Translations under genes and position numbers: made by a program
DNA from: Achromobacter xylosoxidans
Lineage (GTDB): Bacteria; Pseudomonadota; Gammaproteobacteria; Burkholderiales; Burkholderiaceae_B
Length of the DNA stretch: 64,000 nucleotides
Assembly (NCBI RefSeq): GCF_001457475.1
Contig: NZ_LN831029.1
Location: 3,224,001 to 3,288,000 of the forward strand
Direction: 5' to 3'
Notes under the pieces: generated by a model
What the model was told of the DNA's origin: nothing
Seen by the model: the letters and a program-made list of their open reading frames with translations, nothing else
The model's database searches: none
Part shown: positions 1 through 64,000 of the stretch, piece by piece
How positions within the stretch are numbered: position 1 is the stretch's first letter
Layout: every line of letters starts with the position of its first letter

Positions 1-8
1 GGCGGCCT

Positions 9-41
9 GGTTATTTAGTCATGACGCACAACTAAACAACC
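9..41. promoter_or_regulatory. Operator-like inverted repeat upstream of the first operon
   Basis: Two 11-bp arms at 9-19 and 31-41 are inverted copies of each other with 10 of 11 positions matching, separated by 11 nt. The AT-rich dyad stands out in a GC-rich background and lies about 100 bp upstream of the amidohydrolase gene, so it could bind a regulator of that operon or of a gene left of the window. No regulator gene is visible nearby. Confidence 0.4.
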
Positions 42-139
42 AATCCTTCGTTGGGCGCCGCGCGGCGCTCCCGTAATGTTTGCCAGGCAAGCAGGGAATT
101 CCCCTGCGTCTCGCGACATGAACTACGGAGAGCGCCAGC

Positions 140-1660
140 ATGAACCAGCCTTTGCACCCGAGCCAAGCGTCACGATCCGCCGCCGTCAAGGCGACGCTGG
201 ACTACCCGGTGATCGACACCGACGTGCACGTCAACGACTACGCGCCGGTCCTGGAGGACTACGTCCAGCACTACGGCGGCGGCAAGCTGGTGGATGCCTT
301 GCGCAAGGCCCTCGGTTCGCGCTTTGCCACCAGGAGCGGCGGCAAGGACTGGTACCAGCAGAGCCCGGCCGAGCGCCAGGACAACCGCACCCTGCGCTCG
401 CCCTGGTGGGCGCGGGTCACGCGCAACACGCTGGACCTGGCCACCTACACCCTGCCGGAGCTGCTCAACGAACGCCTGGCCGAGCAAGGCGCGGACTATT
501 CCGTGCTGTTTCCCAACGACGTGCTGGCGCCGCTGGGTGCCGGCGATGCGTTCCGCCAGCCGCTGCACCGCGCCATCAACCACTTCCATGCCGACCAGTA
601 CCGCAAGTACAGCGACCGCCTGACGCCGGTGGCCGGCATTCCGCTGAACACGCCGCAGGAAGGCATCGAGGAACTGGAATTCGCGGTCAAGACGCTGGGG
701 CTGAAGGTCATCAACATCGCCGGCGGCGTCAAGCGGCCGATCAAGGCGATCGCGCGCAAGTATCCCGCCGCCGACCATCCCGAGATCGCCCGGCACGCCA
801 GTTACATCGACTTCTACGGCATCGACAGCGAGTACGACTACGACCCGTTCTGGGCCAAGGTGGTCGAGCTGGGCGTGCCGGTCACCACGCACTACGGCAG
901 CCAGGGCTGGACCGGGCGCCATTCCATCAGCAACTACATGTTCAACCACATCGGGCACTTCGCCGATGGCTCGCAGGCCTTCGCCAAGGCGCTGTTCTTC
1001 GGCGGCGTCACGCGACGCTTCCCGAACCTGCGCGTGGCGCTGCTGGAAGGCGGCGCCGACTGGGGCTCGCACGTCTACACGCACCTGGTGGACCGCTGGG
1101 AAAAGCGCAACCGCGCCGCGGTGCAGAACTACAACCCGGCCAACGCCGACGTGGCGCTGCTGCACGAATTGTTCCAGCGCTACGGCGCCGACTTCATCCG
1201 CGGCCGCGATATCGACCCGCGGCAGCTGCTGCGCGACAGCCTGGGCATCTCGGCCCTGCCGCACAGCCGCGACCCGCACCCGGACGAGCTGGACGACTTC
1301 GCCGCCGCCGGTATCGAGTCGGTCGAGGACATCCGCAAGCGCTGGGTCGACAGCTTCTACTTCGGCTCGGAGTCCGACGACCGCACCGTGGCGGCGGCCT
1401 TCAACGACAAGGTCAACCCGCTCGGCGTGAAGATCAACGCCATCTGGTCTTCGGACATCGGCCACTGGGACGTGCCCGACCTGACCGCGCCGCTGGCCGA
1501 AAGCTGGGACCTGGTCGAACAGGGCGTGATCAGCGCGCAGGACTTCAAGGCGCTGGTGTTCGGCAACCCCTACCGCTTCTATACCGAGGCCAATCCGGCT
1601 TTCTTCCAGGGCACCGCCATCGAGCGCAAGCTGGCCGCGCCGGCGCGCGCGGCCGCCTGA
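140..1660 (+). CDS. Metal-dependent amidohydrolase (Amidohydro_2 family)
   Basis: This 506-aa protein looks like a TIM-barrel amidohydrolase of the ACMSD/Amidohydro_2 group, which hydrolyse or decarboxylate small carboxylic substrates. An N-terminal VIDTDVHVND segment near residue 25 resembles the metal-binding first strand of the barrel, TTHYGS and YMFNHIGHF segments lie mid-protein, and a late SSDIGHWD segment fits the conserved C-terminal aspartate region. No signal peptide is seen, so it should be cytoplasmic. A GGAG ribosome binding site precedes the ATG. It is first in a run with an ABC importer and an LLM monooxygenase, which suggests that it acts on the imported compound or a breakdown product. 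The substrate cannot be read from the sequence. Confidence 0.85.
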   Translation: MNQPLHPSQASRSAAVKATLDYPVIDTDVHVNDYAPVLEDYVQHYGGGKLVDALRKALGSRFATRSGGKDWYQQSPAERQDNRTLRSPWWARVTRNTLDLATYTLPELLNERLAEQGADYSVLFPNDVLAPLGAGDAFRQPLHRAINHFHADQYRKYSDRLTPVAGIPLNTPQEGIEELEFAVKTLGLKVINIAGGVKRPIKAIARKYPAADHPEIARHASYIDFYGIDSEYDYDPFWAKVVELGVPVTTHYGSQGWTGRHSISNYMFNHIGHFADGSQAFAKALFFGGVTRRFPNLRVALLEGGADWGSHVYTHLVDRWEKRNRAAVQNYNPANADVALLHELFQRYGADFIRGRDIDPRQLLRDSLGISALPHSRDPHPDELDDFAAAGIESVEDIRKRWVDSFYFGSESDDRTVAAAFNDKVNPLGVKINAIWSSDIGHWDVPDLTAPLAESWDLVEQGVISAQDFKALVFGNPYRFYTEANPAFFQGTAIERKLAAPARAAA

Positions 1661-1741
1661 CCCCGCCCGCCGTTGTCTGCCTGACCGCCGGACGGCGTGA
1701 TGCCGGCCGGCTGCCCGATCCTTTCCTGAACGAGTCATTCC

Positions 1742-2836
1742 ATGAAGTCATTGATGATCCTGAGTAAACGCATTGCCGCGCTGGGCCTGGTGGCCCTGGC
1801 GGCGTGGGGCGGCAGCGCCCGGGCCGCCGACGTGATCCGCGTCGGCGTGGCCACCGCCGGCGGCGGCGATCCGATCACCTGGGGCGGTTCGCCCGGCGGC
1901 GTGGTGCGCGTCAACCAATGGCTGGAACAGGCCTTCGCCGCCGACGGCGTCAAGGTCGAATGGCTGTTCTTCAAGGGCGCCGGCCCGGCCGTCAACGAAG
2001 CGCTGTCCAACAAGCAGATCGACTTCGCCTACCAGGGCGACCTGCCGCAGGTGGTGGGCCGCGCGAACGGCCTGAAGACCAAGCTGCTGCTGGTCAGCGG
2101 CGCGCGCAACAACCTGTACCTGGTGGCGCCGCCGAATTCCCCGCTCAAGTCCATCGAGGACCTGAAGGACCGCAAGGTGTCGATCTTCCGCGGCACCAAC
2201 GGCCACCTGGTGGCAATCAACGTGCTGGCCGCGCATGGCCTGGCCGAGCGCGACATCAAGGGCGTCAACCTGGATGCCGGCAGCGCCCAGGCGGCGCTGG
2301 TGTCCAACGGCGTGGACGCGGCCTTTGGCGGCTACGAATGGTTCAAGGTGCGCGACCAGGGCCTGGCCAAGGTCATCTACAGCACCCAGGGCCAGGACCC
2401 GGCCTACACCCGCCAGGCCTCGCTGCTGGTGCGCGAGGACTTCGAGCGCGAGAATCCCGCCCAGGTGCAGAAGGTGGTGGACGTGTTCGTGCGCGCCGCG
2501 CAGTGGTCGTCCGACGAGAAGAACCGCGACGCCCTCTTCAAGATCTGGGAAAAGAGCGGCGTGCCCTACGCCTCGTGGCAGGCCGAGTTCGACAAGCAGG
2601 ACCTGGCCTCGCGCAACTCGCCGCTGATCGACGACTTCATCATCGCCCGCTACAAGGCGGTGGTGGCCGACGCCGCCAAGCTCAAGCTGATCCGCCGCGA
2701 GGTTTCGCTGGACGGCTGGTTCGATCCGCGCTACCTGCAGAATGCGCTCAAGGCCCAGGGGCTGGAGCGCTACTGGACCGCGTTCGACGCCGCCGGCAAG
2801 GCGGTGTCCGGCCCGGCGCAGGCCGCGGCGCGCTGA
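1742..2836 (+). CDS. ABC transporter periplasmic substrate-binding protein, sulfonate/taurine (SsuA/TauA) type
   Basis: This 364-aa exported protein has a Sec signal peptide (positive start, hydrophobic core, cleavage near GSARA-AD around residue 28). The mature part starts with an IRVGVATAGGG strand and has the NMT1/SsuA-like layout, including KQIDFAYQGDLP and SIFRGTNGHLVAINVLA segments. Family members deliver aliphatic sulfonates, taurine, nitrate or thiamine precursors to a two-permease importer. Here the permeases and ATPase follow directly. It starts 81 nt after the amidohydrolase stop. The ligand is not determined; the flavin monooxygenase in the operon favours an organosulfur compound or related xenobiotic. 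Confidence 0.88.
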   Translation: MKSLMILSKRIAALGLVALAAWGGSARAADVIRVGVATAGGGDPITWGGSPGGVVRVNQWLEQAFAADGVKVEWLFFKGAGPAVNEALSNKQIDFAYQGDLPQVVGRANGLKTKLLLVSGARNNLYLVAPPNSPLKSIEDLKDRKVSIFRGTNGHLVAINVLAAHGLAERDIKGVNLDAGSAQAALVSNGVDAAFGGYEWFKVRDQGLAKVIYSTQGQDPAYTRQASLLVREDFERENPAQVQKVVDVFVRAAQWSSDEKNRDALFKIWEKSGVPYASWQAEFDKQDLASRNSPLIDDFIIARYKAVVADAAKLKLIRREVSLDGWFDPRYLQNALKAQGLERYWTAFDAAGKAVSGPAQAAAR

Positions 2837-2849
2837 CCGGAGCGCCGCC

Positions 2850-3680
2850 ATGTCCTCGCTTTCCCCTATTGCCCTGGCGCGCCCGGCCCCGGCGCCGGCC
2901 TGGGCGCGCCAGGCGGCCTGGACCGCCGCGCCCTGGCTGCTGCCGCTGGCGCTGCTGACGCTGTGGCAGACCGGCGCCAGCCAGGGCTGGATCTCGCCGC
3001 AGGTGCTGCCGCCGCCCGCCTTCGTCTGGGACACCCTGCGCGACCTGGCGACCAGCGGCGACCTGTGGCTGAACACCCGCGCCAGCCTGCAACGGGTGCT
3101 GGTCGGCTTTGCCCTGGGCAGCCTGCTGGGGCTGCTGCTGGGCACGGCGATGGGCTTGTCTCGCCGGCTCGAGGCCTACGTGCTGCCGACCTTCAACGCG
3201 CTGGTGCAGATCCCGGTGCTGGCCTGGCTGCCGTTCGTGCTGCTGATCGTCGGCATCGGCGAACCGCTCAAGTACATCCTGATCGCCAAGGCGGCGCTGG
3301 TGCCGGTCACGCTCAATACCTTGCAGGGCTTTCGCCAGGCCAGCCCGGCGCTGCGCGAAGTGGCGCGGGTTTATGGCTATAGCCGGCGCCAGGAGGTGCT
3401 GGAGGTGGTCGTGCCGCTGGCGCTGCCGACGCTCTTCACCGGGCTGCGGCTGGGCTTCACCAAGGCCTGGCTGTCGCTGGTGGTGGTGGAGCTGGTGGCG
3501 TCCAGCGAAGGCCTGGGCTACCTGATCGTCTATGGCCGGCAGTTGTTCCAGCTGGACCTGGTGATGGCCGCGGTGATCGTGGTGGGCGCCATCGGCTATG
3601 CCATCGACCGGCTGCTGGACTGGGCCGAGACGCGCCTGATCCAGGGCCGCCCCACCCTCACCGCGCAGGCACGCCCATGA
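2850..3680 (+). CDS. ABC transporter permease, SsuC/TauC type
   Basis: The 276-aa inner-membrane protein has about six hydrophobic helices and the binding-protein-dependent permease signature around ALREVARVYGYSRRQEVLEV, which forms the coupling helix facing the ATPase. The chosen ATG is preceded by GGAG and lies 13 nt after the binding-protein stop; an in-frame upstream start would run back into that gene. The stop codon overlaps the next start (ATGA), indicating translational coupling. With the second permease it should form a heterodimeric channel for the ligand of the preceding binding protein. Confidence 0.88.
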   Translation: MSSLSPIALARPAPAPAWARQAAWTAAPWLLPLALLTLWQTGASQGWISPQVLPPPAFVWDTLRDLATSGDLWLNTRASLQRVLVGFALGSLLGLLLGTAMGLSRRLEAYVLPTFNALVQIPVLAWLPFVLLIVGIGEPLKYILIAKAALVPVTLNTLQGFRQASPALREVARVYGYSRRQEVLEVVVPLALPTLFTGLRLGFTKAWLSLVVVELVASSEGLGYLIVYGRQLFQLDLVMAAVIVVGAIGYAIDRLLDWAETRLIQGRPTLTAQARP

Positions 3681-4501
3681 ACGCCGCCACTTCCGCCTCC
3701 CGCGATGCCGCCGAGCTGGCGCTGTCGCAACCGCTGGCCGTGCGCGCCGGCGGCCGCTGGCGCGGCCTGGTGCTGCCGCTGGCCGCCATCGCGTTGTGGT
3801 GGTTGCTGGCGCGCATCGACCTGGTGAATTCGGCCCTGCTGGTGTCGCCCGAAAAAGTGCTGGCCACCGCCGCCGACCAGATCCTGGGCGGCAAGCTGTG
3901 GCGCGCGCTCGGCGCCAGCCTGGGCCGCGAGCTGACCGGCTTTGCCATCGGCACGGTCGCGGGCCTGCTGCTGGGCGTGCTGCTGGGCCTGTCGCCCGCC
4001 TTCAACCGGCTGGTCGGCCCCAGCTTCAACACCTTCAAGCAGATCTCGCTGTTCGCCTGGATCCCGCTGATCTCGGTGTGGTTCGGGCTGGGCGACACCG
4101 CCAAGGTGGTGTTCCTGTCGCTGGCGGCGCTGGTGCCGGTGGTGGTCAATACCTGCGACGGCGTGCGCAACACCCCACCCAAGCTGCTGGAGGTGGCGCG
4201 GGTGTACGGCTACAGCCGCTGGCAGACCTTCGCCCAGGTGGTGCTGCCGGCCGCCGCGCCCGCCATCTTCACCGGCGTCTACCTGGCGCTGATCTACTCC
4301 TGGCTGGCCACCATCGGCGCCGAATACCTGCTGGTGGCGGGCGTCGGCATCGGCAACCTGCTGATCGAGGGCAGCGAACATTTCCAGATGGACCTGGTGA
4401 TCTTCGGCATGTTCGTGGTCGGGGTGATCGGCTGGCTCATGAACGCCCTGGCCCGCGTGGCCGAACGCCGGCTCGCGCGCTTGCGCGGGCAGGACCAATA
4501 A
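3677..4501 (+). CDS. ABC transporter permease, SsuC/TauC type (second subunit)
   Basis: This 274-aa polytopic protein is a paralogue of the gene before it: both carry an almost identical LLEVARVYGYSR coupling segment, here with WQTFAQVVLPAAAPAI after it. About six membrane helices are apparent. Two adjacent and different permease genes point to a heterodimeric channel, whereas the ssu system of E. coli has a single permease. It starts inside the stop codon of the upstream permease and is followed after 18 nt by the ATPase gene. Confidence 0.87.
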   Translation: MNAATSASRDAAELALSQPLAVRAGGRWRGLVLPLAAIALWWLLARIDLVNSALLVSPEKVLATAADQILGGKLWRALGASLGRELTGFAIGTVAGLLLGVLLGLSPAFNRLVGPSFNTFKQISLFAWIPLISVWFGLGDTAKVVFLSLAALVPVVVNTCDGVRNTPPKLLEVARVYGYSRWQTFAQVVLPAAAPAIFTGVYLALIYSWLATIGAEYLLVAGVGIGNLLIEGSEHFQMDLVIFGMFVVGVIGWLMNALARVAERRLARLRGQDQ

Positions 4502-4519
4502 CCGCAGGAAGACTCAGGC

Positions 4520-5386
4520 ATGACTCAACATACTTCGCTGGACCTGTCGCTACAGGCGGTCGGCAAGCGCTATCCCAGCGCCCAGGCCGAAGGCGGCGTG
4601 CTGCAGGTGCTCACGGGCGTGGACCTGGAGATCCCCGCCGGCCAGTTCGTTTCCATCGTCGGCGCCAGCGGCTGCGGCAAGTCCACCCTGCTGCGCCTGA
4701 TCCTGGGGCTGGACGACACCTATGAGGGCGCCATCACCCTGGGCGGCGAACCGGTGCGCGGCACCGGCCCGGAACGCGGCATCGTGTTCCAGGACCACCG
4801 CCTGTTCCCGTGGCTGACGGTGGCGCAGAACATCGCCGTGGGGCTGCGCAACGCCGCCATCTCCACCAGCGAAAAGCGCGACCGCGTGGCCGAGCACGTT
4901 GCCCTGGTGGGACTGGAGGGCTTCGAGCAGTCGTACCCGCACCAGATTTCCGGCGGCATGGCGCAGCGCGTGGCGATCGCCCGCGGCCTGGTCAACCGGC
5001 CGCGCGTGCTGCTGCTGGACGAACCCTTTGGCGCGCTCGACGCGCTGACCCGCGCCCGGCTGCAGACCGAGTTGCAGCGCATCTGGCAGAAAGAGCGCAT
5101 CACCATGATCCTGGTGACGCACGACGTCGAGGAAGCGGTCTACCTGGGAGACCGGGTGGTCATCATGCAGCCGCGCCCGGGGCGCATCCGCCGCGTCGTC
5201 GACGTGCCGCTGCCGCATGCCCGCAACCGCAGCGACCCGCGCTTCATCCGCCTGCGCGACGACGTGCTGTCCGACTTCCTGGAGCCGGACGGCGCACCGG
5301 CCGACGACAGCCCGCCGCTGGGCGCCGACGCGGCCGCCGGCGTGCCCGCGCTGCCGTCGCTGGCCTCGCTGCGCATGGCCTGGTGA
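4520..5386 (+). CDS. ABC transporter ATPase, SsuB/TauB type
   Basis: This 288-aa nucleotide-binding subunit has Walker A GASGCGKST near residue 53, a Q-loop at FQDHRLFPW, the signature ISGGMAQR, Walker B VLLLDEPFGALD and the switch histidine in VTHDVEEA. QDHRLFPW and DEPFGALDALTR are typical of the nitrate/sulfonate/taurine branch. It should energise the two preceding permeases. The C-terminal roughly 50 residues beyond the core are alanine- and proline-rich and look like an extension. GAAGA upstream may serve as the ribosome binding site. Confidence 0.92.
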   Translation: MTQHTSLDLSLQAVGKRYPSAQAEGGVLQVLTGVDLEIPAGQFVSIVGASGCGKSTLLRLILGLDDTYEGAITLGGEPVRGTGPERGIVFQDHRLFPWLTVAQNIAVGLRNAAISTSEKRDRVAEHVALVGLEGFEQSYPHQISGGMAQRVAIARGLVNRPRVLLLDEPFGALDALTRARLQTELQRIWQKERITMILVTHDVEEAVYLGDRVVIMQPRPGRIRRVVDVPLPHARNRSDPRFIRLRDDVLSDFLEPDGAPADDSPPLGADAAAGVPALPSLASLRMAW

Positions 5387-5444
5387 GATCCCCGTTCCGC
5401 TTCCCGGCTACGTTACCGTCCACCCCATTGCTGGAGTCATCCCC

Positions 5445-6821
5445 ATGACCCGTTCCCCGCGCCAGATCAAGCTTGGCGCCTTCCTGATGCAGACCGGCCA
5501 TCACATCGCCGCCTGGCGCCATCCCGACGCCCAGGCCGACGCGCCGGTCAATTTCCGCCACTACGCCGAGCTGGCGCGTCGCGCCGAGGCCGCCAAGTTC
5601 GACGCCATCTTCCTGGCCGACTCGGTCGGCGTGCGCAACACCGACCTGGCGTCGCTGTCGCGCACCGCACGCAGCGACCACTTCGAGCCGCTGACGCTGC
5701 TGTCGGCGCTGGCCGCCGTGACCGAGAAAATCGGCCTGATCGCCACGGTTTCGACCACCTACAACGAGCCGTACCACGTGGCGCGCAAGTTCGCCTCGCT
5801 CGACCACATCAGCGGCGGCCGCTCGGGCTGGAACCTGGTCACTTCCAGCGGCCAGGGCGAGGCGCAGAACTTCAACCTGGACGAGCACGTCGAGCACGCC
5901 CGCCGCTATGCCCGCGCCGCCGAGTTCCACGACGTGGTGCTGGGCCTGTGGGACAGCTGGGAGGACGACGCCTTCCTGCGCGACAAGCACAGCGGCCAGT
6001 ATTTCGACCCGGCCAAGCTGCATCCGCTGCGCCATCGCGGCGAGCATTTCTCGGTGCGCGGGCCGTTGAACGTGTCGCGTTCGCCGCAGGGCCGCCCGGT
6101 GGTGGTGCAGGCTGGCGCCTCGCCCGCCGGGCGCGACCTGGCGGCGCGCACCGCCGAGGTCATCTTCGTGGCGCACCAGACCTTCGACGAGGCCCGCGCC
6201 TTCTACCGCGACATCAAGGGCCGCGCCGTCGAATACGGCCGCGATCCCGACGACATCAAGATCATGCCCGGCATCTTCCCCGTGATCGGCCGCAGCCAGG
6301 CCGAAGCCGAGGACAAGTTCGCGCGCCTGCAGGACCTGATCCATCCGGTCGTCGGGGTGCAGTTGCTGTCCAACATGATCGGCGGCTTCGACCTGTCGGG
6401 CTACCCGGTAGACGGCCCCCTGCCCGACATTCCGGAGACCAACGGCGGCAAGAGCCGCCAGCAATTGCTGATCGACCTGGCGCGGCGCGACAACCTGACG
6501 ATCCGCCAGCTCTACCTGCGCATCGCCGGGGCGCGCGGCCACCAGCAGGTGGTCGGCACGCCGCAAAGCGTGGCCGATCAGTTGCAGCAATGGTTCGAGG
6601 AAGACGGCGCGGACGGCTTCAACATCATGTCGCCGTGGCTGCCCGGCGGGCTGGACGACTTCATCGAGCTGGCGCTGCCGGAACTGCGCCGCCGCGGTCT
6701 GTTCCGCACCGAATACAGCGGCGCCACGCTGCGCCAGCATCTGGGCCTGGCGCGGCCGTCGCATCGCGCCGTGGCGGCGGCGTCCGCATCCCGCCGCGAG
6801 CGCGAGGCGGCCACGCTGTGA
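5445..6821 (+). CDS. FMN-dependent monooxygenase, NtaA/SnaA/DszA (LLM) family
   Basis: The 458-aa protein resembles flavin-dependent two-component monooxygenases that cleave C-S, C-N or related bonds (DszA, NtaA, SnaA, SoxA-like). Diagnostic parts are the start IKLGAFLMQTGHH-AAWR, the barrel segments KFDAIFLADSVGVRNTD and GRSGWNLVTSSG, and PVVVQAGASPAGRDLAA. The ATG at this position is the first that leaves out a non-homologous N-terminal stretch. Such enzymes need a separate NADH:FMN reductase, which is not in the window. Its place behind a sulfonate-type importer suggests oxidative attack on the imported substrate. Confidence 0.9.
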   Translation: MTRSPRQIKLGAFLMQTGHHIAAWRHPDAQADAPVNFRHYAELARRAEAAKFDAIFLADSVGVRNTDLASLSRTARSDHFEPLTLLSALAAVTEKIGLIATVSTTYNEPYHVARKFASLDHISGGRSGWNLVTSSGQGEAQNFNLDEHVEHARRYARAAEFHDVVLGLWDSWEDDAFLRDKHSGQYFDPAKLHPLRHRGEHFSVRGPLNVSRSPQGRPVVVQAGASPAGRDLAARTAEVIFVAHQTFDEARAFYRDIKGRAVEYGRDPDDIKIMPGIFPVIGRSQAEAEDKFARLQDLIHPVVGVQLLSNMIGGFDLSGYPVDGPLPDIPETNGGKSRQQLLIDLARRDNLTIRQLYLRIAGARGHQQVVGTPQSVADQLQQWFEEDGADGFNIMSPWLPGGLDDFIELALPELRRRGLFRTEYSGATLRQHLGLARPSHRAVAAASASRREREAATL

Positions 6822-7006
6822 GACGACGGGCCGGCCATGCGGGACAGGGCCACGGCCGCGTCCATGGCCCGGCGTCGGGCAGCCGGCCCCGGGCCGATAT
6901 CATTCCCGCTCATAGCAGATAGCCGGCCCGGGCTATTGATGAATGGGCGCGGCGGCCTCATCATTGCGCGGGGCCCCACTCGGGCGCCGCCGATTCCGCC
7001 ACCGCC

Positions 7007-7720
7007 ATGCCTCACCGACCGCTAGCCATCCTGCAAATGGGCCGACCGCCCGAAGACCTGCGCGCCATCCATGGCGAACAGGCCGACTGGATCACGGCGG
7101 CCCTGGCGGGCGTCGGCACGCCGCTGGCGGTCATCCATCCGGCCGCCGGCGAGGCCCTGCCCGATCCGGTCACGCTGCGCGGCGCGGTGCTGACGGGCTC
7201 GTGGGCCATGGTCACCGACCGCGAGCCCTGGAGCGAGCGCACCGCGCAATGGCTGCGCGATGCCATGGCGGCGCAGTTGCCGCTGCTGGGCATCTGTTAC
7301 GGCCACCAGCTCATGGCTCACGCTTTCGGCGGCGAGGTCGATTACCACCCGCGCGGCCGCGAGATCGGGCTGCACGCCGTTGCGCGCCTGCCCGCCGCCG
7401 CGGCCGATCCCCTGCTGGCGGGATTGCCCGAGCGCTTTCCCGCCCATCTCACGCACGAGCAGAGCGTGCTGCGGCCGCCGGCCGGCGCCACCGTGCTCGC
7501 CGGCACCGCCCACGATCCGCACCAGATCCTGCGCTACGGCCCGCGCGCGCTGTCGGTGCAGTTCCATCCGGAATTCACCGCCGGGCTGATGGACGCGTGC
7601 CTGGCGCGGCGCCAGGACTTCCTGGCGGCCGAAGGCCATGACGTGACCGCGCTGCGCGCCGCCCTGGCGCCCACGCCGCACGCGCTGGGCATCCTGCGCG
7701 CTTTCGCGGCGGCCTGCTGA
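7007..7720 (+). CDS. Class I glutamine amidotransferase (GMP synthase-like domain protein)
   Basis: The 237-aa stand-alone GATase1 domain has the nucleophile elbow GICYGHQ (Cys near residue 98) and the histidine-glutamate pair in SVQFHPEF near residue 187, so the catalytic triad is complete. No synthase domain follows, so it belongs to the free-standing YLR126C/GuaA-like group, whose members include gamma-glutamyl hydrolases of polyamine breakdown and uncharacterised proteins. Substrate unknown. It lies 185 nt after the LLM monooxygenase and 68 nt before the LctP-type permease on the same strand. No strong ribosome binding site is visible. Confidence 0.85.
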   Translation: MPHRPLAILQMGRPPEDLRAIHGEQADWITAALAGVGTPLAVIHPAAGEALPDPVTLRGAVLTGSWAMVTDREPWSERTAQWLRDAMAAQLPLLGICYGHQLMAHAFGGEVDYHPRGREIGLHAVARLPAAAADPLLAGLPERFPAHLTHEQSVLRPPAGATVLAGTAHDPHQILRYGPRALSVQFHPEFTAGLMDACLARRQDFLAAEGHDVTALRAALAPTPHALGILRAFAAAC

Positions 7721-7788
7721 GCCGTGGCGCGCAACGCAACCGGCTCGCGCCGCGCCCGCCGCGCATCCGACCAGGCGGGCCGCGCGCC

Positions 7789-9264
7789 ATGATGTACCTG
7801 CTGTGGTCCCTGCCTGCGCTGATGGTCATTGGCGCCATCGCCAGCGGCCGCCTCAACACCACCCTGGCCGCCGTGCTGGGGCTGCTGGCGGCCATTGCGG
7901 TGGCGCTGTTCGCGGCCCCCGGCGCCTTCGGCGCGGGCGCGCTGGGCCAGGCCCTGTCGCGCGGCCTCTGGATCGGCGGGGTCATCACCCCCTACATCCT
8001 GGGCGGCCTGCTGTTCTGGCAGATGGCGGCGCGGGACGCCACGCCCGCTGGCGCCGCATCCGGCACCGACGCGGCCGGCGCGCCGGCCGATCCCCTGGCC
8101 CGCCGCCGCCTGCTGTTCTTTGCCTGTTTTCTGGTGGGGCCGTTCGCCGAATCGGCCACCGGCTTCGGCGTCGGCATGCTGGGCACCGTGCTGCTGATCC
8201 GTCCGCTCGGTTTCAAGCCGCGCGAACTGATGGTCTTCGCGCTGCTGAGCCAGACCCTGATTCCCTGGGGCGCGATGGGCAGCGGCACACTGCTGGCCTC
8301 CGCCTATGCGCGCGTGCCGCCGGCCCAGCTGGCCCTGTACGGCATGGTGCCCGTGGCCCTGCTGATGAGCGTGTGGCTGGCGCTGTTCTGGACCACGGCG
8401 CGGCGCGCCGGCCTGCCGGCGACGATGGCCGAACGCGGGCGCGAGACGGCCTGGATGCTGGCCAGCCTGGCCCTGCTGACGGCCGCCACCGCGCTGCTGG
8501 GCCCTGAGACCGCCTTGCTGGCCGCCTATGGCCCCCTGATCGTGCTGCGCTTCGCGCTGGACCGGCGGCCCGGCCGCGCGCAATTGCGGGCCGCCGCCCG
8601 CGGCGCGCTGCCGTATATCGTGCTGATAGCCTGCCTGGTCGCCACGCGCCTGGTGCCGGCGCTGAACCAGGGCCTGGCCTCGCTGGCGCGTTTCAGTCCC
8701 TACGCCGACCTGCCCGCCTGGGCGCCGTTCCTGCATGCCGGCAGTTGGCTGATCGGCGGCGCGCTGCTGATGGCGGCCATGCGCCGCCGGCCGGGCCTGC
8801 TCGCCGCCAACGCGCGCCATGCCTGGCGCACCGGCAGGCATGCGGTGCTTTCGGTATTCCTGTTCGCGATGATGGCCGAAGTGCTGGCGGGCGCCGGCAT
8901 TTCGCAGGCCTACGCCGACGGCCTGTTCCGCGCCCTGGGCGACTGGACCCTGCTGATCACGCCGCTCATGGCCGGCGCGTTCGGCATCCTGGCCAACAGC
9001 GGCAACGCGCCCAACAGCCTCTTCATGCCATCGCAGCTGTCGCTGGCGCTGCACGCCGGCCTGAGCCTGCCCGCGGCGGCGGCGCTGCTGCACGTGTCCG
9101 GCACGTCGATGGGGTTCTTCTCGCCGGTGCGCATGTCCATCGCCGCCGGCCTGGCACGCGGCCATGGCCAGGAGCGGCCCGTGTACGTGCAGCTGCTGCC
9201 GTTCGCGCTGGCCGCCTTCGCCCTGCTGCTGGCGCTGGCGCTGTTGCTGGTGCTGGCGGGATGA
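7789..9264 (+). CDS. L-lactate permease (LctP) family transporter
   Basis: This 491-aa protein has roughly twelve hydrophobic segments and the family core GPFAESATGFGVGMLG followed by QTLIPWGAMGSGT, plus FGILANSGNAPNSLF late in the protein. The family takes up lactate or glycolate by proton symport; some members serve other organic acids. It is somewhat shorter than classical LctP (about 550 aa), so the substrate assignment is loose. No lactate dehydrogenase gene is adjacent. It converges with copD; only 57 nt separate the two stops. Confidence 0.8.
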   Translation: MMYLLWSLPALMVIGAIASGRLNTTLAAVLGLLAAIAVALFAAPGAFGAGALGQALSRGLWIGGVITPYILGGLLFWQMAARDATPAGAASGTDAAGAPADPLARRRLLFFACFLVGPFAESATGFGVGMLGTVLLIRPLGFKPRELMVFALLSQTLIPWGAMGSGTLLASAYARVPPAQLALYGMVPVALLMSVWLALFWTTARRAGLPATMAERGRETAWMLASLALLTAATALLGPETALLAAYGPLIVLRFALDRRPGRAQLRAAARGALPYIVLIACLVATRLVPALNQGLASLARFSPYADLPAWAPFLHAGSWLIGGALLMAAMRRRPGLLAANARHAWRTGRHAVLSVFLFAMMAEVLAGAGISQAYADGLFRALGDWTLLITPLMAGAFGILANSGNAPNSLFMPSQLSLALHAGLSLPAAAALLHVSGTSMGFFSPVRMSIAAGLARGHGQERPVYVQLLPFALAAFALLLALALLLVLAG

Positions 9265-9283
9265 CGGCGGCCAGCGCGAACGG

Positions 9284-9305
9284 CCTTCAAGACGCCTTCA
9301 AGACG
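9284..9305. repeat. Two tandem copies of an 11-bp unit
   Basis: The unit CCTTCAAGACG occurs twice head to tail in the short gap between the convergent LctP and copD genes, followed by a degenerate third copy. It is probably a slippage product; no function is evident. Confidence 0.45.
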
Positions 9306-9321
9306 CCTTTCACGACACCCT

Positions 9322-10209
9322 CTACGACGGCGACATCAACCCCAACCCGCCCACGATGACCAGCACCGCGGCGCCCAGCAGCATTTCGCAGATCGTATTG
9401 CGCCGGATGGCATGCAGGGCCAGGGCCGGCTCGGCCCGGATGCGCGCGATCCAGCGATAGCGATTGGCCAGCGCCAGCCCGGTCATCGCCAGCGCCAGCG
9501 CGATCTTGAGCAACAGCACGCGCACATAGTCCCACCCCGCATCCGGCAATGCCGGCCCCAGGATCAGCGCCGCATTGGCCACGCCGCTGAGCAGCAAGAC
9601 CGCCACGGCGACATGCCCCCAGGCGGAAAAGCGCAGCAGCGCGCGGGCGGCCTCGGCGCGATCCCGCGGACGTTGCCAGGCCGCCAGCCATGACAGGAAC
9701 ACCGGCAGCGATCCCAGCCAGAACGCGGCCGCCAACAGGTGCAGATAGTCGCTGGCCGTGTGCGCCAGGCCCCAGCCGCCTTCGTGCATCGCGGCGTGGC
9801 CGCTGAATGCCAGCGGCGCCAATGCCACGGCCGCCGGCCCCGCCAGCCAAGATGGCCGGCCCGGCCGCAGCCCCAGCGCCACGCCCAGCACGGCGGCCGC
9901 GCACAGGGCGCGCGCCACCCAGGCCTGGCCGTAGCCGGTCTGCAGGGTGACCGTGTCCAGCATCTCGCCGTCCAGCATCGCCCGCCAGTCGCCGGCGATG
10001 CTGGCGGCCTGCAACGGCAACAGGCACAGTGTGGCCACCAGTCCCGCCGCGCCGATGCGCAGCAGGGCCGGCCGCAGCGCGGTCTCGGCGGCCACCCCCA
10101 GGCGCGGCGAGCCGCCCAGCGCCAGCATCGCGCTGGCGCCGAACAGCACCGCCGCCGCGCCGGCGCTGACGGCCCGGCACAGCGCGAACACGACCCACAA
10201 GGCGTCCAT
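9322..10209 (-). CDS. copD: Copper resistance protein CopD-like inner-membrane protein
   Basis: The 295-aa protein has about eight hydrophobic helices and the CopD/PcoD layout, with histidines in transmembrane segments (AFSGHAAMHEGG and HTASDYLHLLAAAFWLGSLP). CopD works with periplasmic CopC in copper handling, probably moving copper over the inner membrane. The start chosen (MDALWVV) lies 1 nt from the copC stop, as in other copC-copD pairs; an upstream in-frame ATG would overlap copC. Copper specificity is inferred from family and context. Confidence 0.87.
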   Translation of the reverse strand: MDALWVVFALCRAVSAGAAAVLFGASAMLALGGSPRLGVAAETALRPALLRIGAAGLVATLCLLPLQAASIAGDWRAMLDGEMLDTVTLQTGYGQAWVARALCAAAVLGVALGLRPGRPSWLAGPAAVALAPLAFSGHAAMHEGGWGLAHTASDYLHLLAAAFWLGSLPVFLSWLAAWQRPRDRAEAARALLRFSAWGHVAVAVLLLSGVANAALILGPALPDAGWDYVRVLLLKIALALAMTGLALANRYRWIARIRAEPALALHAIRRNTICEMLLGAAVLVIVGGLGLMSPS

Positions 10210-10210
10210 T

Positions 10211-10567
10211 TCAGGGCTTGACCGTGAACGTCCAGGCACCGTTGGTTTTGTGGCCGTCCTTGGACAAGGCCTGCCATTTCACGGTGTAGGCGCCCGCCGG
10301 CAAGGGTGTGGCCACGGGCAACACCAGCGTCTTGTCATCACCCGGCGCCGGCGCGGCCTTGGCCGCGACGGCCTGCTTGCCGGCCGTGTCCAGCACGGTC
10401 AGCGACGAAAAGGCGGGCTCCAACCCTTCGGAGAAAGTGGCCGTCACCGAAGACGGCGCGGCCACCTCGGCCTTGTCGGCCGGCGTGGCGCGTTGCAGGT
10501 GGGCGTGGGCCCAGGCCCATTGCGGGGCGAGCACGAGCGTGGCGGCGATGAATGCGGGTTTGAACAT
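10211..10567 (-). CDS. copC: Periplasmic copper-binding protein CopC/YobA
   Basis: The 118-aa precursor has a signal peptide ending at WAWA-HAH near residue 20, so the mature protein starts with the histidine that binds Cu(II) in CopC proteins. The rest fits the cupredoxin-like CopC fold (VTATFSEGLEPAFSSL, PLPAGAYTVKWQALSKDGHKTNGAWTFTV), including the conserved aspartate-histidine pair SKDGH. There is no methionine-rich Cu(I) site, so it is the Cu(II)-only type. It is transcribed together with copD, 1 nt downstream. Confidence 0.92.
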   Translation of the reverse strand: MFKPAFIAATLVLAPQWAWAHAHLQRATPADKAEVAAPSSVTATFSEGLEPAFSSLTVLDTAGKQAVAAKAAPAPGDDKTLVLPVATPLPAGAYTVKWQALSKDGHKTNGAWTFTVKP

Positions 10568-10733
10568 GATCGGACTCCAAAGTGACGGCGGCGCGCGGCC
10601 GCGCGAAAAGAATGGCGCGGGCGCCGAAAGCGGATCGGACGCGCGCGAAACGAACGGTTTGGGTATCGACGACCGGTGCGCGCCCGCGTCGCCCGCCACA
10701 GGAATGGGCGTGCGCGGGGACCGGCGCAAAGGT

Positions 10734-11192
10734 TCAGGCCGCGCGCGGCGGCGCGCGCGATTGCTGCGGCAGCCAGGCCGTGGCGCCCCGCGGGCACGGC
10801 CCGGCTTGCGCGGCGCGCGGCAGGGCCGGCGGCTCCAGCGGCAGGCGCCAGGCCAGCCCCGCGAGCGCGGGCGGACCGGCGCCGGCAAGCATGGCGCAAC
10901 TGGCGGCGCAGCAGTGCGGCAAGGTGCCGCCGGCGGCGTGGTTGGAGACGTGGCCGGCGGCCTGGACCGGCGTGGCCGCTACGGCGTCCACGTCGTCCAG
11001 CGCCACCACCCGTGGGCCGCTGGCGGTGCAGAGGATGACAGACGAGGCCCCCTGCCCGGCTGCCGCCGGCAGGGCCGCGCCGAGCGCCGTGGCGGCCACC
11101 AGCGACTGGAAAACCAGCAGCCCCGCCGCCAGCCACACCAGCGCGCGGCGGGTGGCGGCAGACCTGCGCGTAAACGTAACCGGCGTGTGCAT
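10734..11192 (-). CDS. Small membrane/exported protein, DUF2946-like
   Basis: From the MHTPVTF start the product is about 152 aa. A single hydrophobic helix (ALVWLAAGLLVFQSLVAATALG) near the N terminus is followed by a short periplasmic part with ILCTASGP and HCCAASCAM, a cysteine/histidine pattern like that of DUF2946 proteins, which are often found beside copper genes. It lies 166 nt upstream of copC on the same strand, suggesting a role in copper handling. An upstream ATG at 11198 or 11258 is possible. The function is not established. Confidence 0.6.
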   Translation of the reverse strand: MHTPVTFTRRSAATRRALVWLAAGLLVFQSLVAATALGAALPAAAGQGASSVILCTASGPRVVALDDVDAVAATPVQAAGHVSNHAAGGTLPHCCAASCAMLAGAGPPALAGLAWRLPLEPPALPRAAQAGPCPRGATAWLPQQSRAPPRAA

Positions 11193-11301
11193 CCCCATGG
11201 TGCCGACGAGCTTACGACGGCCGCCGGACGCCCGCAACTTCAATCCGACACGCCACAACTGTTATGCTCCACGGTTTCAACATTTGAATTCGCAGCACAC
11301 C

Positions 11302-12003
11302 ATGGGTCTAGAACAGCTCGCCGCAATCCGAGAACTGCTGTTGAAGCAGGCTCCCGAAGAGGCGGCTTCCAAGAAGAAACCCGCCCGTCCGGCCGCCAAC
11401 GAAGCGGGGTCGCGCAAGCCCTCCGCGCGTCCGGCCGGCGATGCGGCTGCCGCCCGGAAAAAGCCCGCGCGCGCGCCGGCCGGCGAACGACGCGAAGCGC
11501 CGGCGGTCGATCCGGTGCTGATCGCCATTTCGCGACTGCAGCGGCAATTTCCCAAGGCCTTTCCCAAGAAGCCGGCGCCCAAGGTGCCGCTCAAGCTGGG
11601 GGTGCTGGAGGACCTGGTGCAACACGCCCAGACCCTGCAGCTCAGCGCCGACGAGATCAAGCAGGCCGTCAAGACCTGGTGTGACGGCCGCCGCTACTGG
11701 GATTGCATGGTCGAATCCGCCGCGCGGGTCGACCTGAATGGCGAACCCAACGGCGCCGTGACCGCCAACGAAGCGCAGCACGCCAAGCGCATGGCCTCGC
11801 GCCGTCACGCCAAGGCGGGCGGTGGCCGTGGCGGCAAGGGCAATGCCGCCAAGGGCAAGCCGGCCGCCGAAGGCGCCAAGCCGGCGCAGGCCGAGGCTGC
11901 CGCGCCCGCCGATGCGGCCGTGGACACGCCGGTGGACACCTCAGTCGATACGTCGGTGGACACGCCGGCCCAGGCGCCGTCGGACACCCAGAGCGCCGAC
12001 TGA
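11302..12003 (+). CDS. ProQ/FinO-family RNA chaperone
   Basis: The 233-aa protein has a basic Lys/Ala/Pro-rich N-terminal linker (residues about 15-70), a ProQ/FinO domain (about 72-165: ISRLQRQFPKAFPKK, PLKLGVLEDL, ALK-type helix, WCDGRRYWDCM, VDLNGEPNGAVTANEAQHA) and a basic then Ala/Thr-rich tail. The family binds structured sRNAs and mRNA 3' ends. The tail ends in four Val-Asp-Thr-Pro/Ser repeats (about residues 211-226). The protein overlaps no neighbour and is followed by a strong terminator. Which FinO-domain subgroup it belongs to cannot be settled here. Confidence 0.88.
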   Translation: MGLEQLAAIRELLLKQAPEEAASKKKPARPAANEAGSRKPSARPAGDAAAARKKPARAPAGERREAPAVDPVLIAISRLQRQFPKAFPKKPAPKVPLKLGVLEDLVQHAQTLQLSADEIKQAVKTWCDGRRYWDCMVESAARVDLNGEPNGAVTANEAQHAKRMASRRHAKAGGGRGGKGNAAKGKPAAEGAKPAQAEAAAPADAAVDTPVDTSVDTSVDTPAQAPSDTQSAD

Positions 12004-12024
12004 ACTTCCCGCCAGGAAAAAAAA

Positions 12025-12065
12025 CGGACCGTGCGGCGCCTGGCGCCGCACGGTCCGCGGTCTTT
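12025..12065. terminator. Bidirectional intrinsic terminator between proQ-like gene and Bug-family gene
   Basis: A perfect 16-bp inverted repeat (12025-12040 and 12042-12057) is flanked by an A-run on the left (12017-12024) and TCTTTT on the right, so it can end transcription from both convergent genes. Confidence 0.9.
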
Positions 12066-12093
12066 TGGGGGCCAGCCACGCCGGCCGCCCGGA

Positions 12094-13071
12094 TCAATCC
12101 AGCCGGATGTCGGCGCTCTGCACCACCTTGGCCCAGCGCGCCCGCTCGCTGTTGAAGAACTGCGCCAGTTGCGCCGGATCGCGCACCACGATCTCGGCGC
12201 CCTGCTCGTTCAGCTGTGACTTCACATCGGGCTGATTGACGATCTGGCCCATCAGCGTCGCCAGCAGGTTGGCCGTCTTGTCGGTCGTGGCGGCGGGGGC
12301 CATCACGCCCTGCCAGGTTCCGGATTCGAAGCCGGCCACGCCTTGCTCGGAGATGGTCGGAATGTCGGCCACCAGCTGCATGCGTTCCTTCTTGGAGATC
12401 GCGATCGCGCGCAGCTTGCCGCCCTTGATGTGCGGCAGCGTCGCCAGCAGCCCGTTCATGATGACCTGGGTCTGGCCGCCTATGGTGTCGGTGACCGCCT
12501 GCGAACCGCCCTTGTAGGGCACGTACTCCCATTGCGCGCCGGTGGCCTGCTGCACCGCCACGGCCGCCAGGTGCGGCGCGCTGCCGATCGCGGTGACGGC
12601 GAAATTCAGGCGCTGTTTCTTCGACAGCGCCACCAGCTCCGGCACGGTCCTGGCGGGCACGTCGGGATGCACCGCCAGCACGTGCGGCGAATACGCCAGC
12701 ATGCCGACCGCGCGCAGGTCCTTGGACGGATCGAACGACAGCTTGGTGTAGACCGACGGGCTGATCGCCAGCGCGCCTACGTCGCACAACAGCACCGTAT
12801 GGCCTTCCTGAGCCGATTGCACCACGATGCCCGCGCCCAGGTTGCCGTTGGCGCCCGGCTTGTTCTCGACCACCACCGTCTGCCTGAGCGCCTCGGCCAG
12901 GCGCGGCGCAATCACACGCGCGATGATGTCCGACGAGCCGCCCGGCGGGTATGGCACCACGATGCGCACGGGCCGGGTCGGCCATGCGTCGGCCTGGGCC
13001 CAGGCCGGCGCCCAGTGCGACGCGCCCAGCGCCGCCGCGCCCAGCAATAACTGCCTTCGGTTCGAATCCAT
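12094..13071 (-). CDS. Bug-family (TctC-like) periplasmic solute-binding protein
   Basis: The 325-aa exported protein starts NRRQLLLGAAALG, a twin-arginine-like signal ending near AWAQA-DAWP. The mature part has the Bug hallmarks PVRIVVPYPPGGSSDIIAR, VVVENKPGANGNLGA, and YVPYKGGSQAVTDTIGG. These proteins capture carboxylates for tripartite tricarboxylate transporters, but no TctAB membrane genes are adjacent, as is usual for the expanded Bug set of Bordetella and relatives. It is last in the leftward operon after galactarate dehydratase and a lactonase, so a hexarate or hexarolactone ligand is a reasonable guess. Confidence 0.92.
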   Translation of the reverse strand: MDSNRRQLLLGAAALGASHWAPAWAQADAWPTRPVRIVVPYPPGGSSDIIARVIAPRLAEALRQTVVVENKPGANGNLGAGIVVQSAQEGHTVLLCDVGALAISPSVYTKLSFDPSKDLRAVGMLAYSPHVLAVHPDVPARTVPELVALSKKQRLNFAVTAIGSAPHLAAVAVQQATGAQWEYVPYKGGSQAVTDTIGGQTQVIMNGLLATLPHIKGGKLRAIAISKKERMQLVADIPTISEQGVAGFESGTWQGVMAPAATTDKTANLLATLMGQIVNQPDVKSQLNEQGAEIVVRDPAQLAQFFNSERARWAKVVQSADIRLD

Positions 13072-13095
13072 GTTGTCTCCGTTGTGGTATTTGTG

Positions 13096-14142
13096 TCAGA
13101 GGGCCCCGCGCGTCTCGACGTAGAGCGCGTAGAGCGAATGGCTGCTCGCCATGAACAGCCGGTTGCGCTTGGCGCCGCCGAAGCACAGGTTGGCGCAGCG
13201 CTCGGGCAGGCGGATGTGGCCGATCGGCTTGCCGCCCGGGTTGAAGACCATCACGCCATCGAGTTCCTCCGGCTTGGTGTCGGCGGCGCCATTGCTGCCC
13301 CAGCCGCACCACAGGTTGCCGTGCTCGTCGCACTTGATGCCGTCGATGGCGCCGGGACCTTGCGCGTCGATGAACTTGCGCTTGCCCGACAGTTTGCCGT
13401 CCGCGCCGACGTCATACGCCCACACCACGCGCGCCGGCTGGTGGCGCGATTCGACGATGTAGAGCACGCGCTCGTCCGGCGAAAAGCACAGGCCGTTGGG
13501 CCCGGCCAGGTCGTCCAGCGCCAGCTCGACGCGGCCTCTGCCCGCGTCGATGCGATACACCGAATGCGGCAGTTCGGGCTCGGCCTTGTCGCCCTCCCAG
13601 TGGCCGCCGATGCCGAAGGGCGGATCGGTGAACCAGATGGCGCCATTGCGCTGGCACACGATGTCGTTGGGCGAATTGAAGCGCTTGCCCGCGTAGCGGT
13701 CCGCCAGCACCGTGATGCCGCCGTCGTACTCGGTGCGCGTGACGCGGCGCGTCAGGTGCTCGCAGGCCAGCAGGCGCCCCTGGCGATCGCGCGCCAGCCC
13801 GTTGCTGAAATTGGCGGGCTGGCGGAACACGCTGGTGGCGCCGGTGGTCTCGTCCCAGCGGATGATGCGGTCATTGGGGATGTCCGAACACAGCAGATAG
13901 CGCCCGTCCCCCACCCACACCGGTCCCTCCAGCCAGCGAAAGCCGGTGGCCAGCTGCTCCACGCTGCTGCTGTAGATGCGGTACTTCGAGAACTCCGGGT
14001 CCAGGATGCGCACCGACGGGTCGGGGTAGCGTTGCTGCGGCGTGAAGGCGAAGGATTGCGCCTGCGCCAGGCCGGCGGGCGCCAGCGCCAGGGCGCCCAG
14101 CAGCCGGCGCCGGCCGGCCTGCATCAGGGGGCTGTGGTCCAT
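13096..14142 (-). CDS. Exported SMP-30/gluconolactonase-family lactonase
   Basis: The 348-aa protein is a six-bladed propeller of the SMP-30/gluconolactonase/LRE family: WLEGPVWVGDGRYLLCSDIPNDRI, FSNGLARDRQGRLLACEH, FNSPNDIVCQRNGAIWFTDPPFG, GPNGLCFSPDERVLYI and GAIDGIKCDEHGNLW give the metal ligands (Glu, Asn, Asp). The N terminus AGRRRLLGALALA...AQAQS is a signal peptide of twin-arginine appearance, so the enzyme should act in the periplasm. AGGAG precedes the ATG. In this operon it probably opens an aldarolactone before uptake or dehydration. Confidence 0.88.
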   Translation of the reverse strand: MDHSPLMQAGRRRLLGALALAPAGLAQAQSFAFTPQQRYPDPSVRILDPEFSKYRIYSSSVEQLATGFRWLEGPVWVGDGRYLLCSDIPNDRIIRWDETTGATSVFRQPANFSNGLARDRQGRLLACEHLTRRVTRTEYDGGITVLADRYAGKRFNSPNDIVCQRNGAIWFTDPPFGIGGHWEGDKAEPELPHSVYRIDAGRGRVELALDDLAGPNGLCFSPDERVLYIVESRHQPARVVWAYDVGADGKLSGKRKFIDAQGPGAIDGIKCDEHGNLWCGWGSNGAADTKPEELDGVMVFNPGGKPIGHIRLPERCANLCFGGAKRNRLFMASSHSLYALYVETRGAL

Positions 14143-14200
14143 CGATGGTCTCCTCTTGGTATGTTCGGCGATGGCCTTGCGTTGAAAGCGGCGACGGCAA

Positions 14201-15775
14201 TCAGGTCACGGGACCGGGATTGAACAGCGTCAATGCGTTGTGCAGCTTGAGTTTTTCCGCGCAGCTCTGGCGCCGTCCGCTGGCCACGTCGAGCATCAGC
14301 CGGAACAGTTCCCAGCCCACCTCTTCGATGCTGGCCTGGCCGGTGGCGATGCGGCCGGCGTCCACGTCCATCAGGTCGTGCCAGCGCCGCGCCAGGTCGC
14401 TGCGGGTGGCGACCTTGATCACCGGCACCTGCGCCAGCCCGTAGGGCGTGCCGCGGCCGGTGGTGAAGATGTGCAGGTTCATGCCGGCCGCCAGTTGCAG
14501 CGTGCCGCAGATGAAGTCGCTGGCCGGCGTCGCCGCGAAGATCAGCCCCTTGCGGGTCAACCGCTCGCCCGGCGCCAGCACGCCGTCGATGTTGCAGGTG
14601 CCGGACTTGACGATCGAGCCCATGGCCTTTTCGACGATGTTGGACAGGCCGCCCTTCTTGTTGCCGGGGCTGGTGTTGGCGCTGCGGTCGGCGCCGCCGC
14701 GCCGCAGGTAATCGTCGTACCAGGCCATCTCGCGCACCAGCGCCTCGGCCACTTCGGGGGTGGCGGCGCGCGCGGTCAACTGGTCGATGCCATCGCGCAC
14801 TTCGGTGTTTTCCGAGAACATGACGGTGCCTCCGGCACGCACCAGCAGGTCCGCCGCAAAGCCCACCGCGGGATTGGCCGTGACGCCCGAGAAAGCGTCG
14901 CTGCCGCCGCACTGCACGCCCACCACCAGATCGGAGACGGGACAGGTCTCGCGGCGGCGGCGGTCCAACTTTTCCAGGTGGCGCTCGGCGGTGCGCATGA
15001 TGTTGGCGATCATGGACTCGAAGCCGACGTGTTCGTCGTCCTGCAGCACGATGGTGTCGACGCCTTCGCCGCCAGCCATCCCCCGCCCGGCGCGGATCGG
15101 GATCGCGCCCGGCGCCAACAGGCGCTCGGGCTGCAGCTTCTCGCAGCCCAGGCTGACCACCATGGCGGTGCCGCCGAAATTGGGATTGCGGGCAATGTTG
15201 TGCAGCGTGCGCACCGGCACCGCCGCGCCCGGCGCGTCGATGGCGACGCCGCAGCCGTAGGTGTGCTCGATACCCACCACCCCGTCGACATTGGGATAAC
15301 GCGGCAGCAGCTCGCGGCGGATGCGCTCGACCGCGTGTTCCACCACGCCCTGCACGCATTGCACGGTGGTGCTGATGGTCAGGATGTTGCGCGTGCCCAC
15401 CGTGCCGTCGGCGTTGCGGTAGCCCTCGAAGGTGTAGCCCTCGAGCGGCGCCGGCGGCGCGATCCTGCGCGTGCCCACCGGCAGGTCGTCGAGCGCGCGG
15501 GCCGCGGGCATGGTGGTCACCCGTTCGTTGACCCAGCTGCCGCGCGGCAGGTGCCGGGCCGCGTAGCCGACCACGACGTCATAGCGGCGCACCGGCTCGC
15601 CAGGCGCCAGGTCGCGCAGCGCCACCTTGTGGCCCTGCGGCACGGCTTCGGCCAGCACCAAGCCGTCCGGCAGCGCCGTGCCCGCCGGCAGCCCGCCGTC
15701 GTTGGCGACGATGGCGACGTTGTCCTGCGGGTGAATCCTGATCAGCACGGGCGCTGGGGCGGGCGCGAACGACAT
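14201..15775 (-). CDS. garD: Galactarate dehydratase (UxaA/GarD family)
   Basis: The 524-aa protein matches the length of D-galactarate dehydratase, which converts galactarate to 5-dehydro-4-deoxy-D-glucarate. An N-terminal SAF-like domain ([21 protein letters not shown]) is followed by the catalytic UxaA-like part with [24 protein letters not shown] and [22 protein letters not shown], which hold conserved Cys and His of the iron-dependent active site. It is first in the leftward operon and divergent from kdgD, the next enzyme of the pathway. Altronate dehydratase is a related alternative, but the gene context fits galactarate. Confidence 0.88.
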
Positions 15776-15816
15776 GGAGCATCCTCGAAAACGATGCCGC
15801 GGGCTGCGGCATCCTA

Positions 15817-15831
15817 TACGTTATCGTACAA
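15817..15831 (-). promoter_or_regulatory. Hexarate operator copy 1 (garD side)
   Basis: On the minus strand this reads TTGTACGATAACGTA, 41 nt before the garD start. It matches the copy at 15946-15960 at 14 of 15 positions and contains a palindromic core GTACG-N4-CGTA. The form fits a FadR-type GntR regulator, none of which is encoded in the window. Confidence 0.65.
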
Positions 15832-15945
15832 CTAGAAAGATTATCCATGGACTGAGGACGGCACGCATTGCGGATTTCCCCAGGTATGAACCACCACTGC
15901 CCTCAGCGATTCCGTCTTATCTTGCTTGAGCCGGAGAAAATCATG

Positions 15946-15960
15946 TTGTACGATGACGTA
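15946..15960 (+). promoter_or_regulatory. Hexarate operator copy 2 (kdgD side)
   Basis: TTGTACGATGACGTA lies 65 nt before the kdgD start and is the inverted partner of the site at 15817-15831. With the next base it forms GTACG-N4-CGTAC, a palindrome. One site per divergent promoter suggests that a single repressor controls both operons. Confidence 0.65.
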
Positions 15961-16025
15961 CCTATTCAACACATGACAGCCCGGCAGCCCCTCTGCCGCG
16001 CGTCCGCCACCAACGGATACCGCCC

Positions 16026-16940
16026 ATGACCACGCCGCAGGAACTCAAGGCCATCGTTTCGGAAGGCCTGCTCTCCTTCCCCGTGACCGACTTCGACGCG
16101 CAAGGCAATTTCAACGCCCGCTCTTATGCCGGGCGGCTGGAATGGCTCGCGCCCTACGGCGCCACCGCCCTGTTCGCCGCCGGCGGCACCGGCGAGTTCT
16201 TCTCGCTGGCGCCGGACGAATACTCGGATGTCATCCGCACCGCCGTGGACACCTGCGCCGGCAAGGTGCCGATCCTGGCCGGCGCAGGCGGCCCCACCCG
16301 CGTCGCCATCGCCTATGCCCGCGAGGCCGAGCGCCTCGGCGCCAAGGGCGTGCTGCTGCTGCCCCACTACCTGACCGAGGCCTCGCAACAGGGCATCGCC
16401 GACCACGTCGAGCAGGTCTGCAAGGCCGTCAAGATCGGCGTCATCGTCTACAACCGCGCCCAATCGCGCCTGTCGGCCGACAGCCTGGCCCAACTGGCCG
16501 AGCGCTGCCCCAACCTGGTCGGTTTCAAGGACGGCGTCGGCGATATCGAGGCCATGGTGCGCATCCGCCGCAAGCTCGGCGACCGCTTCTCGTACCTGGG
16601 CGGACTGCCCACCGCCGAGGTCTACGCCGCGGCCTACAAGGCGCTGGGCGTGCCGGTCTACTCGTCGGCCGTCTTCAACTTCGTGCCCAGGACCGCGATG
16701 CAGTTCTACCGCGCCGTCGCCGCGCACGACCACGACACCACCAACCGCCTGCTGGACGAGTTCTTCCTGCCGTATCTCGAGATCCGCAACCGCTGCGCCG
16801 GCTATGCGGTCAGCATCGTCAAGGCCGGCGCCAGGCTGGTCGGCCACGATGCGGGCCCGGTGCGCGCGCCGCTGACCGACCTGCATCCCGACGAAATGGC
16901 CATGCTCGACGCGCTGATCCGCAAGCTGGGCCCCCAATAG
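16026..16940 (+). CDS. kdgD: 5-dehydro-4-deoxyglucarate dehydratase
   Basis: The 304-aa protein is a DapA-like class I aldolase-family enzyme that dehydrates and decarboxylates 5-dehydro-4-deoxy-D-glucarate to 2,5-dioxovalerate (alpha-ketoglutarate semialdehyde). It has the normal family length, with [16 protein letters not shown], the [14 protein letters not shown] substrate loop, [12 protein letters not shown] carrying the catalytic tyrosine, and [13 protein letters not shown] carrying the Schiff-base lysine. It is the product-using partner of the divergent galactarate dehydratase and is followed by the matching dehydrogenase. Confidence 0.95.
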
Positions 16941-16962
16941 ACCAGGCGCGGCGCCGCCTGCC

Positions 16963-16983
16963 CGCCCCCGCTGGGGGCGTTTT
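16963..16983 (+). terminator. Intercistronic intrinsic terminator between kdgD and the dehydrogenase gene
   Basis: A 7-bp GC stem (16963-16969 with 16973-16979) and a 3-nt loop are followed by TTTT. It lies inside what is otherwise an operon, so it probably reduces rather than abolishes read-through to the dehydrogenase gene. Confidence 0.6.
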
Positions 16984-16999
16984 CATTCGGAGACACTGC

Positions 17000-18580
17000 A
17001 TGACTTTGACCGGCAACATGTTGATCGGCGCCCAGGCCGTAAAAGGCGCGGGCGCGCCGCTGCACGCCATCGACCCGGCCCGCGGCGAACCGCTGCAACC
17101 GGCGTTCCACGCCGGCGACGCCGAGGACGTGGCGCGCGCCGCCGAACTGGCCGCCGCCGCGTTCGACCCCTACCGCGCCGCGCCGCTCGAAACCCGCGCG
17201 CAATTCCTGGAGAGCATCGCCGAAGGCATCCTGGCGCTGGGCGACGCGCTGATCGAGCGCACCCATCTCGAAACCGGCCTGCCGCTGGCCCGCCTGCAAG
17301 GCGAGCGCGGCCGCACCGTGGGCCAATTGCGCCTGTTCGCGCGGGTGGTGCGCGACGGCTACTTCCTGGACGCCACCATCGACCCCGCCCAGCCCGAGCG
17401 CCAGCCGCTGCCGCGCGCCGACCTGCGCCTGGCCCAGGTGCCGCTGGGGCCGGTGGCCGTATTCGGCGCCAGCAACTTCCCGCTGGCGTTCTCGGTGGCG
17501 GGCGGCGATACCGCCTCGGCGCTGGCGGCGGGCTGCCCGGTCATCGTCAAGGCCCACAACGCCCACCCCGGCACCGCCGAAATGGTGGGCCGCGTGATCC
17601 AGCAGGCGGTGGCCAGGCACGGCCTGCCCGAAGGCGTGTTCTCGCTGCTGTTCGGCGCCGGCAACGAGATCGGCACGGCGCTGGCGACCCACCCCGCCAT
17701 CACCGCGATCGGCTTCACCGGTTCGCGCCGGGGCGGCCTGGCGCTGGTGGCCGCCGCCAACGCGCGGCCGGTGCCGATCCCGGTGTATGCCGAGATGTCC
17801 AGCATCAATCCGGTGTTCCTGCTGCCCGCCGCCCTGGAGGCCCGCGCCGAGACCATCGCCAAGGGCTTCGTCGAATCGCTGGTGCTGGGCGTGGGCCAGT
17901 TCTGCACCAATCCCGGCCTGGTGGTCGGCATCGAAGGCCCGGCGCTGCAACGCTTCCGCCAGGCCGCCGGCCAGGCGGTGCAGGCCAAGGGCGCCGCCAC
18001 CATGCTTACCCCCGGCATCTTCGCCGCCTATTCGCAGGGCGAGCAGGCGCTGGCCGGCCACGCCAGCGTCGCCACGCTGGGACGCGGCGAAGCCTCGCGG
18101 CCGGCCGCCAATGCCGCCGGCCCCGCCGTGTTCGGCACCGATGCCGCGCGCTTTCTGGCCTCGCCCGAACTCGAGGCCGAAGTCTTCGGCCCGGCCTCGC
18201 TGGTGGTGGCGTGCCGCGACGCCGCGCAGATGCGCCAGGTGGCCGAACACCTGGAAGGCCAGTTGACCGCGACCCTGTTCGTGGACGAGGCCGACACCGA
18301 AGCCGCGCGCGCCCTGCTGCCGGTGCTGGAACGCAAGGCCGGCCGAATCCTGGCCAACGGCTATCCCACCGGCGTCGAGGTCAGCCACGCGATGGTGCAC
18401 GGCGGCCCCTTCCCGGCCACCTCGCGCCCCGCCTCGACCTCGGTCGGCGCCACCGCCATCCGCCGCTTCCTGCGTCCGGTCTGCTACCAGGACCTGCCGG
18501 ACGCACTGCTGCCCGATGGTCTCAAGCGCGGCAACCCGCTAGGGCTGCCGCGCATGACCGATGGCGTGCTCGGCGCCTGA
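17000..18580 (+). CDS. 2,5-dioxovalerate (alpha-ketoglutarate semialdehyde) dehydrogenase
   Basis: The 526-aa aldehyde dehydrogenase oxidises 2,5-dioxovalerate to 2-oxoglutarate with NAD(P)+, closing the hexarate pathway. Evidence: [23 protein letters not shown], the cofactor lysine in [24 protein letters not shown], the general base in YAEMSSINP, and the nucleophile cysteine in [10 protein letters not shown]. These motifs are those of the KGSADH/AldH group rather than of general ALDHs. ATG at this position is preceded by CGGAGA; an upstream frame-open region overlaps kdgD and is not used. It lies 59 nt after kdgD. Confidence 0.93.
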
Positions 18581-18644
18581 CGCCACCCCTGCCCGGACGG
18601 TCGCACATTGCCACGCCGTCCGGCCGCGGGCCGCGCCGTGATCT

Positions 18645-20015
18645 TCAGGAGCGAGCCGTGGTGCCAAGGTCGACGCGGAACACGCTGCCCCGCCCCGGCG
18701 CCGATTGCAGCGAGACCCGCCAACCCTGGTGTTCGCAGATGCGTTGCACCAGGGACAGGCCCAGCCCGAGGTTGCCGGCGGCAGGCTGCGTGCCGCGCAC
18801 AAAGGGGCTGAAGACCGCCTGCTGCCGCTCCGCCGGAATGCCCGGACCGTCGTCGGCCACCTGCAGGTATTGGGCGCCGGCGCTGATCGTGACGCGCGCG
18901 CCGGGTCCGGCGTATTGCAGCGAATTGCGGATCAGGTTGGACAGCAACGCGCGCAGCAACGGCGCCGGAAAGCGCGGCGGGTCCATTGCCGGCGTCATCC
19001 CGTCGGCGCCGCTCGGGCCCGGGGCGGCGCCCCTGTCGAAGACATCGGCGGGCGCGCCGGCCGCCGCGTTCGACGGGCTCGGCCCCGCCGCGGCCTGCAG
19101 CGTCAGCGACATGCCGCGCCGCCGCGCCACCGCGCTCCAGGCCGCGAGTTGCTCGCGCGCGGCCTCATCGGCGCTGGCGCGCGCGAACTGGCCCGCGTCG
19201 TCGCGCCCGCGCGCCAGCATCAGGTAGGTATCGAGCCGTTCCCCCATGTCGGCCGCGGCCGCCGCGATGCGCCGCAAGCACGCATTGCCGTCGGCATCCA
19301 GTCCCGGCTCTTCCAACAGCAGTTCGCAGGAACTGGAAATCACCATCAGCGGCGTGCGCAATTCGTGGCCAACGTCGGCGGTGAACAGCTGTTCGCGCCG
19401 CAGCGCCTGCTCGAGCTGGTTGTAGGTGGCGTCGAAGGCGGCCGCCAACCGGCCGATCTCGTCAGGGGGGTAGTCCTCGGCCAGGCGGGTCTGCGGCGGC
19501 TGCGCGCCGCGCGCCGTGACCTGCGCCGCCAGCCTGGCCAAGGGCCGCAGCATGCGCCGCGTGGCCAGGGTGCCCAGCACGAAGGCCAGCGCCAGCCCGC
19601 CGGCCAGGCCGCTGACCACGGTCCAGTGCGACGCGGACTGGTTGTGTTCGTACTCGGTGTAGTCGCGCAGCAGCATGTAGCGCTGGCCGTCCTTGTCGTC
19701 CACCATGACGTGCCAGATTCGGCCCTCGCGCTCGATCTTGTGGAAGCCCGGCGCCAGGCCCCGCAGCCATTGCGGGAACGCCGATCCGCCCGGTTCGCCA
19801 TGGAAGAACCGATGCGGCCGGCCCGGGTCGATGCCCGCCAGGAAGTCGCCGCGCACCCGTTCCACCGCCATGCCCATGTCGATGCGCTGCAAGTGGACTT
19901 CGAGCGTGTTCACGCTCCAGATCGACACCCAGGTCAGCACGCCGCCGACCAGCAGCGCCAGCAACAGGTAGGTGCGCACCAGGTAGCGCGCCAGGCCGCG
20001 CCGCGCGCTACGCAT
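18645..20015 (-). CDS. Two-component sensor histidine kinase
   Basis: The 456-aa kinase has a first membrane helix (YLLLALLVGGVLTWVSIW), a periplasmic sensor part of about 110 residues, a second helix (VSGLAGGLALAFVLGTLA), a HAMP linker, a dimerisation domain with the phospho-acceptor histidine in FTADVGHELRTPL, and an ATPase domain with NLIRNSLQYAG, DDGPGIP and GLGLSL. The start was chosen because it gives the usual 8-nt overlap with the response regulator stop and a positively charged cytoplasmic N terminus. The stretch between the dimerisation and ATPase domains contains a Pro/Gly/Ala-rich insertion. The signal is unknown; divergence from a metal ABC operon with azurin suggests a metal. 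Confidence 0.9.
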   Translation of the reverse strand: MRSARRGLARYLVRTYLLLALLVGGVLTWVSIWSVNTLEVHLQRIDMGMAVERVRGDFLAGIDPGRPHRFFHGEPGGSAFPQWLRGLAPGFHKIEREGRIWHVMVDDKDGQRYMLLRDYTEYEHNQSASHWTVVSGLAGGLALAFVLGTLATRRMLRPLARLAAQVTARGAQPPQTRLAEDYPPDEIGRLAAAFDATYNQLEQALRREQLFTADVGHELRTPLMVISSSCELLLEEPGLDADGNACLRRIAAAAADMGERLDTYLMLARGRDDAGQFARASADEAAREQLAAWSAVARRRGMSLTLQAAAGPSPSNAAAGAPADVFDRGAAPGPSGADGMTPAMDPPRFPAPLLRALLSNLIRNSLQYAGPGARVTISAGAQYLQVADDGPGIPAERQQAVFSPFVRGTQPAAGNLGLGLSLVQRICEHQGWRVSLQSAPGRGSVFRVDLGTTARS

Positions 20016-20691
20016 CGCCGGCCGCCCGCAATTGGTAGCCGATGCCGTGCACCGTGTGCAGCAGCGGCGCGTCGAACGGCTTGTCGACCACCTGGCGGAT
20101 CTGGTGGATATGGGTGCGCAGGCTGTCGCTATCGGGCGGGGAATCGCGCCACAGGGCCTCTTCGAGCCGGCCACGATGGACCACCACGGGGCTGGCGCGC
20201 ATCAACAGCATCAACAGCTGCAGTGGCGACGGCGGCAGGCGCAGCGCCTGCCCGGCGCGCGCCAGCGCCAGGGTGCCGGTATCCAGCGTCAGGTCGCCCA
20301 CCCGCAACACGCGCGCCGCGCCGGCGCCGCTGGCGCGGTGCAGCAGCGCCTTGACGCGCGCCGCCAGTTCGGCCAGCGCGAAGGGCTTGACCAGGTAGTC
20401 GTCGGCGCCCGCGTCGAAGCCGGCCAAGCGGTTGTCGAGCGTGTCGCGCGCGGTGACCATGATGATCGGCGTTCCGCAGCCGGCTTCGGCGCGCAGTTGG
20501 CGGCACAGGTCGTAGCCGTCCAGCCGCGGCAGCATCAGGTCGAGCACGATCAGGTCGAAGCCGCCTTCAGCGGCCATCGCATAGCCGCGCAGCCCGTCCT
20601 CCGCGCAATCGACGATATAGCCGCGGCGCGTCAGGTGATGCGTGATGTTGGCCAGGATATCGGGATCGTCTTCGATGACAAGAACGCGCAT
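20008..20691 (-). CDS. OmpR-family response regulator
   Basis: The 227-aa protein has a receiver domain (acidic pocket EDDPD, phospho-acceptor Asp in DLIVLDLMLPRLDGYD, conserved lysine in DYLVKPFAL) and a C-terminal winged helix (RVGDLTLDTGTLALARAG, LLMRASPVVVHRGRLEEALW, DSLRTHIHQIRQVVDKPF). It precedes and overlaps its kinase gene by 8 nt. The 193-nt gap to the divergent FecB-like gene is the obvious target region. The CusR/QseB/PmrA branch is plausible, but the subgroup was not determined. Confidence 0.92.
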   Translation of the reverse strand: MRVLVIEDDPDILANITHHLTRRGYIVDCAEDGLRGYAMAAEGGFDLIVLDLMLPRLDGYDLCRQLRAEAGCGTPIIMVTARDTLDNRLAGFDAGADDYLVKPFALAELAARVKALLHRASGAGAARVLRVGDLTLDTGTLALARAGQALRLPPSPLQLLMLLMRASPVVVHRGRLEEALWRDSPPDSDSLRTHIHQIRQVVDKPFDAPLLHTVHGIGYQLRAAGDA

Positions 20692-20884
20692 GTCGGATCG
20701 GGCGGGAATGGAAATCAATCTCAGATTGTAAGCGCGGCCGGCGCCCGGCAGCGGCCGCGGCCACGGGCCGCCGCGTCTTAACGAAATCTTGAACCTCGAT
20801 GGCGGAGACTGTCCGCCGATGTGAATGGTTCGCGTTACCCGCAAGCCCGCGGGCGCGTCCAGGGTCACTGGATCGGGATTCTCC

Positions 20885-22006
20885 ATGCGTTTGAAATTCG
20901 TGTTCCGCGCGGCGCTGGCTGGCGCCGCCCTGCTCTGCGCCGTCGCCGGCGCCCAGGCCCGCCAGGTGACCGACCTGGCCGGGCGCGTCGTGACCGTGCC
21001 CGACCATCCGCGACGGGTGCTGCTGGGCGAAGGCCGCTTCGTCTTCGCCATGGCCTTGCTGGACCGCGCCGATCCGGTGGCCCGCGTGGTCGGCTGGCAG
21101 GGCGAACTCAAGCAGCAGGACCCCTACTCCTGGCAACAGCTGGTCAAGCGCTTCCCGAAGGCTGCCCAGGTGCCGCTGATCGGCACCACCTCGGAAGCCA
21201 GCGTCAGTCCCGAAAAAATCGTCGCGCTCAGGCCCGACGTGGCGGTATTCAGCCTGAGCGGCCACGGCCCGGGCCGCAACAATCCCATGATCGCGTCGTT
21301 GCAGCAGGCCGGCATTCCCATCGTCTTCATCGACTTCCGCCAGCATCCGGTGCAAAACACCGTTCCCAGCCTGCGCCTCCTGGGCCAGGCGCTCGACCGC
21401 CAGGACCAGGCCGAGCGCTACATTGCATTCTATGAATCGCACATGGCCAAGGTGCGCGACCTGGTGCAACCCGTGCCGCAGGCCGAGCGGCCGCGCGTGT
21501 TCGTGGAAATGCTGGCCGGCGTCTGGCCGGCGTGCTGCCACACCACCGGCAACGGCAGCTTCGGCGACCTGCTGCAGGCCGCCGGCGGCGTGAACGTGGC
21601 GGCGCCGGTGCTGCCGGGCGCGATCGGCGACGTCAGCATGGAATTCCTGCTGCAGTCACAGCCGCGGGTCTACATCGCCACCGGCAGCCGCTCCGAACCC
21701 GGCCGCCCGGGCCTGCTGGTCGGACCGGGCGCCGCCGCCGATGTCTCCGCCGCCAGCCTGCACGCCTTGCTGCAACGCGACGGCATCCGCGACCTGGAGG
21801 CGGTCAAGCGCGGCCGCGCCTTCGGCATCTGGCACGCGTTCTACAACTCGCCCTACAACGTGGCGGCGGTGGAAGCCATGGCCAAGTGGCTGTATCCGGA
21901 ACGCGCCGCCGCGCTCGATCCGCGCGCCACGCTCGACACGCTGTACCGCGACTTCCTCGACCTGGACGGCGCCGGCACCTACTGGACCGCGCCCGCCGCC
22001 CGTTGA
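20885..22006 (+). CDS. FecB-type ABC substrate-binding protein (metal or metallophore)
   Basis: The 373-aa exported protein starts with a Sec signal peptide (cleavage near GAQA-RQVTD) and has no lipobox. The mature part begins RQVTDLAGRVVTVPDHPRRVLL and continues with ALRPDVAVFSL and GIPIVFIDFRQHP, the usual layout of Fe-siderophore, heme and cobalamin binding proteins. CCHTTGNGSFGDLLQAAGG near residue 218 carries two adjacent cysteines and a histidine. The first ATG of the frame (20825) would add 20 non-signal residues and was rejected. It heads an operon with permease, azurin and ATPase. Confidence 0.87.
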   Translation: MRLKFVFRAALAGAALLCAVAGAQARQVTDLAGRVVTVPDHPRRVLLGEGRFVFAMALLDRADPVARVVGWQGELKQQDPYSWQQLVKRFPKAAQVPLIGTTSEASVSPEKIVALRPDVAVFSLSGHGPGRNNPMIASLQQAGIPIVFIDFRQHPVQNTVPSLRLLGQALDRQDQAERYIAFYESHMAKVRDLVQPVPQAERPRVFVEMLAGVWPACCHTTGNGSFGDLLQAAGGVNVAAPVLPGAIGDVSMEFLLQSQPRVYIATGSRSEPGRPGLLVGPGAAADVSAASLHALLQRDGIRDLEAVKRGRAFGIWHAFYNSPYNVAAVEAMAKWLYPERAAALDPRATLDTLYRDFLDLDGAGTYWTAPAAR

Positions 22007-22018
22007 CCGGCTCTTCCC

Positions 22019-23095
22019 ATGCAGACCCCCGCCACCATCCTGGCCGCCGACGGCATGCCGGACGATCCCGTCGCCCACTATCGCCGCACCCGCAGGCGGC
22101 GCCTGCTGCTGGCGCTGGCGCTGGCCGTGCTCATCGTCGCCAGCCTGCTGGCCGACCTCGCCACCGGCCCGGCCGGCCTGGCGTCGGCCGATCTGCTGCG
22201 CACACTGCTGCATCCCGACGGCGCCGACGCCGGCACCCGCGTCATCGTCTGGCAGTTCCGCCTGCCCTACGCGCTGATGGCATTGCTGGTGGGCGTGGCG
22301 CTGGGGCTGGGCGGCGCCGAGATGCAGACCATGCTCGACAACCCGCTGGCCAGTCCCTACACGCTTGGCGTGTCGGCCGCCGCCGCGTTCGGCGCCTCGC
22401 TGGCGATCACGCTGGACTGGCACCTGCCGGCTTTGCCGCCGGGCATGGTGGTGTCGTTGTCCGCCTTCGCCAGCACGCTGGTGTCGGTGCTGGTGCTGGA
22501 ACGCGTGGCGCGCTGGCGCGGCGGGTCGACGCTGGGCGTGGTGCTGTTCGGCATTGCCCTGGTGTATGCCTTCCAGGCCCTGGTGATGCTGCTGCAATTC
22601 ATCGCCAGCGAGGAAGCGCTGCAAGGCATCGTCTTCTGGACCATGGGCAGCCTGGCGCGCGCCAACTGGACCAGCGTCGGCGCGATGGCCGTGGCGCTGG
22701 CCCTGGCGCTTCCCTATTCCCTGCGCGACGCCTGGAAGCTGACGGCGGTGCGGCTGGGCGAGGAACGCGCCGCCAGTTTCGGCATCGACGTCAAGCGCCT
22801 GCGGCTGGTGAGCCTGCTGCGCGTCAGCGCGCTGGCTGCCTTGGCGGTGTCGTTCGTCGGCACCATCGGTTTCGTCGGCCTGGTGGCGCCTCACATCGCC
22901 CGGCTGCTGCTGGGCGAGGACCATCGCCACTACCTGCCCGGCAGCGCGCTGGCCGGCGCGCTGATCCTGTCGCTGGCCTCCGTCGCCTCCAAGACCGTGC
23001 TGCCCGGCGCGCTGGTGCCGGTCGGCATCGTGACCTCGCTGGTCGGCATTCCCTTCTTTCTCACCATCGTCATCCGCGCCCTCAAGCGCAGCTGA
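22019..23095 (+). CDS. FecCD-family ABC permease
   Basis: The 358-aa inner-membrane protein has about nine or ten helices and the FecCD landmarks FRLPYALMALLVGVALGLGGAEMQTMLDNPLASPYTLGVSA and GTIGFVGLVAPHIARLLLGEDHR near the C terminus, the latter contacting the ATPase. One permease gene implies a homodimeric channel as in BtuC. It starts 12 nt after the binding-protein gene and is followed after 28 nt by the azurin gene. Confidence 0.92.
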   Translation: MQTPATILAADGMPDDPVAHYRRTRRRRLLLALALAVLIVASLLADLATGPAGLASADLLRTLLHPDGADAGTRVIVWQFRLPYALMALLVGVALGLGGAEMQTMLDNPLASPYTLGVSAAAAFGASLAITLDWHLPALPPGMVVSLSAFASTLVSVLVLERVARWRGGSTLGVVLFGIALVYAFQALVMLLQFIASEEALQGIVFWTMGSLARANWTSVGAMAVALALALPYSLRDAWKLTAVRLGEERAASFGIDVKRLRLVSLLRVSALAALAVSFVGTIGFVGLVAPHIARLLLGEDHRHYLPGSALAGALILSLASVASKTVLPGALVPVGIVTSLVGIPFFLTIVIRALKRS

Positions 23096-23123
23096 CTCCT
23101 ACCTTCACCGGAGACGCCTTCCC

Positions 23124-23582
23124 ATGCACACCCGCTACCCGTTCGCCCTCGCCGCCCTGCTGGCCGCCGGCGCCGTCCACGCCGCCGCGCCCGCCTGCAG
23201 CATCGACGTCGAAGGCCAGCCCGGCAAGAAGTTCGCGCCCGCCCACATCGTGGTGCCCGCCACCTGCCAGGACTTCACGGTGCGCCTGATCCATACCGGC
23301 AAGAACAGCAAGGAAAAGGCCGGCCACAACTGGGTGCTGACCCGGACCGAAGACATCGACGCGGTGATGGTCGACGGCATGAAGGCGGGCGCGGCGCATG
23401 ATTTCCTGGCCCCGGGCGATGGCCGCATCCTGGCCCGCACGCCGATGCTGGGCGGCGGCGAGACCGCCAGCGTCACCTTCCCCGTCAGCCGCCTGGCGGC
23501 CGGGCAGTCGTACACCTTCTATTGCTCGTTCCCGGCGCACGCCCAGCACATGCGCGGCACGCTGGCCCTGCAGCGGCCCTGA
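23124..23582 (+). CDS. azu: Azurin-type blue copper protein encoded inside a metal ABC operon
   Basis: The 152-aa precursor has a signal peptide (residues 1 to about 20-22). The mature part is a full azurin: Gly67 and His68 (AGHNWVL), Cys134, His139 and Met143 (YCSFPAHAQHM) are the type 1 copper ligands, and Cys25/Cys48 the disulfide. All these residues differ from standard azurin numbering (45, 46, 112, 117, 121, 3, 26) by exactly 22, so no insertion or deletion disturbs the site. Azurins carry electrons in the periplasm and some take part in copper uptake. GGAGA lies before the ATG, and only 4 nt separate its stop from the ATPase gene, so it is co-transcribed with the importer. Confidence 0.95.
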   Translation: MHTRYPFALAALLAAGAVHAAAPACSIDVEGQPGKKFAPAHIVVPATCQDFTVRLIHTGKNSKEKAGHNWVLTRTEDIDAVMVDGMKAGAAHDFLAPGDGRILARTPMLGGGETASVTFPVSRLAAGQSYTFYCSFPAHAQHMRGTLALQRP

Positions 23583-23586
23583 CGCC

Positions 23587-24414
23587 ATGGCCTCGCGGCA
23601 GAGCCCCGACACCCCGGCCGCGCTGGAGATCCGCGCGCTCGATGCCGGCTATGGCGCGCGCCCGGTGCTGCGGGGCCTGCGGGCGGGCCCGCTGCGCGAA
23701 GGCACGCTGACCGCGCTATTGGGTCCGAACGGCAGCGGCAAATCGACGCTGCTCAAGACCCTGGCCGGCCTGAACCCCATGCAGGCCGGCGAACTGCGGC
23801 TGGACGGCGCCGATTTCGGCCGGCTGCCGCCGGCGCGGCGCGCGCAACATGCCATGTACATGCCGCAGGCCCTGCCCAGGGGCGTGCACATGACGGTGCT
23901 GGAATCGGTGCTGGTGGCGGCCCGCTCCGGCCGCGCGCGCCAGCCCGGCGACGTGCTCATGGGCGAGGCCATGCGGGTGCTGTCCGAACTGGGCATCAAC
24001 GCCCTCGCCAGCCGTTGCCTGGACGAGCTGTCCGGCGGCCAGAAGCAGTTGGCCTCGCTGGCCCAGGCCCTGGTGCGGCGGCCGCGCCTGCTATTGCTGG
24101 ACGAGCCGCTGTCGGCGCTGGACCTGAATTACCAGTTCCACGTCATGGACGTGCTGCGCCGGCAGACCGCAAGCCATCGCCTCATCACGCTGGTGGTGCT
24201 GCACGACCTGAACATCGCCCTGCGCCACGCCGACCATGCCCTGCTGCTGCACGGCGGCGCGCTGCTGGCCGAAGGCCCGCCGCGCGAGGTGGTCACGCGC
24301 GATACGCTGCGCCGCGCCTATGGCGTGCTGGCCCGGGTCGAACGGTGTCCGCAGGGCCAACCGCAAGTGCATGTGGACGGATTGGCCCATATCGGATTGG
24401 CCCATATCGCCTAG
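23587..24414 (+). CDS. FecE-type ABC transporter ATPase
   Basis: The 275-aa nucleotide-binding subunit has Walker A GPNGSGKST, Q-loop YMPQALPRG, signature LSGGQKQL, Walker B LLLLDEPLSALD and switch histidine VVLHDLNIALRHAD, typical of the Fe-siderophore/cobalamin group. It completes the importer started at 20885. The last residues include GLAHIGLAHIA, encoded by a perfect 15-bp tandem duplication. Its TAG stop overlaps the stop of the convergent ilvA gene in the palindrome CTAG. Confidence 0.92.
   Translation: MASRQSPDTPAALEIRALDAGYGARPVLRGLRAGPLREGTLTALLGPNGSGKSTLLKTLAGLNPMQAGELRLDGADFGRLPPARRAQHAMYMPQALPRGVHMTVLESVLVAARSGRARQPGDVLMGEAMRVLSELGINALASRCLDELSGGQKQLASLAQALVRRPRLLLLDEPLSALDLNYQFHVMDVLRRQTASHRLITLVVLHDLNIALRHADHALLLHGGALLAEGPPREVVTRDTLRRAYGVLARVERCPQGQPQVHVDGLAHIGLAHIA
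24379..24408. repeat. Perfect 15-bp tandem duplication at the 3' end of the ATPase gene
   Basis: The 15-bp unit GGATTGGCCCATATC occurs twice without interruption (24379-24393, 24394-24408), coding for Gly-Leu-Ala-His-Ile twice in frame. It ends three bases before the shared stop region. Confidence 0.9.
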
Positions 24415-25988
24415 ATCAGGAACTGCCGGTAGGCCTCGTTCGCCGTCTCTTCCGAATGGGCGTAGCCCAGCTGCGCCAGGAAGCGGTCGAGCGCCGCGTC
24501 GTCGGCCACCGGCGCCTGGATGCCCACCAGCACCGAACTGAAGTCGGCGCCCTGGTTGCGGTAGTGGAACAGGCTGATGTTCCAGTTCGGCGCCATGGCG
24601 GTCAGGAACTTCATCAGCGCGCCCGGACGTTCCGGAAATTCGAAGCGGAACAGGCGTTCGCCGCCCGCCAGCGGCGAACGCCCGCCGACCATGTAGCGGA
24701 TGTGCTGCTTGGATACCTCGTTGTGCGTCAGGTCGCTGACCGCGAAGCCCTGCTCCTGCAAGCCGCGCATGATGTCCGCGCCCTCGCCGCGCCGCGCGAT
24801 CTGCACGCTGACGAAGATGCGGGCGGTGCGGGCGTCGGCGATGCGGTAGTTGAATTCGGTCACGCTGCGCTGGCCCATCACCGCGCAGAAGCGGCGGAAG
24901 CTGCCGCGCTCCTCGGGCAAGGTGACGGCGAACACCGCCTCGCGCGCCTCGCCCACCTCGGCGCGGTCGGCAACGAAGCGCATGCGATCGAAGTTCATGT
25001 TGGCGCCCGAGGTGATCGCCACCAGCGACTGGCCACTCACGCCCTCGCGCTCCACGTATTGCTTGAGTCCGGCCAGCGCCAGCGCGCCCGCCGGCTCCAG
25101 CACGCTGCGCGTGTCCAGGAAAACGTCCTTGATCGCCGCGCAGACCGCGTCGGTGTCCACCAGGATCACTTCGTCGAGGAACTGGCGGCACAGGCGGAAG
25201 GTCTCTTCGCCCACCAGCTTGACCGCGGTGCCATCCGAGAACAGCCCCACCTCGGCCAGGCTGACGCGCTCGCCCACCTGGATCGACTGCGCCATGGCGC
25301 TGGAATCGACCGTCTGCACCCCGATCACCTTGACGGACGGATCCACCGCCTTCATGTACACCGACACGCCCGCCGCCAGGCTGCCGCCGCCGATCGGCAC
25401 GAACACCGCGTCCAGCCGCCCCGGATGCTGGCGCAGGATCTCCATGCCGACCGTGCCCTGCCCGGCGATCACGTAGGGGTCGTCGAACGCCGGAATGAAA
25501 GTCAGATCCTGATCGCGCGCCAGCGTCTGCGCGTAGGCGTAGGCATCGCTGTAGGAGTCGCCCGCCAGCACCACCTGCACCGTCGGCCCGCCGAAGGCGC
25601 GCACCGCGTCTACCTTCACCTGCGGCGCGGTCTGCGGCACCACGATGGTGGCGCGCACGCCGAGCCGGGCGGCGGAGATCGCCACGCCCTGGGCGTGGTT
25701 GCCGGCCGACGCGGTGATCACGCCGCGCTCCAGCGCCGCCTGCGGCGTGTTGCGCATCTTGTTGTAGGCGCCGCGCACCTTGAACGAGAACACCGGCTGG
25801 TTGTCCTCGCGCTTGAGATGCACGCGGTTGCCCAGCCGGCGCGACAGGCCGTGGGCCGGGTCCAGTTCGGTTTCGCGGGCGATGTCGTAGACGCGCGCGG
25901 TCAGGATCTGGCGCAGGTATTCCATGGGCGCGGCGCGGCCCGCGGTGAATGCATCGGTGTCGGTGGGGGTGGCTTGCGGTTGTTGCAT
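24411..25988 (-). CDS. ilvA: Biosynthetic threonine dehydratase
   Basis: The 525-aa PLP enzyme deaminates threonine to 2-oxobutyrate, the first step of isoleucine synthesis. The catalytic domain has the Schiff-base lysine in FSFKVRGAYNKM, the SAGNHAQGVA phosphate-region motif and the PIGGGSLAAGVS glycine loop. The C-terminal 170 residues form two ACT-like regulatory domains (GSFRRFCAVMG, ERPGALMKFLTAM) that bind isoleucine and valine, so this is the feedback-regulated biosynthetic form of normal length. A leader peptide and terminator lie upstream (26036-26151). Its stop shares CTAG with the convergent ATPase gene. Confidence 0.96.
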   Translation of the reverse strand: MQQPQATPTDTDAFTAGRAAPMEYLRQILTARVYDIARETELDPAHGLSRRLGNRVHLKREDNQPVFSFKVRGAYNKMRNTPQAALERGVITASAGNHAQGVAISAARLGVRATIVVPQTAPQVKVDAVRAFGGPTVQVVLAGDSYSDAYAYAQTLARDQDLTFIPAFDDPYVIAGQGTVGMEILRQHPGRLDAVFVPIGGGSLAAGVSVYMKAVDPSVKVIGVQTVDSSAMAQSIQVGERVSLAEVGLFSDGTAVKLVGEETFRLCRQFLDEVILVDTDAVCAAIKDVFLDTRSVLEPAGALALAGLKQYVEREGVSGQSLVAITSGANMNFDRMRFVADRAEVGEAREAVFAVTLPEERGSFRRFCAVMGQRSVTEFNYRIADARTARIFVSVQIARRGEGADIMRGLQEQGFAVSDLTHNEVSKQHIRYMVGGRSPLAGGERLFRFEFPERPGALMKFLTAMAPNWNISLFHYRNQGADFSSVLVGIQAPVADDAALDRFLAQLGYAHSEETANEAYRQFLI

Positions 25989-26035
25989 GGGAACTCTCTG
26001 CGGCTTTTTCGGGGGCTGGGCCCGGCAGAGGCGGC

Positions 26036-26065
26036 AACAAAAAACCCGCCTCGTGGGGCGGGTTT
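26036..26065 (-). terminator. Attenuator terminator of ilvA
   Basis: On the minus strand, a 9-bp stem (26065-26057 with 26050-26042) and a 6-nt loop are followed by a T-run. It lies between the leader-peptide stop and the ilvA start and is the terminator expected in ribosome-mediated attenuation. Confidence 0.85.
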
Positions 26066-26088
26066 GTTTGACTGACTGCGGTCGCGCG

Positions 26089-26151
26089 TTAACCCACCAT
26101 TCCAGGAATGATGGTAATAATCAGCGAAATGCGGACGGCGCGGGAAGTCAT
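26089..26151 (-). CDS. ilvA leader peptide (20 aa, Ile/Thr-rich)
   Basis: A 20-codon reading frame from ATG to TAA encodes a peptide with five isoleucines (residues 8, 11, 12, 14, 15), two threonines, two valines and one leucine, with the cluster ISLIITIIPG in its middle. Isoleucine is the end product of the pathway. The frame overlaps a possible 10-bp hairpin (about 26094-26114), just after the isoleucine codons, which could act as the pause or competing structure, and the terminator follows 24 nt after the stop. This is the classic arrangement in which ribosome stalling at isoleucine codons controls read-through into ilvA. Confidence 0.85.
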   Translation of the reverse strand: MTSRAVRISLIITIIPGMVG

Positions 26152-26183
26152 GGGGCGTAGCTTCCCGCAAGCGCGGCGGTTTG

Positions 26184-27725
26184 TCAAATCGGCCCGCCTT
26201 GGGCATAGGGCCGCACGGGCGCCGGCAGCTCGTCCAGCGGCCGGTGCCGCGCCAACTGCGCCAGCACGCCGCGGAACATGTTCCTCCTGCCCGCGGCGTC
26301 GGGCACCCGCCGCACGAACAGGTATTCGAAATGCGCCAGCAAGCGGCGCAGCATGTCGGCGTCCAGCGCCAGCAGGATCTGGCGCAGGTCGTCGGGCAGC
26401 ACCTCGTCGGGCGAGCACAGGAACAGGCCCATCTGCATGCGCGTCAAGGGCTTGGCGCGGTACAGGGCCTCGCTGGCCGCCAGGCATGCCTGGCGATCAT
26501 CCAGGGCCAGCAAGGTGGTGCATTTCAAGACCATCAGGAACACCTGGAATTCGGAACCGGGTTCGGCCAGGCCGATGCCCTGGTCGAAATGCTCGATGGC
26601 TTCCCACAGGCGGCCGCGGTTCAATCGCAACTGGCCCAGCACCGCAAAAGCGGACGCGAACGCGGTGCTGCGCGCGAAGGCCTCTTCGGCCAACGCCTCG
26701 GCCAGCGCCAGGTGGCCGTGGCTGACGAAGCACAGCAGCTTGGCCGCCGCCAGCGCCAGCATCGGATTGGCCCGCACGTGCGGCAGCGCCTGGAACACCA
26801 GCGCCTCGATCTGCGGCTCGAGCTCGGCCGGGACACTGGACAGGTCCAGCACCAGCCGCGCGTACAGGTGCGAGGCCCACATCAGCGCGGTCTGCGGATC
26901 GTCGGGATGCTCGGCGCGCAGTTTCTCCAGTTCGGCCTCCGACTCCAGCCAGCTTTGCGGGGTGCGCGACAGCAGCACCGCGGCACTGTGCAAGCGCAAC
27001 TCGATCGGCTCGTCGGAGGGGCCGGCCACGTCGCCGCGAGCCCGTGCCAGGCTGCGCCAGATTTCGCTTTTCAGGCAAGCCGCGAAAGTCGCGGCGGCGG
27101 TCCGGCCGACGTCGGGACCGTCCCCGGGCGCGATGGTCCAGCGCTCGGCGCGCAACGCCGCCCCGCTGGCCGCTTCGCGCAAAACCACCGCGCAATGCAC
27201 GCCGGCCTCGTCCTGGCGCAAACCAACCTCCACCCGGAATGGCGCGCGCGCTTCGGCGGCGGCCGCCAGCGACAACAGGCTGACGCCCCGCTCGCTCGGC
27301 AGGCGCGCCCGCAATGCCGCGGCCAGGTCCGTCAGGAAGGCTCGCACCCGCGGCTCGGCGCGCAAGGCCTCGGGGCCGGCCGCCGGCCCGATGGCGACAT
27401 AGACGTCGCCGCCCGGCCCCGGCTCGGCCGCGGCGATCCAGCTGTAGCCTTCGCCGTAGCTGGTGGCGATGAAACGGGGCGCGCGCGCGGAATCGCCGAG
27501 CTTGGCGCGCAGGCGATTGATCAACAGGTCGACGCTGCGCTCGAGGGCGTCGCTGTCACCGCGCTGGGTCACGTCCAGCAGGCGCTGGCGCGGCAGGATC
27601 TGGCCCACGTGTCCGGTCAACAAGGCCAGCGCGGCACTTTCGACGGGCGTGAAGTGCACCGTCCTGCCATCGGTACCGCTGGCATAGCGGAACTTCGGAT
27701 CGAACAACAGATTGCCAAACCGCAT
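26184..27725 (-). CDS. Winged-helix transcriptional regulator with helical C-terminal half (HilA/CadC-like layout)
   Basis: The 513-aa protein begins with an OmpR-type winged helix (residues about 1-95: RTVHFTPVESAALALLTGHVGQILPRQRLLDV, RSVDLLINRLRAKLGD, TSYGEGYSW). A middle part of about 130 residues is followed by alpha-helical repeats of TPR appearance (LEKLRAEHPDDPQTALMWASHLYARL, AFAVLGQLRLNRGRLWEAIEHFDQGIGL). No membrane helix or receiver domain is seen, so the layout is like HilA rather than CadC. GGAGAG lies 6 nt before the chosen ATG. Target and signal are unknown; the left neighbour is the ilvA leader, 32 nt away. Confidence 0.75.
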   Translation of the reverse strand: MRFGNLLFDPKFRYASGTDGRTVHFTPVESAALALLTGHVGQILPRQRLLDVTQRGDSDALERSVDLLINRLRAKLGDSARAPRFIATSYGEGYSWIAAAEPGPGGDVYVAIGPAAGPEALRAEPRVRAFLTDLAAALRARLPSERGVSLLSLAAAAEARAPFRVEVGLRQDEAGVHCAVVLREAASGAALRAERWTIAPGDGPDVGRTAAATFAACLKSEIWRSLARARGDVAGPSDEPIELRLHSAAVLLSRTPQSWLESEAELEKLRAEHPDDPQTALMWASHLYARLVLDLSSVPAELEPQIEALVFQALPHVRANPMLALAAAKLLCFVSHGHLALAEALAEEAFARSTAFASAFAVLGQLRLNRGRLWEAIEHFDQGIGLAEPGSEFQVFLMVLKCTTLLALDDRQACLAASEALYRAKPLTRMQMGLFLCSPDEVLPDDLRQILLALDADMLRRLLAHFEYLFVRRVPDAAGRRNMFRGVLAQLARHRPLDELPAPVRPYAQGGPI

Positions 27726-30399
<2,674 letters not shown>

Positions 30400-30433
30400 G
30401 CCCCCCGCCCCGGGCCGCCTGGCCCGGTGGCGC

Positions 30434-30475
30434 AAAAAAAGCCGGCGGTTCCGCAAGGAGCCGTCGGCTTTTTCT
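30434..30475 (+). terminator. Intrinsic terminator after isocitrate dehydrogenase gene
   Basis: A 13-bp stem (30440-30452 with 30457-30469, two G-T wobbles) is capped by a GCAA tetraloop, preceded by an A-run and followed by TTTTC. It may also serve the convergent DedA gene. Confidence 0.9.
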
Positions 30476-30551
30476 TTGTTCCGGGATGCCGGGCCGCAGG
30501 CGGGGCCCGTCCCGGCATCCCGCTCTCGACCCGTGCCCCGCCGCGCGCTGC

Positions 30552-31193
30552 TCAGGTCTGCGACACCCTGCGCATCCGTCGCATCTGCAGCCACTGCAGC
30601 GCCACGGGAACCAGCGACAGCCCGATGATGATGACCGACACCCAATGCAGGTTGGCGCGCACCCAGGTGATGGAGCCGAGCCAGTAGCCCGCCAGCAGCA
30701 TCAAGCCGCACCAGGCAATGGCGCCGACCACGTTGTAGATGAAGAAAGTGCGGCGCGGCATCTGCGACAGCCCCGCCACGAATGGCGCCAGGGTGCGCAC
30801 GATGGGCACGAAGCGCGCCACCGTGATGGTCATGGCGCCGTAGCGGGCGAAATAATCGCGCGCCCGTTTCAGGTGATCCGGCTTGACCCAGCGGCTATGC
30901 GCCAGCTTCTGGCCCCAGCGCGACGAGGCAATGGCATAGTTGAGCGCGTCGCCGGCAATGGCGGCCGCCGTGATGGCCGCCAACGACGCCAGCGGGTCGA
31001 TGCCCGCCAGCCCCAGGAACGCGCCGGCCGCGAACAGCAGCGAATCGCCCGGCAGGAACGGCATCACCACCAAGCCGGTCTCGATAAACACGATGGCGGC
31101 GATGATGCAGGTGCCCAGCACCCAGTTCTGCGCCAGCAGCGCCATCAGGCCCTGCTCGCTGGTCAACCACGCAAACATCTCGGTAATGCTCAT
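30552..31193 (-). CDS. DedA-family inner-membrane protein
   Basis: The 213-aa protein has the DedA/SNARE-associated core: FIETGLVVMPFLPGDSLLFAAG, GDALNYAIASSRWG and FARYGAMTITVARFVPIVRTLAPFVAGLSQM, with the conserved arginines and re-entrant loops. Family members act in envelope lipid transport (undecaprenyl phosphate or phosphatidylethanolamine recycling) and proton-dependent stress resistance. It lies 133 nt downstream of the FetB-type gene on the same strand and converges with icd. Confidence 0.93.
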   Translation of the reverse strand: MSITEMFAWLTSEQGLMALLAQNWVLGTCIIAAIVFIETGLVVMPFLPGDSLLFAAGAFLGLAGIDPLASLAAITAAAIAGDALNYAIASSRWGQKLAHSRWVKPDHLKRARDYFARYGAMTITVARFVPIVRTLAPFVAGLSQMPRRTFFIYNVVGAIAWCGLMLLAGYWLGSITWVRANLHWVSVIIIGLSLVPVALQWLQMRRMRRVSQT

Positions 31194-31326
31194 ACGGATC
31201 CCGCCCTTCTTTTTTCATGGCCGGTGGCGCCGGCCGCGTCATGGATGAAGGGTCGCAGTATGCAGCGGGCCGCGTCGATATTTCATCAAATCCGGGCGCC
31301 GCCGACGAGACAGCCGCGGGCGCCGC

Positions 31327-32127
31327 TCAGCGCTCGGCCATCAACCGATCGAGCCGCAGCCGGCCGCGCTCGTCCGTCAGCCGCCGCATGGCGCCATAGG
31401 CCGCGCCCATGGCCGCCATGCCGCTGGCGCCGCACAGCAGGAACATCAGCAGGATCTGGTACTTGGCCGCATCGATCGGGTCCATGCCGGCGATGATCTG
31501 GCCGGTCATGATGCCAGGCAGCGTGATGATGCCGGCCGCCGACATCTGGTTGATGCTGGGCACGATGCCGCGCCGCACCGACTCGCGCAGCAACGCCGCG
31601 AAGGCCTGGTGCGCGGTCGCGCCCAGCGACAGGCGCGCCTCGATCGCCAGCTTGTCGCGGCGCACGCCCGACAGCACCCCGTCCAGCGCCAGGCTGGCGG
31701 CATTGAGCACGCTGCCCAGCACGATGCCGACCAGCGCAATGGTATAGCGCGGGTCGTACCAGGGTTCCGGGCGCAGCGCGGTACTGAGGATGAACAGCGC
31801 GGTGACCACCGTGGTGGCCACCACCGCCATCGTGCCCACGTGCCCGTTGCCGTGGCCGGCCAGCCGCCCCTTGGGCCGGGCCGCGACCTCGCGCGCCGCC
31901 AGCGCCATCATCACCGCCACCACCAGCGCGGTCAGCCAGGGCGCCGCGTGCGCGAACACGATACGCAGGATATGGCCGACCAGCAGCAGCTGGACCACGG
32001 TGCGCAGCGCCGCCCACAGCACCTGGCGCTGCAGGTTCAAGCGCAACGCGAACGAAATGCCGGCCGACAGCAGCACCAGCAGCGAGGCGATGACCAGGTC
32101 CAGCGTCTCCAGCTTGATCACGTCCAT
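31327..32127 (-). CDS. fetB: FetB/YbbM-family iron export permease (UPF0014)
   Basis: The 266-aa membrane protein has about seven hydrophobic segments and the family blocks LRTVVQLLLVGHILR, VALVGIVLGSVLNAASLALD-like IALVGIVLGSVL, EARLSLGATAHQA and INQMSAAGIITLPGIMTGQIIAGMDP. FetAB exports iron and protects against oxidative stress in E. coli. It starts 10 nt inside the FetA-type ATPase gene, so translation should be coupled. The name rests on family resemblance; homologues with unknown substrates exist. Confidence 0.85.
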   Translation of the reverse strand: MDVIKLETLDLVIASLLVLLSAGISFALRLNLQRQVLWAALRTVVQLLLVGHILRIVFAHAAPWLTALVVAVMMALAAREVAARPKGRLAGHGNGHVGTMAVVATTVVTALFILSTALRPEPWYDPRYTIALVGIVLGSVLNAASLALDGVLSGVRRDKLAIEARLSLGATAHQAFAALLRESVRRGIVPSINQMSAAGIITLPGIMTGQIIAGMDPIDAAKYQILLMFLLCGASGMAAMGAAYGAMRRLTDERGRLRLDRLMAER

Positions 32128-32732
32128 TGCGGCTCCAGCTTGCCCTGCTCCATGCGCCAGCCGCGCCTTCCCATGCGGCGCGCCTGCTCGGGATTGTGGG
32201 TGACCATGAGGATGGCCGCGCCACCCTCCAGATAGCGGCGCAGTTCGGCCTCGACGCGCGCCGTGGCCTCGGGATCCAGCGCCGCCGTGGGCTCGTCCAG
32301 CAGCAAAGCCCGCGGCGCCTGCGCCAAGGCCCGCGCCAGGGCGGCGCGCTGGCGTTCGCCGGTGGACAGCTCCTGCACCAGGGCGTCCATTTTTTCCGGC
32401 GCCAGGCCCAGGCGCTGCAACAGTTCGGTGGCCAGGGTCCGGTCGGCGAAATGCCGCGCGACGCGGTCGTCCCACCAGCCGGCCTCGGCCTGGCAATAGG
32501 TCACCTGGCGGCGCCATTGCCAACCGCGCATGCCGGAACGCGGCGCGCCGTCCAATTCGACTTCGCCATGGCCCGGATCGAGATCGGCGACCTGGCGCAA
32601 CAGCAGCGACTTGCCCGACCCCGAAGGGCCGGTGATGGCGGCGCATTCGCCCGCCGCCAGATCCAGGCTGACGGGCGCCAGGCGTTCGCTGTAGACGCCG
32701 CGCAGCCTGAGCACGGGAGGTTTCTGTGACAT
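32118..32732 (-). CDS. fetA: FetA/YbbL-family ABC ATPase
   Basis: The roughly 204-aa minimal ABC subunit has Walker A GPSGSGKS, signature LSTGERQR (Ser-Thr-Gly variant, as in YbbL), Walker B LLLDEPTAALD and switch histidine MVTHNPEQA. Its short length and partner identify the FetAB type. Start MSQKPP is preferred; an ATG four codons upstream at 32744 is equally possible because neither has a clear ribosome binding site. It is divergent from the alcaligin operon, 392 nt away, which places a presumed iron exporter beside iron uptake. Confidence 0.85.
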   Translation of the reverse strand: MSQKPPVLRLRGVYSERLAPVSLDLAAGECAAITGPSGSGKSLLLRQVADLDPGHGEVELDGAPRSGMRGWQWRRQVTYCQAEAGWWDDRVARHFADRTLATELLQRLGLAPEKMDALVQELSTGERQRAALARALAQAPRALLLDEPTAALDPEATARVEAELRRYLEGGAAILMVTHNPEQARRMGRRGWRMEQGKLEPQWT

Positions 32733-32815
32733 GGCGGCAAGCATAACCCGCGCGCGCCAGGCATATGCGCGGCGCCGCGGCGCGCCCTCGATGCCCTCTC
32801 GGGTCCATGCATGAG

Positions 32816-32851
32816 CTTATGCGTTTCGGCCATGTCCCTATGCGCTTTGCC
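32816..32851 (+). promoter_or_regulatory. Candidate AlcR-binding direct repeat upstream of alcA
   Basis: Two direct repeats (32816-32831 and 32837-32852) share 11 of 16 positions around TATGCG-TT and are exactly 21 bp apart, two helical turns. This is the geometry of AraC-family sites. They lie about 75 bp upstream of the Fur-box-like site. AlcR is known to activate alcA in Bordetella; the link to this repeat is inference. Confidence 0.5.
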
Positions 32852-32928
32852 ACCCTGCATATGGGCGCCGCCTCGGTGGCTGTGGCAATGCTTCGCCGCA
32901 AAAAACCATTTGCTAGAGTGTCTGTATT

Positions 32929-32947
32929 GCAAATGAAAATCATACCT
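32929..32947 (+). promoter_or_regulatory. Fur-box-like site upstream of alcA
   Basis: This 19-bp stretch matches 12 of 19 positions of the Fur consensus, with an uninterrupted AATGA core and AATCAT half. It lies 178 nt before the alcA start in an AT-rich island and would give iron repression of the alcaligin operon. The rest of the 392-nt gap (32733-33124) holds no gene that I can see. Confidence 0.65.
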
Positions 32948-33124
32948 ACACAGATGTTCAATTCATGCAATACCGGCGATGGAAATTCTTTGTTGTTGCA
33001 GTGGACCGACGGACCGACGAGCCGCTCGCGTCCCGTTCCGCCTGACTAGCCGGCCCTGTTCCGAGTATGCCCTGCCCCGGGCATCGTCCGTGCAACGAGA
33101 GACTCCGCAAAAGGCGTAACCATC

Positions 33125-34522
33125 ATGAACCGTGAAATCTATGACTTCGTCGCGATCGGCCTAGGCCCTTTCAACCTCAGCCTGGCCTGCCTGTCGGCGC
33201 CCTTGCCCGGCGTGCGCGCCCTGTTCCTCGACAAGAAACCCGGCTTCGACTGGCATCCGGGCATGCTGATCGAGGCCTCCACGCTGCAGAACCCGTTCCT
33301 GGCGGACCTGGTCAGCCTGGCCGATCCGCGCAGCGAATACAGCTACCTGAACTACTGCAAGCAGACCGGCCGCATCTACTCGTACTACATGCGCGAGAAC
33401 CACTACCTGACGCGCGCTGAGTACAACCGCTATTGCAAATGGGTGGCCGCGCGCCTGCCGAACCTGCGCTTCAACAGCGACGTGCAGAGCGTGCTGCATG
33501 ACCCCGAGACCGACACCTACCTGGTCACCGGCCAGCACAGCGTCAATGGCGAACGCTTCATGGTCCGCTGCCGCAAGCTGGTGCTGGGCCTGGGGTCGCA
33601 GCCGGTGCTGCCGCCCTGCTGCGACCGGCGCGAAGCGCCCTACATCCACAGCGCCGACTATCTGCGGCACAAGGAACAGCTGCAACGACGGACGTCGATC
33701 ACCATCGTGGGTAGCGGCCAGAGCGCGGCCGAGGTGTTCCACGACCTGCTGCGCGACAGCGACGAACACGACTACAGCCTGGCCTGGATCACCCGTTCGC
33801 CGCGCTTTTTCCAGATGGAGAACACCAAGCTCACGCTGGAACTGATTTCCCCCGACTACACCAATTATTTCTACGACCTGCCCGAGGCTCGCCGCCGCCA
33901 GATCCTGGCCGAGCAGAGCAGCCTGTACAAGGGCATCAACGCGTCGCTGATCAACCAGATCTACGACCTGCTCGATGAAAGGATCCACAACGGCGACAAC
34001 CGCTACACGCTGCTGACCAATGCCGAATTGCGCGGCAGCCGCCATGACCGCGGCACCGGCCGCTACCAGCTGGAATTCCGCCACGTCGATACCGGCCAGC
34101 CGTTCTCGCATTCGACCGATGGCCTGGTGCTGGCCACCGGCTATGCGCGCAGCATCCCCAGCTGCGTCAATCCCATCCACGACCGCATCGCCTGGGCCGA
34201 CGATGGCGGCTACCGCATCGCGCGCAACTACACCATCGACCATGGCGGCAACGAGATCTTCGTGCAGAACAGCGGCCTGCTCAGCCATGGCGTCACCAAT
34301 CCGGACCTGGGCTTCTGCTGCTACCGCAACTCGCAGATCCTGCGCGAACTGACCGGCCACGAGCATTACGCCATCGAACCGCGCACCGCCTTGCAGGATT
34401 TCCGTCCGCCGGCCGGCGGCGTGCTGGCGCATCGCGCGGCGCAAGCGGCGCCGGCGTGCCGCGGCGGCGTGGCGCCGGAACTGATGCCCCTGCTGGACGG
34501 CCATCGCGCCGCCACGGTCTGA
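33125..34522 (+). CDS. alcA: Alcaligin biosynthesis monooxygenase (diamine N-hydroxylase)
   Basis: The 465-aa FAD/NADPH enzyme belongs to the IucD/PvdA N-hydroxylating family. It shows the FAD motif FVAIGLGPFNLSLA, the substrate region PGMLIEASTLQNPFLADLVS, the NADPH motif ITIVGSGQSAAEVFHDL, and ATGYARSIPS near the C terminus. AlcA of Bordetella N-hydroxylates putrescine as the first step to the hydroxamate siderophore alcaligin. It is the first gene of the alc operon, preceded by the Fur and AlcR site candidates. The last 30 residues are Ala/Arg-rich and not conserved in the family. Confidence 0.96.
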   Translation: MNREIYDFVAIGLGPFNLSLACLSAPLPGVRALFLDKKPGFDWHPGMLIEASTLQNPFLADLVSLADPRSEYSYLNYCKQTGRIYSYYMRENHYLTRAEYNRYCKWVAARLPNLRFNSDVQSVLHDPETDTYLVTGQHSVNGERFMVRCRKLVLGLGSQPVLPPCCDRREAPYIHSADYLRHKEQLQRRTSITIVGSGQSAAEVFHDLLRDSDEHDYSLAWITRSPRFFQMENTKLTLELISPDYTNYFYDLPEARRRQILAEQSSLYKGINASLINQIYDLLDERIHNGDNRYTLLTNAELRGSRHDRGTGRYQLEFRHVDTGQPFSHSTDGLVLATGYARSIPSCVNPIHDRIAWADDGGYRIARNYTIDHGGNEIFVQNSGLLSHGVTNPDLGFCCYRNSQILRELTGHEHYAIEPRTALQDFRPPAGGVLAHRAAQAAPACRGGVAPELMPLLDGHRAATV

Positions 34523-34539
34523 TACCCCGGGAGCCCGCC

Positions 34540-35145
34540 ATGATCACCATGACCGCCGCCTTCCTGGGCGAGATCGACCGCCAGGCGCGCAGCCACTATG
34601 ACGAGGGCGCGGGCCTGGCGCTGCGGCCGCTCGATCCCGCCGCCGATGCCGCGCTGCTGCGCCAGTGGTTCGCGATGGACTACGCCCGTTTCTGGTCGAT
34701 GCAGACCTTCACCGAAGCGCAGGTGCGCGAGTTCTACGAAGCGCTGACCGACAGCGGCCACGCCGGCGCCTGGCTCGGCAGCCACGACGGCCGCCCCGCT
34801 TTCCTGGTCGAGTGCTACGACCCCGCCCACGACCAGGTCGGCGAGCACTACCCGGTGCGCCCCGGCGACCTCGGCATGCACATCTTCATCGGCCCGCCGC
34901 GCGTGCGCATCCCGAATTTCAGCCGCAACGTGCTGGCCTTCGTGATGCGCTTCATGTTCGACCGCCTCCAGGCCCGGCGCGTGGTGGTGGAACCCGACAG
35001 CAACAACAGCAAGATCCATGCGCTCAACCTGGCCATGGGTTTTGTCTACGCCGGCCAGGCGCGTTTTCGCGAGAAGACCGCCAGCATCGCCTTCTGCACC
35101 CGGCAGCAATTTGAACAGGCCCAACTCCAGGAGTCTTCCCTATGA
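34540..35145 (+). CDS. alcB: Alcaligin biosynthesis N-acyltransferase (IucB-type GNAT)
   Basis: The 201-aa acyltransferase transfers a succinyl group from CoA to the N-hydroxylated diamine. It has the IucB/siderophore GNAT pattern: LAL-RPLDPAADAALLRQWF, RPAFLVECYDPAHD-VGEHY, GDLGMHIFIGPP, RRVVVEPDSNNSKIHALNLAMGF. GGGAG precedes the ATG; a second ATG three codons on is possible. The stop overlaps the alcC start by 4 nt. Confidence 0.93.
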   Translation: MITMTAAFLGEIDRQARSHYDEGAGLALRPLDPAADAALLRQWFAMDYARFWSMQTFTEAQVREFYEALTDSGHAGAWLGSHDGRPAFLVECYDPAHDQVGEHYPVRPGDLGMHIFIGPPRVRIPNFSRNVLAFVMRFMFDRLQARRVVVEPDSNNSKIHALNLAMGFVYAGQARFREKTASIAFCTRQQFEQAQLQESSL

Positions 35146-36989
35146 GCACCCAGCCCCATCCCGCCCAGATCGCCAGCCACCTCGCTCCCGAGGTCTGGGA
35201 CAAAGTGAACCGCCTGCTGGTGAAGAAGGCCATCTCGGAATATGCCCACGAATGGCTGCTGGAGCCCGAACGGCTCGGCCCCGCCGAGGCGCCCGGCTTT
35301 GACCGCTACCGCCTGGTGCTGGCCGACGGCCATGCCGAATACCAGTTCGACGCGCAGCTGATGGCCATGCGCCACTGGCGCATCCCGGCCGAGTCCATCA
35401 GCAAGACCATGGCCGGCACGCCCGCGCCGCTGGACGCGCTGCAGTTCGTCATCGAGATCCGCGACAAGCTCGGCATGCCCGAGGACCGCCTGCCGATCTA
35501 CCTGGACGAGATCACCAGCACGCTGCACGGCAGCGCCTACAAGCACACCCGCGCCGCGCCCGCGGCCGCCGAATTGGCGCTGGCCGATTACCAGACCATC
35601 GAGACCTCGATGATCGAGGGCCACCCCAGCTTCGTGGCCAACAACGGCCGCCTGGGCTTCGACGCCGAAGACTACCACGTCTACGCCCCGGAGTGCGCCA
35701 GCCCGATCCGCGTGATGTGGCTCGCGGTGCACAAGGACAACGCCCACTTCGCCTGCCTGTCGACCATGGACTACGACAGCCTGCTGCGCGACGAACTGGG
35801 CGCCGACACCGTCGCCCGCCACACGCAGACGCTGCGCGATCAGGGCCTGGACCCGGCCGACTACTTCCTCATGCCGTCGCACCCGTGGCAGTGGTTCAAC
35901 AAATTGTCGCTGGCGTTCGCGCCCTACGTGGCCTCGCGCAAGATCGTGTGCCTGGGCTACGGCGACGATGACTACCTGGCGCAGCAGTCGATCCGCACCT
36001 TCTACAACATCAGCCAGCCGGGCAAGCACTACGTGAAGACCTCGCTGTCGATCCTGAACATGGGCTTCATGCGCGGACTGTCGCCTTACTACATGTCCGG
36101 CACGCCGGCGATCAACGAGTACATCCACGGCCTGATCAACGCCGATCCGTGGCTGCGGGAGAACGGCTTCACCATCTTGCGCGAAGCGGCCTCGCTGGGG
36201 TTCCGCAACTACTACTACGAAGCGGCCATCTCGGTCGACACGCCCTACAAGAAGATGTTCTCGGCGCTGTGGCGCGAGAACCCCACCGCGCTGATCGGCG
36301 CCAACCAGCGCCTGATGACCATGGCCGCGCTGCTGCACGTCGATCCGCAGGGCCGCGCGCTGCTGCCGGAACTGATCCGCGCCTCGGGGCTGGATGCCGC
36401 CGCATGGCTGGAGCGCTACGTCGACGCCTACCTTACGCCGCTGGTGCATTGCTTCTATGCCCACGACCTGGTGTTCATGCCGCACGGCGAGAACGTCATC
36501 CTGGTGGTCCAGGACCACGTGCCGGTGCGCGCCTTCATGAAGGACATCGCCGAGGAATCGTCGATCCTCAACCCGAACGCCGCCCTGCCCGAGAACGCCC
36601 GCCGCCTGGCCGCCGACGTGCCCGAGGAATACAAGCTGCTGACCATCTTCGTGGACGTGTTCGAAGGCTACTTCCGCCATCTGTCCCAGGTGCTGGTCGA
36701 CAACGGCGTGATGGACGAGGACGCCTTCTGGGAACTGGTGGCCGGCCGCATCATCGCCTATCAGGAAGCCCATCCCGAACGCCTGGAGAAGTACCGCCAG
36801 TACGACCTGTTCGCGCCGGAGATGATCCATTCGTGCCTGAACCGCCTGCAGCTGGCCAACAACCTGCAGATGGTCAACCTGGCCGACCCCATCGGCAGCT
36901 TCCAGATGGCGCCCAACCTGGCCAACCCGATTGCCCGCCACCGGCCCCAGTGGCTGGGCCAGGCCGACACCGCGCAGGCGCTTGCGTGA
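35142..36989 (+). CDS. alcC: Alcaligin synthetase (IucA/IucC-family NIS synthetase)
   Basis: The 615-aa enzyme is an NRPS-independent siderophore synthetase that joins and cyclises two hydroxamate units into alcaligin using ATP. It has the IucA/IucC core EGHPSFVANNGRLGFD (nucleotide binding, with HP-S), PSHPWQWFNKL, and the C-terminal FhuF-like/IucC domain with LVHCFYAHDLVFMPHGENVIL. The length is normal for the type C synthetases. It overlaps both neighbours by 4 nt, so the operon is translationally coupled. Confidence 0.97.
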   Translation: MSTQPHPAQIASHLAPEVWDKVNRLLVKKAISEYAHEWLLEPERLGPAEAPGFDRYRLVLADGHAEYQFDAQLMAMRHWRIPAESISKTMAGTPAPLDALQFVIEIRDKLGMPEDRLPIYLDEITSTLHGSAYKHTRAAPAAAELALADYQTIETSMIEGHPSFVANNGRLGFDAEDYHVYAPECASPIRVMWLAVHKDNAHFACLSTMDYDSLLRDELGADTVARHTQTLRDQGLDPADYFLMPSHPWQWFNKLSLAFAPYVASRKIVCLGYGDDDYLAQQSIRTFYNISQPGKHYVKTSLSILNMGFMRGLSPYYMSGTPAINEYIHGLINADPWLRENGFTILREAASLGFRNYYYEAAISVDTPYKKMFSALWRENPTALIGANQRLMTMAALLHVDPQGRALLPELIRASGLDAAAWLERYVDAYLTPLVHCFYAHDLVFMPHGENVILVVQDHVPVRAFMKDIAEESSILNPNAALPENARRLAADVPEEYKLLTIFVDVFEGYFRHLSQVLVDNGVMDEDAFWELVAGRIIAYQEAHPERLEKYRQYDLFAPEMIHSCLNRLQLANNLQMVNLADPIGSFQMAPNLANPIARHRPQWLGQADTAQALA

Positions 36990-37735
36990 ACCGCGACCTG
37001 GACGATCTGCTGGCGCTGACCGGCCGCCTGGTGCCCGGGCTGTCGGGCCAGGTCGCGGCGGCGCCCGGGCCGGGCATCCGCCCGGGCGCCGACAACGCCC
37101 AGGCCATCGCGCGGCTGCGCGATGTCTGGGGGCAGCGCTATCCGGAGGCCGGGCCACACTACCTGGCTTTGCGCTGCTGGGGGTTGCTGATCTGGCAGCC
37201 CGTCTACCTGAGCGTGATCGCCGCGCATCGCAGCGCGATCGTGCCCGACCTGTCGGGCATGATCCAGCCGGTGCCGGACGACGGTTTCATCATCGGCTAC
37301 ACCCTGGAGCGCCATGAACCCTTGCGCGGCGGCCTGCGCCACCGCATGCAGGCCGCCGCCGCACAACTGCGCAATATCTGCGCCACCTTCTACCGCGAAC
37401 TGACCCAGGCGCTGCGGGTGAGTCCGCGCGCCGCCGAGAGCATGCAGGCCGATTGCGTGCTGTATGCCCTGCTGGCCGCGCGTCACGACGACGGCGCCGC
37501 CGCCAACGACTGGGCCCAGCGGCAGGCCATCGAATGGATGGACCTGCTCGGCCTGCGCGGGCGCAGCGGCTACCTGACCTGGCGGCGCGCGGACCTGCCG
37601 GTCATCGCCGTCGATCGGCAGGTCTGCTGCCACTACTTCCGCAGGCGCGACGGCGACTACTGCAGCACCTGCCCCAAATTGGATCTTGCCGAACGCATGA
37701 CCCGGATCGACGCCGAGAGCGCCGTGCCCGCCTGA
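36986..37735 (+). CDS. alcD: AlcD, FhuF-like 2Fe-2S ferric siderophore reductase (inferred role)
   Basis: The 249-aa protein starts with GTG inside the alcC stop (GTGA). Its C terminus carries CC-HYFRRRDGDY-C-ST-C (Cys about 214, 215, 226, 229), exactly the C-C-x10-C-x2-C cluster motif of FhuF-type reductases, which release iron from hydroxamate siderophores in the cytoplasm. The N-terminal 200 residues include GLLIWQPVYLSVIAAH, as in FhuF-like proteins. AlcD is often listed without a function. The sequence argues that it reduces ferric alcaligin after import. Confidence 0.88.
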   Translation: MNRDLDDLLALTGRLVPGLSGQVAAAPGPGIRPGADNAQAIARLRDVWGQRYPEAGPHYLALRCWGLLIWQPVYLSVIAAHRSAIVPDLSGMIQPVPDDGFIIGYTLERHEPLRGGLRHRMQAAAAQLRNICATFYRELTQALRVSPRAAESMQADCVLYALLAARHDDGAAANDWAQRQAIEWMDLLGLRGRSGYLTWRRADLPVIAVDRQVCCHYFRRRDGDYCSTCPKLDLAERMTRIDAESAVPA

Positions 37736-37774
37736 AGGCGGCCGGGCCTTGCGAGACGGCACAAGGAGTCGGAA

Positions 37775-38941
37775 ATGACGGACATTGGCCGCCTCGAGCA
37801 CGTGCGCGAGGCCTTGAGCCCGCTGCACGTTCGGGCCTATTTCGACCAAGCCCTGTTCGCCCGCGAACAGGAACGGATATTCAAGCAATCGCCCATCTAC
37901 GTGGGCCACGAGAAAGTCGTGCCCGAACCAGGCGACTGGCGCCGCCTGCCGCACGAGGACGGCGGCCGGGTGCTGGTGCGCACCGCCCATGGCGTCGAGC
38001 TCGTCTCCAACGTCTGCCGCCACCGGCAGGCGCTGATCCTGGGCGGCGAGACGGGCGCGGTGACCGGACCCGGCAACCCCGCCGGCAACCTGTCGGCCAG
38101 CGGCGGCAACATCGTCTGCCCGCTGCACCGCTGGACCTACGACAACCGCGGCCAGATCCTGGGCGCGCCGCAGTTCCCCAGCACGCCCTGCCTGAACCTG
38201 CCGCGTTTTCCGCTGAAGAATTGCCATGGCCTGCTGTTCGAGGGCCCGCGCGATCCGCGCGCCGACCTGGGCCATCTGTTCGAGCGGCCCGAGTTCGACT
38301 TCTCCGACTACGTGCTCGACCACGTCGAGGTGCACCAATGCAACTACAACTGGAAGACCTTCATCGAAGTCTATCTGGAGGACTACCACGTGGGGCCCTT
38401 CCACCCCGGCCTGGGCCGGTTCGTCACCTGCGAGGACCTGAGCTGGGAGTTCGGCCGCCACCACAGCCTGCAACGCGTGGGCGTGCATGACTCGCTGGAA
38501 AAGCCCGGTTCCGACGTCTACCGCGACTGGCACGACACGCTGATGCGCTATCGCGGCGGCTCGGCGCCCGACTTCGGCGCGATCTGGGTGACCTACTTCC
38601 CCACCCACATGATCGAGCTGTACCCGCACGTGCTGGTGCTCTCCACGCTCTACCCCAAGAGCCCGCAGGAAACCATCAACATCGCCGAGTTCTACTACCC
38701 CGAGGAAATCGCGCTGTTCGAGCGCGAATTCGTCGAGGCGCAGCGCGCGGCCTACATGGAAACCGCGGTCGAGGACGACGAGATCGGCGAGCGCATGGAC
38801 GCCGGCCGGCTGGCGCTGCTGCGCCGCGGCACCTCCGAAAGCGGCCCATACCAGTCGCCGATGGAGGATGGCATGCAGCATTTCCACGAGTGGTATCGCG
38901 ACATCATGGGCGAGGAACTGGGTGACTGCGCCGCGCCGTAG
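37775..38941 (+). CDS. alcE: AlcE, Rieske non-heme iron oxygenase
   Basis: The 388-aa protein has a Rieske 2Fe-2S domain (CRHRQALILGG and CPLHRWTYDNRG, the C-x-H and C-x2-H ligands) and a catalytic domain with EVYLEDYHVGPFHPGL, where the two histidines and nearby Asp/Glu bind mononuclear iron. This is the architecture of ring-hydroxylating oxygenase alpha subunits. In alcaligin assembly it is thought to hydroxylate the carbon backbone. AAGGAG lies 8 nt before the ATG. No dedicated reductase is in the cluster. Confidence 0.93.
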   Translation: MTDIGRLEHVREALSPLHVRAYFDQALFAREQERIFKQSPIYVGHEKVVPEPGDWRRLPHEDGGRVLVRTAHGVELVSNVCRHRQALILGGETGAVTGPGNPAGNLSASGGNIVCPLHRWTYDNRGQILGAPQFPSTPCLNLPRFPLKNCHGLLFEGPRDPRADLGHLFERPEFDFSDYVLDHVEVHQCNYNWKTFIEVYLEDYHVGPFHPGLGRFVTCEDLSWEFGRHHSLQRVGVHDSLEKPGSDVYRDWHDTLMRYRGGSAPDFGAIWVTYFPTHMIELYPHVLVLSTLYPKSPQETINIAEFYYPEEIALFEREFVEAQRAAYMETAVEDDEIGERMDAGRLALLRRGTSESGPYQSPMEDGMQHFHEWYRDIMGEELGDCAAP

Positions 38942-38988
38942 GGGGACGCAGGGGCCGGGCACGCCGTAATTAAAACGGTGCCGGAGCG

Positions 38989-39035
38989 GTGAGAATAGCT
39001 GCAACAATGCGAACATATGCTATTCTCATTCTCAC
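38989..39035. promoter_or_regulatory. Fur-like GAGAAT hexamers and dyad before alcR
   Basis: Inverted arms at 38989-38999 and 39019-39029 match at 10 of 11 positions. They contain GAGAAT hexamers, one on the plus strand and two adjacent ones on the minus strand (39022-39033). Repeated GAGAAT/GATAAT hexamers are what Fur recognises, so an iron-regulated internal promoter for alcR is likely. Confidence 0.55.
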
Positions 39036-39084
39036 ATTTGACGGTGTGCCGAACACCGCTACAGGGGCTCAACCCGTATCGCGA

Positions 39085-40059
39085 GTGACGATCTTGAACC
39101 CAGCACCCTCCCCCGCCCAATTCACCGTCGCCGACTTCAACCGCATGGGCAGCCAGAGCGGTTTCCGCTACCGCCTGCCGCAATTGAACGGCGCGTTGCG
39201 CGGCGACCCCGAGACCCTCTGCATTGCCGAAGGCCGCGTCGAGACCCACGCGATCCGACCGGGCCTGACCCTGGTGCTGTCCGACGTGCGCGTGCACCAG
39301 CATTACGAGGCCACCTCGATGATGTCGCCGCGCTTTTCCGCCATCGTCATGCTGCAGGGCCACGCCCAGACCCGCATCGATCGCCACGACGACGTCAGGC
39401 TGGCCGCGCACAGCGGCGTCAGCGCGCTTTACGGCGACACCGTCGCCATGACCGGCATCCACGCGCCGGGCCAACGCCTGCGCAGCATCAACCTGTCGCT
39501 GTCCGACCCCGACGGCGCCGGCGACGACCAGACCAGCGAGATGATCTGGAAGGCGCTGCGTTCGCCGTCGCTGCGGCTGCGCCGCTGGCAGGTCCAGGGC
39601 CATCTGCTGCAGGCCATCGAGCACCTGCTCGACTGCGGTTGGGACGGCCCGCTGCAGGCCATGCTGCGCGAAGGCGTGGGGACGCAGTTGCTGGCGCATG
39701 CGTTGGCGACACTGGAACAGCGCGCGCCGGCCGACAGCACGGTTTCGGAACGCGATCGCCAGTTGCTGGAACGGGTGCGCGAACGCCTGTACAGCGCGCC
39801 GGGCGAGGAACACACGCTGGACGAGCTGGCGCGGCTGGCCTGCATGAGCCCGAGCACGCTGCGCGCCAAATTCCAGGCGACCTACCAGCGCTCGGTCTTC
39901 AGCTGGCTGCGCGAACGGCGGCTGGAAGTGGCGCGCGAACAACTGGCCCAAGGGTGCAGCGTGCAACAGGCGGCGCATTTCGTCGGTTACCGCCACGCCA
40001 CCAACTTCGCCACGGCGTTCCGCGAGCGCTACGGCATCGCTCCCAGCGAACTGAACTGA
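39085..40059 (+). CDS. alcR: AlcR, AraC-family regulator of alcaligin genes
   Basis: The C-terminal 100 residues form an AraC DNA-binding domain (HTLDELARLACMSPSTLRAKFQATYQRSVFSWLRERRLEVAREQLAQG and VGYRHATNFATAFRERYGIAPSEL). The N-terminal part is a cupin-like inducer domain. In Bordetella AlcR activates alc and fauA transcription when alcaligin is present. The start is uncertain: the open frame runs back through the promoter dyad, so I chose the GTG at 39085 downstream of it (324 aa). TTG at 39094 and ATG at 39145 are alternatives. Confidence 0.9.
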   Translation: MTILNPAPSPAQFTVADFNRMGSQSGFRYRLPQLNGALRGDPETLCIAEGRVETHAIRPGLTLVLSDVRVHQHYEATSMMSPRFSAIVMLQGHAQTRIDRHDDVRLAAHSGVSALYGDTVAMTGIHAPGQRLRSINLSLSDPDGAGDDQTSEMIWKALRSPSLRLRRWQVQGHLLQAIEHLLDCGWDGPLQAMLREGVGTQLLAHALATLEQRAPADSTVSERDRQLLERVRERLYSAPGEEHTLDELARLACMSPSTLRAKFQATYQRSVFSWLRERRLEVAREQLAQGCSVQQAAHFVGYRHATNFATAFRERYGIAPSELN

Positions 40060-40177
40060 GCGCCGGCCGTGCACGGCTTACGGCGGCGCCCATTGCTCTT
40101 GCGGCGTTCACCATTCCTGCAACCCACGATGACAGGCGACCATGCGGTTGCGCTTCCCAGCCCGGGAGGCCCCCGCC

Positions 40178-41419
40178 ATGGATGCCGTCGTGTCACGCCG
40201 CGAACCCCTGCCTTCCTTTCCCATGATGGTGCTGATGCTGGGCCTGCTGTCCTGTGTCGCCCCCGCCACCATCGACGCCTACCTGCCCGCCTTCGGCGCG
40301 CTGGGCCGGGAATTCGCCGTGCCGCAGGAAACCGTGCAGCTGACGCTGGGCGTCTACATGGCCTGCTATGCCTCCATGCTGCTGCTGCATGGCACGCTGT
40401 CCGACTCGCTGGGGCGGCGTCGCGTGGTGCTGGCTGCGCTGGGGGTGTACGTGTGCGGCGCGCTGATGGCGGCGCTGGCGCCCGGCTTCGGCTGGCTGCT
40501 GGCCGGACGCGCGGTGCAAGGCCTGTCGGCGGGCGCCGGCATCGTGGTCGGCCAGGCCATCATCCGCGATTGCTACGACGGCGCCGTGGCGCGTCGCGCC
40601 ATGTCATACCTGATCCTGGTGTTCAATCTGTCGCCGGCGCTGGCGCCGATCCTGGGCGGCTACCTGGCCGCGCACCAGGGCTGGCGGTCCATATTCCTGC
40701 TACTGACCGCGCTGGCCGCCGCGGCCTGGCTGCTGTGCGCGCGGCGCCTGCCCGAAACGCTGCCGCCCGATCGACGCCAGCCGCTGGCCTGGCGCACACT
40801 GGGCGGCAACTACGCGCGCGTGCTGGGCAACCGGCGCTACGCCGCGCTGGGCCTGGCGTTCAGCCTGCTGTTCGCCGCGCAGGGGTTCCTGATCGGGGCC
40901 GCGCCCGACTTCATCACCAATGTGCTGGGGTTGCCGGAAACCGATTTCGCCTACCTGTTCGTGCCGCTGGTGGTGGGCGCCATGGCCGGCGCGCTGCTGG
41001 CGGCGCGCAAGGCCGGCCGCTGGTCGGACGGGCGCATCACGTTGCTGGCCTACCTGCTGATGGGAGGCAGTTGCCTGGCCTACGTGCTGTACATGGCCGC
41101 CGCCGAGCCGCCGCGCCTGCCCTGGGCGGTGCTGCTGCCGGGCCTGTTCACCTGCGGACTGGCCATGGGCGTGCCGGCCATGACGCTGCGCATCCTGGGG
41201 CACGTGCCGGACCTGTCGGGCACCGCCGCGTCCGTGCTCGGCTTCATGCAGATGCTGACGTTCTCCGTGGCCAGCGGCTGGGGCGTGCCGCTGGTCTACG
41301 GCCAGCCACTGCGGCTGGCCGTGGCCATGCTGGCCTGCGTGGCGGCCAGCGCCGCCGGTTGGGCCTGGCTGCATCGCTGCGCCGCGCCCGTGGCCAAGAC
41401 CGAGGCCGGGCTGGGGTAG
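40178..41419 (+). CDS. alcS: AlcS, MFS exporter of alcaligin
   Basis: The 413-aa protein has twelve predicted helices and the Bcr/CflA drug-exporter pattern: APATIDAYLPAFGALGREF in helix 1, GTLSDSLGRRRVVL in the first cytoplasmic loop, GRAVQGLSAGAGIVVGQAIIRD and LAPILGGYLA. In Bordetella AlcS exports alcaligin and limits its intracellular level. GGGAGG lies 9 nt before the chosen ATG; the frame-first ATG 36 nt upstream lacks this. It follows alcR and precedes fauA. Confidence 0.93.
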   Translation: MDAVVSRREPLPSFPMMVLMLGLLSCVAPATIDAYLPAFGALGREFAVPQETVQLTLGVYMACYASMLLLHGTLSDSLGRRRVVLAALGVYVCGALMAALAPGFGWLLAGRAVQGLSAGAGIVVGQAIIRDCYDGAVARRAMSYLILVFNLSPALAPILGGYLAAHQGWRSIFLLLTALAAAAWLLCARRLPETLPPDRRQPLAWRTLGGNYARVLGNRRYAALGLAFSLLFAAQGFLIGAAPDFITNVLGLPETDFAYLFVPLVVGAMAGALLAARKAGRWSDGRITLLAYLLMGGSCLAYVLYMAAAEPPRLPWAVLLPGLFTCGLAMGVPAMTLRILGHVPDLSGTAASVLGFMQMLTFSVASGWGVPLVYGQPLRLAVAMLACVAASAAGWAWLHRCAAPVAKTEAGLG

Positions 41420-41529
41420 CGTGCCACCCCATGGGTTTGGTGCGGGCACATGCGCGCGCCAGCGCAGCAGCCCGGCGGCGTTTTCCATATGCATTGCGTC
41501 GTCCGGCATACATCAGCTCAACGGTAAAA

Positions 41530-41548
41530 ATCAATAATTCTCATTACC
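41530..41548 (-). promoter_or_regulatory. Fur-box-like site before fauA
   Basis: Read on the minus strand this 19-bp stretch matches 13 of 19 Fur consensus positions (core TAATGAGAAT). It ends 26 nt before the fauA start codon, in an AT-rich gap of 155 nt after alcS, so it would repress the receptor under iron sufficiency. Confidence 0.65.
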
Positions 41549-41574
41549 AAATTTTTCCGTTGGAGCTTGTCCTC

Positions 41575-43791
41575 ATGCCGTCCGTCCTGCCCCCGCCCGC
41601 CGCGCAATCGCGCCGGGTGCGCCCTCTTGTCTACGCGATCCAGACGGCCCTGTTCTGCTCTGCCCTGACCCACCAGCAGGCCTTCGCCCAGGACGCCGCC
41701 GGCGCCGAAGCCGGCGAGGTGGCGCAATTGCCCGCCGTCACCGTCAGCGGCGCGGGCATCCCCGGCACCACGGAAGGCACCCGCTCCTATACCACCGACG
41801 CCATGAACACGGCCACGGGATTGACGCTGTCGCCGCGCGAGACGCCGCAGTCCGTCAGCGTGGTCACGCGCCAGCAGATCGAGGACCAGGGCCTGCGCGA
41901 CACCGGTTCGATCCTGGCGAGCGCGCCGGGCATTTCGGTCACGCGTAGCGATAGCAACCGCTTTGCGTTCTCGTCGCGCGGCTTCGATATCGACAACTTC
42001 CAGTTCGACGGCCTGAACTCGCCCATCCTCAGCCTGTGGAACTACGGCGCCACCGACATCGACTCGGCCATCTACGACCGCGTCGAGATCGTGCGCGGCG
42101 CCACCGGCCTGATGACCGGTTCGGGCAATCCGTCGGCCGCCGTCAACTTCATCCGCAAGAAGCCGCTGCGCGAATTCGCCCTGTCCGGCAGCGCCAGCGC
42201 CGGCAGTTGGGATCAGGTCGGCGGCAACCTGGACCTGTCGGTGCCCGTCACCGAAGGCGGCCGCATCCGCTCGCGCTTCGTCGCCGCCTACGACCAGGGC
42301 GACAGCTACGTGACCTTCCTGGATTCGCGCAAGCGCACCTTCTATGGGGTCATCAGCGCCGACCTCACGCCGGACACGGTGCTCACCGCCGGCATCGAGT
42401 ATTCCCGCAACCAGAGCAACGGCTTCGGTAGCGGCTTTCCGCTGTTCTACAGCGACGGCTCGCGCACCGACTTCAACCGTTCCGTGGCCAACAATACCCG
42501 CTGGGCTCGCATCGACACCGAGTCCACCACCACCTTCGTCGACCTGACGCACCGTTTCGCCAACGACTGGAAGGTGCGTGCCGCCTACAGCCACAACGAT
42601 GGCGACTATCGCATGAAGCAGCTGTTCCGCGGCGGCTACCCCGACCGCGTCACGGGCGCGGGCATGACCAGCGCGTACAACAACTATGATGGCGACCGCT
42701 CGCGCGATGACATCCACCTGACGGTGTCGGGCCCGTTCCAGTTGTTCGGGCGCAAGCACGAACTGGCGCTGGGCTGGATGAGCGTCAACGACCACAGCAA
42801 TATCGGCCAGTACCTGCAGACCGGCGCCAAGCCAGCCCTGGGCAGCTTCTTCGACTGGCGCCAGGATCACGTCGCCGAACCCACCTGGGCCGCCAACAAG
42901 ACGCCCGCTGACGACCTTCGCGTCAAGCAGACCGGCGCCTACGCGGTAGGCCGCTTCTCGCTGGCCGATCCGTTGCACCTGATCCTGGGCGGACGCTGGA
43001 GTAACTGGGAAACCAACCAGACCTACTTCGGCAGCAAGCGCCAGTACAAGATCAACGATCAGTTCACGCCCTACGCCGGCCTGCTGTACGACATCAACAG
43101 CACCTACACCGCATACGCCAGCTATACGGAAATCTTCCAGCCGCAGAACGCCCGCTCGCCCAGCGGCTCGATCCTGCCGCCGATCGACGGCAAGAGCTAC
43201 GAGGTCGGCCTGAAGGCCGCCTACCTGGACGGCTTGCTGAATGCCTCCGCGTCGCTGTACCAGACCCGCCAGAACAACCTGGCACAGGCGATCCCGGGCG
43301 AGTCGGTCATCGGCATGCCCGGCACCCAGGCGTACCGCGCCGTCTCCGGCGCCAAGGTCGAAGGCTTCGAACTGGAGACCAGCGGCCAGCTCATGCCCGG
43401 CTGGAACCTCGGCGCCAGCTACACCCACTTCACCGCCAAGGACGCCGACGGCAAGCCGATCAACACCAGCCATCCGCGCAGCCTGTTCAAGGTGTACACC
43501 ACCTACCGCCTGCCGGGCGACCTGCACCGCCTGACCGTGGGCGGCGGCATCGACTGGCAAAGCCGCATCTATCGGTCCGCGGCCAGCCCCCGCGGCAACG
43601 TGGACGTGGAACAAGGCAGCTACGCCCTGGTCAACCTGATGGCCCGCTTCGACTTCAGCAAGCAGGTCTCGGCCACCCTCAACCTGAACAACGTCTTCGA
43701 CCGCAAGTATTACGACCAGATTGGCTTCTACAGCCAGGGCTGGTATGGCGCGCCGCGCAACGTCATGCTGACCATGCGCGCGCAGTATTGA
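41575..43791 (+). CDS. fauA: FauA, TonB-dependent ferric alcaligin receptor
   Basis: The 738-aa precursor has a signal peptide cleaved near QQAFA-QDA (residue 38), a TonB-box-like VTVSGAG segment, a plug domain (SVSVVTRQQIEDQGLRDTGSILASAPGIS, FSSRGFDIDNFQFDGL, YDRVEIVRGATGLMTGSGNPSAAVNFIRKKP) and a beta-barrel ending in ...MLTMRAQY with a terminal aromatic residue. It imports ferric alcaligin over the outer membrane. TTGGAG lies before the ATG. A large open frame extends upstream but overlaps alcS in another phase and is not used. Confidence 0.96.
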   Translation: MPSVLPPPAAQSRRVRPLVYAIQTALFCSALTHQQAFAQDAAGAEAGEVAQLPAVTVSGAGIPGTTEGTRSYTTDAMNTATGLTLSPRETPQSVSVVTRQQIEDQGLRDTGSILASAPGISVTRSDSNRFAFSSRGFDIDNFQFDGLNSPILSLWNYGATDIDSAIYDRVEIVRGATGLMTGSGNPSAAVNFIRKKPLREFALSGSASAGSWDQVGGNLDLSVPVTEGGRIRSRFVAAYDQGDSYVTFLDSRKRTFYGVISADLTPDTVLTAGIEYSRNQSNGFGSGFPLFYSDGSRTDFNRSVANNTRWARIDTESTTTFVDLTHRFANDWKVRAAYSHNDGDYRMKQLFRGGYPDRVTGAGMTSAYNNYDGDRSRDDIHLTVSGPFQLFGRKHELALGWMSVNDHSNIGQYLQTGAKPALGSFFDWRQDHVAEPTWAANKTPADDLRVKQTGAYAVGRFSLADPLHLILGGRWSNWETNQTYFGSKRQYKINDQFTPYAGLLYDINSTYTAYASYTEIFQPQNARSPSGSILPPIDGKSYEVGLKAAYLDGLLNASASLYQTRQNNLAQAIPGESVIGMPGTQAYRAVSGAKVEGFELETSGQLMPGWNLGASYTHFTAKDADGKPINTSHPRSLFKVYTTYRLPGDLHRLTVGGGIDWQSRIYRSAASPRGNVDVEQGSYALVNLMARFDFSKQVSATLNLNNVFDRKYYDQIGFYSQGWYGAPRNVMLTMRAQY

Positions 43792-43834
43792 AGATGGCAT
43801 CGCACGGCTGCAAGCCAAGGAGGACAGCGGCACA

Positions 43835-44959
43835 ATGCATTTGAATCTGGCGATCGCGGCGCGGGCAGGCCGCCGCGCACTGGCCGGCCTGGCGGCGCTG
43901 GCCCTGGCCGCCACCCTGGCCGCATGCGACCGCGCGCCTGCCATTCCCGAGCCTGCGGCAGGCACCGCCCCTGCGCCCTCCGCGGCAGGCAAGCCGGCCG
44001 CCGCCCCACCCGTGACGGCCAGCACCGTCGCGGGCTTTCCCGTCACGCTGGAGACCGCCCTGGGCCCTGCGGTGATCCCCGCCCCGCCCAAGCGCGTCGT
44101 CGCGCTCGGCCTGGGGGCGGACGACCTGGTGCTGTCGCTGGGCGTGGTGCCGGTGGGCGTGGGCCGCGCCGACTGGGGCGGCGACTCGGACCATTACTGG
44201 CCCTGGGTCCGCGCCGCGATCGAGGCGCGGGGGCAGCCACTGCCCGAGCGCATCACCGTCTATCCCGAACTGGATATCGAGAAGATCATCGCGCTGCGGC
44301 CTGACGTGGTGCTGGCCCCCTTCTCCGGCGTCAGTCCCGAGGCCTACGCGCAACTGTCGCGGCTGGTGCCGGTCGTGGGCTATCCGGAGCAGCCTTTCCT
44401 GACCCCGGTTGACACGCAGATCGACCTCATTGCCGCCGCCCTGGGCACGCGCGAGGCCGCCGCGCCCCTCAAGGCCCGCATCCACGATGCGCTGGCGCAA
44501 GCCGCGCGCCGCTATCCCGAACTGTCCGGCAAGACCTTCGCCTACGTGCGCGCCGATCTCGGCTCGGGCAACTTCGCCGCCTACGTCGCCGGCGACCCGC
44601 GCGTCGACACGCTCAGCGCCATGGGCCTGACGCTGGCGCCATCGGTGCGCGGCCTGCGCGCCAGCGCCGGCCACTTCGCCCATTACCTGGGCTTCGAGCA
44701 TGCCGACGCGCTGGGCGATGCCGACATCCTGGTGTCCTGGTTCTACACGCCACAGGAACGCGACCGCGCCGCGGCCATGCCGCTGTATGCATCGATCCCG
44801 GCGGTGCGCCGCGGCGCCTACGTGGCATTGAGCGACCCGGCGCTGGTGATGGCCTCGTCCTCCGGCACGCCGCTGGCGGTGGCGTGGATGCTGGACCGGC
44901 TGGCGCCCCGCCTGGCCGAGGCCGCGCGCCACGCCGGAGGTAACGGAGCCGGCCCCTGA
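43835..44959 (+). CDS. Fe-siderophore ABC substrate-binding lipoprotein
   Basis: The 374-aa protein has a lipoprotein signal with lipobox LAA-C (Cys31), followed by a Pro/Ala-rich linker. The mature part has the FecB/FhuD layout: PAPPKRVVALGLGADDLVLSLGVVPVGVG, IEKIIALRPDVVLAPFSGVSPEAYAQLSRLVPVVGY. It starts 43 nt after fauA and overlaps the next permease gene (TGATG), so it should hand ferric alcaligin, or a related ferric hydroxamate, to that permease pair. The ligand is inferred from position only. Confidence 0.88.
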   Translation: MHLNLAIAARAGRRALAGLAALALAATLAACDRAPAIPEPAAGTAPAPSAAGKPAAAPPVTASTVAGFPVTLETALGPAVIPAPPKRVVALGLGADDLVLSLGVVPVGVGRADWGGDSDHYWPWVRAAIEARGQPLPERITVYPELDIEKIIALRPDVVLAPFSGVSPEAYAQLSRLVPVVGYPEQPFLTPVDTQIDLIAAALGTREAAAPLKARIHDALAQAARRYPELSGKTFAYVRADLGSGNFAAYVAGDPRVDTLSAMGLTLAPSVRGLRASAGHFAHYLGFEHADALGDADILVSWFYTPQERDRAAAMPLYASIPAVRRGAYVALSDPALVMASSSGTPLAVAWMLDRLAPRLAEAARHAGGNGAGP

Positions 44960-45999
44960 TGCCGCCGCCTTTCCCGCCGCCCGCCGCGCGCAACGACCAG
45001 CCGCTCCAAGGCGCGCGCCGGCTACGGGCGCCCCTGTTGCTGGCGGCCTGTACGCTGCTGGCTGGCGCCGCGCTGGCCAGTCTTTGGCTCGGCTCGCGCG
45101 GCCTGTCGGCGGCCACCGTGTGGCGCGTATTGCTGCAACCGGACGACAGCCATGCCGCGCTGGTCGTCGCCTCCCGCATCCCCCGCACCCTGTTGGCGTT
45201 GCTGACCGGCGCCGCCCTGGCCGTGGCCGGGGCGCTGATCCAGGCGCTGACCCGCAACCCGCTGGCCGACCCCGGCCTGCTCGGCGTGAACGCCGGCGCG
45301 GCCGCCTCCATCGTGACGGCGGCATTGCTGCTGGGCGGCCTGCCCGCCCATCCGTTCTGGGCTGCCTTGCCCGGCGCGCTGGGCGCGGCGGCGGCGGTCT
45401 ACCTGATCGGCGCGGGCGGCCGGGGCCTGCAGCCGGTACGGCTGATCCTCGCCGGCGCCGCCGTCAACGCGGTGCTGTTTGCCTACGTGCAGGCCGTGGC
45501 GCTGCTGCGCGACGATATCTTCGACGCCTACCGGTTCTGGGCCGTGGGCGCGCTGGCGGGGCAATCGCTGGACGTCGCCTTGCGCGCGGCGCCATACATC
45601 GGCACCGGCCTGCTGCTGGCCGCGATGCTGGCGCGGCCGCTCAATCTGCTGGCCCTGGGCCAGGCGCTGGCCCAGGCGCTGGGACTGCGCACCAGCCTGT
45701 ACCGGCTGCTGGGCCTGCTATGCGTGGCGATACTGGCGGCGGCCGCCACCGCGGCCGCGGGCCCGATCGCCTTCGTCGGCCTGGCCGTGCCGCACATCGC
45801 CCGCCGCTACGCCGGTCCCGACCTGCGCTGGCTGCTCGCCTATTGCGTGGTGCTCGGCCCGTTGCTGATGCTGGTCGCCGACATCCTGGCGCGGCTGTTG
45901 CGGGCGCCAGCGGAACTGCTGACGGGCGTGGTGGTGGCTTTCATCGGCGCGCCATTCCTGCTGGCCGCCTTGCGCAAGCGCGCGCGGAGCCTGGCATGA
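44959..45999 (+). CDS. FecCD-family siderophore permease, first subunit
   Basis: The 346-aa polytopic protein shows the FecCD blocks SRIPRTLLALLTGAALAVAGALIQALTRNPLADPGLLGVNAGAA and GPIAFVGLAVPHIARRYAGPDLRWLL. Its ATG overlaps the stop of the binding-protein gene and its stop overlaps the next permease start (ATGA). Two different permease genes imply a heterodimeric channel as in FecCD or FepDG. Confidence 0.92.
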   Translation: MPPPFPPPAARNDQPLQGARRLRAPLLLAACTLLAGAALASLWLGSRGLSAATVWRVLLQPDDSHAALVVASRIPRTLLALLTGAALAVAGALIQALTRNPLADPGLLGVNAGAAASIVTAALLLGGLPAHPFWAALPGALGAAAAVYLIGAGGRGLQPVRLILAGAAVNAVLFAYVQAVALLRDDIFDAYRFWAVGALAGQSLDVALRAAPYIGTGLLLAAMLARPLNLLALGQALAQALGLRTSLYRLLGLLCVAILAAAATAAAGPIAFVGLAVPHIARRYAGPDLRWLLAYCVVLGPLLMLVADILARLLRAPAELLTGVVVAFIGAPFLLAALRKRARSLA

Positions 46000-47051
46000 A
46001 GCATCGCGCGCATTCCGTCATCTCGTCGGCGCGCGTGTTGCGCGCAGGCGCCTGGCTGGCCTGGCCCGTCGCGCCCCGCGCACTGGCCTGGGCAGCGCTG
46101 CTGCTGGTCCTGGCCTGCGCTCTGCTGGTCACCGCCCTGCTGACCGGCGAGCCGACGCTGTCCTGGCAGGCGCTGGGGCAGACGCTGCTGGGCGCCGGGG
46201 GCGCCGTGGATCGGTGGCTGGTGCATACCGTGCGCCTGCCGCGCGTCCTGACCGCACTGGGCGCGGGCGCCGCGCTGGGCCTGTCGGGCGCGCTGTTCCA
46301 GAGCCTGACCCGCAATCCGCTGGGCAGCCCGGACGTGATCGGCCTGACCGCCGGCGCCTCGGCCGGCGCCGTGGCCGTGGCGATGGTCTGGCCCGGGCTG
46401 ATGCCGGTGGCCTGGGGCGCGGCGGCCGGCGCGCTGCTGGCCACGGCCGGCGTCTGGTTCGGTTCCGGCGCCGGCTTCGCCGCGCCCCAGCGCATGGTGA
46501 TCGCCGGCATCGCGGTCGGCGCGATCGCCTTCGCCTTCGTGCAGTATGGCCTCTCCAACCTGCGGCGTGAACAGGCCTATCTGGCGGCCGCCTGGCTCAA
46601 TGGCAGCCTGGCCGGCAGAACGTGGACCGATGTCTCTCTGATCGCGGGGGCCTGCGCCGTGTTGCTGCCGCTGGCGCTGGCGCTGTGCGCCCGCCTGCGG
46701 CTGCTTGAAATGGGCGACGACCTGGCCCAGGCGCTTGGCGCCACCGCGTCGCGCAGTCGCCTCGCCGCCACGCTGGTGGCGGTGCTGGCCGCGGCCGCCG
46801 CGGTCACCGTGGCCGGCCCCGTCGCCTTCATCGCCCTGGCGGCGCCGCAGATCGCGCGCCGCTGCGTGCGCGCCAGCGGCCCGCAGCCCCTGCTGGCGGC
46901 CCTGACCGGCGCCGTGCTGCTGGCCGCTGCCGACCTGCTGACCCGCGCGGCTGGCGCCAATGGCCTGCCGGTGGGCGTCCTGACCGCCGGCATCGGCGGC
47001 GTCTATCTCGCATCTCTGCTGGTACTCGAATGGCGCAAGACCTCCACCTGA
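45996..47051 (+). CDS. FecCD-family siderophore permease, second subunit
   Basis: The 351-aa protein pairs with the permease before it: VRLPRVLTALGAGAALGLSGALFQSLTRNPLGSPDVIGLTAGASAG and GPVAFIALAAPQIARRCV are the family blocks. About nine helices follow a short positively charged N terminus. It overlaps the downstream ATPase gene by 22 nt, so all four genes form one coupled unit. Confidence 0.92.
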   Translation: MKHRAHSVISSARVLRAGAWLAWPVAPRALAWAALLLVLACALLVTALLTGEPTLSWQALGQTLLGAGGAVDRWLVHTVRLPRVLTALGAGAALGLSGALFQSLTRNPLGSPDVIGLTAGASAGAVAVAMVWPGLMPVAWGAAAGALLATAGVWFGSGAGFAAPQRMVIAGIAVGAIAFAFVQYGLSNLRREQAYLAAAWLNGSLAGRTWTDVSLIAGACAVLLPLALALCARLRLLEMGDDLAQALGATASRSRLAATLVAVLAAAAAVTVAGPVAFIALAAPQIARRCVRASGPQPLLAALTGAVLLAAADLLTRAAGANGLPVGVLTAGIGGVYLASLLVLEWRKTST

Positions 47052-47854
47052 ACGATCCGGCCAGCGGCATGTCCGCCCTGCAACTGCGGCAGGTCGGCCT
47101 ATCCTATGGCGATACCCCTGTGCTGCGGGACCTGTCGCTGGCGGTGGCCCCCGGCGCCTTCACGGCGGTGGTCGGCCCCAACGGCTGCGGCAAGTCCACG
47201 CTGTTGCGCGTGCTGGGCGGCGCGTTGGCGCCCACCCAGGGCCAGGCGTTCCTGGACGGCGCCAATCTGGCCAGCCTGCGGCGCAAGGCGGTGGCGCGGC
47301 GCCTGGCCTACCTGCCGCAGAACCCGGTGGCCCCTGAAATGATCACCGTGCGCGACCTGGTGGCGCGCGGCCGCTATCCGCACCAGACCCTGCTACGGCA
47401 GTGGTCGGCGGACGACGCCCGGGCGGTTGACGCGGCGCTGGCCGACACCGACCTGGCCGAGCTGGCCGACCATCCCGTGCACACGCTGTCCGGCGGCCAG
47501 CGGCAGCGTGCCTGGCTGGCGCTGGTGCTGGCGCAGGACGCCGGCATCATGCTGCTGGACGAGCCCACCACCTTCCTCGACATCCGCCACCAGATCGACC
47601 TGCTGGAGCTGTGCGCGCGCCTGCACCGGGCCGGGCGCACGCTGGTGGTGGTGTTGCACGACCTGAACCTGGCGTTCCGCTACGCCGATCGCGTCGTCAT
47701 GATGCGGGCCGGCGCCATCGCGGCGCAGGGCGAGGTGCGCCAGGTGGTGACGGAGGACGCCATGCGGCGGGTGTTCGACCTGGATTGCCGGGTGCTGCCG
47801 GATCCGGAGACCGGCAGCCCGATGATCGTGCCGCGGCGCGGCGGCCAGCGCTGA
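47030..47854 (+). CDS. FecE/FepC-type ABC ATPase
   Basis: The 274-aa subunit has Walker A GPNGCGKST, Q-loop YLPQNPVAPE, signature LSGGQRQR, Walker B IMLLDEPTTFLD and switch histidine VVLHDLNLAFRYAD. DEPTTFLDIRHQIDLLEL is typical of FepC/FecE ferric-siderophore ATPases. The start lies within the second permease gene; an internal ATG (MSALQLRQ) thirteen codons downstream is an alternative. It closes the alcaligin region. Confidence 0.93.
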   Translation: MAQDLHLNDPASGMSALQLRQVGLSYGDTPVLRDLSLAVAPGAFTAVVGPNGCGKSTLLRVLGGALAPTQGQAFLDGANLASLRRKAVARRLAYLPQNPVAPEMITVRDLVARGRYPHQTLLRQWSADDARAVDAALADTDLAELADHPVHTLSGGQRQRAWLALVLAQDAGIMLLDEPTTFLDIRHQIDLLELCARLHRAGRTLVVVLHDLNLAFRYADRVVMMRAGAIAAQGEVRQVVTEDAMRRVFDLDCRVLPDPETGSPMIVPRRGGQR

Positions 47855-47927
47855 ATCCGGCTGCGCGCCACCTCAAGGCCGGTGCGCTGGCGGCGGGATG
47901 GCCGGGGGAACGAAGCCGGTACCGCCC

Positions 47928-48725
47928 TTACAGCATGTGCGCCAGGAACTCGCGGCTGCGCGGATGCTGCGGCGCGCGGAAGAAGTCGGCCGAGGGCGCC
48001 TCTTCGACGATGCGGCCTTCGTCCATGAAGATGACGCGGTGCGCCACTTCGCGGGCGAAGCCCATTTCGTGGGTCACCACCAGCATGGTCATGTGCTCGT
48101 CGGCCAGCTGGCGCATGGTGCGCAGCACTTCGCCCGTCAGCTCGGGGTCGAGCGCCGAGGTCGGTTCGTCGAACAGCATGATGTCCGGCTCCATCGCCAG
48201 CGCGCGGGCGATGGCCACGCGCTGCTTCTGGCCGCCGGACAGGCGCGTCGGATAGTTGTCGCGCTTGTTCAGCAGGCCGACCTTGCGCAGCAGTTCCTCG
48301 GCCTTGGGCACGATGGCGGCGCGCGCCATGCCCTTGACGATCATGGGCGCTTCGATGATGTTCTGCAGCACGGTCATGTGCGGGAACAGGTTGAACGACT
48401 GGAACACCATGCCCATCTTGCGGCAGATGCGGCGCACGTCCCCGTCGCTGGCGTAGCGGCTGTGGCCGCCCGGCACCGCCGTGGCCAGGGCTTCGCCCTC
48501 GATCTCGATGGTGCCGTCGTCGATGGTCTCCAGGTGGTTCAGGCAGCGCAGGAAGGTGCTCTTGCCCGAGCCCGACGGGCCGATCACCGCCACCACCTCG
48601 CCCTTGCCCAGTTCCAGCGAAACCTGGTCCAGCACGCGGTTGGCGCCGAACGACTTGACGATGCCGCGCGCCGAGATCATGGCGCCGCGACCGCCGGCGG
48701 ACGGATTACTGGTCGTATTTGGCAT
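47928..48725 (-). CDS. Polar amino acid ABC transporter ATPase (GlnQ/HisP type)
   Basis: The 265-aa subunit has Walker [11 protein letters not shown]-loop [12 protein letters not shown], signature LSGGQKQR, Walker [15 protein letters not shown] and switch histidine [12 protein letters not shown], the signature set of polar amino acid importers. It overlaps the permease gene by 20 nt with a GGAAA sequence before the ATG; an internal ATG at 48680 (MISARG) would also give a complete domain. It converges with the siderophore ATPase gene. Confidence 0.93.
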
Positions 48726-49359
48726 AGCGCTTTTCCATACGCTGGAAGAACCACGTCAACACCAGCGTCATGATGAGATAGAAGGCGGCCGCGACCAGGA
48801 ACGGCGTGGTCGTGAAGTCGCGCTGCACGATGCCGCGCGCGGTGCGCAGGATGTCGTTGAGCGCCAGCACGTAGATCAGGGAGGTGTCCTTGACCAGCGT
48901 GATGGTCTCGTTGCTCATGGGCGGCAGCACCCGCTGCACCATCTGCGGCAGCACGATGCGGCGCAGCGTCTGCAGGTAGGTCATGCCCAGCACCTTGCTG
49001 CCTTCGTACTGGCCGCGATCGACCGACTGGATGCCGGCGCGGAAGATCTCGGCGAAATACGCCGCGTAGTTCAGCGCGAACGCCACCACCGCCGCCGGGA
49101 AGTCGGGCAGGCGGATCCCAACCACCGGCACGAACGGCAGCGCGAAGTAGATGAACAGCATCTGCAGCATCAGCGGCGTGCCGCGCATCAGCCAGATGTA
49201 GCCGTTGACCAGCTGGCTGACGAAGCCCCACTTGGAGATCCGCAGCAGCGCCAGCACCAGGCCCAGCGGCACGGCCAGCGCCAGCGTGATGAAGAACAGC
49301 GTCAAGGTCACTTTCGCGCCTTGCGCCAGGGGTCCCAGGAGGGAGAGTACGTAGTCCAT
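48706..49359 (-). CDS. Polar amino acid ABC transporter permease (HisM/GlnP type)
   Basis: The 217-aa inner-membrane protein has about five helices and the family motif [22 protein letters not shown], then [44 protein letters not shown], the coupling region. It should form a homodimer in the importer built with the flanking ATPase and binding protein. Confidence 0.94.
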
Positions 49360-49433
49360 GCGGATGGGTGGGCGCCTTGCCGGCGGGAGGAATCAGGAGC
49401 GGGAGAGGCGGCGTGGGGAAACGCCGGACTGAA

Positions 49434-49466
49434 AAACGCCCGGACCGCGGCGCGGTCCGGGCGTTT
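49434..49466 (-). terminator. Intercistronic stem-loop between binding protein and permease genes
   Basis: A perfect 15-bp stem (49434-49448 with 49452-49466), flanked by an A-run that reads as a T-run on the minus strand (49432-49436), lies just after the binding-protein stop. Such a structure usually raises the ratio of binding protein to membrane subunits by partial termination and mRNA protection. Confidence 0.75.
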
Positions 49467-49475
49467 CCCGGGAGA

Positions 49476-50267
49476 TTACTTGACGATGTTGGCGCCGAAC
49501 CATTGGGTCGCGATGCGGCCGGCGGTGCCGTCCTGCTTCATCGAATCCAGGGTCTTGTCGAGCTTGCCCAGCAGTTCGGTGTCGTCCTTGCGCACGCCGA
49601 CGCCGTAGTCTTCGGTGCCGAAGTTGTCGTCCAGCACACGGTATTCGCCGGCGCGCTTGCTGATCAGGTAACGGCCCACGACTTCGTCGACCACGATGGC
49701 GTCGAGGCGGCCGGCGGCCAGGTCCATCAGCGCGGTGACGTTGTCGCCGAACTTCTTGACTTCCTTGATGCTGCCGGCGACCGGGTCCTTGGCGATGGCG
49801 TCGGTGGCGCTGCTGCCGTCCTGGGCGCCGACCACCTTGCCGGCCAGATCGGCCTTGGCCTTCACCGGCGAGGCGTTGCCGACGATGATGATCTGGTGGT
49901 TGGCCATGTAGGGCGCGGTGAAGCTGATGTTCTTCTTGCGCTCTTCGGTGATGGTCAGGCCGTTCCAGAGCACGTCGACGCGCTTGCCGTTCAGTTCGGC
50001 TTCCTTGGCGCTCCAGTCGATCGGCTTGAATTCGACTTCCAGGCCCAGGCGCTTGCTGGCTTCCTTGGCCATGTCCACGTCAAAGCCGACGATCTGGTTG
50101 TTGGCGTCGCGGAAACCCATGGGCGGGAAGTTGTCGTCCAGGCCGACGACGACCTTGCGGGCGGCGGCCGGGGCCTGCGCGCTGGCGGCCGGCGCGTTGT
50201 CGGACGGGCCGCAAGCGGTCAGCATCGTGGTGGCGGACACGAGAAGAACAGCAGTCAGTTTTTTCAT
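49476..50267 (-). CDS. Polar amino acid ABC substrate-binding lipoprotein
   Basis: The 263-aa protein has a lipobox LTA-C (Cys19), then a short linker and the SBP_bac_3 fold: VVVGLDDNFPPMGFRDANNQIVGFDVDMAKEASKRLG, KPIDWSAKEAELNGKRVDVLWNGLTITEERKKNISF and VGAQDGSSATDAI. The R/D pattern for the alpha-amino and carboxyl groups is present. The exact amino acid is unknown. It is first in the leftward operon. Confidence 0.93.
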   Translation of the reverse strand: MKKLTAVLLVSATTMLTACGPSDNAPAASAQAPAAARKVVVGLDDNFPPMGFRDANNQIVGFDVDMAKEASKRLGLEVEFKPIDWSAKEAELNGKRVDVLWNGLTITEERKKNISFTAPYMANHQIIIVGNASPVKAKADLAGKVVGAQDGSSATDAIAKDPVAGSIKEVKKFGDNVTALMDLAAGRLDAIVVDEVVGRYLISKRAGEYRVLDDNFGTEDYGVGVRKDDTELLGKLDKTLDSMKQDGTAGRIATQWFGANIVK

Positions 50268-50490
50268 GTTTATCGAGGGCGCGAGGCGCAGGAATGAAGA
50301 AGGCCGGAGGGCTCGACGAAAGCCGCGAGCCGGTTATTTTAGCGTTCCTGGAAATATGTGTTTCATCTCGGCCATATATAGGGCCAAGCGCCAGGGTCGA
50401 AGAGCCGGGCGAAAGGCGGCGCGACCGGCCCGCCGACGCCGGCGCGGCCCCCGCCCGGGGCCGGCGTCCGGGCTACGCCTTGACGACCCG

Positions 50491-50650
50491 GTGTGCTGTC
50501 CCGCAGATACGCCCGCGCGAAATCCACCCCTTGACGCCATGGCGTCGTTGCAAATCCTCGCGATACCTACGGGTAGCACTGCGGTTTGCGCCTAGCCCTG
50601 ACGCCAAGGGATGAATTTCGTCATGCGGACGCATCTACGGGACAGCACAC
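50491..50650. repeat. 160-bp imperfect palindromic element
   Basis: The left arm (50491-50538) and the right arm (50600-50650) are inverted copies: the outer 13 bp GTGTGCTGTCCCG are identical and most inner positions match with one 3-nt length difference. A perfect 14-bp palindrome lies at 50533-50546. The centre of about 60 nt has further self-complementary stretches. There is no open frame of note. It may be a MITE or a collapsed insertion sequence, or a large hairpin RNA element. The remaining gap (50268-50490) holds no visible gene. Confidence 0.7.
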
Positions 50651-51732
50651 TAGCCCGCCCGCGCCGCCATGCCCGCGCGCAGGCCGGCGGCGCAGTCGAG
50701 CGCGTCGTCCCACAACTGGCGGGTCAGGGCCTCGGCGTCGGTCTCGCGCGCCAGCGCGGCGGCTTCGCCCGACCAGAGCAGCGAGAAATCGCCGCTGCCG
50801 CGCTTTTCCACCGCCGCCCGCAGCGGATCGACCGCCCCGGTCGCCAGTGGAAACGCGGGCGCCACCGCGCTCATCGGCCCCTGTTCGCGCATGAAGCGCG
50901 TCAACAGCCCGCGCGCCGGGCGGCCGGTGTACAGATTGGTCAGGCGCGTGGCGTCGTCGCGCGCCGCGCGCACCGCCTGGCGGTGGATGGCCGAGCGGCC
51001 CGCCTGCGGCGTCAGCAGATAGGCGGTGCCCAGCTGCGCCGCCGCCGCGCCGAGCGCGAAGGACGCGGCGATCCCGCGCCCATCGGCGATGCCGCCGGCC
51101 GCGATCACCGGCACGCCGACAGCGTCCACCACCTGGGGCAGCAAGGCGTACAGGCCCGGCTGGGCGCCGATGTCGTCGGTCAGGAACATGCCGCGATGGC
51201 CGCCGGCCTCCACGCCCTGGGCGATGATGGCATCCACGCCACGGGCGTCGAGCCAGCGCGCCTCTTCGACCGTGGTGGCGGACGACAGCACCATGGCCCC
51301 GGCGCGCCGCACCCGCTCGAGCAGCGCCTCGTCCGGCAAGCCGAAATGGAAGCTGACCACCGCTGGCCGCAGTTCCTCGACCACCTGGCACATGGCCTCG
51401 TCGAACGGCGCGCGGCCCGGGCCGCTGCCGGCGGCCGACAGCTCCAGCCCGGCCTCGCGGTAGTACGGCGCCAGCGTCTCGCGCCAGCGGGCCTGGGCCG
51501 CCTCGTCGGTGGCCGGCGGGGTGTGGCTGAAGAAATTCAGGTTGAACGGCGCGTCGGTCTCGGCGCGGATGGCGGCGATCTGCTCGCGCAGCGCGTCCGG
51601 ACCGAGCGCGGCACAGGCCAGCGACCCGAGCGCGCCGGCGCGGCAGGCGGCAATCGCCAGCGGGCTGAAGGAGCCGACCATCGGCGCTTGGATCAGGGGC
51701 AACAGCGAAGGCAGCGGTTTCATCTGGGGCAC
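50650..51732 (-). CDS. Nitronate monooxygenase (2-nitropropane dioxygenase family)
   Basis: The 360-aa FMN TIM-barrel enzyme oxidises nitronates such as propionate 3-nitronate. It has LPLIQAPMVGSFSPLAIAACRAGALGS, FNLNFF, VEAGGHRG (with the catalytic His of the family), and VPVIAAGGIADGRGIAASFALGA and AQLGTAYLLTPQAG for the phosphate site. The TAG stop touches the right end of the palindromic element. Start may be the internal ATG at 51723. No obvious operon partner. Confidence 0.9.
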   Translation of the reverse strand: MPQMKPLPSLLPLIQAPMVGSFSPLAIAACRAGALGSLACAALGPDALREQIAAIRAETDAPFNLNFFSHTPPATDEAAQARWRETLAPYYREAGLELSAAGSGPGRAPFDEAMCQVVEELRPAVVSFHFGLPDEALLERVRRAGAMVLSSATTVEEARWLDARGVDAIIAQGVEAGGHRGMFLTDDIGAQPGLYALLPQVVDAVGVPVIAAGGIADGRGIAASFALGAAAAQLGTAYLLTPQAGRSAIHRQAVRAARDDATRLTNLYTGRPARGLLTRFMREQGPMSAVAPAFPLATGAVDPLRAAVEKRGSGDFSLLWSGEAAALARETDAEALTRQLWDDALDCAAGLRAGMAARAG

Positions 51733-51865
51733 ACGACGGCAATGGAGAACGTCAGAGCATATCGCAACGACATGCTAGGCTTGGGCCTTCCCCCTACTCG
51801 CATCACGCCATGGAATTTCGCAGCAACGGCCGCCCCGCCCTGGCCGCGCGCCGGGAGCGCGCCGC

Positions 51866-52690
51866 ATGAGTCCCGCCCTCCGTCTTGGCCCCCTGGTATT
51901 TCCCATCGAACTGGCGCTGCTGGCGGCCGCCGTCGTCGTCGGCCTGGTCGCCGGCCGCCTGCTGGCCGGCGCGCGCGCCGAGGACGCCGGCCGCGCATTG
52001 TGGCGCTGCCTGCTGCTGGGCCTGCTGGTGGCCCGGCTGGCCTTCGTCTGGCAATACCGCGATCACTTCCTGCAGGATCCGCTCAAAATGCTGGACCTGC
52101 GCGATGGCGGCTGGTCCGGGCCGGCCGGCCTGGCCGCGGCGCTGCTCTACGGCGCCTACGCCGTGCTGCGCGACCGCGCCCCGCGCCGCGCCGTGCTGGC
52201 CGCGATGGCGCTGGGCACGGCCGTCTGGCTGGGCGGCGGCCGCCTGCTGGCGCCGTCGGCGCAGCCGCAGCCCCAACTGGCGGCCCTGTCGCTGCAACAG
52301 CTCGACGGCAAGCCCGCTACGCTGGCCGCCTTCCAGGGCAAGCCCACGGTCGTGAACCTGTGGGCCAGCTGGTGCCCGCCATGCCGCCGCGAGATGCCGG
52401 CCTTCGAGCAGGCCCAGGCGGCCAACCCCGACATCCATTTCGTCTTTCTGAATCAGGGCGAAGCGGCAAGCACCGTGCGCCAGTACCTGGACGAACACGC
52501 GCCGTCCCTGGCCAACGCCCTGCTCGACCCGGCCGGCGACGCCTCGCGCCAGATGAGCAACCGCGGCTTGCCCGCGACGCTGTTCCTCGACGCCCAGGGC
52601 CGGCTGATGGACCTGCGCGTCGGCGAACTGTCGAGCGCCACGCTGGCGCAGCGGCTGGAAGCGATCCGGGCGGCCGACCCCGGCCAGTGA
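51866..52690 (+). CDS. Membrane-anchored TlpA-like thioredoxin
   Basis: The 274-aa protein has about three or four N-terminal membrane helices (residues 1-130; e.g. LVFPIELALLAAAVVVGLVAGRLLAG) followed by a periplasmic TlpA/ResA-type thioredoxin fold with VVNLWASWCPPCRREMPAFEQAQ, so the CXXC is WCPPC near residue 171, and GLPATLFLDAQGR with the cis-proline. It should reduce or shuffle thiols, for example for cytochrome c or metalloprotein assembly. The membrane part resembles that of Lgt-like or quinol-oxidising thiol proteins but was not assigned. Confidence 0.85.
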   Translation: MSPALRLGPLVFPIELALLAAAVVVGLVAGRLLAGARAEDAGRALWRCLLLGLLVARLAFVWQYRDHFLQDPLKMLDLRDGGWSGPAGLAAALLYGAYAVLRDRAPRRAVLAAMALGTAVWLGGGRLLAPSAQPQPQLAALSLQQLDGKPATLAAFQGKPTVVNLWASWCPPCRREMPAFEQAQAANPDIHFVFLNQGEAASTVRQYLDEHAPSLANALLDPAGDASRQMSNRGLPATLFLDAQGRLMDLRVGELSSATLAQRLEAIRAADPGQ

Positions 52691-52693
52691 GCC

Positions 52694-52723
52694 GCGGGGC
52701 CGGCAGGTTCCAGCCGGCCCCGC
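52694..52723. terminator. Stem-loop between convergent genes
   Basis: An 11-bp perfect GC-rich stem (52694-52704 with 52713-52723) and an 8-nt loop lie directly after the TlpA-like stop. It lacks a T-run, so it may be a weak or Rho-aided terminator. Confidence 0.5.
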
Positions 52724-52741
52724 CAGCAGCATCCCGGGACG

Positions 52742-53083
52742 TCAGTCCTTGCCCGGGGCGGCTTCGATCCCGGGCAACGCCTGTGCCCAGGGCAGCGCCA
52801 CTCCCTGCTCGGTTCGCCCAAAGAGGCGCAGGCGTTGGCCCGCGCCGTGCCGCGGCGCCTGCGGCAGGCGCACCACCAGCAGCGGCCCGCGCGGCAGCGC
52901 ATTGACGGTGGCGAAGACGCTGCCGCCCTCGCCCGCCTTGCCGGACACGCGCGTCCACGCCAGCAGCTCGGCTTGCTCCACCGCCACCTCGCGGGCCCGC
53001 TCGTGCCCGCAGGCCGGGCACCATAGCCGCGCCGGGTAGACCCGGTGCCCGCATTGCCCGCATTCCATCACGCTGAAACTCAT
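52742..53083 (-). CDS. DUF35/OB-fold zinc-ribbon protein, thiolase partner
   Basis: The 113-aa protein has an N-terminal zinc ribbon (CGQCGHRVYPARLWCPACG, four cysteines) and an OB-fold part (SVFATVNALPRGPLLVVRLPQ), the ChsH2/DUF35 layout of proteins that pair with thiolase-like or MaoC-like enzymes in acyl-CoA metabolism. Its ATG overlaps the thiolase stop by 4 nt, as expected of a complex. Confidence 0.88.
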   Translation of the reverse strand: MSFSVMECGQCGHRVYPARLWCPACGHERAREVAVEQAELLAWTRVSGKAGEGGSVFATVNALPRGPLLVVRLPQAPRHGAGQRLRLFGRTEQGVALPWAQALPGIEAAPGKD

Positions 53084-54222
53084 GCGTCCTCCCTGGCCAG
53101 CACCGCCGCGTTGGCGCACATGCCGTAGCGCAACTGCACCATGCCGTAGCCGGTCGCCACGCCATGGCGCGCGCCCGCCACCTGGCGCGCGCCGGCCCGG
53201 CCCAACAGCTGGCGCGCCACTTCCGCCAACCCATGCATGCCCCCGGCCGTGCCCGCCTGCCCCGCCGACAGCTGCCCGCCCGCGGTGTTCACGGGCAGGT
53301 CCCGCGTGGCGATGCGGCGCGCGATGAAGCCCGGCAGGTCATCCGCCGGCGCCAGGCCCAGGTCGCACAGCTGGGCCACGGCCATCGCCGGATAATCGTC
53401 GTACACGCCGATCACGTCCATCTCGTCCGGCCCCAGGCCGGCCTCGGCCCACAGCGCGGGCGCGAACCCGGCAATGCCCGTCACCAGGCCGTCGCCCTCC
53501 TGCTGGTCGGCGTTGTAGCGCGCGCCGCTGGCCCGCAGCGTGACGCGCACGCCCTGCGGCCGCGCTTGCAGCACCAGCGCGCAGGCGCCACTGACCACCG
53601 GCACGCAATCGAGCCGGCCCAGCGGCTCGGCCACCATCGGCGCCTCCAGGTACTGCGCCAGCGTCAGCGGCTGGCGATAGGCGGCGTTGGGATTGCCCGC
53701 CGCCCAGGCGCGCTGCGCCACGCACAGCGCGCCATAGTCCTCGCGCCGCAGGCCGGTTTGCGCCATCTGCCGCTGCGTCAGCATGGCGAACAAGGGATTC
53801 GGCCCGGCGCAGCCCAGCGGGCTCAGGTAATCCTGCGCGCTGCGGTTGTAGCGCCCCACCAGTTCGGCGAAATCCGCGCCGCTGAAATGGTCGCCAGCCA
53901 CCAGCACGATGGTGCGCGCCTGCCCGGCCCGCAGCGCCAGCCAGGCATGCCGCAGCATGTTGATGGCGCTGGCGCCGCCCATCTCGTCCTGCATGCACCA
54001 GTTCAGCGTCAGGCCCAGCCGCCACGCCATGTCGATAGCGCGATCGGGGCGCAGCGTGAACGAGGCCAGCCCCAGGCCGTCGACGTCGGCCGGGCGCAGC
54101 CCGGCATCGTCCAGCGCCAGGCGCAGCGCCTGCGCGATCAGCGTGGCCGTGTCGCAGCCGGGCTCGGGATTGCGCAGCGCGGGCGTCTCGCCCACGCCGA
54201 CGATGCCCGGGCCGGCGTTCAT
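53080..54222 (-). CDS. Thiolase-family protein (SCP2/lipid-transfer-like acetyl-CoA acetyltransferase)
   Basis: The 380-aa protein starts GIVGVGETP and has the thiolase-like segments ALRLALDDAGLRPADVDGLGLASF, GGASAINMLRHAWLALRAGQARTIVLVAGD, VPVVSGACALVLQA and VNTAGGQLSAGQAGTAGGMHGLAEVARQL. The usual nucleophile cysteine position reads MGGASAINML, without cysteine, so it may act like the SCP2-thiolase/aldolase group that works with DUF35 partners. It overlaps the MFS gene by 4 nt. Substrate unknown. Confidence 0.85.
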   Translation of the reverse strand: MNAGPGIVGVGETPALRNPEPGCDTATLIAQALRLALDDAGLRPADVDGLGLASFTLRPDRAIDMAWRLGLTLNWCMQDEMGGASAINMLRHAWLALRAGQARTIVLVAGDHFSGADFAELVGRYNRSAQDYLSPLGCAGPNPLFAMLTQRQMAQTGLRREDYGALCVAQRAWAAGNPNAAYRQPLTLAQYLEAPMVAEPLGRLDCVPVVSGACALVLQARPQGVRVTLRASGARYNADQQEGDGLVTGIAGFAPALWAEAGLGPDEMDVIGVYDDYPAMAVAQLCDLGLAPADDLPGFIARRIATRDLPVNTAGGQLSAGQAGTAGGMHGLAEVARQLLGRAGARQVAGARHGVATGYGMVQLRYGMCANAAVLAREDA

Positions 54223-55532
54223 GCCGATTCCTGCCGCGCGGGCTCGCGCGTCAGCAACAGCGTGATGACCGTGATTGCCGCCATGCCCACCAGGAACCAC
54301 GCCACCGGCGTGGCCGATTCATACTTGCGCAGCAGCGCCATGGCGATCAGCGGCGACAGGCCGCCGGCGAACACCGAGGCCAGTTCGTGGCCCAGCGCCA
54401 GGCCGGTGTAGCGCACCTCGGGCGGGAACAACTCGGCGAAGTACGCCGGCTGGGTGCCGATCATGGCGGCGTGGCAGACCGTGTTGCCCAGGAAGAACGC
54501 CAGGAAGATCCACACCGGCTCCCTGGTCTGCACCAGCCAGAAGAACGGAAACGCCGCCAGCATCAGCCCGGCCGAGCCGATCAGGTAGACGGTGCGCCGG
54601 CCGATCCGGTCCGACAGGTGGCCGAACCACACCAGCGTGCCCAGTTCGATGAACATGGACGCCAGCACCCCGCCCAGCATCACGTCGTTGGGAATCCCCA
54701 GGAACTTGCCGTAGGCCAGCGCGAACGCCAGGAAGATGTATGAGCCGCCGTTCTCCGCCACCCGCAGCCCCATGGCGGTGAACACCTGGCGCGGATAGCG
54801 GCGGAACACTTCCACCGCCGGCATGCCGCGCTTGGCGGTCTTCTTGGCCTGCACGAACTCGTCGCTTTCCGGGATGTGCTTGCGGATGTAGAGGCCGATG
54901 CCGAAGATCAGCACGCTCAACAGGAACGGCAGGCGCCAGCCCCAGCTCATGAAGGCGTCCTGCGGCAGCTGCTGCGCCAGCATGAAGACGCCCGATGACA
55001 GCACGAAGCCGCCGGCCACGCCCAACTGGCTGAACGACGAGAAATAGCCGCGGCGCTTGCCGCCCACCGCCTCGCTGATGAGCAGCACGCCGCCGCCCCA
55101 TTCGCCGCCGGCCGCCGCGCCCTGCAACACGCGCAGCACCACCATCGCCACCGGCGCCCAGATGCCGACCTGTTCGTAGGTGGGCAACAGCCCGATCAGG
55201 AAAGTGGCCGCGCCCATGATGCCCAGCGTCCATTCCAGCGCCAGCTTGCGGCCGTAGCGGTCGCCGATGTGGCCGAACACCACGCCGCCCAGCGGCCGCG
55301 CCAGGAAGCCCACGGCAAAGCCGGCGAAGGCGCCCATGGTGCCCAGCAGCGGGTCGGTGCCCTTGGGAAAGAACAGCTCGCCGAACACCAGCGCCGCCGC
55401 GGTGCCATAGATGAAAAAGTCGTACCACTCCATCGCGTTGCCGGCGACGGACGCCATCACCACCCGCCGCGTGCGCTTCCTGCGGGCCTGCTCGTCGGCG
55501 CTCTGCGCCGCGCCCTGGTATGCCAACGTCAT
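54219..55532 (-). CDS. MFS transporter, metabolite:H+ symporter (MHS) family
   Basis: The 437-aa protein has twelve helices and the MHS pattern: NAMEWYDFFIYGTAAALVFGELFFP, GFLARPLGGVVFGHIGDRYGRKLALEWTLG, ARVLQG-type VVLRVLQGAAAGGEWGGGVLLISEAVG, and GHLSDRIGRRTVYLIG. Relatives carry organic acids such as shikimate, citrate, ketoglutarate or proline betaine. It is coupled to the thiolase gene and follows the ligase gene by 33 nt, so its substrate is probably the carboxylate activated by that ligase. Confidence 0.92.
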   Translation of the reverse strand: MTLAYQGAAQSADEQARRKRTRRVVMASVAGNAMEWYDFFIYGTAAALVFGELFFPKGTDPLLGTMGAFAGFAVGFLARPLGGVVFGHIGDRYGRKLALEWTLGIMGAATFLIGLLPTYEQVGIWAPVAMVVLRVLQGAAAGGEWGGGVLLISEAVGGKRRGYFSSFSQLGVAGGFVLSSGVFMLAQQLPQDAFMSWGWRLPFLLSVLIFGIGLYIRKHIPESDEFVQAKKTAKRGMPAVEVFRRYPRQVFTAMGLRVAENGGSYIFLAFALAYGKFLGIPNDVMLGGVLASMFIELGTLVWFGHLSDRIGRRTVYLIGSAGLMLAAFPFFWLVQTREPVWIFLAFFLGNTVCHAAMIGTQPAYFAELFPPEVRYTGLALGHELASVFAGGLSPLIAMALLRKYESATPVAWFLVGMAAITVITLLLTREPARQESA

Positions 55533-55565
55533 GCTCTTGCCCCTTGTTCTATATATGGACGGGAT

Positions 55566-57149
55566 TCAGCGCGCCACGCGGTAGCCGGCGGCGTCGCGGT
55601 CCCAGGTGTCATCCGTCACGCCCTCATCGCGCAACCGGAACTTGCGGACCTTGCCGTTCTCGGTGCGCGGCAGGTCGTCCAGCACGCGCAGATAGCGCGG
55701 CACGGCGAAATACGGCATGCGCGGCTGGCAGAAGTCCAGCAATGCTGCGGGCGTGAGCGCGCAGCCCGGCTTGCACACCAGCGCCGCCATGACCTCGTCC
55801 TCGGCCAGTTCCGAGCGCACCGCGTAGACCGCCGCCACCGCCACCGACGGATGCGCCAGCAGCACCTGCTCGACCTCGTACGACGAGATGTTCTCGCCGC
55901 GCCGGCGGATCGCGTCCTTCATGCGGTCCAGGAAACGGAAATAACCATCGGCGTCGCGCACCACGCGGTCGCCGGTGTGGAACCACAGGTTGCGCCAGGC
56001 CTCGACCGTCTTGTCGGCCATGCCGAAATAGCCGGTGGCGATGGCGAACGGCGGACGCGCGCGCAGCAGCAGTTCGCCGGCCTGGCCATCGGGCAGCGGC
56101 GCGTCGTGCTCATCGGCCACGATGGCCTCGAACTCGGGCGCCACGCGCCCCATGGTGCCGGGACGCTGCTCGGCCAGCGTGCCGCCCAGCGCGAAATTGG
56201 TCTCGGTGGAGCCATAGCCTTCCAGCAGCGCGATGCCGGTGCGGCCCGTGAAGGTGGCATGGAAGCGTTCCGGCACGCCTGGCGCCAGCGCGATGCGGGC
56301 GCGGTGGCCGCTTTCGGCGGCGGACGGTTCGCGTGCCAGCAGCATCGGCACCATGGCGCCCAGCAGATAGGTCACGGTCGCGCCGGTGGCCGCCAGCCGC
56401 TCGAAATAACGGCTGACCGAGAAGCGCTCGTCGCAGACGATGGCGGCGCCCGTCGCCAGCGCCTGGAAGCAGGCGTTGAGCGCGTTGGTGTGGAACAGCG
56501 GCAGGCTGGTGTAGAGCACGTCGTCGACGTCGATCCCGAGGTTACGGGCGGCGATGACGCCCCACCAATGGAACTGGGCATGCGGGCAGCACACGCCTTT
56601 GGACAGGCCCGACGTGCCGGACGTGTAGAGGATCGCCAGCGTGTCGCCTGGCCCCAGTTCGGCCGCCGGGATGGGCGCGTCGGGCAACGGCGGCACGGGG
56701 GTGGCGGGCGCCGGCAGGCCGGCGTCGGCGCCGGCTTCTCTGGGCGGGACGTCGTCCAGCAGCCAGATGCGCCGCAACGCCAGGCCCGCCGCGTCCAGCC
56801 CGGCCAGCGCCGGACAGGAGGCCGTGTCTGCCACCAGCAGCACACAGCCGCTGTTGGCCAGGATGTGCTGCAACTGCATGCCGCGCGACGCGGTGTTGAT
56901 GGGCACGACCACCGCGCCCAGCCAGCCGCAGCCCAGCACCACCGACAGGAACTCGATGCGGTTGCCCGCCATCAGCCCGACGCGGTCGCCGCGCGCCACT
57001 CCGGCCGCGGCCAGCAGCGCTGCCCAGCGCGCGGCGTGCTGCGGCGCCTCGGCATAGCTCAACGCCCCACCCGGCGCCTGGACCCATGGACGCCGGCCCT
57101 GGCGGGCGGCCTGGTCGCGCAACAGCGACGGCAATGTCAACGCTTGCAT
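55566..57149 (-). CDS. Acyl-CoA synthetase / AMP-dependent carboxylate-CoA ligase
   Basis: The 527-aa ligase has the AMP-binding P-loop AILYTSGTSGLSKGVCCPHAQ, ALLEGYGSTETNFA, the adenylate motif LWFHTGDRVVRDADGYFRFLDRMKDAIRRRGENISSYEVE and the C-terminal TENGKVRKFRLRDEG with the catalytic lysine. It resembles crotonobetaine/carnitine-CoA ligases and related enzymes. First gene of the leftward operon with transporter, thiolase and DUF35 protein; the divergent LysR gene is the likely regulator. Confidence 0.92.
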   Translation of the reverse strand: MQALTLPSLLRDQAARQGRRPWVQAPGGALSYAEAPQHAARWAALLAAAGVARGDRVGLMAGNRIEFLSVVLGCGWLGAVVVPINTASRGMQLQHILANSGCVLLVADTASCPALAGLDAAGLALRRIWLLDDVPPREAGADAGLPAPATPVPPLPDAPIPAAELGPGDTLAILYTSGTSGLSKGVCCPHAQFHWWGVIAARNLGIDVDDVLYTSLPLFHTNALNACFQALATGAAIVCDERFSVSRYFERLAATGATVTYLLGAMVPMLLAREPSAAESGHRARIALAPGVPERFHATFTGRTGIALLEGYGSTETNFALGGTLAEQRPGTMGRVAPEFEAIVADEHDAPLPDGQAGELLLRARPPFAIATGYFGMADKTVEAWRNLWFHTGDRVVRDADGYFRFLDRMKDAIRRRGENISSYEVEQVLLAHPSVAVAAVYAVRSELAEDEVMAALVCKPGCALTPAALLDFCQPRMPYFAVPRYLRVLDDLPRTENGKVRKFRLRDEGVTDDTWDRDAAGYRVAR

Positions 57150-57232
57150 GGCGTGCTTTTCCCCTTGTTGTCGGCGGCCGGCGGTCGGTGCCGCGGCTCG
57201 TGAAAATTAGTCTAGGAATCAACTATTTATGT

Positions 57233-57270
57233 GTCAAATTTATGGGTATTATTCATTGCATAAGGTTGAC
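57233..57270. promoter_or_regulatory. Operator-like dyad between ligase operon and LysR gene
   Basis: Arms at 57233-57243 and 57260-57270 are inverted copies (9 of 11 positions), 16 nt apart, in an AT-rich stretch 18 nt before the LysR start. It is a good candidate for the LysR regulator binding site governing both promoters. Confidence 0.5.
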
Positions 57271-57287
57271 TGATAACAAGGGCGGGC

Positions 57288-58211
57288 ATGGACTTCGACT
57301 TGAATCTCATGCGGGTTTTCCTGACCGTGATGCACGAACGCAGCGTCACGCGCGCGGCCCAGCGCCTGCAGCTGACGCAGCCCGCGGTCAGTTATGCCCT
57401 GGCGCGGCTGCGCGAGAAATTCGACGATCCGCTGTTCGTGCGCACGCCCGCCGGCATGCGGCCCACGCCGGTGGCCTTCGCCCTGGCAGATCCGATCGAA
57501 CGCGGCATGCACAGCTTTGCCGAGGCCATCAGCCTGCGGCAGCATTTCGAGCCTGGCAGCAGCACGCGGCGCTTTCGTCTGTCGATGTCGGACATCGGCG
57601 AAATGGTGTTCCTGCCCAGTCTGATGGAGCGCGTGCACGCCCTGGCGCCGCGCCTGCAGGTCGAGGTGGTGGAGGTGCCGCTGGAACAACTGCCGCAGGC
57701 GCTCAAGGACGGCGAAATCGACCTGGCCATCGGCAACCTTGCCGGCCTGGGCCGCCACACGCGCCATGCCGACCTGTTCAGCGAGCGCTACGCCTGCATG
57801 GGCCGTCGCGGCCATCCCGTGCTGGCGGCCGGCCTGACCCGCGGCCAGTTCAAGCGCCTGGACCACATCCTGGTGGCCTCGCGCGCCAGCGCCCATCGCC
57901 TGCTGGACGACGTGCTCGGGGAGGCCGGGCTGCACCGCCAGCCCTACCTGACACTGCCGCATTTCTCGGCCGCCGCCGAAATCGTGCGGCGCACCGACCT
58001 GACGGTCACGCTGCCGCATCGCGCGGCGGTATGGTTCAACCGCGACGGCGCCTTCGAGATCCGGCCGCTGCCGCTGGCGCTGCCGCCCCTGAGCGTCACC
58101 GTGCACTGGCACGCGCGCTTCGAAAGCGACCCCGGCACGCGCTGGCTGCGCACTCTGGTGGTGCAGACCCTGGCGGATCCGGCCGGCGACGCCCCGCCTG
58201 CCACTATTTGA
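57288..58211 (+). CDS. LysR-family transcriptional regulator
   Basis: The 307-aa protein has an N-terminal LysR helix-turn-helix (FDLNLMRVFLTVMHERSVTRAAQRLQLTQPAVSYALARLREKFDDPLFVRTPAGMRPT), then a periplasmic-binding-like effector domain (RFRLSMSDIGEMVFLPSLMERV, KDGEIDLAIGNLAGL). The NodD/DSF-type opening VFLTVM.ERSVTRAAQRL fits regulators of aromatic or fatty acid use. Divergent from the acyl-CoA ligase operon, which it probably controls. Confidence 0.94.
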   Translation: MDFDLNLMRVFLTVMHERSVTRAAQRLQLTQPAVSYALARLREKFDDPLFVRTPAGMRPTPVAFALADPIERGMHSFAEAISLRQHFEPGSSTRRFRLSMSDIGEMVFLPSLMERVHALAPRLQVEVVEVPLEQLPQALKDGEIDLAIGNLAGLGRHTRHADLFSERYACMGRRGHPVLAAGLTRGQFKRLDHILVASRASAHRLLDDVLGEAGLHRQPYLTLPHFSAAAEIVRRTDLTVTLPHRAAVWFNRDGAFEIRPLPLALPPLSVTVHWHARFESDPGTRWLRTLVVQTLADPAGDAPPATI

Positions 58212-58307
58212 CCGATCAACGCAACAGACTCGCGCAGGCATCACGGTTTATCTGACCGAATGGCGCAACTAGACTGCCGTCATTCCCTCTCTTTCCAGGA
58301 AACCGCC

Positions 58308-59189
58308 ATGTCTCCCCTGCCCACCCTGCGCCGCCTGCTGCCCGCCCTGGCGCTGGCCCTGTCCACTCCCGGCCTGGCCGCCGCCACCGAACTGACCCTC
58401 ACGCCCTACAACCCCGGCAACGACGCCATCTTCCAGGTTTCGTCCGTGCTCGTCAGCGGCCAACGCGAGGCAATCCTGATCGATGCCCAGTTCGGCAAGT
58501 CGCAGGCCGAACAGTTGGTGGCGCTGGTGCGCGCCAGCGGCAAGACGCTGACCACCATCTACATCAGCCACGGCGACCCGGACTTCTACTTCGGGCTCGA
58601 CACCGTCCTGGCGGCGTTTCCGCGGGCCAAGGTCGTGGCCACCGCCCCCACCGTGCGCCATATCCGCGACACCGTGGACGCCAAGCTGGCGTTCTGGGGC
58701 CCGAAGCTGGGCGCCGACGCGCCGCGCAAGGCGGTCATTCCGCAAGTGTTGGAAGGCGACACCCTGACGCTGGAAGGCGAAACGCTGCGGATCACCGGGC
58801 TGGACGGCCCGCAGCCCGACCGCAGCTTCGTCTGGATCCCGTCGCGCAAGGCGGTGGTGGGCGGCGTCGTGGTGTTCGGCAACCTGCACGTGTGGACCGC
58901 CGACACGCAGACGCCGCAATCGCGCGCCGATTGGCTGGCAACGCTGGCCCGCATCGAGGGCCTCAAGCCCACCACCGTGGTGCCGGGCCATTACGCTCCC
59001 GGCGCGCCGTTGACGCTGGATTCGGTGCATTACACCCAGGGCTACCTGCGCGCCTTCGAGGCCGAAGCGGCCCAGGCCAAGGACGGCGCCGCGCTGATCC
59101 AGGCGATGCGCGCGCGCTACCCGCAAGCCGGCGCCGCCGCTTCGCTGGAGATCAGCGCCAAGGTGGCCAAGGGCGAAATGAAGTGGTGA
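58308..59189 (+). CDS. Exported metallo-beta-lactamase-fold protein with altered metal motif
   Basis: The 293-aa precursor has a signal peptide ending near GLAAA-TELT (residue 26). The rest has the MBL fold: VSSVLVSGQREAILIDAQFGKSQAEQL, TIYISHGDPDFYFGLD, VVFGNLHVWTAD and VVPGHYAPG. In place of the usual HxHxDH, residues 88-93 read HGDPDF, so the second and fourth-position histidines are lost while His88 and Asp92 remain. It may bind one metal or none in the usual way. AGGAAA lies before the chosen ATG. Function unknown. Confidence 0.85.
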   Translation: MSPLPTLRRLLPALALALSTPGLAAATELTLTPYNPGNDAIFQVSSVLVSGQREAILIDAQFGKSQAEQLVALVRASGKTLTTIYISHGDPDFYFGLDTVLAAFPRAKVVATAPTVRHIRDTVDAKLAFWGPKLGADAPRKAVIPQVLEGDTLTLEGETLRITGLDGPQPDRSFVWIPSRKAVVGGVVVFGNLHVWTADTQTPQSRADWLATLARIEGLKPTTVVPGHYAPGAPLTLDSVHYTQGYLRAFEAEAAQAKDGAALIQAMRARYPQAGAAASLEISAKVAKGEMKW

Positions 59190-59264
59190 AGCACTGAAAG
59201 GGGAAACGGCGCCGGCCGTGCTGGCCGGCCAAGAGGCGCGTCCGATGGCGCGCCCCAATTGCGT

Positions 59265-60209
59265 TCAGGCCTCGGCCGGCGCCAGCGCCTCCAGCATCAG
59301 GTCCAGGTTCTGCACCGCCGCGCCCGACGCGCCCTTGCCCAGGTTGTCGAACACGGCGCTCAGCAGCACCTGGCCATGCGCTTCATTGCCATGCACCGCC
59401 AGCCGCAGGTCGTTGGTGCCATTGAGCGCCTGCGGATCCAGATGGGTCTGCGCGGCGGCCTCCTGCGGCGCCGCCACCTGCACGTGGCGGCTGCCGTCAT
59501 AGTGCCGGGCCAGGCATTGGTGCAATTGCGCGGCCGTGACGCCGGCCGGCAGCAGGCGCAGTTGCAAGGGCACGGTCAGCACGATGCCCTGCCGGAACGC
59601 GCCGTACGACGGCACGAACACCGGCCGTTGCGACAGACCGGCGTGGCGCTCGATTTCGGGCGTGTGCTTGTGCGCCAGGCCCAATCCGTAGACCTGGAAG
59701 GCCAGCCCGCCCGTGGCGCCCGGCGCCTCGTAGGCGTCGACGCTGGCGCGCCCGCCGCCCGAATAGCCGGACACGGCGTGGATCGCCAGCGGATAGTCGG
59801 CCGGCACCAGGCCGACCCGCACCAGCGGCCGCAGCAAGGCGATGGCGCCGGTGGGATAGCAGCCCGGGTTGCTGACCCGTTTGGCTTCGGCGATGCGCCG
59901 CGCCTGCGCCGACTCCATTTCGGGGAAGCCATAGACCCAGCCGGGCGTGGTGCGATGCGCCGAGCTGGCGTCGATCACCCGCACCTCGGGGTTGGCGATG
60001 GACGCCACCGCCTGGCGCGCCGGTTCGTCGGGCAGGCACAGGATGGCGATGTCGGCGGCATTGATGGCCTCGGCGCGGCGCCGCGCATCCTTGCGGTCGG
60101 CCTCGGGCAAGGTCAGCAGGCGCAGGTCGGCGCGGCCGCGCAGCCGTTCGTGGATCTGCAGGCCGGTGGTGCCCTGGTCGCCATCGATGAATACAAGAGG
60201 ATGCGTCAT
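59265..60209 (-). CDS. argC: N-acetyl-gamma-glutamyl-phosphate reductase, type 2
   Basis: The 314-aa enzyme catalyses the third step of arginine synthesis, NADPH reduction of N-acetylglutamyl phosphate. It has the short type 2 form: [17 protein letters not shown] (nucleotide binding), [17 protein letters not shown], the nucleophile cysteine in [17 protein letters not shown], and [11 protein letters not shown] and [17 protein letters not shown] larger open frame extends upstream, but the Rossmann start fixes the ATG at 60209. It lies divergent from a LysR gene, 133 nt away. Confidence 0.95.
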
Positions 60210-60317
60210 GTGCGTGCCTTTGCGGAAGAACCGGCGCGCTGCCGGAGGATTGCGGGGATGGATGCCATCATTGCGCAATGCCAGGCATAGGAAAAGTCGA
60301 ATATCATGACGATTGAA

Positions 60318-60332
60318 TTCAGATTTCCTGAA
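60318..60332. promoter_or_regulatory. Short dyad before the second LysR gene
   Basis: TTCAG-N5-CTGAA lies 10 nt before the LysR start at 60343. It could be an autoregulatory operator; five-base arms are short, so confidence is low. Confidence 0.3.
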
Positions 60333-60342
60333 CGAGACCGCC

Positions 60343-61239
60343 ATGCGTGAAATCAACCTTGACCGCCTGCGCACCCTGGTCGCCATCGCCGACCTGGGCT
60401 CGTTCGCCGAGGCCGCGCGCGCGCTGCACCTGGCGCCGCCCACCGTCAGCCTGCACGTGGCCGACCTGGAAGCCCGCATCGGCGCGCCGCTGCTCACGCG
60501 CACCCGCGGCCAGGTACGGCCCACGCCCATCGGCGACACCCTGCTGGAACGCGCCCGCCGCCTGCTGGCCGACGCCGACCAGGCGCTCGACGACGTGCAG
60601 CGGCAGGTGCAGGGCCTGGGCGGCCGGGTGCGGCTGGGCGCGTCCACCGGCGCCATCGCCCATCTGCTGCCGCGCGCGCTGGAAACCCTGGGGCGCGAAC
60701 ATCCCGGCATCGACGTGCAGGTGGCGGTCCTGACCTCGCAGGAAACGCTGCAGCAATTGCGCGACGGCACGCTCGACGTGGGCCTGGTGGCGCTGCCGCA
60801 ACCGCCCGTGCCCGGCCTGGTGCTGCGCCCGTGGCGGCGCGATCCCATCATGGCCTTCCTGCCCGCCGCCTGGGACGCGCCGGCGCGCGTCACGCCCGCG
60901 TGGCTCGGCGAACGGCCGCTGATCCTGAACGACGCCAGCACCCGGCTGTCGCGCCAGACCGGCGAATGGTTCGCCGGCGCCGGCCTGAACCCGCGCCCGC
61001 GCATCCAGCTGAACTACAACGACGCCATCAAGAGCCTGGTGGCGGCCGGATACGGCGCGACCCTGCTGCCGCACGAAGCCACCGCGCCGCAACCCGATCC
61101 GCGCATCGTCATGCGGCCCTTGCGTCCGGCACTGTGGCGGCCGCTGGGCATCGCGCATCGCGATGGCCAGGTCGAGCGCGCCACGCAGCACGTGCTCGAT
61201 GCGTTGTGGCTGTTGCGCGCGGCCGGCGGGCACCACTGA
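60343..61239 (+). CDS. LysR-family transcriptional regulator
   Basis: The 298-aa protein starts [53 protein letters not shown], a standard LysR helix-turn-helix, followed by the effector domain ([57 protein letters not shown]). It is divergent from argC, so control of argC or autoregulation is plausible. An in-frame ATG 30 nt upstream adds no homologous residues. Confidence 0.93.
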
Positions 61240-61312
61240 TCCAGCCAGTCGGGGGCGGCGGCGCGCACCGGCCTTCGCGATTCGCGCAGTGGCCGCTGGC
61301 GAGCCAGGCGCA

Positions 61313-63097
61313 TCAGGCTCCGGAAGATGGCGCCCGCCGCAGGAATGCCGCGCGCTCGCTTTCCTCGCGCAGGCGCCGGGCGCGGCTGCGGAACAGGTCC
61401 TTGCGGCCGACGATGCCCAGCACCCGGCCGGTGCCGCGCTCCAGGATCGGCACGCGGCCGGCGCCGGACAGCGCCATGCGGTCGGCGATCTGGCTGGCCA
61501 GTTCCTCGGGATAACCGTAGACCAGTTCGCGCCCTTGCAGCGCCTGCGCCAGGGTCTGCTCTTGCCGCGCCGGCTCCAGCGCCCAGGCCAGGCTGTCGGC
61601 GCGGGTCACCTCGCCCACCGCCACGCCCTCGGCATCGATGACGGGATAGCTCGTGTGCACCGGCTGCGCGGTCGTGAAATGCGCGATCGCCTGCGCCACC
61701 GTCAAGGCGTCCGGCAGGGTCTGCACCGGCGTGGTCATGACCTGGCTGGCGCGCAGCAGGTCGAATGGATCGACCCGGTATTCGCGGCTGATGTGGTGGC
61801 CGCGGCGCGCGATTTTCTCGGTCAGGATGGAACGGCGCAGCAGCAATACCGTGACGCCGTAGGCGAACACGCAGGCGGCCAGCACCGGCAGCAACGCGCC
61901 CAGGTTGCCGGTCAGCTCGACCGCGAACAGCGTGGCCGTCAGCGGCGCGCGCATGGTGCCGCCCATCATCGCTGCCATGCCCACCAGCGCCCAGAAGCCC
62001 GGCGCCGCCTGCGGCAGCCACGGCGTGGCCAACGCGCCCAGGGCGCCGCCGAAGATCAGCAAGGGCGCCAGCACCCCGCCCGAGGTGCCCGAACCCAGCG
62101 CGATCGACCAGATCGCCACTTTCACCACCAGCAGCAGCAACACCGCCTGCAGCGCCAGGTCGCCGGCCAGCAGGTGGCGGATGTTGTCATAGCCCACGCC
62201 CAGCGCGGCCGGGTCGATCAGGCCGCCGATGCCGATGGCCAGGCCGCCCAGGGCCGGCCACCACATCCAGTGCAGCGGCAGTTTCTCGAACAGGTCCTCG
62301 GCCGCGTACACCAGCGACGTCAGCACGCCCGAGCCCAGCCCCGCCAACACCCCCACGGCGGCGCACGCCAGCAAGTGCCACGGCGTGAACGACATGGCGC
62401 CGGCGTAGCTGAAGACCGGCCCGGCATCCAGCACGAAGGCGCGCGCGGCGGCGGCCACCAGCGCGGCGGTGGCCACGGGCAGGAAGCTGCGCGGCTTCCA
62501 TTCGAACAGCAGCAGCTCCACCGCCAGCAGCACCGCGGCCAGCGGCGTGGCGAAGATCGCCGTCATGCCCGCGGCCGCGCCCGCCACCAGCAGCGTCTTG
62601 CGCTCGCCATCATTCAAGTGGATGGTCTGCGCCAGCAGCGAGCCGATGGCGCCGCCGGTCATGATGATGGGCCCCTCGGCGCCGAACGGGCCGCCGGTGC
62701 CGATGGAAATGGCCGACGACACCGGCTTGAGCACCGCGACCTTGGGCGCGATGCGGCTCTTGCCTATCAGGATGGCTTCCATCGCCTCGGGAATGCCGTG
62801 GCCGCGGATCTTCTCGGATCCATAGCGGGCCATCAGGCCGATGATGAGGCAGCCGACGACGGGAATCAGCACCGACGCCGGCCCGAGCCGGCCGGTGGTG
62901 ATGGGCAGGTCGGCGAACGAAAACAGGCCGTGGTAGGCCAGGTTGGTGCACAGCGCGATCAGGCGCAGCAGGGCCCAGGCGGCGGCCACGCTGGCCAGGC
63001 CGGTCGGCACGGCCAGCGCCATCAGCAGCACGACACGTTTGTCGGTGGTGAAGTCGCCCAGCCGCAAGGCGCGGGCGGAAGAAGAAACGGGAGGCAT
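61313..63097 (-). CDS. ClC-type chloride channel/antiporter with C-terminal CBS domains
   Basis: The 594-aa protein has a ClC membrane core (RGHGIPEAMEAI as the first selectivity segment, GGPFGAEGPIIMTGGAIGSLL with the gating glutamate, GSGTSGGVLAPLLIFGGALGAL, MRAPLTATLFAVELTGN) and a C-terminal CBS pair (VMTTPVQTLPDALTVAQAIAHF, VTRADSLAW, ADRMALSGAGRVPILERGTGRVLGIVGRKDLF). The first selectivity motif reads GHGIP instead of GSGIP, so anion preference may differ. It is divergent from the MarR gene, 97 nt away. Confidence 0.92.
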   Translation of the reverse strand: MPPVSSSARALRLGDFTTDKRVVLLMALAVPTGLASVAAAWALLRLIALCTNLAYHGLFSFADLPITTGRLGPASVLIPVVGCLIIGLMARYGSEKIRGHGIPEAMEAILIGKSRIAPKVAVLKPVSSAISIGTGGPFGAEGPIIMTGGAIGSLLAQTIHLNDGERKTLLVAGAAAGMTAIFATPLAAVLLAVELLLFEWKPRSFLPVATAALVAAAARAFVLDAGPVFSYAGAMSFTPWHLLACAAVGVLAGLGSGVLTSLVYAAEDLFEKLPLHWMWWPALGGLAIGIGGLIDPAALGVGYDNIRHLLAGDLALQAVLLLLVVKVAIWSIALGSGTSGGVLAPLLIFGGALGALATPWLPQAAPGFWALVGMAAMMGGTMRAPLTATLFAVELTGNLGALLPVLAACVFAYGVTVLLLRRSILTEKIARRGHHISREYRVDPFDLLRASQVMTTPVQTLPDALTVAQAIAHFTTAQPVHTSYPVIDAEGVAVGEVTRADSLAWALEPARQEQTLAQALQGRELVYGYPEELASQIADRMALSGAGRVPILERGTGRVLGIVGRKDLFRSRARRLREESERAAFLRRAPSSGA

Positions 63098-63159
63098 GAT
63101 TCGAGGGGAAAGGGAAGAAAACGGCAAGCCGGGCGGGAGGGAGATTTGCGAAAGATCAA

Positions 63160-63180
63160 ATACATCGTATCACGACATAT
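63160..63180. promoter_or_regulatory. Candidate MarR operator between ClC and MarR genes
   Basis: A 21-bp dyad with 9-bp arms (63160-63168 and 63172-63180, 7 of 9 positions paired, core TCGT-N3-ACGA) ends 14 nt before the MarR start. Size and position fit a MarR autoregulator controlling both promoters. Confidence 0.5.
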
Positions 63181-63194
63181 ATTAGAATCGGCCC

Positions 63195-63647
63195 GTGAAA
63201 CGTTCCAAGCCCCCCGCCCTGCCCTCCGCCTCGGACTACGTACTGCTGGCCGATTTCCGCTACGCGCTGCGCAAGTTCGCCGCCTTCAGCGAAAACGCCG
63301 CCGCCGGCCTTGAACTGATGCCGCAGCAGCACCAGGCGCTGCTGGCCATCAAGGGCAGCCGCCCCGGCGCGCCTGGCCGACGCGGCCTGTACGTGGGCGA
63401 GATCGCCGAACGCCTGCTGGTGCGACCGCACACCGCCGCCGAACTGGTCAACCGGCTGGAGCGGCTCGACCTGGTCAGCCGCGAACCCGATGCCGCCGAT
63501 GGCCGCCGCGTCGAAGTGGTGCTGACCGACAAGGCCGAGCGCATCCTGGCCAGCCTGTCGGCTTCCCACCTGGAAGAATTGCGCGCCATGCGCCCGCTGC
63601 TGACACGGCTGCTGGCGCGCATCGGCGACGATCCCGCCGACCGCTGA
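63195..63647 (+). CDS. MarR-family transcriptional regulator
   Basis: The 150-aa protein has a dimerisation helix (YVLLADFRYALRKFAAFSENAAAG) and a winged helix (LMPQQHQALLAIKG, YVGEIAERLLVRPHTAAELVNRLERLDLVSREPDAADGRRVEVVLTDKAERIL) of the MarR type. It stands divergent from the ClC gene with a dyad between. The ligand is unknown. Confidence 0.93.
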   Translation: MKRSKPPALPSASDYVLLADFRYALRKFAAFSENAAAGLELMPQQHQALLAIKGSRPGAPGRRGLYVGEIAERLLVRPHTAAELVNRLERLDLVSREPDAADGRRVEVVLTDKAERILASLSASHLEELRAMRPLLTRLLARIGDDPADR

Positions 63648-63753
63648 TTCCCGCGTTTCTTATCACTTGCAGGCATAAGCTCATGCCGCCGCCCGGCGCG
63701 CCGCGTGATAAATTGTCGTCCCCCGATATATCTGGAACGGCGAGGAGAAGGTT

Positions 63754-64000
63754 TTGGGTGTGGCAATCAAGCGCTGGCTGGGTGCGTTCGCGCCAGCGCC
63801 GGTCGGCGTCAATACACGCGAGAAGCTCTATGGCGCGGTAGGCGCGCTGGTCGGGCTGTTCTGCACCGAATGGGTCGGACACCATGCGCTGGGCAGCGCC
63901 AATCCGTGGTTCATCGCACCCATGGGCGCTTCCGCCGTGCTGCTGTTCGCCGCGCCCGCCAGCCCGCTGGCCCAGCCCTGGTCGATCATGGCGGGCAATT
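63754..64000 (+). CDS. HPP-family membrane protein (5' part, cut by window end)
   Basis: The visible 82 residues include NTREKLYGAVGALVGLFCTEWVGHHALG and WFIAPMGASAVLLFAAPASPLAQPWSIMAGN. These are the first two membrane helices of HPP proteins, small membrane proteins some of which serve nitrite transport and which may end in CBS domains. AGGAG at 63743 favours the TTG at 63754 as the start; GTG at 63760 is an alternative. The 3' end lies outside the window. Confidence 0.8.
   Translation, partial: MGVAIKRWLGAFAPAPVGVNTREKLYGAVGALVGLFCTEWVGHHALGSANPWFIAPMGASAVLLFAAPASPLAQPWSIMAGN

Follow-up and report, generated by a model that had tools for sequence, protein, structure and literature searches.

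Azurin is among the best-studied electron carriers and is usually assigned to respiration. In Pseudomonas aeruginosa, where its gene is said to stand alone, it reportedly takes part in copper acquisition through a type VI system, with OprC as the copper receptor. Among siderophore systems, Fiu/PiuA catecholate receptors come with PirRS/PfeRS-type regulation and serve here as one basis of comparison. The YiuA report describes YiuABC (Yersinia iron uptake) as an ABC transporter with a Fur-regulated yiuA locus and a binding protein without a direct metal-binding bundle, and the main text of that paper does not mention azurin (PMC5683015). In the Bordetella ferrous-iron system FtrABCD, the cupredoxin FtrB is described as oxidising iron before translocation (PMC5681537), and the P. 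aeruginosa type VI system has been linked to copper acquisition (PMC6907878). Our literature search found no description of an azurin in a siderophore importer operon. To our knowledge no cupredoxin has earlier been shown to serve siderophore uptake, and the operon azurin reported here would, if our reading is true, be the first.

Here we report on a locus within a 64-kb window (the whole stretch of Achromobacter xylosoxidans DNA analysed) in which minus-strand kinase and regulator genes diverge from a plus-strand operon for a substrate-binding protein, a permease, an azurin and an ATPase (Table 1). Our suggestion, at a probability of about 0.4, is a ferric-siderophore importer under Fur and two-component regulation that has an azurin of its own, most likely in an oxidising job.

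Table 1. Genes and candidate regulatory elements of the locus; positions are those of the window.
Feature	Position	Strand	Details
Sensor histidine kinase (HK)	18645..20015	-	HAMP, HisKA, HATPase_c by Pfam
OmpR-type response regulator (RR)	20008..20691	-	Pfam PF00072 and PF00486
Fur-like box upstream of RR	20707..20725		13/18
Direct repeat CTTAAC-N5-CTTGA, putative RR site	20777..20792	+	GTCTTAACG
Fur-like box ahead of operon	20818..20836	+	14/18, one hand-made pattern
Periplasmic substrate-binding protein (SBP), YiuA-like	20885..22006	+	PF01497
FecCD/BtuC-type permease	22019..23095	+	PF01032, 269 bits
Azurin of operon subfamily	23124..23582	+	TIGR02695; signal peptide judged by eye
ABC ATPase	23587..24414	+	PF00005

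The plus-strand genes are spaced by 12, 28 and 4 nt, and the azurin lies between permease and ATPase with 4 nt from its stop to the ATPase ATG, as an earlier sequence-only reading had stated. That reading also called the operon FecBCD-type, a loose label, because the locus has one FecCD permease gene, whose product presumably forms a homodimer as in BtuC. The SBP probably starts at 20885 and not at 20825, since the operon-side Fur-like box occupies 20818-20836. In NCBIfam the ATPase comes closest to the heme, F420-0, FecE and FhuC ATPase families, reaching the cut-off of none. A simple scan, covering sigma-70-like promoters and simple terminators, revealed neither element for the azurin gene, and the spacing leaves little room for them; we infer that the whole plus-strand operon is one transcription unit.

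Searching with the SBP gave 19 loci, in Achromobacter (15), three Bordetella genomospecies and Herbaspirillum. Every one of them shows the order SBP-permease-azurin-ATPase, the genes being spaced by -4 to 55 nt, and because it is so kept the arrangement is far from chance. Of 43 genus genomes, 19 have the SBP (at least 81% identity), and these same 19 have the operon azurin (at least 79%), encoded on the same strand at a distance of 1.1-1.4 kb; a strain-specific insertion of the azurin is ruled out by this recurrence. The earlier reading named as a refutation an azurin position unique to the strain with a separate promoter and terminator: the uniqueness is excluded, and the simple scan did not bear out the promoter and terminator. 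The azurin is a conserved member of the operon. Eight of 200 genomes of the family have the SBP; seven of these also have the operon azurin, and the remaining one, G100, lacks it. Two of 200 genomes of a second family also have both, with the azurin last in a similar operon; these two were all that searches at order level (399 genomes, E 1e-38) and class level (321 genomes, E 1e-36) added to the window's own, at cut-offs strict enough to miss more distant members. As a control, 17 loci of ordinary azurins were checked, and no SBP or permease match turned up in any; this control was counted by tblastn because the gene caller, trained on the window, called few or no genes in L041, L068 and L072. 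The operon-type azurins of Pandoraea, Delftia and Comamonas (P0039-P0041, P0054, P0057) entered as sequence only.

G100 (locus L030) retains SBP, permease, ATPase and two-component system. It has an FhuA-like receptor, and the pocket of its SBP is likewise of the Leu type described below. The azurin is thus not indispensable to the importer, and the otherwise unbroken gene order of G100 would suit an azurin gene that landed there accidentally and is functionally unconnected with its neighbours. Such hitchhiking has only a slim chance of being right given the 19 of 19 loci, the two gene orders in two families, the perfect co-occurrence across the genus genomes and the altered surface of a clade comprising the operon azurins. 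We consider it probable that azurin and importer are functionally tied.

The window azurin scores 149 bits against NCBIfam TIGR02695 (cut-off 105.1) and also matches Pfam PF00127. It is fully intact, as had been claimed from the sequence: the copper ligands G45, H46, C112, H117 and M121 and the disulphide cysteines C3/C26 are present in it, as aligned with solved azurins, and in each of the 19 loci, and the database relative P0023 has A45. A tree splits operon-type from ordinary azurins with support of 100/99, and azurin I and azurin II (1rkr and 1dyz, presumably of Achromobacter origin), which share the fold family, copper ligands and disulphide cysteines, fall on the opposite side of the split. 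The window genome also encodes two ordinary azurins, 45-47% identical to the operon azurin. Net charge does not separate the two types; the operon azurins are marked by the changes M13K, L39N, V43K, M44A, G116A, L120H and K122R, the first six of which replace, across the clade, the hydrophobic patch around His117. We take these six positions to be the azurin docking patch, which serves contacts with cytochrome partners. By these features the operon azurin is a member of a specialised azurin subfamily.

These changes bear on the idea of iron sparing, in which a copper carrier would replace haem cytochromes c under iron starvation and the link to the importer would be no more than shared regulation. 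Plastocyanin and cytochrome c6, the classical iron/copper carrier swap, set the precedent, and there are Fur-like boxes ahead of the operon. We nevertheless regard this as unlikely: the cytochrome-type docking patch is replaced throughout the clade, an ordinary azurin is already present in 42 of the 43 genus genomes, and shared regulation needs no slot between permease and ATPase.

The SBP aligns with PDB entries 6b2x, which we take to be YiuA (398 bits), and 9hrj (382 bits), for which, as for its relatives, we found no relevant paper. It is strongly related to YiuA, with the CC pair aligned and most proposed binding residues in common, namely the equivalents of R64, R165, H331 and Y334. The basic triad R64/R165/R223 is kept in two of three positions; Leu stands for R223 in the window protein and throughout the 19 loci, and in azurin-linked SBPs sits within an E(M/L)LAGVW..CCHT signature. 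This Leu and the divergent two-component system set the operon apart from YiuABC.

The linked receptors are likewise of siderophore type. Near the HK, 7 of 15 Achromobacter loci have a Fiu-like, catecholate-type TonB receptor: that of L005 and six others 82-96% identical to it. The other eight show none, some for lack of sequence. A 61% relative occurs in Herbaspirillum, differently placed. The window genome has no close copy (best 45%) and the window locus no receptor gene, so that the likeness to Fiu/PiuA systems, a Fiu-like receptor beside the two-component pair, applies to some relatives and not to the window itself. The receptors of L005, L010 and L018 all pass TonB-siderophor (TIGR01783), and their best family is Fiu (NF007349) at 425.6-430.3 bits, below the equivalog cut-off of 686. 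Against TonB-copper (TIGR01778), the sole copper-receptor family tried, those of L005 and L010 reach 21.0 and 26.2 bits (cut-off 472.45). The importer very probably carries siderophore-bound iron.

The divergent HK-RR pair is kept in 17 of the 19 loci. The RR is 73-95% identical across the Achromobacter and Bordetella loci showing it; for the pairs of L018, L054 and L055 similarity is as low as 26-35%. That the kinase might detect what the importer takes up was a suggestion of the earlier reading. The best NCBIfam match of the HK, CztS/SilS/CopS, is so far under cut-off (109.6 versus 292.55 bits) that the kinase is not assignable to the metal-sensor subfamily; against the cut-offs of the CopRS/CusRS-type models TIGR01386/TIGR01387, HK and RR thus stand at 109.6 versus 292.55 and 172.9 versus 279.2 bits.

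Between the two transcripts lie two Fur-like boxes. By three hand-made Fur patterns, the sites here rank 3rd, 3rd and 2nd in the 64-kb window. The operon-side score of 14 is reached by 2 of 331 tiles of 193 bp, the other being the fauA promoter, but this box ranks only 8th and 10th by the other two of the three patterns; both conserved boxes score about like that of fauA by some, not all, of the patterns. A box also scores 14/18 in L054 and L055 and 13 in L018, and among the 15 Achromobacter loci 13 have sequence similar to the RR-side box, L013 and L014 being the exceptions. Of the 21 promoters aligned, 20 contain the motif GTCTTAACG and only that of L018 lacks it, with the second half of the repeat altered in L019, L020 and L030, and the promoter holds the sole copy of CTTAA-N6-CTT(A/G)A in the window. 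Judging from the two boxes, the operon may be under Fur control.

The sequence-only reading had proposed copper acquisition, in which the importer would receive copper, or a chelate of it, carried or presented by the azurin. The P. aeruginosa type VI system offers the precedent of azurin in metal uptake, yet neither promoter nor receptor type matches the window operon and its relatives. The Fur-like promoter elements, the YiuA-like SBP, whose relative is described as lacking a direct metal-binding bundle (PMC5683015), and the receptor type linked in some relatives speak against this role and rule it out as the leading explanation; we consider it highly improbable.

Equally improbable to us is reduction of the ferric siderophore by azurin in the periplasm, freeing iron before import. 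Periplasmic siderophore reduction occurs in other systems, and the azurin gene sits with those of the SBP and permease. Against this, ABC importers normally take up the whole ferric complex, and ferric siderophores have potentials far below that of azurin. With about +310 mV given for a model azurin (PMC12071310), the earlier suggestion that azurin reduces the metal is unlikely.

An azurin that scavenges or shields would instead strip or oxidise copper that accompanies the siderophore, ensuring delivery of the correct metal to the importer and keeping down harm from Cu(I). Copper is both bound and reduced by catecholates. The intact copper ligands, the Fiu-like receptor of some relatives and G100, which pairs a hydroxamate-type receptor with loss of azurin, are all consistent with this, but we still hold it to be unlikely: the window protein and those of the 19 loci preserve the second-sphere residues N47, W48 and F114, although some database relatives have Tyr for F114. 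Such residues belong to a working electron-transfer site and would be unnecessary for plain copper binding.

We return to an oxidising role, to which, of the jobs considered, we tentatively give preference and which would be of the same kind as that of FtrB. FtrABCD likewise has a cupredoxin inside an iron importer; its transporter is different, the window operon looking like an ABC siderophore importer. The cargo would be iron bound to a siderophore that is probably a catecholate and probably the product of another organism. The YiuA-like SBP would bind this complex in the periplasm, and the permease and ATPase would bring it in. Expressed from the importer transcript, the dedicated azurin would act as a periplasmic one-electron acceptor that keeps the iron (or catechol ligand) in the oxidised form recognised by the SBP, and would hand the electrons to the respiratory chain. 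The subfamily may possibly have evolved as a redox partner dedicated to an ABC siderophore importer, an oxidising or metal-proofreading gate at hand-over; its exposed copper edge, polar in place of hydrophobic, could then conceivably face the SBP or the metal-catecholate.

If our reading is true, a conserved group of azurins accompanies a siderophore importer, which would connect the redox chemistry of copper with the uptake of siderophore-bound iron and give that uptake a new periplasmic step. It is also a warning that not every gene annotated as azurin need encode an interchangeable electron carrier. Opportunistic pathogens that compete for iron occur in the genus Achromobacter, so the system may matter for using other organisms' siderophores.

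Eleven Achromobacter loci have a protein of about 310 amino acids downstream of the ATPase (a shorter call in L016); no such gene was seen after that of the ATPase in the window, L004, L005 or L017. The protein has no Pfam match (L007, L010, L012) or NCBIfam match (L010), its structure model is poor (mean pLDDT 47.9), and it might belong to the operon.

We take the azurin operon to encode an importer of ferric siderophores together with an azurin dedicated to it. Gene calls, together with Pfam and NCBIfam, bear out all six genes named in the sequence-only reading. Its label "FecBCD-type" is loose, because the transporter has only one permease gene and thus the shape of BtuFCD/YiuABC, not of FecBCDE. 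The four plus-strand genes are separated by 12, 28 and 4 nt. Over 20600-24500 a simple scan detected no terminator and no plus-strand promoter, including none for the azurin gene.

Genes of the azurin operon and the divergent two-component pair
Feature	Position	Strand	Basis
Sensor kinase	18645-20015	-	Gene call; Pfam and NCBIfam consistent
Response regulator	20008-20691	-	Gene call; Pfam and NCBIfam consistent
Periplasmic binding protein (SBP)	20885-22006	+	Gene call; Pfam and NCBIfam consistent
Permease	22019-23095	+	Gene call; Pfam and NCBIfam consistent
Azurin	23124-23582	+	Gene call; TIGR02695 149 bits, cut-off 105.1
ATPase	23587-24414	+	Gene call; Pfam and NCBIfam consistent

The arrangement is not unique to this strain. 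With the SBP as query, a scan of 84,980 species (one genome each) yielded 96 stretches, 20 relatives and 19 loci (L004-L022): 15 from Achromobacter, three from Bordetella genomospecies and one from Herbaspirillum. The order SBP-permease-azurin-ATPase is found in all 19 across the three genera. Neighbouring genes are -4 to 55 nt apart, and some of the wider gaps hinge on the start codon picked by the gene caller. The kinase/regulator pair lies divergent and immediately upstream in 16/19; four additional genes intervene at L014, a contig end truncates the region at L013, and a weakly similar pair (35%) lies downstream instead at L018. A probably exported protein of ~310 aa with an invariant DWNTGQRQ motif directly follows the ATPase in L012 (10535-11467) and ten other Achromobacter loci and is absent from the window; three members tested gave no family match. 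In two Achromobacter loci a small gene stands one gene away from the kinase (L007:323-706, L008:3497-3880); the one in L007 has a Pfam match to cytochrome c and is conceivably an electron partner.

Azurin and importer also occur together across genomes. Within the genus, operon-type azurin (79-100% identity) is present in 19 of 43 genomes, the window's counted, and the SBP (at least 81%) in exactly the same 19, 1.1-1.4 kb away on one strand; ordinary azurin is present in 42, the lone exception being a 57%-complete genome. The window genome's own ordinary azurins (4.90 and 5.52 Mb) are 45-47% identical to the operon azurin. Some azurin is present in 121 of 200 family genomes. The operon type (at least 71%, near full length) occurs in seven, all of them among the eight genomes that have the SBP (at least 66%). 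No azurin match was found in the eighth, G100, where the permease stop codon overlaps the start of the ATPase gene and the linked receptor is FhuA-like. This locus (L030:1716-9529) comprises importer and two-component system without azurin and its receptor is not Fiu-like, from which azurin presence may track a particular siderophore class. Eighteen further azurin loci from the family list served as controls. At the 17 ordinary ones no SBP or permease match was found (1e-6, within ~7 kb), and three had weak ATPase-only matches (30-35%). The eighteenth, in G113, holds an azurin remnant of 74-76 aa adjoining a kinase remnant (L071:6919-7258) amid flanking genes common to an intact Bordetella locus (L021), probably a deletion scar.

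In 200 genomes of a second family, operon-type azurin and a close SBP occur in the same two (G430, G597). There azurin comes last (SBP-permease-ATPase-azurin), ~80-130 nt after the ATPase, and the divergent kinase/regulator pair shows only weak similarity (26-34%); eleven others have SBPs at 41-46%, all without operon-type azurin. Samples of the order (399 genomes) and class (321) gave no further cases at strict cut-offs. SBP relatives (36-42%) at three loci (L033, L035, L044) lie in permease-ATPase-SBP operons adjoining large genes that resemble window gene 55566-57062, which looks like a putative adenylate-forming ligase; these neighbourhoods are perhaps metallophore biosynthesis clusters.

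The operon azurins retain the copper ligands and are altered on the face around His117 (alignment of 69 database relatives and 24 other rows), presumably azurin's docking patch. Changes in the window protein, in Pseudomonas numbering, are M13K, L39N, N42E, V43K, M44A, G116A, L120H and K122R; other operon azurins vary mainly at 39, 42, 43, 116 and 120, and position 13 is Lys in 62 of the 69 relatives, Met in six and a gap in one. In a midpoint-drawn tree of 52 hand-selected rows, 35 operon-type and 17 ordinary azurins separate with support of 100/99; net charge does not separate them in this set. Retention of the type-1 site speaks for electron transfer, and the altered face for a partner that is not one of the usual cytochromes. 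The azurin would accept electrons rather than donate them to ferric complexes, as argued from the potential of a model azurin, +310 mV (PMC12071310). The nearest precedent is FtrB, a cupredoxin that oxidises iron as part of an iron-import system of Bordetella (PMC5681537). Copper acquisition, raised in the sequence-only reading, is not supported. Copper scavenging and iron sparing are less likely alternatives for the azurin's role. Bordetella has a copper TonB receptor, CrtA (PMC12914433). Among the matches listed in full-text searches of open-licence papers, judged by title and abstract start, we found no description of an azurin in a siderophore importer.

The preferred cargo, a ferric siderophore, is consistent with the SBP and receptors. 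Best PDB scores of the window SBP are 398 bits (6b2x/6b2y) and 382 bits (9hrj/9hrp/9if3); we take 6b2x to be YiuA. YiuA is described as a presumed siderophore binder whose locus is Fur-regulated; R64, R165 and R223 are its proposed basic triad, H331 and Y334 are auxiliary, and its two cysteines form a disulphide (PMC5683015). The window SBP retains R64, R165, H331, Y334 and both cysteines but differs at R223, which is Leu here, in all 19 loci and in L030. The signature E(M/L)LAGVW..CC, in which this Leu lies, is also present in the SBPs of the second-family loci (L054, L055). Seven of the 15 Achromobacter loci have a Fiu-like receptor close to the kinase: L005, and six more whose receptors are 82-96% identical to that of L005, two genes from the kinase in L006. 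At L013 and some other loci little or no sequence covers this region. The Herbaspirillum locus has a 61% relative in another position. For the receptors of L005, L010 and L018 the best NCBIfam model is Fiu, at 426-430 bits, below its cut-off of 686, and they pass the TonB-siderophore model; a close copy is missing from the window genome, where the best match is 45%.

Within the divergent promoter there is a direct repeat, CTTAAC-N5-CTTGA; its first half recurs in 20/21 aligned promoters, and its second is altered in three. A box close to ATAAGAATGGTTCGCGTT is present in the Achromobacter rows and more variable in others. With one of three hand-made Fur patterns, only two of 331 window tiles reach 14/18, the azurin-operon and fauA promoters. 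The other two patterns place the operon-side box 8th and 10th, and the three together place the regulator-side box 3rd, 3rd and 2nd. The promoters of L054 and L055 score 14/18 and that of L018 13. These boxes are suggestive of Fur control, not proof. FauA itself is confirmed (1330 bits, cut-off 900); it belongs, with its own ABC importer, to an alcaligin-type siderophore cluster (33125-47854) ~9 kb from the azurin operon, whose biosynthetic genes we assume to be those for alcaligin. A CopC and a CopD gene, each scoring over its NCBIfam cut-off, lie at 9322-10567, 8-9 kb from the kinase gene.
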